In this document: piece after piece, positions 1 through 26,274 of the stretch | How positions within the stretch are numbered: the first letter of the stretch is position 1 | Layout: every line of letters begins with the position of its first letter | IMG/VR virus record: IMGVR_UViG_3300038398_000120 | Location: 1-26,274 of that record | Length of the DNA: 26,274 nt | Source of the DNA: a virus | Reading direction: 5' to 3' (one strand) | The notes under the pieces: generated by a model | What the model was told of the DNA's origin: nothing | Database searches by the model: none | What the model saw: only the letters and a program-made list of their open reading frames with translations | Translations under genes and position numbers: made by a program

Positions 1-1
1 A

Positions 2-952
2 AGGCGAGAGGAGTTCGATGCATCTGAAGAGGGTCAAGCACTAGCAGAAGCCCCACAAGAAGAGCAGGACTTTCGACAACTTGACCGTTTTGGGGCTGAG
101 ATTAAACCCGGCCCTGTGAGCCAATCAACTCAAGACTTACAGATGAGGACAGAACCCTCTGGTAGTCCGAAAACGCAGGATTTGCAACTCTTACAGGCTT
201 TGAATCAAGCGGCTATTCGTGATTCTCATTATAATCCAATGAGAAACCGCCCGCCCGGTGTGGACCCACCGATGCCTGAGACTTCTCCTGCTGATGTGGG
301 GTCTCTGCCTGCTCCTAAAAGACCATATGAGAAAAAACCGTTTCCGGATGAGGGCCGACCTGTTATAGGTGGGCCTTCCACCATTGCTGAGTTTGAATCG
401 GGTAGAGAACCTAAGAACATCTTCGCTAGGTCCTTCGATGGGCCTCTCAATCATGCTTGGTCGCTACTCAAGTTCGTAAATAAGAGGAAATACGCTCAGA
501 TGGCTCCTGAAGACTCAGATTCTCAGCCGGGAGGCGTATATCAGCAGGTCCCCCCAACAGAAGACCTAGAACCAGAGGAGGAAGAGGGCGGTGAGTCTTT
601 GATAGACGAAACATACCGTGATGACCCAAACGGTTTGCAAGCATTACTACAATTGCTTGGTGAAAATCCTGATGAGAGGTCTCCGGCAAGAGGTCTCAGT
701 AATTTGCAAGACCCATTCAGGATGAAGAGGCCTGAGATGGAGGATGAGATGAGTGATATGGGTGAAGAAGAGACTCGCCGCTTGTCGCCAGAAATGATAG
801 GTAGTAGATGGCCTGCGAAAGATTGGCATGGGCTTTCGGAAATTGAGGGAGAAATGCCTCAGTTCTCGATGGACAAACCTGAGATGGGTGAGAGAAGGCA
901 ATCTTTGCAGAGTGAGATAGCGAGGAGGGGTAAGCCTGCCCTTCAAGAGTGA
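2..952 (+). CDS. Acidic proline-rich protein, 5' end outside window
   Basis: The frame is open from base 2 with no stop, so the gene begins upstream of the window; the GTG at 116 is only an internal valine codon. The visible 316 residues are rich in Glu, Asp, Pro, Gln and Met and look largely disordered, with an acidic block (PEEEEGGE) in the middle. There is no signal peptide or membrane segment and I do not recognise a family. One segment, PLNHAWSLLKF (about 440-472), resembles the xxxLLK motif repeated in later genes of this operon, but is more divergent. The low-complexity acidic character matches the proteins at 1014 and 7589, so I infer an accessory or internal head protein. The reading frame is secure; the function is unknown. 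Confidence 0.75.
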   Translation, partial: RREEFDASEEGQALAEAPQEEQDFRQLDRFGAEIKPGPVSQSTQDLQMRTEPSGSPKTQDLQLLQALNQAAIRDSHYNPMRNRPPGVDPPMPETSPADVGSLPAPKRPYEKKPFPDEGRPVIGGPSTIAEFESGREPKNIFARSFDGPLNHAWSLLKFVNKRKYAQMAPEDSDSQPGGVYQQVPPTEDLEPEEEEGGESLIDETYRDDPNGLQALLQLLGENPDERSPARGLSNLQDPFRMKRPEMEDEMSDMGEEETRRLSPEMIGSRWPAKDWHGLSEIEGEMPQFSMDKPEMGERRQSLQSEIARRGKPALQE

Positions 953-1013
953 GAAGAAAGTTCTTGTTCGTAAAGCGCAACAGACGCTTCCCGCCTATAA
1001 TCCAGAGAGCATC

Positions 1014-2609
1014 ATGGAGTTATTTGACCCTGAAACCCACAATATACTCATATCTTCCAAACCAAATTGGGTGAATGACGAAAATCCGATGAGTCAAAAG
1101 GAGCAAAGTGAGAGACACGATAGGTTGTTGTCTCAGATTGGGGAATTGGAAAATAAACTGCAAATGAAAATCATCTCAGGTCGTGGACAGAGTGAAGAAT
1201 GGGGGCCTGAGAATTCTATTGCTCTATCTAACGTGCCTGAACCTCTAATTCCTGAGATACTAGGACTTGCTGAAGAGCATAAACAGGACTCGATACTTCA
1301 CTCTCCTAGTGGAACAGGACAGACTGAGTTTTTGAAACCAGATGGAGAAGTTGTAGGTAGGTTAGAGGAAGGCGGTTTTACAGAAAAAAACCCACCGGCT
1401 TACACTGAGTTCCCTACAGGGCAGAAATATGCCTATGGACAGTATACTTCAAATCCTATCGGTTCTGGTTTCGTTGAGATGGGCGAGCCTATGGAAATAG
1501 CCTTCCAGTTGCTCAAAGAAGAGGACGAAACTCCACCTAAGAACTTCGGTGTCAAAGACTACTCTATAATGAATCGTATATTGATGCCGCCAGAACAATT
1601 CGACCATGACCCAAGTGTTATGTTCCCAAGAGAATGCCGAACCTGTGCTGCAGACATTCGTAATTTCAGTGAAGGTGTTCCTATGGATGATAAACAAGGA
1701 ATCTGCACAGGTTGTCTTCACCCTGAAAGCCGTGATGCTGCATTTGACAATGCAATGAGTAATCCAACAGCAGAAGAACCACAATTCGGAGACAGTTGGC
1801 AAGGAAAGAACGCATCTGAACCTATGGACATAGCCTTCCAGTTGCTCAAAGAAGTACCACAGGATTTCGGTAATTTTCATGACCCGAACTTCAGATATGA
1901 GAAAACTTATGGAGATGCAAGGGAATACCGAGACATTCCGATAAAGGATGCGAGGTTCGCACCGTTAGATAGTTCTGACTTCGACCAAATGAGGTCAAGC
2001 AACATAAGAAATATCATTGATAATGTGGATAGGATGAACTACGATGCCCCATCTTTGACCTCTTTGGAAAATCGCCCACACGCCGACAAGGACAATTCAC
2101 AGATAAGAGAGTGGTTATCGAGAATGCCGGAATATGTCCGTGATAAAGATGGCAGGATAGCCCCCGTGCCTTTGAGTGACGATGGAGAAACTCATGTGCG
2201 CTTTCATCCTAATTCAGGCCCGGACAGGTGGGAATTGGAACAGGAGATGAACTTGAGGGATTTGGAGTCAAAACCCACGCTATTTAATGAAGAACATCCG
2301 TTTTCAGAAGAGTTCCAAGACCTGCAAAGAAGCGAACCAATGGATATAGCCCTCCGGTTGCTCAAGGAGAGAGTGTCACCAGAGGCGAGACAGCACAAAC
2401 TGGAGTATGATACGAAATATGAGTCGAACCCGAAGAGGGTGAAATACCGTGAGGACTTGAATCGAGAGAGGAGACGAAGAGGCATCTACGGCACAGGTGG
2501 TGGTAAGGATGTCAGCCATACGGAAGGTGGGAAACTGACGTTAGAAGGCATACATTCCAATCGGGCTCGGCATTTCAAAGATAAAGGAACGTTGAGACAC
2601 GCTATTTGA
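1014..2609 (+). CDS. Multi-segment protein with three EPMxIAxxLLK motifs, a zinc ribbon and an HNH-like tail
   Basis: A 531-residue protein from the ATG at 1014. Three near-identical motifs end at K168, K279 and K451 and divide it into segments of about 168, 111, 172 and 80 residues. The second segment has four cysteines (C208, C211, C231, C234) in a CxxC-CxxC zinc-ribbon pattern. The last segment is basic (RERRRRGIYGTGGGKDVSH, then NRARHFKDKG). It resembles the small HNH-like domain common as a free protein in marine phages, which I recognise from memory only. If the viral protease cuts after each LLK, this is a polyprotein releasing four pieces. The start is doubtful: the frame is open back to 921, the upstream codons look coding (KVLVRKAQQ), and the ATG lacks a clear ribosome binding site. 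No overall family is recognised. Confidence 0.75.
   Translation: MELFDPETHNILISSKPNWVNDENPMSQKEQSERHDRLLSQIGELENKLQMKIISGRGQSEEWGPENSIALSNVPEPLIPEILGLAEEHKQDSILHSPSGTGQTEFLKPDGEVVGRLEEGGFTEKNPPAYTEFPTGQKYAYGQYTSNPIGSGFVEMGEPMEIAFQLLKEEDETPPKNFGVKDYSIMNRILMPPEQFDHDPSVMFPRECRTCAADIRNFSEGVPMDDKQGICTGCLHPESRDAAFDNAMSNPTAEEPQFGDSWQGKNASEPMDIAFQLLKEVPQDFGNFHDPNFRYEKTYGDAREYRDIPIKDARFAPLDSSDFDQMRSSNIRNIIDNVDRMNYDAPSLTSLENRPHADKDNSQIREWLSRMPEYVRDKDGRIAPVPLSDDGETHVRFHPNSGPDRWELEQEMNLRDLESKPTLFNEEHPFSEEFQDLQRSEPMDIALRLLKERVSPEARQHKLEYDTKYESNPKRVKYREDLNRERRRRGIYGTGGGKDVSHTEGGKLTLEGIHSNRARHFKDKGTLRHAI
1485..2366 (+). repeat. Three dispersed copies of the EPMxIAxxLLK coding motif
   Basis: Copies lie at 1485-1517, 1818-1850 and 2334-2366. 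They read EPMEIAFQLLK, EPMDIAFQLLK and EPMDIALRLLK. The first two, extended to the following GAA codon, differ at 2 of 36 bases; the third is more diverged in synonymous positions. This points to selection on the peptide as well as relatively recent duplication. Each lysine is followed by glutamate. Confidence 0.9.
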
Positions 2610-2660
2610 GTCCAGAAAAAACAGAACCCTTATCATCTTCCCTCTCGCGGGGTCTATTTA

Positions 2661-2666
2661 GAGGTC
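2661..2666 (+). promoter_or_regulatory. Ribosome binding site GAGGTC
   Basis: GAGGT lies six bases before the ATG at 2673 and is complementary to the anti-Shine-Dalgarno end of 16S rRNA. It follows a 63-base gap that also holds a short T/A-rich stretch (about 2654-2660). The site supports the ATG at 2673 and shows that this genome uses Shine-Dalgarno initiation where genes do not overlap. Confidence 0.5.
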
Positions 2667-2672
2667 ATAATA

Positions 2673-3299
2673 ATGAGTGTGCAAGACCCCATGGATAAAT
2701 CAGAGATGAGATTGACTGGATTGATACTCACGCAATCGTTACTTATCGGTGCGGCTGTAGGTGTTTATGATGCAGGGATATGGTTACCGGGAGGAGAAAG
2801 TGCTGGGCATTACGTAAATGGGATAACTTACGCTATGGGAGCGTTGGCTGTTCAAATTTTGGCTTACTACCTCTTCAAGATGTTCTTCGAAGAGCAGATG
2901 CAAGACAAAGTGAGAGTATCTGAGTTGCAGCGACAGAGGGATTATCGCTTTAGGGAACAGCAGTTCAACTATGACCAGAGAAGAGCAGATATGGAACTCA
3001 GGATGCAGGAGATGCAGTTAGAGAAGGAGTTGCATTGGATTCAACAAAATCCCGGACAAACGCCTCCCCATTCAAATATCGGTATGCAAGGTTTAGGAAT
3101 AGACACGATATCTTCACCTCCTTTAGTAGAAGCAAGGCCATTGAGCATGGGTTTGGATTCTCTCACAGAGCAAACACCATTTGGATTGGAAAGCGCGCCA
3201 GTAATACCAAGACCGAGAGTTCCTTCGAGCCTCAATGTGAGATTGAAGAAAGATGGAACCCCAGACTTAAGATACAAGGGTAATGGTAGCGGTAATTGA
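2673..3299 (+). CDS. Two-helix membrane protein with a long coiled coil
   Basis: A 208-residue protein with two hydrophobic segments (about residues 14-34 and 50-71). A charged, Gln/Glu/Arg-rich stretch from about 74 to 128 should form a coiled coil (RQRDYRFREQQFNYDQRR). A proline-rich, probably flexible tail follows. The topology suggests a hairpin in the membrane with a long helical arm on one side. Its stop overlaps the start of the next gene, which also encodes a membrane protein, and the small GTPase follows, so the three are probably translated together. I do not recognise a family. Candidate roles, all inferred, are a membrane scaffold for the GTPase, a holin-like or lysis factor, or a minor virion membrane protein. 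Confidence 0.75.
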   Translation: MSVQDPMDKSEMRLTGLILTQSLLIGAAVGVYDAGIWLPGGESAGHYVNGITYAMGALAVQILAYYLFKMFFEEQMQDKVRVSELQRQRDYRFREQQFNYDQRRADMELRMQEMQLEKELHWIQQNPGQTPPHSNIGMQGLGIDTISSPPLVEARPLSMGLDSLTEQTPFGLESAPVIPRPRVPSSLNVRLKKDGTPDLRYKGNGSGN

Positions 3300-3565
3300 T
3301 GGGACGCATCTTCAAAACTCCGAAAGATGATTCTGTTGAGGAAACTCTTCGCGCTATGCATCTCGCCAATACTGTGGACAACACCTATGAGTGGGGTGTT
3401 GGTTGGATTAGGACCATTATCGCAACCGTAGTTGCCGCTCTCTTGGTGAGTGCCATTGAGTCCAATTCTTCATTTTCGCTTTGGGGTTGGACTGTAGAAT
3501 GGGCTTATGGTCAAGCGCAAGATTTGGCTGATTGGTTGTATAGTAAAATAGATGCGGCGGTCTGA
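3299..3565 (+). CDS. Small single-helix membrane protein
   Basis: An 88-residue protein. The ATG at 3299 overlaps the upstream TGA by one base; a TTG three bases earlier is in frame but less likely. It has a charged N-terminus (GRIFKTPKDDSVEETL) and one strongly hydrophobic helix (about residues 37-55, with TIIATVVAALLVSAI). An aromatic C-terminal part (LWGWTVEWAYGQ) may be amphipathic. It sits between the coiled-coil membrane protein and the GTPase with only three bases before the latter. A role as membrane partner of the GTPase is inferred from position only; no family is recognised. Confidence 0.7.
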   Translation: MGRIFKTPKDDSVEETLRAMHLANTVDNTYEWGVGWIRTIIATVVAALLVSAIESNSSFSLWGWTVEWAYGQAQDLADWLYSKIDAAV

Positions 3566-3568
3566 TTC

Positions 3569-4282
3569 ATGGTCGGAATGGGTAGCGTCCTGATAGGCGT
3601 AGCCCTGTATGGCAAGAATGTCTATCATTCTTGGAGACCAAGGAGGGTAGGAATCTATGGTGGCACAATGGTTGGTAAGACCACACTTGACAGATATATG
3701 ACTACTCCCGGTGAGATGGGAGAGATACCAGAAGACGAGAGGACAGAACATTATAAAATACTGAGTAGATATTTACTTCCCAAACCGACGAGAAAGAGAA
3801 TCGCTTGGGAGGGAGAGAAGAGAGTTGTGTATTCTGCTGATATTGGGGGACAGGAGAGGTTCTGGAATCTTTGGATTGACGATATGGTTGCTAGACAGTG
3901 TGAAGTGATAGTTTACATGTTCGATGACCGCGCTTTCAAGGGCGGCGGTGATGGATTGGAACAAATTGCCGGTTTCAAGTATCTTGTGGATAGTCTCATA
4001 GAGCGGCGGTATAGATACAGAACTCTCAAAAGTAGATGGAGGGGTAAGAAATACAGTCCTCGATTACTGATGTTAGTTGCTAACAAGGCTGATAGGTTTT
4101 TTGATAAGAATGCTGCAGAACTATGGCAGCAGGGAAGAATAGGCGAACACAAGTTATTCGACCCTTTCCGAGATGACTTAATCCGTCTTCAGAAGGCGAG
4201 ACTACCCACAAAACGTGCTTTCATGGCCACAAGGATAGGTTGGAACGTAGAATCAACCATGATTGAATTATTGACCACTTGA
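3569..4282 (+). CDS. Ras-superfamily small GTPase (Arf/MglA/Gtr-like)
   Basis: A 237-residue protein with the standard GTPase motifs. The P-loop is GGTMVGKT (G31 to T38), switch II is DIGGQE (D91-E96, the DxGGQ form of Arf, SR-beta and MglA-like proteins), and the base-specificity motif is NKAD (N172-D175). A likely G5 is MATRIG near residue 219. The glutamine needed for hydrolysis in Arf/Ras proteins (Q95) is present, so it should bind and hydrolyse GTP. The first 16 residues are mildly hydrophobic and followed by basic residues (SWRPRR), which could give peripheral membrane contact. Two membrane-protein genes precede it. GTPases of this class act as switches in membrane traffic and polarity; what it does in a virus is unknown. 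The GTPase call is firm, the subfamily is not. Confidence 0.88.
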   Translation: MVGMGSVLIGVALYGKNVYHSWRPRRVGIYGGTMVGKTTLDRYMTTPGEMGEIPEDERTEHYKILSRYLLPKPTRKRIAWEGEKRVVYSADIGGQERFWNLWIDDMVARQCEVIVYMFDDRAFKGGGDGLEQIAGFKYLVDSLIERRYRYRTLKSRWRGKKYSPRLLMLVANKADRFFDKNAAELWQQGRIGEHKLFDPFRDDLIRLQKARLPTKRAFMATRIGWNVESTMIELLTT

Positions 4283-4506
4283 GTGACCTTTTTGATGTAG
4301 AGGGGTGTCGGGCATACATGACAAGAGGTAAGACGACTACTGCTTTGGTTCCCACTGGAGGGGGTAGTAATTCGTTGAGAACCACAGTTCCCATGTGGAT
4401 TGTCCATCAATTTGGATTGACTGCTGGGAATAAATTGGAGTGGAGTTTATCGGCCCAAAATGGCAAAATGACTATTCACGTAGCGCCTGCGCCTTTGGAG
4501 GACTAA
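4279..4506 (+). CDS. AbrB/SpoVT-like swapped-hairpin DNA-binding protein
   Basis: A 75-residue protein. Residues about 33-70 (SLRTTVPMWIVHQFGLTAG, then LEWSLSAQNGKMTIHVAP) match the AbrB/SpoVT pattern: a strand, a 'vP..iv..lgl..Gd.lew' helix and turn, then a closing strand. AbrB-fold proteins are dimeric transcription regulators or antitoxins. The chosen start is a TTG overlapping the upstream stop (TTGA), the same junction style as at 17468. An ATG at 4318 (M14) with AGAGGGG 12 bases upstream is a plausible alternative and keeps the whole domain. It lies directly after the GTPase, and I see no toxin partner beside it. It may regulate virion genes, bind host promoters, or serve as a structural DNA-binding protein. 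Confidence 0.75.
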   Translation: MSDLFDVEGCRAYMTRGKTTTALVPTGGGSNSLRTTVPMWIVHQFGLTAGNKLEWSLSAQNGKMTIHVAPAPLED

Positions 4507-4508
4507 AC

Positions 4509-5537
4509 ATGGTATTGGACATCCCAGATAATATGTATCGCACAATAACCAGAACGCCCTTACCATCACAATCGTTGAGTAATCTGAGTGAAGCCGCTGT
4601 GATGAGTCTTGCTCAACAAGGTAATCCTCAATTCAATCAAGCGGCTATAATGGAACAAGCCACCGCTCAACAGTATATGCAGAGTTATGCAGTTCAACAG
4701 AATTTGGAGGTTCCTAAAGTCAATTTCTATCCGAGTCGTCATGCAGACCCAAGAAAGGCTCGTAAGCATGACATCAAGCAGGCATACAAGTTGTTGAGAC
4801 CCACGAAGCGTTCTCTACTCGACCCTCGTAGATGGGCTTGGAGTAATTACAGATACAACAAGGATAGTGCGGTTTGCGTTGTTGATGGGTGTGATTGTAA
4901 GAAACTCATAGAATACGACAATCTCTATGCGAGAATAACAGATGAAGAGTCGGGTAGAAGCCTTTGGGAGATGTATTGGCAGAATCCGATTTCTGGTGAG
5001 ACCGAAGCATTCCTTGCGAGAACAGGAGTCACAAGTGGTAGGTTAATGCGAGGAACTTATTGTCCTGAACATCTTCATCTCTATCATCTTCTCTGCAAAT
5101 GGGAGGATGAGCAAGATAAAGAAGATGAAATGAAACCGAGTAGGTTCCGAGACAAGATAAAACAGGGAGTCAGTATAGTCACAGTGCCTGTAGCGGCTAT
5201 TCAGGGCACTGATGATACAGTCTCAGTGCCCGAATTGGTTCAGAAATACGAACCATTCTTTCAAGAGATAGAGAAGGATTCCAATAAAACCAAAGGCATC
5301 AATGTTTGGCACATACCAAATCCGGAGAGTGGTATGAACGATATAACTATGATACAATTTGACATGAGGATGTTTCAAAGAGAAGCGGAAGAATACCAAG
5401 CGGCTGCTCAAGCAGCATTCAATAGTGTTCTCAACCAACAGACTCAAACACTCGCCCCTGCTCCGGTAATACAACCGCCTCCAGTGGTGGCTCAAGCAGC
5501 ACAAACGGTAGTTACAAATCAAGAGGTAGCACAATGA
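4509..5537 (+). CDS. Unknown protein with a putative zinc site
   Basis: A 342-residue protein if it begins at the ATG at 4509, two bases after the upstream stop; the longer open frame from 4440 would overlap the AbrB gene. The N-terminus is Gln/Ser-rich, followed by a basic stretch (ADPRKARKHDIKQAYKLL). Cysteines C123, C128 and C130 pair with a later CPEH (C185, H188), suggesting a zinc-stabilised fold around 120-200. The last 60 residues are Ala/Gln/Pro-rich (AQAAQTVVTNQEVAQ). Its stop overlaps the next start (ATGA). The mixture of a folded core and Gln-rich ends is typical of virion components, but no family is recognised and that role is an inference from context. Confidence 0.72.
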   Translation: MVLDIPDNMYRTITRTPLPSQSLSNLSEAAVMSLAQQGNPQFNQAAIMEQATAQQYMQSYAVQQNLEVPKVNFYPSRHADPRKARKHDIKQAYKLLRPTKRSLLDPRRWAWSNYRYNKDSAVCVVDGCDCKKLIEYDNLYARITDEESGRSLWEMYWQNPISGETEAFLARTGVTSGRLMRGTYCPEHLHLYHLLCKWEDEQDKEDEMKPSRFRDKIKQGVSIVTVPVAAIQGTDDTVSVPELVQKYEPFFQEIEKDSNKTKGINVWHIPNPESGMNDITMIQFDMRMFQREAEEYQAAAQAAFNSVLNQQTQTLAPAPVIQPPPVVAQAAQTVVTNQEVAQ

Positions 5538-6175
5538 CGCTTGGTCTTTCGAATATGAATGCCTCACCGACTAGCACTCTCAGTTTGGGATTAACACCGC
5601 AATCACAACCAGAATCAAGTGATTATGGGGCTCAGTATAACACCGCTTATGGTGGGGCCTCTCCTTTCACTGCTGGTATTCTAGGTGGAGCGGGAATTTC
5701 GGCTCAACAGTATCAACAGTATCAACAGCCGATAGCGCCTCCTTCAGATACTCAAGTTCTCGCTGCCATGCTTGGCACTCTTCAGCCTATTGACAGATTC
5801 ATCATAAGTCAGAATATGCCGGTGTTCATAGAGATGCTTTCCAATCTCACTACTTACTCCATACTCAATGTTCTCAAGAATTGCACATTCACTTTGGATG
5901 AAGAGGGAACTATGGCTTTGGATGTTACTAGTATGCCTAGTGACCTACAAACATTGAGTGCTGAGAATATCATCGCCCAACTCAATTCTCTGCAGAATAC
6001 TTCCATGCAGATAATACAAAAAGCGGAAGGAGAAAGACAGCAGATTTTGCAGTTGGCAGACCAATCTTTGTTACAGGGAGCATTGAGCAGTGCACTTGCT
6101 GACCCCGGAATGTTAGAGGGTGTCGGACAGGCGGCTGGCGGTTTCATCAATAGGTCAATATTCGGGAGAGGTTGA
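5534..6175 (+). CDS. Unknown helical protein with a Gln-rich N-terminal linker
   Basis: A 213-residue protein starting in an ATGA overlap with the previous gene. Residues 1-75 are low complexity, ending in a short QQYQQYQQ repeat encoded by a 9-base tandem repeat at 5705-5728. From about 78 it is predominantly helical, with hydrophobic stretches (MPVFIEMLSNLTTYSILNVL) and a heptad-like segment (AEGERQQILQLADQSLL). It ends in a Gly-rich tail. There is no convincing membrane helix and no recognised domain. Its neighbours make a structural or assembly role plausible. Confidence 0.7.
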   Translation: MTLGLSNMNASPTSTLSLGLTPQSQPESSDYGAQYNTAYGGASPFTAGILGGAGISAQQYQQYQQPIAPPSDTQVLAAMLGTLQPIDRFIISQNMPVFIEMLSNLTTYSILNVLKNCTFTLDEEGTMALDVTSMPSDLQTLSAENIIAQLNSLQNTSMQIIQKAEGERQQILQLADQSLLQGALSSALADPGMLEGVGQAAGGFINRSIFGRG

Positions 6176-6176
6176 G

Positions 6177-6440
6177 ATGATTAGTGGAGGGGGTATGCGA
6201 GGTAATATGCCCGGTTCGAAGCAGTTTGCAGGTATGTCTCTTAATCTGATGGCTCCTAAGCACAGCGTCATCATTGATATGGTAATGATACAACTTATTA
6301 GCGCCATTCTCTGCTCTATGCTCATACTCGCTCTCAAAGGTAATGAGATTAACCAGATGGATGCCTCTTTCATAATGATGGGCATCTTTGCCTCCATCAT
6401 GTTGTTAGGCGGGATTTACACTCGGATAAATCGGATGTAA
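6177..6440 (+). CDS. Small two-helix membrane protein
   Basis: An 87-residue protein beginning at the ATG one base after the upstream TGA; an in-frame start at 6120 would run inside the previous gene and is rejected. A Gly/Met-rich N-terminus leads into two hydrophobic helices (about residues 34-53 and 62-80), separated by a short charged loop (KGNEINQMDAS). Size and topology are compatible with a class II holin, but similar small proteins occur widely in archaeal viruses and no family signature is visible. A lysis role is only one possibility. Confidence 0.65.
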   Translation: MISGGGMRGNMPGSKQFAGMSLNLMAPKHSVIIDMVMIQLISAILCSMLILALKGNEINQMDASFIMMGIFASIMLLGGIYTRINRM

Positions 6441-6489
6441 ATCATATAATGCAACAACGTTCATGTGGTATCTGTAACTCCGACTTTGT

Positions 6490-7164
6490 GTGGCCGAGCG
6501 AGAGCAAGTGGTCAAGAGGTCTTGCGCCTTTTGTCAAAGTGATACGAGAGAGGCCTTGGAAGGGGCCTTATTGAGTGGTGAAATATCGCATAAGGAACTA
6601 GATAAGGAGATGAGTTGGAGGGCCAACACATCAGACCGTCATTACAGGAATCACATGGGGGACTATCACATGGCGGCGAATCCCTCTTGTCTTATTTGCA
6701 CGCATGAGCAACGCGGTGATTTAGAGACCGCTTACTTTGAAGGAAGCCTTCCCAGCGAGGAGTTAGCGGAGTTATTGGAATGTGCTGAATCTTCAGTATA
6801 TCATCACATGAAACACCATTTTCAACCGCTTGTAAGAAAGGCGGCGGCGATAGAGGTCTCTCTAGCGCTTGGTCAAGAGATGAACGCCCTTCGTTCCAAC
6901 GCTGAAAGACTCAACGACAAACTCAATGAGTTACTTGAGGATGGTAGTGTCCATGAGGACGGTTTTGTCAAAGATGCGGTCTCTCTTCACAAAGAGGTGA
7001 GAGAGACAATCAAGGATTTGGTGAAATTGGATGAGAAGTGGGGTCCAGAGACCGAAGGGACTCAAATCAATCAGACGATAAATATCCTCAAGGTCGAATT
7101 AGCCAAGGAGAGTCCTGATAGTTGGAAGAGAATCAAGAGTCAGTTATTGGAACAGGTGGAGTGA
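6490..7164 (+). CDS. Duplicated CxxC-HTH-HxxxH protein, candidate small terminase subunit
   Basis: A 224-residue protein from a GTG at 6490; a GTG at 6508 is an alternative. It contains two copies of one module with a period of exactly 55 residues: C12/C15 with H51/H55, and C67/C70 with H106/H110. Between each Cys pair and His pair lies a helix-turn-helix-like stretch (SEELAELLECAESSVYHHM in the second copy), so each copy looks like a zinc-stabilised HTH. A coiled coil follows, then a segment (KEVRETIKDLVKLDEKWG, with QINQTINILK) similar in pattern to the C-terminal part of phage small terminase subunits. If that is right, it would recognise packaging sites for the terminase at 12203. The DNA-binding call is reasonable; the TerS call is tentative. 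Confidence 0.6.
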   Translation: MAEREQVVKRSCAFCQSDTREALEGALLSGEISHKELDKEMSWRANTSDRHYRNHMGDYHMAANPSCLICTHEQRGDLETAYFEGSLPSEELAELLECAESSVYHHMKHHFQPLVRKAAAIEVSLALGQEMNALRSNAERLNDKLNELLEDGSVHEDGFVKDAVSLHKEVRETIKDLVKLDEKWGPETEGTQINQTINILKVELAKESPDSWKRIKSQLLEQVE

Positions 7165-7592
7165 GTATTTTGAATCAGATAGTTATCAGTGATTTGCTGC
7201 AAATGGGGCATCCCGGATATCGCCTCTTGAAACAGCAGTCAAAGATAACACCCAAACAACTTCCTACTTTTCTGGATTATGTCTCTCTAATCTATCAGCG
7301 TTTCAAATATTACATCAATGAAGAATCCCATGGTAACATGGAATATGGTAATTATCTCATAGAGATAATGGAGGCTCTGAAGACATTGACCGAGGAAGAT
7401 GAGCCTGCTGTAGTGATTCCCGTTCGTGAGAAACTCAAGTCACTTCTACCTCATTTCGAGGAAGAGTGTAAGAGTATGGGTAAGTGTTTTACAAGCCCTC
7501 CTTTTGTTAAGGGCTTCTATGCAGAACTGGCCGAAATGGTCAAAGAATCTGCTTATGAGGTTATGGGGCCAGTAGTGGAGGTTATGGAATGA
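7161..7592 (+). CDS. Unknown helical protein
   Basis: A 143-residue protein starting at the GTG at 7161, which overlaps the previous TGA (GTGA). An in-frame TTG at 7122 would lie inside the preceding gene. It is mostly helical with alternating charged and hydrophobic residues (FKYYINEESHGNMEYGNYL). It has no cysteine pairs, membrane helix or known motif that I can see. It is translationally coupled to the candidate small terminase upstream and to the acidic protein downstream. Function unknown. Confidence 0.68.
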   Translation: MSILNQIVISDLLQMGHPGYRLLKQQSKITPKQLPTFLDYVSLIYQRFKYYINEESHGNMEYGNYLIEIMEALKTLTEEDEPAVVIPVREKLKSLLPHFEEECKSMGKCFTSPPFVKGFYAELAEMVKESAYEVMGPVVEVME

Positions 7593-9064
7593 AAGTTCGT
7601 CGTGGTTTTGTCTTGATTAAGACTGGAGGGATGATGGGAAGAGGTAGTGATACTCGGATGTATGCTCCGAGAAGTGAATCTTCCTCTATGTTCCGTACTA
7701 ATGACGGAGAAGACAGGTATGAATCAGAAACACCTGATTCTGGTCGTAGTCCGTCTGACCCAAGATATGCTGATGCTGAGAAGGAAAAGAGGCAGAATGA
7801 CCAAGATAAGCAAGATGAGAGAGTGAGGGAGCGTAAACATTTCAAAATAACGCTCGACATGTTAGCAGGTCTCTCAGATGATGAAGATGATGATGAAGAT
7901 GAACCGTGGCGTTCCGATGAGCAATATGACGAGGAGAATGAGCCCGACAAGTTTGACATAGATAGAGAATTACACGCCCAGACTGGGCCTGCTGGTAATC
8001 TCGGCGCTTTGACCAGCCTTGCTACTCAAGCGAGAGGTCCGGGTTTCGCCTATGGACATCCAGTTCAGATGAGTGAACTGATTGAGATACCATTCCAGTT
8101 GCTCAAGTCTTTCTCAGCAGAGGATAATCCAGATATCTCGATGATGAGACCTTTGGACTTGCGTGGCAAGGAAACCAAAGAAACAGAGCGAGGTCGTTCT
8201 AAAGAGGAAGGTAAGAAATGGAGACCAAGCACTGGGACTTTCAAGAAGCCTCCCGGTGGAATGATGGGTGGTATTGGTGCTACTATGAGGTCTTACAAAG
8301 CCAAGAGGAGAGGAGTTCGTAGAGGCACTAAGACTGGTATGATGAATGCCCCGCTTTCTGTGGAGATGGAACACAGGGGAGTTGCTGTTAAGCAGCCTAA
8401 GTCGAAAGACCCTGCTGCTTATCGAGAGTATCTAGGACAGCAGGACGCGATAAAGAGGCAAGGTAACGTCAGAGTGACTGCCGCCAGCCCTTCAAAGAGC
8501 AATCCAAGAAAATATTTCGCAGGTGCAACTGGCGGTGGTAGATTGCAATCATTGCTACCTTCAGAGAGAAACTTGGGAGCAACGGGAGCGGGAGCAACGG
8601 GAGCGGGAGCAATGGGAGCAATGGGAACAAAGGGAATGCCGAAGCCTAAGTTGAAGCCTCATCGTCCTCCACCAATAGTTCCGCCTACAATCAGTGGAAG
8701 GCCTCGTCTCAATATGGGCGGTTCTTCTAATCCATTCTCAGGAAGCATGTCTTCTCAAAGCATGGCTACATCCTTCGACATCTTTGCAGGAAGTGATTTG
8801 CAGAAGAAGCATAACTGGGGAGAACAGCAGGAAATCAGATTGTTGATGCATAAAGTCAAGAGGCTGCTTGAGGAAAAGGAGAGCAAGAAGAAAGGTAAGG
8901 GGGACAAGGGAGGCAAAGATGCCCATCATCCCAATCATCCGGCTAACGGGCCGAAACAGACCAATAGGAACGAAGGCGGGACATCAGACCCTACTAACGA
9001 GCCCAGATATTTCGGGACAGACCCTGTTGGTATATACACCAGCAGGAGTGGAAGAACAGCATGA
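7589..9064 (+). CDS. Low-complexity protein with one EPMxIAxxLLK-type motif
   Basis: A 491-residue protein, ATG overlapping the previous TGA. The N-terminal 130 residues are highly charged, with an acidic run (LSDDEDDDEDEPW). The motif ELIEIPFQLLK follows at residues 163-173, preceded by FAYG, which also stands some 20 residues before the first motif of the 1014 gene. After the motif the protein turns basic and Gly/Met/Ala-rich, with a Gly-Ala-Thr repeat encoded by 15-base units, then a basic C-terminal segment (KRLLEEKESKKKGKGDKGG). An acidic N-part and a basic remainder split by the motif suggest that cleavage there would release a basic, possibly DNA-binding portion. No family is recognised; an internal head protein is inferred. 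Confidence 0.7.
   Translation: MKVRRGFVLIKTGGMMGRGSDTRMYAPRSESSSMFRTNDGEDRYESETPDSGRSPSDPRYADAEKEKRQNDQDKQDERVRERKHFKITLDMLAGLSDDEDDDEDEPWRSDEQYDEENEPDKFDIDRELHAQTGPAGNLGALTSLATQARGPGFAYGHPVQMSELIEIPFQLLKSFSAEDNPDISMMRPLDLRGKETKETERGRSKEEGKKWRPSTGTFKKPPGGMMGGIGATMRSYKAKRRGVRRGTKTGMMNAPLSVEMEHRGVAVKQPKSKDPAAYREYLGQQDAIKRQGNVRVTAASPSKSNPRKYFAGATGGGRLQSLLPSERNLGATGAGATGAGAMGAMGTKGMPKPKLKPHRPPPIVPPTISGRPRLNMGGSSNPFSGSMSSQSMATSFDIFAGSDLQKKHNWGEQQEIRLLMHKVKRLLEEKESKKKGKGDKGGKDAHHPNHPANGPKQTNRNEGGTSDPTNEPRYFGTDPVGIYTSRSGRTA
8075..8107 (+). other. EPMxIAxxLLK-type motif (ELIEIPFQLLK)
   Basis: The fourth clear copy of the peptide motif shared with the gene at 1014. The lysine is followed by SFSAED. 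The acidic part of the host protein lies before it and the basic part after it. Confidence 0.75.
8576..8620 (+). repeat. 15-base tandem repeat, three units
   Basis: Two exact copies of a 15-base unit (8576-8590 and 8591-8605, GGAGCAACGGGAGCG), then a near copy (8606-8620). It encodes a Gly-Ala-Thr-rich linker in the 491-residue protein. The length is probably variable between relatives by slippage. Confidence 0.85.
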
Positions 9065-11238
9065 GCGTGATATCTTCACTTCTCAATTCTCCTCTGTTGC
9101 TTAGAAAAGGAGAGGGAATCTTTCGAGTGGACCCGGAGACTGGTGAACCAGTCTACATCGGGATGCCTCACGAAGGGATATTCCACGACGACGAGAAGAA
9201 CCCGTTGCATTATGGGATTGACTTGCCTCTACACGCTCATCTCGGAGACCGGACACCAAGTGGACAGTGGATGAAGGGCGAGCATGGGGAGATGGTCTGG
9301 CAGGATGAATACGGACATACTCACAGGCACGGCATTGACGGGTTGATACACAAACTCGGTGAGTTAGGCGTTCCTGACCCTTATGATTTCATTCAAGAGG
9401 TCATTGACCACGTCAATAAGAATCACACCAACGACGCTATGAAGATACCCAGCCTAGAGGATGCCGCTTGGAGGAAGTTAGTGGCTCATGGTTACAGTCC
9501 TTCTTACAGTGAAGAAGATGCTCTCAGTTATCCCTACAACGGAAAAGGAGGCACTTTCGCTACACTGAATATGAGTTCTGACCCGGAAGCGTCCAAGGCC
9601 AAGTTCAAACTGGCTCATCATCCTGAGTCATACAGGCTAGGTTTCGCCCCAATCCTCAAACAAATGCTGGCAGAGAAATACGGCATAGACTTCCCTGAGG
9701 GGGCATACGAAGAGGGAATCACACATGGTTACATATCTGGCGAAGACCTCAGTTGGGACCAAAATGGTATACCAGTAGCAAAGAGATTGAAGAGTAAGTT
9801 CGGTGAGGCGCTCACACCTCAGGGTTTGCTTCCTCCTCATATCGCTGATGCGCTTGGTGTTACTGATAACCAAGTCCAACCCTTCCAAGAGGCTGTGCAT
9901 AGTTGGGAGATGTATCATGCCCTACCAGCGATTCTCGCTCATCCTGACGCGCAGCAGATTTTCAAGGAGTTCGAGGGTAAGAGGGCTGGAGGGAGGCCGT
10001 TCAGTCCTGTGATATACGAAAAGGCACTCGCTAAATTCGCTCCCAATATGCTTGCTAAAACCCCTCCTGAACTGTTGGACACCCCGATAATAAATGTAGA
10101 GGGTGGGCAGATGTCTCTGAGACAGGCATTACAAGATGAGACTGGCATTAAAATATTGGCAGGTCAGATGATGAAGAGTCCCGCTGCTCTTGCTTTCCTG
10201 CTTGGGAATGCAGACCAAGCGGGAGCGGCCAATCACATCCTCGATGAGATGCACAGTCAGTTGCTCTCACAACTCTCACCTGAGGAAGCCAAGGCTCTCG
10301 ATAATACCATGATGGGGATAACTGCTGGTAAGACTCCCGGCGCTCAAGACAGGAACAGTCATGAAATGGGAAAGAAACTGTTCGGTCTAGCGCACCATGT
10401 GGAACCCGAATCAATGAAGGAGTTCGCACTTAAGCACTTCCCGCCTCACCCGGATTTAGAGGCGCAGGACGGTTTGTTCAATATCGTGGCTGATTCCATC
10501 TCTCACGCTCATGGCCATCAACCGAGAAGAGCAACCACAGAGGCTCCTGACTACTCCAACGTCACTCTTCCCAGACTGTTGGACCAACACATGGGTCCAG
10601 TGCCTATACCTCCGCATCTGGCTGAGAGACTAATACCAGAATGGCAGGAACACCCTCAACCACAGGCCGGTCCTGACTCTGATGAGGAGATGACGCCACT
10701 CGCTCCGCCAGCGCCCTCTGGTGATTCTGACATATGGAATCGCATCGCTAATTATTCCCCAGAGACTCAAGCGCAGATATACGAGCATTTCAAGACACAA
10801 AATCCTCAACATGCTATTGATGAATCATCTCTTCAAACTCAGGCATTGCAAAGTGGGCAAGAGTTCACGCCACAAATGGCAGCGCAGCGTTTCATCAATG
10901 CCCAGAGGCAAAAGTCGGAGACTACTCAACAGACTCTGCCAGATTACCCAGTGGCTGCCAGTTTTGATACGATACCAGTGGAAGACAGGCTAATCAAAGC
11001 GATGGAGAGATTGCAGATGTTAGATGCCAAGAAAGATGTGGCAGTCTTGAAGAGGGTGTCCACAGTCCCATCAGGCACAACAGATAGTCATTCGTTCTTG
11101 GCTGATAAGATGGGGCTTGAAAAGCAGGACATTAGAGCAATCGCTCATAGCAAAGGGGATTGGAATCGTGTGGCGAAGGCGTATAATACAAAACCTGTTC
11201 TCGTTAAAGCAGTGAAGGTATCTTTGGAGGGACAGTGA
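9061..11238 (+). CDS. Large His-rich protein of unknown function
   Basis: A 725-residue protein in an ATGA overlap with the previous gene. The N-terminal 100 residues carry many histidines (LHYGIDLPLHAHLGD, YGHTHRHGIDG), which may bind metal. The middle, about 120-500, looks folded and mainly helical (AVHSWEMYHALPAILAHPD). From about 500 it is Pro/Gln-rich, then a short helical C-terminus (VEDRLIKAMERLQML) ends in VLVKAVKVSLEGQ. The N-terminus SSLLNSPLLLRKGEG and this C-terminus resemble other LL(V)K/RK stretches in the operon. Its place between the acidic protein and the terminase suggests a virion or internal head protein. I cannot assign a family. Confidence 0.7.
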   Translation: MSVISSLLNSPLLLRKGEGIFRVDPETGEPVYIGMPHEGIFHDDEKNPLHYGIDLPLHAHLGDRTPSGQWMKGEHGEMVWQDEYGHTHRHGIDGLIHKLGELGVPDPYDFIQEVIDHVNKNHTNDAMKIPSLEDAAWRKLVAHGYSPSYSEEDALSYPYNGKGGTFATLNMSSDPEASKAKFKLAHHPESYRLGFAPILKQMLAEKYGIDFPEGAYEEGITHGYISGEDLSWDQNGIPVAKRLKSKFGEALTPQGLLPPHIADALGVTDNQVQPFQEAVHSWEMYHALPAILAHPDAQQIFKEFEGKRAGGRPFSPVIYEKALAKFAPNMLAKTPPELLDTPIINVEGGQMSLRQALQDETGIKILAGQMMKSPAALAFLLGNADQAGAANHILDEMHSQLLSQLSPEEAKALDNTMMGITAGKTPGAQDRNSHEMGKKLFGLAHHVEPESMKEFALKHFPPHPDLEAQDGLFNIVADSISHAHGHQPRRATTEAPDYSNVTLPRLLDQHMGPVPIPPHLAERLIPEWQEHPQPQAGPDSDEEMTPLAPPAPSGDSDIWNRIANYSPETQAQIYEHFKTQNPQHAIDESSLQTQALQSGQEFTPQMAAQRFINAQRQKSETTQQTLPDYPVAASFDTIPVEDRLIKAMERLQMLDAKKDVAVLKRVSTVPSGTTDSHSFLADKMGLEKQDIRAIAHSKGDWNRVAKAYNTKPVLVKAVKVSLEGQ

Positions 11239-12206
11239 TGGGTAAGGTTCTGGTCAAAGCAAACAGCGGCGGTGGCGGTAGTAGTGGCGCTGGCAGTGGA
11301 AGTCTAAGCGCTGGATTGCTAGGGAATTTAATGGGAAAACCGAAAACTGGTTTAGGTGGCTTTGCTGCTGGCAGTCTTGGTGCTCTTCAGTTCTTGACCA
11401 GCCTTGCAGATGCCGGAGCGAATCAACAAGACATAGTGAGTGGGGCTGGTTCTGCTGCGGCGTATGGTGCAGCGACAGGGGCTGGAGCAGGTAAGGCTGG
11501 AGATGCTCTTGACCCTTCTGACCGGGTTGGTCAGGCTATTGGATATCACAGACCGGGTGGTTGGAAACAACAGATAGCAGCATATGCTCCGGCTCGTCCT
11601 CCTTCCGGTCAAGGAGGAGGTATGCCCAATCAAGGTCAATGGAATAGATGGGGAAATCAAGGTTTCAATGTGCCTACTGGTTTTCAGTTAGGTAATACCG
11701 GAGGGGCTACAGATACCAGAGGGGGGCACTATGACCCCTCTACTGGAAAGAAGACCGCCGATTTATTCGGAAGCCCCACCACAATAAACCCCTCTTCTGG
11801 TAGCGTTGTTCCTAGAATATCTCCATCACTTTCGACCCCATCACTTTCTTCGGGCGCACCAATATCGCCACCACCAGTCGCGCCAGTCGCAGTCAGTCAA
11901 TCGTCTCCGACTACAGGTACTACAACTGGCGCTACAAGCCAAGGGGGTGGATATGTGCCGAGTGCACCTGAGCAAGTGCGAGATTATAATATGGATTATG
12001 ATATGCCGAATATGGATGACCAATCTATGGGAGACCAATCTATGGCTGATGTTGAAACTCCAGTCTTAGATACCCAGTTGGTGGAGGAAACTCCTCTGCC
12101 AACAGAAGAAGAGGATTTGGAGCAGATATTGTCGGGCGGAGTGCAATTGCCGAAGAGTGAGCCTATGGAGATTGCATTCCGATTACTGAAGGCGGCGGCA
12201 CGATGA
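11238..12206 (+). CDS. Gly/Pro-rich protein ending in an EPMxIAxxLLK motif
   Basis: A 322-residue protein. The ATG at 11238 shares its A with the upstream TGA; a GTG at 11235 is also possible. It starts GKVLVKANSGGGG. A Gly/Ala-rich segment (GAGSAAAYGAATGAGAGKAG) could form a small-residue helix. Long Gly/Pro/Ser/Thr stretches follow, then an acidic tail (DQSMGDQSMAD, PTEEEDLEQIL) and the C-terminal EPMEIAFRLLKAAAR. Having the motif at the extreme C-terminus fits a capsid- or scaffold-docking peptide, or a maturation site that removes only AAAR. Its end overlaps the terminase start by four bases. Family unknown. Confidence 0.7.
   Translation: MGKVLVKANSGGGGSSGAGSGSLSAGLLGNLMGKPKTGLGGFAAGSLGALQFLTSLADAGANQQDIVSGAGSAAAYGAATGAGAGKAGDALDPSDRVGQAIGYHRPGGWKQQIAAYAPARPPSGQGGGMPNQGQWNRWGNQGFNVPTGFQLGNTGGATDTRGGHYDPSTGKKTADLFGSPTTINPSSGSVVPRISPSLSTPSLSSGAPISPPPVAPVAVSQSSPTTGTTTGATSQGGGYVPSAPEQVRDYNMDYDMPNMDDQSMGDQSMADVETPVLDTQLVEETPLPTEEEDLEQILSGGVQLPKSEPMEIAFRLLKAAAR
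12159..12191 (+). other. C-terminal EPMxIAxxLLK motif
   Basis: The peptide EPMEIAFRLLK lies four residues (AAAR) before the stop. It is the closest match outside the 1014 gene, using partly different codons from those copies, so the similarity is kept at the peptide level. Confidence 0.85.
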
Positions 12207-13687
12207 CTAATGAGAGCATGCAGGAATTCATTGACCAGATGGACTTCGAGATGTCTAAGAAGTCGTTCGAGTATTTCTTCATGGATATACTGGGTTTCGA
12301 GATGAACTGGCATCATGACGAGTGGAAGATAGGTCTGGACAAACATCAGTATTTCTGCGTGAAGGCATCTCGTGACCATGGTAAATCAGTTTTCTTCATG
12401 TCATATGCCTTGTGGCTAGCCACTTTTAATCCCGGATTACATGTCATGATTTTTTCTCACTCCCTTGAACAGACTCTTGAGCACATGCGTTTCATCAAGC
12501 AAAACATAGACGGCAACAATATCTTGAGACCTTTGATTCCAGAGGGCAGACCATGGGCGAAGTCATACTTCGAACTATCGAATGGCTCTCGAATAATGGC
12601 TAAATCGGTTGGAGGGGCCACTCGTGGATTCCACCCTGATGTTGTTGTTTGCGACGATATCTTGTGGGGCACAACGGGAACCGAATTGCAGAGAGCAGCA
12701 GATTGGTTCTACGGTGTCCTTCTCCCGGTTCTCCATCACAGTAGTAAACTAATGATGGTAGGAACGCCATTCAGTTACAATGACCTGTATGCAGAATTGG
12801 AGGAGAAAGAGACCTTTGTGGTAGACACTTATCCAGCAATCAACTCGGAAGGCGAGGCGTTGTGGCCCAGTAGATGGGATTTGGAATCTTTAGAACGGAG
12901 GAGAATGAGCATGCCAGCCATTCAGTTCAGTCGAGAGTATCTCTGTGAGCCGATTCACGATGTCGCTAGTATGTTCCCGATGGACATACTAGAAGCGTCT
13001 AGAGACACCAAACTCGTTCTTCTTGACAGAGCAGAGACGAATTACAACGAAGAGGGGGAGGCAGATGGTGTGTTCGGACAGCATTTCATCGGGCATGACC
13101 CGGCAATTTCATCGGATAAGAACGCTGACTTCACTGCTATGACTGTCATGCGACAGAAACCCAATGAGGATTTCAAAGAGATAGTTCACGTTGTGCATGA
13201 GCGTGGAATGTCTTCAATGGCGCAGAAGAGGATGATGGTGATACTCAATAGCAGATTCTCTCCTGAACTCATAGAACTTGAGGGTAATAACTTCCAGCGC
13301 ATGCTTGAACAAGAGATGAGGGAAATGAGGGCAGATATGCCAATCAGAGTATTCATGACCACTCGTGCAAAGAAAGAGTCTCTTTTCATGAGTCTTTTGC
13401 TCGCTTTCGAGCAAGGTCAAATCAAATTACCGTATGGTAATGAGAAGAGTAGGAAGTATACACACGAGTTGGAAATTGAATTGAATCGTTTTGGTATGCA
13501 GAAGAACGGCAAGTTAGAGAGCGTTGGTGTTCATGATGATTTGGCGATGAGTCTCGCTCTTGCAAATTGGGCCTCAAAGGAATTCAGAGGGTCGGTAGTT
13601 ATGCTTGATGATTATATGCCGGGATTCGATGAATGGCTCAGTGGCGAACCTAGGAGTGGAGACGGGGATTCGTGGTTAATATCGTAA
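12203..13687 (+). CDS. terL: Large terminase subunit (packaging ATPase and nuclease)
   Basis: A 494-residue protein, usual size for the family. The ATPase half has Walker A ASRDHGKS (55-62, the RDHGKS form common in phage terminases), Walker B VVVCDD (147-152) and a coupling motif MMVGTPF (184-190). The nuclease half has an RNase H-like layout: GHDPAIS with D299, an acidic strand LIELEGNN (E358/E360) and VHDDLAMSLA with D445/D446. All key positions look intact. It should pump viral DNA into the procapsid through the portal and cut it. The ATG overlaps the previous TGA; a 69-base gap follows. The expected next gene, the portal, is separated from it by a LAGLIDADG protein. Confident call. Confidence 0.95.
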   Translation: MTNESMQEFIDQMDFEMSKKSFEYFFMDILGFEMNWHHDEWKIGLDKHQYFCVKASRDHGKSVFFMSYALWLATFNPGLHVMIFSHSLEQTLEHMRFIKQNIDGNNILRPLIPEGRPWAKSYFELSNGSRIMAKSVGGATRGFHPDVVVCDDILWGTTGTELQRAADWFYGVLLPVLHHSSKLMMVGTPFSYNDLYAELEEKETFVVDTYPAINSEGEALWPSRWDLESLERRRMSMPAIQFSREYLCEPIHDVASMFPMDILEASRDTKLVLLDRAETNYNEEGEADGVFGQHFIGHDPAISSDKNADFTAMTVMRQKPNEDFKEIVHVVHERGMSSMAQKRMMVILNSRFSPELIELEGNNFQRMLEQEMREMRADMPIRVFMTTRAKKESLFMSLLLAFEQGQIKLPYGNEKSRKYTHELEIELNRFGMQKNGKLESVGVHDDLAMSLALANWASKEFRGSVVMLDDYMPGFDEWLSGEPRSGDGDSWLIS

Positions 13688-13706
13688 GGTGATGAATAAT
13701 GAATAC

Positions 13707-13748
13707 AACATATATTGAAGATAACAATTTGAATACTACCCTTTGGAG
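13707..13748 (+). promoter_or_regulatory. Possible archaeal promoter and ribosome binding site
   Basis: The gap after the terminase is AT-rich. CATATATT (13709-13716) could be a TATA box, which would place transcription start near 13739. GGAG at 13745-13748 lies eight bases before the ATG at 13757. Most neighbouring genes overlap and lack such gaps, which makes this spacer stand out. No BRE-like purine run is convincing. Confidence 0.3.
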
Positions 13749-13756
13749 TTGAATGA

Positions 13757-14896
13757 ATGTGGTCGAGCGCTTTTCTTGAAGAGGATAATATCTTCGAAAA
13801 AGCCATAAATGAGGAAAAGGAAGTAGAGGCTCCTCAATATGTGTTCTCTAACACCGGAAGAGGTTGGTTCGAGACTCACTTAGGGTGTTCTTCTTCTGAT
13901 TTCATAAACAGACTTCAGAAGATGGGAAAAGACAACGAGGAAGTGAGAACCGAAGTGGATTCGATAATTGAAGATGTCAAGTCTCTCAAATCTTTGGAGA
14001 TTAAAGCCACCCTATCCTCCTTATCTTGGACCAAAGACAGAAGTAACATCATCAAGAGTTTAGGAGTCACAGACGAAGATTTGAGGAGTCTCAGGAAGTT
14101 CGGTAATTCAAGAAGTGTGAGTTTGATACAGGCATGTAATCTCTGGGAAGGAGCAGATAATGCTCTCAAGATGTTGGACGATTTCCAAGATGTCTGGGAT
14201 GAAGAGGAAAGGAACGCTTGGCACAATGCTATGTCACAGAAGACTGATGCGATAAAAGTGTGGAAAACTGCTCTTCATCAAATAGACAGATTGACACAGA
14301 AGGAGAAGGATATACTCAATAAGACCTCTGAGATACTTGAAAGTGAGGGGGCCTTGACCAGTAGGAGGCTTCAAGAGAGGATGATGGATTCCTCTTTCTT
14401 GCAAAAGAGCATGAGTCCTTCCAAATTGTCTAAACTACTTTCGATGTATGGCGAGGAAGTTGATATCATAGCAGGAGGCGGTAGAAGAACATTCGTGAAA
14501 ATGTCTGATTATGGTATTATCATCAAGGACCCTTGGTCTTATGCAGCAGATTTCTTGGAAGGGGACGGGTTCATCACAATCACCGAAAGAGGAGAACCGC
14601 GTGCTGGTTTCATCGCTACTGGGAAAAGAGGAAAAGCGCATTGTGAAGAGTTGCACAAATCTCTCGATTGTGGCTCTCTTCAACTTAATCAGAAAAGCAA
14701 TAACATAATCATACATAGACTCTTATTCTATCAGGAAGACGAGATAAGGAAGTTGTTGGAAGGAATCTCTCCGTATGTGAAAGATAAGAATGGACAAGTC
14801 GAGAGAGTTTTATCTTACCTGAATACGAATGACTTGGAGAAAAGGGAAACAATCAAGCGGGTTGTTAGAGGCGCAAATGGGGAAGGTGGTGCTTAA
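13757..14896 (+). CDS. Winged-helix/LAGLIDADG-type protein
   Basis: A 379-residue protein with three parts. Residues 1-190 are charged and helical with no recognised domain. About 195-250 looks like a winged helix (ALTSRRLQERM, then FVKMSDYGIII). From 262, YAADFLEGDGFITI matches the LAGLIDADG motif, with the acidic D270 in the expected place and a following strand (RAGFIATGK) and helix typical of that fold. Only one motif is seen, so it would act as a dimer or as a DNA-binding fold without cutting. Homing endonucleases often sit beside terminase genes, but here the gene is intact, collinear and overlaps the portal start (TAATG). That argues for a domesticated packaging or regulatory role. The domain call is moderately sure; the function is inferred. 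Confidence 0.65.
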   Translation: MWSSAFLEEDNIFEKAINEEKEVEAPQYVFSNTGRGWFETHLGCSSSDFINRLQKMGKDNEEVRTEVDSIIEDVKSLKSLEIKATLSSLSWTKDRSNIIKSLGVTDEDLRSLRKFGNSRSVSLIQACNLWEGADNALKMLDDFQDVWDEEERNAWHNAMSQKTDAIKVWKTALHQIDRLTQKEKDILNKTSEILESEGALTSRRLQERMMDSSFLQKSMSPSKLSKLLSMYGEEVDIIAGGGRRTFVKMSDYGIIIKDPWSYAADFLEGDGFITITERGEPRAGFIATGKRGKAHCEELHKSLDCGSLQLNQKSNNIIIHRLLFYQEDEIRKLLEGISPYVKDKNGQVERVLSYLNTNDLEKRETIKRVVRGANGEGGA

Positions 14897-16710
14897 TGGC
14901 AGAAGAGGGACCGATTCGAAGATTCTTGGACACTCTAAATCCGTTCAAAAGACGCACAACTCCGCAACCGCAGATGCCGTTGCATACTACTGGTATTCAA
15001 GAGCCCGTTATGGCTCAAGGAATAACGCTTCCAGCGTTGTATGCTGTATCTCATGAGAATCTAATTCTTCGCACTGTGATATCTAAATTACAACAAGAGA
15101 TATTCCGAAGAGGGTATTATTGGGAGAAGAGGTTCAGATTCCGATGTGATACATGTGGAGAGGAGTTTCAACATGATGTGGATGAATGCCCTACGTGTGG
15201 CTATGATGTCAGACCACCAGAACCTAACGAATTGGTCTATCCTCGCTGGTTGTTCAAACAGCAGAACTCTATGGAACAGGATTTCATACACGTCCTCTAT
15301 GAGATTGAGAAGGACTTGGACATTATAGATGACGCTTTCCTGATTCTGATAAAGGAATACTACGTAGACCCTGAGACTTCTGAAATACTTTTCTTCAGAG
15401 TGAAAGAGGTAATTCGCGGTGACCCCATATTCATGCGTATAGTATCAGACAAGAGGGGAGTGAGGGGCGGTCGTTACAAAGTGTGCCCGTTGCATAGGGA
15501 CCAAATCTCATATCCCGGTCAAGATGATGATTGTCAAATATGCGGAAGCGAGATGGACGATGTTCATTACGTCAATATGGCTGGAAGTGGGAAGACCCAG
15601 TATTATCTGAAAGGTGAAATCATTCATGTTAGCAAATACAATCCCTCCAAATTGTATGGTAGGAGCCCTGTCAATACGATGTGGAGACAAGCCATGACTC
15701 TCACTGCTATGGATAATTACATGTATACAGCGTATCAGAAGAGGAGAAGTCCCAAGGGTATAATCTCAGTCACTACAGACAATCTTGAATCAATGAAGTC
15801 CTTTTGGAAGACAGTAGACGAAAAAATGGAACGAGACCCGCATTATATCCCCAAGGTAGGGATAGAGTCTGCTTCGGGCAGGGGAGGCGTGAGTTGGGTC
15901 AAGTTCATGGACACATTGGAAGAGATGCAATATATCTCGGTGCGTGATGAGATGAGAAACAGGATAGCGGCGTTCTATGGGGTGAGTGCCGTTTTCATGA
16001 TTGACAATGGCAAGAGCGGGGGTCTCAATAACGAGGGAATGCAAATTCTTGTGACTAATCGCGCTGTTGAATACGGGCAGAAGGTATTCACTGAAGTCAT
16101 TTTCCCGCGCATGTTGAATGAGATGGGTGTCAAAGATTGGAAAATGACTCTTTATCCGAACGAGGAGGAAGACGAGATTACTCGTCTCAGAAGAGATGAG
16201 ATGGAAGCAAATCTTGCTCAACGTATGATGATGCTAGGTTACAAACCGGAACTTCTCGAAGAAGGGGAGAGGGACATTCGCTTTGTCTACAGAAAGATTG
16301 ACCCAATGGAACAGCAACAACCGCCAGCGCCCGGTGGAATGATGCCTCCGGGAATGCCTCCGGGTGGTATGCCTCCGGGTGGTATGCCTCCCGGAATGCA
16401 TCCTCCGGGAATGCCTCCGGGAATGCCTCCGGGAATGCCTCCGGGTGGTATGCCTCCGGGTGGTATGCCTCCCGGAATGCATCCTCCGGGAATGCCTCCG
16501 GGCGTAATGCAACAAGTGATGCCTCCATCGCAACCCGGCGGAGAAGGGGTGGGTATCAGAACTCCACAAGGACCAGCGAGACCTCAACAAAGGGCATCTA
16601 TGGGAGCAGGCTCTCCCTTTTCAAGCGTTCAGCAGAACGGTTTACAGCCCGGATTAGCACAGAATGTTTCTAACGCCCTTTTGAATGCTAGAAGGCCTCG
16701 TGGAGCGTAA
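14896..16710 (+). CDS. Portal protein with two zinc ribbons and a Pro-Gly-Met tail
   Basis: A 604-residue protein. Size, place after the terminase and the central pattern support a portal: a long helical/strand core with SPVNTMWRQAMTLTAMDNYM and an EEMQYISVRDEMRNRIAAFY segment before a flexible end. Portals form the dodecameric DNA gate at one capsid vertex. Two metal sites are inserted in the clip/wing region: C84, C87, C98, C101, and C197, H200, C213, C216. The C-terminus from about 475 is repeats of MPPG(G) and MHPPG, encoded by a duplicated 71-base block. Zinc ribbons are not usual in characterised portals. The ATG overlaps the previous TAA. The portal call rests on pattern and context. 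Confidence 0.82.
   Translation: MAEEGPIRRFLDTLNPFKRRTTPQPQMPLHTTGIQEPVMAQGITLPALYAVSHENLILRTVISKLQQEIFRRGYYWEKRFRFRCDTCGEEFQHDVDECPTCGYDVRPPEPNELVYPRWLFKQQNSMEQDFIHVLYEIEKDLDIIDDAFLILIKEYYVDPETSEILFFRVKEVIRGDPIFMRIVSDKRGVRGGRYKVCPLHRDQISYPGQDDDCQICGSEMDDVHYVNMAGSGKTQYYLKGEIIHVSKYNPSKLYGRSPVNTMWRQAMTLTAMDNYMYTAYQKRRSPKGIISVTTDNLESMKSFWKTVDEKMERDPHYIPKVGIESASGRGGVSWVKFMDTLEEMQYISVRDEMRNRIAAFYGVSAVFMIDNGKSGGLNNEGMQILVTNRAVEYGQKVFTEVIFPRMLNEMGVKDWKMTLYPNEEEDEITRLRRDEMEANLAQRMMMLGYKPELLEEGERDIRFVYRKIDPMEQQQPPAPGGMMPPGMPPGGMPPGGMPPGMHPPGMPPGMPPGMPPGGMPPGGMPPGMHPPGMPPGVMQQVMPPSQPGGEGVGIRTPQGPARPQQRASMGAGSPFSSVQQNGLQPGLAQNVSNALLNARRPRGA
16351..16502 (+). repeat. Tandem duplication in the portal tail, 81-base period
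   Basis: A 71-base block at 16351-16421 recurs exactly at 16432-16502. Each copy contains smaller ATGCCTCCGGG-type units coding MPPG. Exact identity over 71 bases points to recent duplication or ongoing slippage. Long reverse-strand frames here are shadows of this repeat. Confidence 0.92.
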
Positions 16711-16751
16711 GTATAATTAAACCAACACCACTTCGAGAGAGTTGAACGAAC
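16710..16751 (+). promoter_or_regulatory. Possible TATA-containing spacer after the portal
   Basis: The 41-base gap begins with GTATAATTAAAC (about 16711-16722), a TATA-like stretch some 35 bases before the ATG at 16752. A weak purine run GAGAGAG is about ten bases before that ATG. This could start a transcript for the downstream head genes; weak evidence. Confidence 0.25.
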
Positions 16752-17108
16752 ATGGATTTGAGCAAGATGGACCCTATGGCGAGAAAATTGAATGTGCATA
16801 CGGAGGCTTTTTCCAAGGCTTTGGAAAATGGAAAACCCGATGAGGCGAGAGACCATCTCACTGAAGTTTTGAAATTTGGTAACTATCTACATGACGACCT
16901 AACAGAGACAGTGCAGAAGACCAGTGAAGTGCATACTCCTGAGAACCACCTTGCAACTGGTTCAATCATGAAGTTCAACGAGCGTGGGACCAATTTTGAT
17001 ACTTCTCAGCGGGATAGTCAATTACCGGGCACTATTATTGCCGCTCGTTCTCATGGTAGAATGAGGCCTCACACTGGAACCTATGGAAGGGCTTACAGAC
17101 CAGAGTGA
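16752..17108 (+). CDS. Small protein of unknown function
   Basis: A 118-residue protein that follows the portal after a short AT-rich spacer. Residues 1-60 are helical (MARKLNVHTEAFSKALENG, HLTEVLKFGNYLHDDL) with spacing that suggests a short coiled coil. The second half is polar and basic (AARSHGRMRPHTGTYGR) and probably flexible. The start is preceded only by a weak purine run. It is the first of three small genes between portal and giant protein; a head-assembly role is inferred from place only. Confidence 0.65.
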   Translation: MDLSKMDPMARKLNVHTEAFSKALENGKPDEARDHLTEVLKFGNYLHDDLTETVQKTSEVHTPENHLATGSIMKFNERGTNFDTSQRDSQLPGTIIAARSHGRMRPHTGTYGRAYRPE

Positions 17109-17117
17109 GGAATTATT

Positions 17118-17471
17118 GTGATAGAAGCCGAGAGTAATACTGAGCGTTTGATGAACGCTCTTATCAACAAGATGGAGAGTATGGACGGTTCATTAGGTGA
17201 ACTCAAAAGTGAGAATAGAGAACTCAGGAAGATGTTACTCAATCCGGGACAACTTCTGAAAAGAGCGGGTTTTGTATCAATGACTACCCCTCTTTCCGAA
17301 GATATTAGAATGGACCCTTTCAGAGGGGATTTACCTCTTGGAGATGCTACACTTCTCAAAACCGATAGTATGGAAATAGGCCTAATGAGCAGTGAAGAGA
17401 TTCACGAGATGTCATGGGATGAGATTCATGAAATGGCAGAGCAGAGTAGAGACACGGATGTGGTAGTTTGA
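17118..17471 (+). CDS. Small coiled-coil protein with an EMSWxExH tail motif
   Basis: A 117-residue protein from a GTG with GTGAGG seven bases upstream. Residues 1-40 form a coiled coil (NALINKMESMDGSLGELK). Two LLK sites follow, QLLKRAG and ATLLKTDSMEIG (K81). The latter resembles the capsid-protein site ELLKADSP and contains the 'MEI' of the EPMxIA motif. The C-terminus SEEIHEMSWDEIHEMAEQ is strikingly similar to the C-terminus of the protease-scaffold (TEDLAEMSWTEVHNLANR). This suggests that both bind the same partner, plausibly the inner surface of the capsid. A small scaffold or internal protein is the likely role. Family unknown. Confidence 0.7.
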   Translation: MIEAESNTERLMNALINKMESMDGSLGELKSENRELRKMLLNPGQLLKRAGFVSMTTPLSEDIRMDPFRGDLPLGDATLLKTDSMEIGLMSSEEIHEMSWDEIHEMAEQSRDTDVVV

Positions 17472-17812
17472 AACCAAGAAAGGAAGAAGTGTCCAAAGAG
17501 GTCATGAGCCTCTTGAAGAAAGCAAAGAGTATTGACAAGAGAATTGATGCGATAGAAAAGTCTCAACCGGGATATTCTGTAGCATTCCAGACCGCACCTC
17601 ATGAGATATCCCTTCAATCAGAAAGCGGCGGTTTAACTCGAAATGCCCATTATACTACCAATAACCACCTGTTGGAATCAGAAGATGTGAAGAACAAAGG
17701 GGCAGATAAGTCCACAACCGATTTAGATTCCTTGGGTAGAAAATTAAACACTCATGACCAGAACAAGGGCCATGAAGATTTTGCAGGTGGAGACGCGCCT
17801 AAACTTGAGTAA
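17468..17812 (+). CDS. Small charged protein of unknown function
   Basis: A 114-residue protein starting with TTG in a TTGA overlap with the previous stop. The N-terminal 40 residues are Lys/Glu-rich and helical (EVSKEVMSLLKKAKSIDKR). The rest is polar, His/Asn-rich and probably extended (NAHYTTNNHLLESED). It ends 11 bases before the giant gene, and AAGGTGG overlapping its stop serves as that gene's ribosome binding site. No known motif is visible. Confidence 0.65.
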   Translation: MKPRKEEVSKEVMSLLKKAKSIDKRIDAIEKSQPGYSVAFQTAPHEISLQSESGGLTRNAHYTTNNHLLESEDVKNKGADKSTTDLDSLGRKLNTHDQNKGHEDFAGGDAPKLE

Positions 17813-17823
17813 GGTGGTATTGT

Positions 17824-20800
17824 GTGCTTGATGATGCCGTTTCGGTGTTTGTAAAAGCACGTAATGAACTCTTATTGAGCATCATAGATGCTAATGATAT
17901 TGATGATAGCGTAGGGGAATACCTCTTCGCTAAAAACAATCTTAAAACATCTAATTTTGAACCTGATATTACTTGGCGAGAGCGAATCTGTGATTCATTC
18001 GTAAAGAGTGAAATTGGGGGCATCCTCAAGGGAGGGCATGGCGCTGAGGTTTTTATTTCTGATGCTGAGAGGAGAAGGCAGGTAGCAGAACAAAGCAATC
18101 ATCATCTCTCTGAGAGACAACCTTGGAGGAAAAGAGTGAAATCGAGGGGTAGTGACCCTACTTCTCACGCGCATGATATAGAGGTGAATCCAAATGGTCT
18201 TGCGCCCTATGGCACATCGGACGACCATCCCTTCAGTTCCATTTATGACCCTTCTAAAGTGATGAACTCAGGCACTGGGAGAACAGCGAGACTTGATACA
18301 ATCATACAGCAGGTTCTACCTACTCATACCAAAGACGTTACTCACGCCAAAGCCGTAGAGACCTTAGAGAGAATGCAAGACAGGATAATGAGGAAAGAGA
18401 AGAGCCTTCATCATACTGGTATGTTGAAAGAGGATGGTGATATATTCTATCACGGTATTGGTCCTCTTGATGGTATCAAGGGCTCTGATGTCACATCAAT
18501 CAGAGGAGCATACGACAGGGACTTTGAGAGATGGCTCGCTGGTGATGATGACTGGAGAAGCATCAATTCAGAAACTGAAGATTTGGACCATGATGGTAAT
18601 TGGAGGTCTAATGCAATAGCGAGAGTCAAGGCGATGGGACTTTCTACTGATATACAAAGTGGGCATGACCATTCCGAGGAGGAATTGGAACTCCGTAAAC
18701 TACACGCTGACGACAGAGCGAGAAGTTGGATGAGTGATGCTGTAGATTTGGAGAAGAAAAGCGAGAAGGTAGCAGAAGGAGATTCGACTCCAGAACAGGC
18801 TTACGCACATTGGCAAAGTACGCCAGAGGGGGTTTCTTTTGAGGAGGCAGAAAAGCAGAGCATCATCGAACATGGTCACAATCTAGGTGAACTGTCTTGG
18901 ATTCATCAACTACAGTGGTTCTCTCCTAAGGAGAGAAGTGCGATATTGGAGGCCGCTTTTGATGGTCTTGACAAAGCGAGTAACCAAGACATCAAACTCC
19001 CAGATGGGACAACAGTCTCTGCTGGTAGACTCAAACGCTCGTTCCATCATGTCATGGGAGGACTTGCTGATTGGGGTGGTAGAACGGCAGGTTTCACTAA
19101 CAGCAATGCCATACCTCGTAGGGAGAGCAATGATGAGTTGTCTGCCTATGAGCAGGATATGCTATTCGACTCTCTGCATGATATCGTTCACTCGGACGGG
19201 TTGAGCGATGAGATACAGGACAATCTTAGAGAGGCCTTGGGTGGGTTAGATTTGGGTGAAGATGAAGACGGGAATAAGCATCATTTCGATACTGATGGTA
19301 AGAAACATAGAGTGTTCAGGAATCTGCCAGAGATAAAGGAGAAGAAGGATTCAGAGGGGATGGTTATCTCTCCCGCCGAGCAACTTTCTGGGAGTGATAA
19401 TCCAATAGGAGACATCATTGATTCTGGTTATCAGGATAAGAGGCTACAGAAGAGTTCTATCATGCTCGCTCTTGGTTATGACCCGGAAACCGGAGCCGCA
19501 ATACCTGCAGGTGAGCATCCCTATTATCCGGCAGAGCATCACTCAGGCCCTTTGATTTCAGAGGAGAATATGGCTTCTATGCTCAAAAGAGCGAAAATCC
19601 ATAGAATTATTGCATCGCAAGGCAAGGAGTTGCGTAATCAACAAACCCTGCATACTAGCCCATTATGGTTCGATGAGTCTGAAGCGACTGACGAAGAGTT
19701 GGCAATGATGCAGGGGTGGGGCATAGAGGATGGAGGACATTACACTCCTGCTGCTTTGTTTGCTCAGTTATATTCCTCTGGACTTTCGAGAAATCCCCAT
19801 ACTCTCATTGAAATGCTGCATGACCACAGTAGCGATGGGGATGGTAACAGTTACATCGGGTCCACTGATGGGAGTAGAATCACTGTCAATGAGAATAACA
19901 TAGGGCTCTGGGGCCCCTATATCGCTGCTCGACATGATTTATTCAACACCCCACATGCTGTGCTCTCTCGCTTCAATAACTCCAAAAACCCGGAGAATCA
20001 GGATGCGAGCAATCCCAAGAATCAGATTCTTGCCGGTTTGTCCTCTTTGTTTCCCGGAGTGGTAAACGCTATCTCAGGATTGAGCATGTCTCAGATTAAA
20101 GCAAAATATGACAAAGAGTTTGATATTACTCACCCTCGTTACTCATCACGTCAACACAACGTCAAGACCCCTCATGGGAAAGGTATCAATTGGAATATCA
20201 AGAAGCCCATAGATATTGCTGGTGCCGGTATCACCGCTGAGTTCGGCAGAACGGTGGAAGTCCCATTAGAACTTACACAGCAGCAACCACTGGGCGCGCG
20301 GCAGAAAGAGAACAGGACACCAGACATGATAGCGCGAGACCAGTCTCTGATGTCGCATACTATCAATAGCATGATGGGTAGAGGAGAAAGGGGAAGACCG
20401 TCTTCCATAATGCGAATGACTCCAGCAAGTTTAGCCACACGTCAGGCTACCTTCGGGGCCAGACCGGAGGGTTTGGATGTAACAGAGGGGAGCGCTGCTG
20501 AATCATTTCTGTTAGATTCGAAGGCTTTGCGAGAGACTGTCAAAGAGACGAAACTTGGGGGGCCTCTTGCAAGAGAAAAGGGGGGTGGTAAAACTATCCA
20601 AGAGAAGAAACTTGGAAAGGGCCATGAAGGAAGATTATACGATGACCTGCAGAATATGATTGAATCTCATTACAACGCTATACTCACGGTGGTTGGTCAT
20701 TTGGCCCCGATGTATCCAGAAGATACTTTCACTTCTTCCAACCCCAATCTGAATATTGACATAGACAAAATATTCCAACTAGCCAATAGAGCGTTGAAGC

Positions 20801-23517
20801 ATCTCCCTGCTGAATACATTAGAGACCTTGGCATAACAGTGAGTGGTTACGGTATTGACGAAGATAAACTTCCTTTGCACCAGACAGGATTCGGTAACTT
20901 CCACAATCATATGGATGAACACGGCTTTCGTGTTACTAGAGAGACTGATTTTGAAGACTTGATGGATTATTTGAAATATCCACAAGACGGAGCACATCGA
21001 GCCCATGCTACTAACATGCTCACTTCCATACAAAGTGGATTGAAGAATGACGATGACCATAGGACAGTTATGTCAATGGAGCATTTGATACGGAGTAATC
21101 CACAATTATCCACCGAAAAGGGTGATAACTTCTTCGATAAATATCAAGATGTAGAAAACGTGCTAGACCATGTTCAAAAACTTCGAAGAGCGCCTAATCT
21201 TAATCATTTAAGCGATGAGGAATTCTTCAACACGTATGGATTCGAAAGAAATGTAAAAGACGGAGACGGAGAAGTATTGTTTCACGGTGGGTCGCCAGTG
21301 AAAGGTTGGCAGAAGCCAATGAAAGATATGAGAAAGGCTATACTAGGTTTCCAAACCAATGTAAGAAGACAATTCGGGAAAGAGGGTCTTGCTACTTTGG
21401 GAATAACTCCTATGTCGGCTCCTACAATTGACGATAAAGGAAAACATTCGATGCTCGTAAAAGATGGAGATGGCGATATCCATATTCAAGGTAGACACAG
21501 CAACAGAAACTTCAGAGTCTCAGGAAGGAATATCGAGCATCAGATGAAGAACGTCTTCATCCAAGACCCCAATGTGGATTTGTCTTCTTTGCCTAAGGAT
21601 ATCACAACTGAGACGATTAGAGACGGACCCGGAAGGGAAATACACCCGATGGGGACCACAGGAACGCCGATAATGGATTTATTCGACAAAACCGGACTGT
21701 TGGAATATTCTAATTATAGAAGAGGGGTCCCTACACACAGTATGGATTTTGGCACTGGGAAACCAGTTCTAGGACCTCACACTCAAGAAGAGGCATTTAG
21801 TCCGGCTCCTATGGATGCTATATCGAGTCTATGGGACCTTGATGTGGCCAATACCGTTCAAATGCAGGATGAGGCAATGACTTGGGAGAGAGGAGCCAAT
21901 CAGTTCACTCCGTATGAAGACCCATTAGTAGGAAGTATGATTCCTGCTGAGGTCAAAGAATCCGGAACTTGGAGCGAACCGAGTGATTACGCTGCTTACC
22001 TCTTGAACCCAGACTCCCTCTTGATGAAGGGCGACTCCCCTTCTTGGGTCCCGCCTATCAGACCCATGCACAGAATATTCTCGTTCAAGGACCTCCAGAG
22101 GCTTCGTGGATTCACCGGCACTTGGGTGGTCTCTAAGTGGTATGATGGAGAAAGGATAGTGGTTACCAAGAAGGGAGACGAGATAAACGGGTATGATGAA
22201 GGCGGAGGGCGGAGAAGTATACCGGATTGGGCTAAAAATGGGGTCAAGAACCTCGGAGAGAAGGATTGCACTCTGGATGGGATTCTCGATAAAAAGGAAT
22301 TACACGTCATAGACATCACCTTCTACGATGATACCGATGTGACTGACATGAGTGTGCAAGAGAGATTGAAAATTCTAAGAGGACAGTTCGATAGTTATGA
22401 GCAAGTCACCATACCCGGACCACATGATACTAAACTCACGGATGAAGAGGGATTGGAGGATTTGGTCAATAATTTCTTAGACGAGCACAAGACTCTGCTA
22501 TTGAGAGATGGGAAGAGCACTTACATGAAAGGTGAGAGAAGACATCCCAAATGGGTGCTTCTCAGACCTAACAAGTCAATCAATCTCAAAATATTGGATA
22601 AGAGAGGAAAGAAGCCGTTCACTTACAGACTTGGAGCAGGACCATTGATTGATGATGATGGGATAGAAGACAAAACGGTAGAATTTGAAAATGATATCTA
22701 TCTGGACGTAGGGACAGTCTCAAGCCCAAAGCCATTCGAAGAGGGAGACATCGTAGAGGTGAAAGTTAGTGGGATAAAGCATCAAGAGATAGATGGTAGA
22801 GATGTTTACAGTCTTACTCCTATGAAATTGATAGGAGAAGGAGAAGGAGAATCCAGCGTCAGTATGGAAACTCTTGGGATGCTTTCGAAGTCACTCAAGC
22901 ACCTTCATTTCCCACACGATGTCAAAGTGGTTGATGATAAAGTGGTAGTATTCATACCATACCAAGACGAAGTGTCTTACACATTGGAGAAGTCTCATGG
23001 CGGTTTCTGGGTCCATTCTCCTGATACCATTCTCAGTGATATGGGAGGAGGGAACTACAGTATAATGCTGAGTGAGAGTTTGAAACCATTTTGGGGGCAA
23101 GTAGTGAGTATGCTTCTAAAGGGTAAGATTGAGAGAGTAGATGACCCCATTCCATCAGAAGATTCACAAGAGGACATAGAAGAAGACTCTGAGGAGTTGG
23201 ATGATGAGGACTTGTTGCTCAAACCCAAGATGGAAGAGGGGCTTACGCTCATAGAGAGGGCATTGGATTTATTGGAGAAGAATCAATTCGGATTCACAGG
23301 TGGAGCAAAGGGTCTAGGGATAGATGTCGGGTCTCTGACAGAGAGTCCTAGAGGTCCTACTCATTTGGAGGGGGAAGAGAGTATGCCAGATTGGGATATG
23401 ATTGCTCGGCCAACTGAGGATTCCGAAAAGGAATATCCGCATATAAAGCGGCAGCGTAGAAAGAGGAAAGGCTTGCAGTATAGCGATTCTGACGAGAAAG
23501 ATGACCCTAAAACGTAA
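17824..23517 (+). CDS. Giant head-region protein with a degenerate ATP-ligase fold
   Basis: A 1,897-residue protein from a GTG with AAGGTGG just upstream. Residues 1-1400 are not recognised: acidic, His-rich, many DG turns, no membrane helix. Two segments (FYHGIGPLDGIKG and LFHGGSPVKGW) are alike. At 1397-1402 a DSLLMK site precedes GDSPSW, resembling the proposed capsid cleavage site. Residues about 1425-1670 match an ATP-dependent DNA ligase: KWYDGERIVV (motif I), CTLDGILD with HVIDITFYDD (III/IIIa), MSVQERLKIL, YMKGERRHPKW (V), then an OB-like domain. Catalytic positions are altered: KxDG reads WYDG with a lysine one residue early, DGE reads DGI, and the final KxK is lost. It is probably inactive. 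Its place between portal and protease is where MuF-type head proteins usually lie. Confidence 0.8.
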   Translation: MLDDAVSVFVKARNELLLSIIDANDIDDSVGEYLFAKNNLKTSNFEPDITWRERICDSFVKSEIGGILKGGHGAEVFISDAERRRQVAEQSNHHLSERQPWRKRVKSRGSDPTSHAHDIEVNPNGLAPYGTSDDHPFSSIYDPSKVMNSGTGRTARLDTIIQQVLPTHTKDVTHAKAVETLERMQDRIMRKEKSLHHTGMLKEDGDIFYHGIGPLDGIKGSDVTSIRGAYDRDFERWLAGDDDWRSINSETEDLDHDGNWRSNAIARVKAMGLSTDIQSGHDHSEEELELRKLHADDRARSWMSDAVDLEKKSEKVAEGDSTPEQAYAHWQSTPEGVSFEEAEKQSIIEHGHNLGELSWIHQLQWFSPKERSAILEAAFDGLDKASNQDIKLPDGTTVSAGRLKRSFHHVMGGLADWGGRTAGFTNSNAIPRRESNDELSAYEQDMLFDSLHDIVHSDGLSDEIQDNLREALGGLDLGEDEDGNKHHFDTDGKKHRVFRNLPEIKEKKDSEGMVISPAEQLSGSDNPIGDIIDSGYQDKRLQKSSIMLALGYDPETGAAIPAGEHPYYPAEHHSGPLISEENMASMLKRAKIHRIIASQGKELRNQQTLHTSPLWFDESEATDEELAMMQGWGIEDGGHYTPAALFAQLYSSGLSRNPHTLIEMLHDHSSDGDGNSYIGSTDGSRITVNENNIGLWGPYIAARHDLFNTPHAVLSRFNNSKNPENQDASNPKNQILAGLSSLFPGVVNAISGLSMSQIKAKYDKEFDITHPRYSSRQHNVKTPHGKGINWNIKKPIDIAGAGITAEFGRTVEVPLELTQQQPLGARQKENRTPDMIARDQSLMSHTINSMMGRGERGRPSSIMRMTPASLATRQATFGARPEGLDVTEGSAAESFLLDSKALRETVKETKLGGPLAREKGGGKTIQEKKLGKGHEGRLYDDLQNMIESHYNAILTVVGHLAPMYPEDTFTSSNPNLNIDIDKIFQLANRALKHLPAEYIRDLGITVSGYGIDEDKLPLHQTGFGNFHNHMDEHGFRVTRETDFEDLMDYLKYPQDGAHRAHATNMLTSIQSGLKNDDDHRTVMSMEHLIRSNPQLSTEKGDNFFDKYQDVENVLDHVQKLRRAPNLNHLSDEEFFNTYGFERNVKDGDGEVLFHGGSPVKGWQKPMKDMRKAILGFQTNVRRQFGKEGLATLGITPMSAPTIDDKGKHSMLVKDGDGDIHIQGRHSNRNFRVSGRNIEHQMKNVFIQDPNVDLSSLPKDITTETIRDGPGREIHPMGTTGTPIMDLFDKTGLLEYSNYRRGVPTHSMDFGTGKPVLGPHTQEEAFSPAPMDAISSLWDLDVANTVQMQDEAMTWERGANQFTPYEDPLVGSMIPAEVKESGTWSEPSDYAAYLLNPDSLLMKGDSPSWVPPIRPMHRIFSFKDLQRLRGFTGTWVVSKWYDGERIVVTKKGDEINGYDEGGGRRSIPDWAKNGVKNLGEKDCTLDGILDKKELHVIDITFYDDTDVTDMSVQERLKILRGQFDSYEQVTIPGPHDTKLTDEEGLEDLVNNFLDEHKTLLLRDGKSTYMKGERRHPKWVLLRPNKSINLKILDKRGKKPFTYRLGAGPLIDDDGIEDKTVEFENDIYLDVGTVSSPKPFEEGDIVEVKVSGIKHQEIDGRDVYSLTPMKLIGEGEGESSVSMETLGMLSKSLKHLHFPHDVKVVDDKVVVFIPYQDEVSYTLEKSHGGFWVHSPDTILSDMGGGNYSIMLSESLKPFWGQVVSMLLKGKIERVDDPIPSEDSQEDIEEDSEELDDEDLLLKPKMEEGLTLIERALDLLEKNQFGFTGGAKGLGIDVGSLTESPRGPTHLEGEESMPDWDMIARPTEDSEKEYPHIKRQRRKRKGLQYSDSDEKDDPKT

Positions 23518-23546
23518 TATTTTTGGTGTCGCTTCATTAAAGTAGT
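23516..23546 (+). promoter_or_regulatory. Possible promoter ahead of the capsid genes
   Basis: The 29-base gap before the protease starts with an A/T-rich box (AATATTTTT, about 23515-23523). With the usual archaeal spacing of about 26 bases, transcription would start at or next to the ATG at 23547, giving a leaderless mRNA. There is no good Shine-Dalgarno sequence for that ATG, which fits. Capsid genes need high expression, so a dedicated promoter is plausible. Evidence is sequence pattern only. Confidence 0.35.
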
Positions 23547-24959
23547 ATGGCAGCCACACTCAGAGCCAGTGTGTTATCCCCTCTTCGAGTCAGTTCAGAA
23601 CATAAAATCACTCTCATCAAGGGTGGAGACCTCATCGTTGCAGGCTACGCGAGCGTGGAAGTAGTAGACAAGCAAGGGGATAAAATAACCAAAGAAGCGC
23701 TCAAAGATGCATTCCAAAAATACATGGGGGACCCGAAATACAGAAACGTGCAATTAGCGCATTCTAACATACAAGTCGGTGAAGTGATTCCAAATTATAC
23801 AGATAGTGAAGGGAGGTTGTGGAAAAGCGAAGTTGATGATGTCGGGATGTTTGTAGTAGTAGAACTCAGAAACGACATTGAAAAAGCAAAGGAAGTCGCT
23901 GCCGAAATCCGAAAAGGAGCATTAAGGGGTTTCAGTATCGGAGGGCAGGCATTCAAACGAGTCAGAAAATCAGACCCAGTGCACGGCGATTACCAAGAAA
24001 TCAGCAAACTTGAACTACACGAAGTAACAATCTGTGAAAAAGGAATCAATCCAGAAGCAACATTTAGAATATTGAAAGAAGACAAGGTGAATAAAATGAC
24101 AGAAGAAGACAACAATGTTATGACGCAAATGACTGACGTTCTTGGTCGTTTAGAAGGAAGGCTCGATTCTATGGAGAAAGGACTTCCTTGGTTAGACGGT
24201 AAGGACGATAAGAAAAACGGCAATGGCGACGACGATGACAAAGGCAGCGACGATGACAATGGCGATGACAAGAAGGATAAGGATGAAAAGAATCCGTTTG
24301 AGAAGAAATCGGAATACTCCGATGTCATATCTTCTGAGTATCTCGATTGGATGGAGACAAGTCTGAAGAGTGCAGGCGTGGACACAATAGCCGCACGCTC
24401 ACACTTCGATAATGTCTCCAAGGCTAACGCTGGTTCCACCCCTGAGGAATTGGAGCAGAGTCTGCCACAGAGGACTGGTCAAGTTAAGGGTCGAGCGACC
24501 GAGAGCGGCAAGCCTTCTACCAATGCTCTATCCGCTTCAGGCCTTTCTGGTAAAGGCGGAGGAGTCAAGAAGGGTAACTTCCTAACTCCAGACCGAGTAT
24601 CTGAGAGCGATGTTGAGGCTGCATATGAAATCTACAAGGCTGCTGCTCTTGAGCAAGAGTTCAAGGGTGCCTTGGAAAATAATTTCTCATCACGATACGC
24701 GCACGAGAGGACTAATGAGGTAACTAAGGCCGAGGCACAGGCCTTCGATGCTCGTGGCCCACTTGCCCAAATCCAGAAGAGTATCGCTGCACTAACTGAG
24801 CGCATTGAGAATATCGGAACTCCCGCCGAAATTGGCGAGAATATCCAGAAGAGTAACGAATCCCTCCCAGTGTTCGAGGTCCCCTCAACAGAAGACCTTG
24901 CTGAAATGTCGTGGACTGAGGTTCACAATTTAGCGAATAGAGCATTTAGGAGCGACTGA
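23547..24959 (+). CDS. Prohead protease (S78/U35) fused to a scaffold-like domain
   Basis: A 470-residue protein. Residues 1-175 match the HK97-type prohead serine protease: VQLAHSN with catalytic H72, GALRGFSIGG with S130, and the family signature LELHEVTICEKGINPEA. The cut site is probably at FRILKED (K177), directly after the protease. Residues 178-470 are charged and mainly helical, with a run of alternating Asp/Lys/Gly (about 224-250), as expected of an internal scaffold or delta domain. The C-terminal EMSWTEVHNLANRAF is shared with the 117-residue protein at 17118. Protease-scaffold fusion is well known in HK97-like viruses. It would guide capsid assembly, then digest the scaffold and the capsid N-terminus. 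Confident for the protease. Confidence 0.93.
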   Translation: MAATLRASVLSPLRVSSEHKITLIKGGDLIVAGYASVEVVDKQGDKITKEALKDAFQKYMGDPKYRNVQLAHSNIQVGEVIPNYTDSEGRLWKSEVDDVGMFVVVELRNDIEKAKEVAAEIRKGALRGFSIGGQAFKRVRKSDPVHGDYQEISKLELHEVTICEKGINPEATFRILKEDKVNKMTEEDNNVMTQMTDVLGRLEGRLDSMEKGLPWLDGKDDKKNGNGDDDDKGSDDDNGDDKKDKDEKNPFEKKSEYSDVISSEYLDWMETSLKSAGVDTIAARSHFDNVSKANAGSTPEELEQSLPQRTGQVKGRATESGKPSTNALSASGLSGKGGGVKKGNFLTPDRVSESDVEAAYEIYKAAALEQEFKGALENNFSSRYAHERTNEVTKAEAQAFDARGPLAQIQKSIAALTERIENIGTPAEIGENIQKSNESLPVFEVPSTEDLAEMSWTEVHNLANRAFRSD

Positions 24960-24962
24960 ATA

Positions 24963-24968
24963 AAGGAG
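24963..24968 (+). promoter_or_regulatory. Strong ribosome binding site of the capsid gene
   Basis: AAGGAG lies nine bases before the ATG at 24978, in the 18-base gap after the protease. It decides the capsid start over an out-of-frame ATG at 24971 and is stronger than most sites in the window, as expected for the most abundant virion protein. Confidence 0.6.
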
Positions 24969-24977
24969 TGATGAAGA

Positions 24978-26120
24978 ATGGCAAGAAACTATATTCGAAC
25001 AGTAACAGACATGGAGCGTTATTATTATGGCGCAGGGAACGCAATGGGTTACACCTACAGTGGTAGTGAATTACTGAAGGCTGACAGCCCAATGCTCTCA
25101 TCTACTGGTGGGACTTATCAAGCAATTTACGGACGCAAAGTATGGAGTCAGATGAATCAAGAATTCAATGCCTTCAGCATACTGCCCAAGAAACCTTGGG
25201 ACAGGTCTGGATGGCGAGTCATCACAGACAAGCCTAACTCTGGCTCCGTTCATGGCGGTGTTGCTGAGAATGCAACTCTGCCTGAGACGGTCAAGCCGAC
25301 TTTCCAGCACGTTGCTGCAAAGCCCAAGACTATCGCCCATTCATTCGACATGAGCGAAGTGGCGATTTTCCTCGCTGACAAGGACGACGGCCTCGGAGAC
25401 ATTCGACAAGTTCTCAAGGAAGAGATGGGCAAGCATCACGCTGAGATGGTGAACTTGATGCTCACTGGCGACATAGACACTGTAGCAGGTAATAACTTGG
25501 AATCTCTCGACAGGATTACTTGTGGTGATTCCACCGCAATGACTGCTGGAACCCATTATACGGCTACCAGAGAAGATATCTACAGTATCAACAGAAATGG
25601 GGGCGGCAACGGTTGGTCCTACTCTGAGTGCAATGCTGCAACAAGCGGAACTAATCGCACACTGAGTCTTGACCAACTGGATGATTTGTTCCAGAAAGTC
25701 TGGGTTCGTGGTGGAAATCCGAAGGTCATTCTGACCGGCTACGATACTCTAATGCGTCTGCAGCAACTATTGCAGAGCCAGCAGAGGTTCATGGAAGAGA
25801 AGAGGGTCACCCCCACTTACAACGGTGTGAAGGGTGTTCCGGGTATGGAGGCCGGGTTCATCGTGGCTACTTACAACGGTGTTCCAATCATTCCATCCAA
25901 GGACGTTTACAACTCTGATGGAATCAGCAGGATGTATTACCTAGACACAGATTACTTATACTTCAGCACAGCGATACCGACACAATATTTCGAGTCGGGC
26001 ATCGAGACTGGAGACCCATTCGCCATCAACAGACTGGGTCAGGAAGGACTCTACCGAACAATGGGAGAGGTCTGGACCACTTTCTTCGGAGGACAAGGAA
26101 GTATTCGAGACATCAAGTGA
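24978..26120 (+). CDS. Major capsid protein, HK97-like fold
   Basis: A 380-residue protein directly after the prohead protease, the usual gene order for HK97-fold viruses. The N-terminal 34 residues contain GNAMGYTYSGSELLK and are followed by ADSPMLSSTGG. Cleavage after K34 would remove a short delta domain; HK97 gp5 is likewise cut after a lysine. The body has the expected mix: an early extended strand region (GRKVWSQMNQEFNAFSILP), the E-loop-like Gly-rich stretch (NSGSVHGGVAENATLPE), a spine-like helix (LGDIRQVLKEEMGKHHAEM) and an A-domain ending (GLYRTMGEVWTTFFGGQG). It forms the icosahedral shell. The protein after it is probably a head decoration or a connector. Confident from context and pattern. 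Confidence 0.9.
   Translation: MARNYIRTVTDMERYYYGAGNAMGYTYSGSELLKADSPMLSSTGGTYQAIYGRKVWSQMNQEFNAFSILPKKPWDRSGWRVITDKPNSGSVHGGVAENATLPETVKPTFQHVAAKPKTIAHSFDMSEVAIFLADKDDGLGDIRQVLKEEMGKHHAEMVNLMLTGDIDTVAGNNLESLDRITCGDSTAMTAGTHYTATREDIYSINRNGGGNGWSYSECNAATSGTNRTLSLDQLDDLFQKVWVRGGNPKVILTGYDTLMRLQQLLQSQQRFMEEKRVTPTYNGVKGVPGMEAGFIVATYNGVPIIPSKDVYNSDGISRMYYLDTDYLYFSTAIPTQYFESGIETGDPFAINRLGQEGLYRTMGEVWTTFFGGQGSIRDIK
25068..25082 (+). other. Putative maturation cleavage site in the capsid protein
   Basis: Codes ELLK followed by Ala at residues 31-35, then DSP. Related sites are TLLKTDS in the 117-residue protein, SLLMKGDS in the giant protein and RILKED in the protease. The position fits the end of a short N-terminal delta domain. 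Inference from pattern, supported by the lysine-site precedent of HK97. Confidence 0.5.
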
Positions 26121-26155
26121 TGATGGAGAATTATAGGAGATAGAGGTGAAAAAAA

Positions 26156-26274
26156 ATGGCAGTAACATTTAGTTTAACGACAGGAAGTGGCGGCGTAATG
26201 GCCGTAGATTTTGAAATAGATATGTATGCAGGAGCGTTAGAAGGTAGCACGCGCTGGTTAGACGGTGCGGCAGG
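26156..26274 (+). CDS. Start of a gene after the capsid protein, 3' end outside window
   Basis: Only 39 codons are visible (MAVTFSLTTGSGGVMAVDFE, continuing to the window edge). The ATG is preceded by purine-rich sequence (TAGGAGATAGAGGTG, about 26133-26147). The beginning is rich in small and beta-prone residues, as in decoration, connector or tail proteins that often follow the capsid gene. Nothing more can be said. Confidence 0.65.
   Translation, partial: MAVTFSLTTGSGGVMAVDFEIDMYAGALEGSTRWLDGAA

Follow-up and report, generated by a model that had tools for sequence, protein, structure and literature searches.

The peptide pattern EPMxIAxxLLK, which recurs in a 26,274-base virus record (IMG/VR IMGVR_UViG_3300038398_000120; hereafter 'the window'), appears to be the form taken between protein modules by a portable docking tag, an amphipathic helix that would direct proteins into the procapsid in a clade of tailed viruses, a reading to which we assign a probability of roughly 0.55. 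The tag would bind a component of the assembling procapsid, be it the scaffold-protease, the interior of the major capsid protein (MCP) or a conserved late protein. Late-made host-modifying enzymes and structural partners would be packed in the particle by means of the tag, and these cargos would be delivered to the next host along with the DNA. A tag common to all cargos would let recombination at the tags add, remove, rearrange and fuse modules. Docking for procapsid entry had been suggested in the initial annotation of this DNA and is the best of the explanations tested, with the binding role of the helix, the entry of carriers into the virion, the partner of the tag and the injection of cargos being the steps of it that we infer. 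A more sweeping proposal, to which we give slightly under even odds, is that a universal helix label of 10–12 residues, in position-specific forms, loads well over 100 effector families from a fast-changing set into the capsid and also serves as a recombination seam at which effectors are swapped and fused.

Copies of the motif in the window

Exact matches to EPM[DE]IAxxLLK lie at positions 1485–1517, 1818–1850, 2334–2366 and 12159–12191, and these four full copies stand against an expectation of none from 100 dinucleotide shuffles of the window. The first three fall, as first annotated, in a 531-aa modular protein (1014..2609, + strand), where the tags GEPMEIAFQLLK (1482..1517, +; residues 157–168; an exact match; PSSM score 43.6 bits), SEPMDIAFQLLK (1815..1850, +; residues 268–279; 47.8 bits) and SEPMDIALRLLK (2331..2366, +; residues 440–451; 42.3 bits) separate an N-terminal module, two middle modules and a C-terminal basic module. 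The protein has no Pfam match. Its basic module, behind the third tag (2367..2597, +), matches phrog_6437 (E 6e-18) and is the commonest module behind internal tags, forming the largest module cluster with 97 segments. The fourth copy, SEPMEIAFRLLK (12156..12191, +; residues 308–319; 40.8 bits), confirms the motif reported at the extreme C-terminus of a '322-residue' protein; the protein, which is Gly/Ser-rich and encoded immediately upstream of the terminase (11235..12206, +), has 323 residues, with the motif itself at residues 309–319. Genomes G010 and G017 encode C-terminally tagged proteins at the matching position.

A further copy had been claimed for a 491-aa protein (7589..9064, +), which is conserved, disordered and basic, with a single tag site at a fixed place and homologues in tagged genomes. 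Here the site stands but the full motif does not: the window's own copy, SELIEIPFQLLK (8072..8107, +; residues 162–173; 25 bits), is degenerate. All eight aligned orthologues, the window's own included, keep a [GS]E motif at the tag column, the seven others as [GS]EPM. At this column the others carry GEPMNIAFQLLK, GEPMEIAYQLLK or SEPMDxAWSxLLK-type copies, some longer by one residue; the site is kept in orthologues of this conserved carrier. The weaker form noted in the first gene is present (GPLNHAWSLLK; 440..472, +) and fits the wider tag family described below. This gene is open at the window's 5′ edge and encodes 426 aa in the near-identical genome G002.

Forms and abundance of the tag

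Between protein modules, the tag reads [GS]EPM[DEN][IL]A[FMWY][QR]LLK, and degenerate DNA scans find this internal form in 105 IMG/VR stretches and a [GS]EPMxLA variant in 43. Constraint extends to positions that the first search had left free: among 136 unique contexts, G or S occupies position −1 in 133, D, E or N occupies +4 in 134, and Q or R occupies +8 in every one, with +7 being mostly M, F, W, Y or L. A looser search revealed an N-terminal form, M-x-[PA]-F-[DE]-x-A-W-x-L-L-K, in at least 120 IMG/VR stretches, and C-terminal copies occur occasionally. Among the loci listed, a tag lies in the first 40 residues of 369 unique proteins, mostly at residue 3–4. When the 367 single-tag N-terminal proteins among these loci are compared by blastp with their tags masked, they fall into ~158 families (112 of them singletons), a blastp-based split that may give fewer families by structure. 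These families look non-homologous by this comparison; the consensus of 129 representatives is MxAFDxAWxLLK, and mean column identity is 5% overall. Neighbouring tagged genes form runs of up to 12.

In ten near-full-length genomes, chosen because the motif is present, the PSSM finds 96 hits of at least 6 bits versus 0.2 in shuffled proteins, and a looser pattern finds 88 matches versus none in shuffled and none in reversed proteins. Several carriers are low in complexity, which might favor chance resemblance, but the shuffled and reversed controls give essentially no matches and refute that explanation. The flanks of the motif had been described as low in complexity and not alignable; this description holds only in part, as carriers are strings of modules, many of which align across viruses. 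One full-text search of an open-access library for the peptide strings returned no match; on this basis we call the motif undescribed, as had been surmised.

Restriction to one virus clade

The tag is specific to one virus clade. In a motif-independent sample of 34 contigs chosen by MCP alone, the general pattern occurs in 21, with 83 matches, and the reversed pattern has no match. Among the MCP-bearing contigs without a pattern match, four with an aligned 491-aa homologue carry SEPMxxAWSxLLK-type variants, a fifth carries GEPMEISFQLLK in its 491-aa homologue, and others stop short of the tagged block. Tagged contigs without the window's type of MCP and portal might have represented another virus type; we reject this idea, as six of the seven examined are other parts of the same clade. 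The pattern match in genome G054 is probably due to chance, because only one of its 52 genes has a relative and none has a tag.

In cells, the search covered the internal form, for which there is no confirmed occurrence among 84,980 genomes (species); this result and the retained site in orthologues of the 491-aa protein answer the refuting conditions set in the initial annotation, and both came out in favor of docking. A comparable pattern gave three raw matches, each of which was rejected. L110 (NZMJ01000140.1), filed under a Maricaulis MAG, is probably a mis-binned virus, because most of its genes are 98–100% identical to those of virus contig L056; the L111 match lies in an antisense ORF of 72 aa; and the L112 match is not read by any ORF of at least 60 aa.

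The clade to which the tags are restricted is probably that of the magroviruses, a fit that we judged against the published description of Magrovirales: genomes of 90–110 kb, PolB, a Druskaviridae-like MCP, and opposed replication and morphogenesis modules (PMC12999244, PMC8651126). In line with this description are the MCP relatives of the tagged clade, the content of tagged genome G014, which encodes PolB, an ERCC4 nuclease and a chaperonin, and the span of related genomes (75–116 kb). The window's HK97-type, SU10-like MCP (24978..26120, +) is closest, among annotated phages, to those of haloarchaeal HVTV-1 and HCTV (~31–32%), and viruses assigned to methanogens are also among its relatives. 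Magroviruses and Druskaviridae (HVTV-1) are of one type with the tagged clade: common ground is a related MCP, the three genes just named for G014, and the order TerL–portal–large protein–prohead protease–MCP (PMC12999244). HVTV-1 differs in that the tag pattern is absent from its whole 102-kb record.

Gene neighborhood and proposed cargo of the tag

Tagged genes lie in the neighborhood of virion genes. With the terminase large subunit (12203..13687, +) as the reference point, the ten genomes have 70 tagged genes, of which 65 share the strand of the terminase (Fisher p 5e-13) and 58 lie upstream of it at a distance of no more than 25 kb (p 1e-28). The same neighborhood would be expected of late-expressed genes of any kind, however, and this counts against the docking reading. 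Free tagged proteins include matches to D12 methylase, GNAT and ParB-like nuclease (ParBc_2), and modular carriers contain SAM-lyase-like, DUF3293 and DnaJ-type Zn domains. One tagged family with an HGT motif, which is found near the tag in 24 of the 369 N-terminally tagged proteins among the loci listed, has a profile matching RNA 2′-phosphotransferases (E 6e-4), and single members match ART-PolyVal (E 0.0023; a free tagged protein) and PARP (E 0.0036). A small alarmone hydrolase behind a tag (L078:1640-2059) is modeled by AF2 with a pLDDT of 90.5 and best matches a (p)ppApp hydrolase (TM 0.83). Several homologous tagged copies exist in the clade, and for most relatives found in other phages the alignment begins at about query residue 10–17, behind the tag. 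MPTase-PolyVal and ArdC-N matches occur somewhere in genome G014 rather than on an identified carrier, and most cargos belong to no recognized family.

Cargos of a host-modifying type could also be recruited within the cell, with the tag binding a host protein or a non-virion viral compartment, such as replication, transcription or degradation machinery. The restriction of the tag to one clade would fit a host-specific partner equally, and a virion receptor for the tag is itself a postulate. We nevertheless consider recruitment in the cell unlikely: tagged genes sit alongside virion genes on the virion strand, and the tag is also present on conserved proteins of the virion block (the 491-aa and 323-aa kinds), which a tag for cell-directed effectors leaves unexplained. 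Host-modifying enzymes whose genes lie among late virion genes make most sense if they are packaged and delivered, as T4 Alt is and as has been proposed for polyvalent proteins (PMC5512222, PMC9026906). The tag would then work like a capsid-targeting sequence (CTS).

In phage T4, the CTS carriers IPI, IPII, IPIII and Alt, one of which is an ADP-ribosyltransferase, join the prohead core, and in IPIII the 10 N-terminal residues are enough for packaging (PMC9026906). The CTS resembles the tag in being an N-terminal peptide of ~10 residues, with an aromatic at position 4, on dissimilar proteins (PMC9026906). The N-terminal form of the tag has a CTS-like position (mostly at offset 2–3), whereas the internal and C-terminal forms differ, and the sharing of one peptide among apparently unrelated mature parts recurs in the ~158 families separated by blastp with the tag masked. 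Compared by eye, the sequences are different: T4 IPII and IPIII begin MKTYQEFIAEA, and neither this nor MKTFKEFTST resembles MxAFDxAWxLLK. Moreover, the T4 peptide is N-terminal and cleaved and is found on four proteins, whereas the tag also occurs internally and C-terminally and belongs to an archaeal-type clade.

A second parallel is with polyvalent proteins, which are strings of effectors with ART, nuclease, peptidase and methylase domains, are encoded near portal and terminase genes, and have been predicted to enter the virion and be injected (Iyer et al. 2017, PMC5512222). The types of tagged cargo match the kinds described for these virion-packaged proteins (PMC5512222). Modular carriers combine several unrelated effector-type domains in one polypeptide, the 531-aa protein being the closest such carrier in the window, and the tagged genes of the ten genomes share the terminase neighborhood. 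The difference is that here one short peptide both separates the modules of a fusion and labels their free, single-module counterparts; the polyvalent-protein paper does not use the word 'linker' (PMC5512222).

Module shuffling, shared ancestry and selection

Carriers are shuffled at their tags. When they are cut at the tags, modules recur in varied order and company, as in the arrangements c36-c37-c38 of L070 and c37-c36-c38 of L080. Homologues behind an internal tag exist for 123 modules found behind an N-terminal tag, and in 83 of these 123 pairs both tags end no more than 15 aa from the start of the alignment. For example, L254 (MRPFEQAWRLLK-APVYTDDN) and L122 (TGEPMNLAFRLLK-APVYTDDN) are 96% identical behind the tag. 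The form of the tag follows its position, N-terminal or internal, even where the following module is more than 90% identical. Because alignments begin at tags and the tag form suits its place, the tag is both a seam and a label.

Copies of the tag share DNA ancestry, as indicated by conserved synonymous codons. Synonymous identity within the internal tag is 0.68 within ORFs and 0.50 between ORFs, the latter value possibly including near-identical relatives, versus 0.38 expected from codon usage, and the Arg codon CGG is used in 50% of cases in internal tags versus 5% overall. There is also selection on the peptide, because unsearched positions are constrained and the 491-aa family keeps a fixed site. 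Spread by duplication and retention by selection, which the initial annotation had posed as alternatives, therefore both apply. The conserved codons and the variable module order (L070 versus L080) would also be expected if the motif were mainly a recombination linker, with ~33 bp of shared DNA serving module swapping and the peptide having little function. This we regard as very improbable, since the N-terminal and internal forms differ in both DNA and peptide but preserve the same hydrophobic pattern, the form switches with position in front of nearly identical modules, residues outside the search pattern are constrained, and the 491-aa family holds [GS]EPM at its site despite divergence, including in variants that are one residue longer. 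We also considered internal translation starts, given the ATG within EPM and a GGTGA-like sequence that is sometimes upstream, and rejected them: just 74 of 188 cases have a positive SD score, and the commonest codons upstream of and at EP (GGC/AGC GAA CCA) count against such starts.

The internal consensus is stricter than the N-terminal one, including the upstream [GS]E and preferences at position −4, which suggests an additional role there, possibly cleavage. The prohead protease or another viral protease could cut the polyvalent polyproteins at xx[GS]|EPM or within the motif, releasing modules during capsid maturation; internal copies do sit between modules, the operon also encodes an S78 protease, and the proteases of giant phages process many head proteins (PMC5694885). 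As the explanation of the internal form, however, cleavage seems quite unlikely. Free single-domain proteins carry the tag at residues 3–12 in a different upstream context, cutting at the extreme C-terminal copies would free little, the site would place Glu before Pro with no strongly conserved residue after LLK, and the PSSM search of the ten genomes found no EPM copy in MCP, portal or protease.

Predicted structure and candidate partners

The tag is probably a helix, as judged from AF2 models. In the 531-aa protein, for which the mean pLDDT of 42 supports only local helices, predicted helices at residues 159–169, 270–279 and 442–452 coincide with the three tags. In the alarmone hydrolase, the tag forms a separate helix (residues 3–11) that is poorly placed (first-block pLDDT 53) and is followed by a confidently predicted hydrolase fold.

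If the tag is a docking helix, the fusion of prohead protease (S78; Peptidase_S78 E 9e-10) with a scaffold-like C-terminal part (23547..24959, +) is a candidate for its partner or processing enzyme. A tag-like segment in the scaffold half, DVEAAYEIYKAA (24609..24644, +), is conserved as [VIL]ExAYxVYKAA in all eight proteins compared, and in six of the nine homologues listed it is the best-scoring segment (shuffle p 0.00–0.07), the window's own being an exception. A conserved 365-aa protein (p365) contains a similar segment, DIKQAYKLLRP (4770..4802, +), which has a counterpart (DIKQAYxLLKP) at the matching place in each of the nine homologues listed, with a shuffle p of 0.00–0.07 per protein, and might be a shared docking helix. 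Both segments are of modest significance and were selected from ~20 protein families in one test; their relationship to the tag is therefore offered as a lead only. Tag-like helices were not found in MCP, terminase or the GTPase. An S78 match among the tagged proteins is explained by EIEAAYEVFK inside the protease-scaffold protein itself.

Separately, a second C-terminal peptide is found in two proteins of the window, as EEIHEMSWDEIHEMAEQ (17394–17444) in a 117-aa protein and as STEDLAEMSWTEVHNLAN (24885–24938) at the end of the protease-scaffold protein. It is conserved in both families and could be a further docking peptide of the scaffold.

Implications and other features of the tagged genomes

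Viruses of uncultured marine archaea encode many proteins without recognizable function. If the tag marks virion cargo, effector sets could be named by a simple pattern search, free genes could be linked to fused polyproteins, and a small, defined peptide would be in hand whose partner can be found and tested. More broadly, as a plug-and-play cargo system the proposed one would have no described precedent among archaeal tailed viruses, and it would extend to archaeal viruses a capsid-targeting principle known in detail from T4. It might also allow proteins of choice to be packed into an HK97-type shell. Encapsulin cargo-loading peptides, to which we liken the tag by description only, are short and load unrelated enzymes into an HK97-fold shell; they are C-terminal and belong to cellular compartments.

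Several other features of these genomes deserve mention. The portal ORF (14896..16710, +; identified by domain/profile matches) has a long GGMPPGMPPGM repeat in its C-terminal part (16187–16590). Upstream of the protease, a 1897-aa protein (17824–23517) occupies the place of HVTV-1 gp115, annotated as 'zeta toxin', and has a weak ATP-dependent DNA ligase-type domain (residues 1493–1577, E 1e-4) that is found in relatives too. The region 2673–4282 encodes a protein that is a Ras-like GTPase by sequence motifs, without a Pfam match (237 aa, 3569–4282), adjoining two proteins of 208 and 89 aa that contain membrane segments, a set kept across the clade. Finally, eight of the ten genomes contain a giant ORF of 5,168–6,068 aa that is without annotation (G002:31156-47952; relatives in L141–L142), and pieces of it are also present in further contigs.
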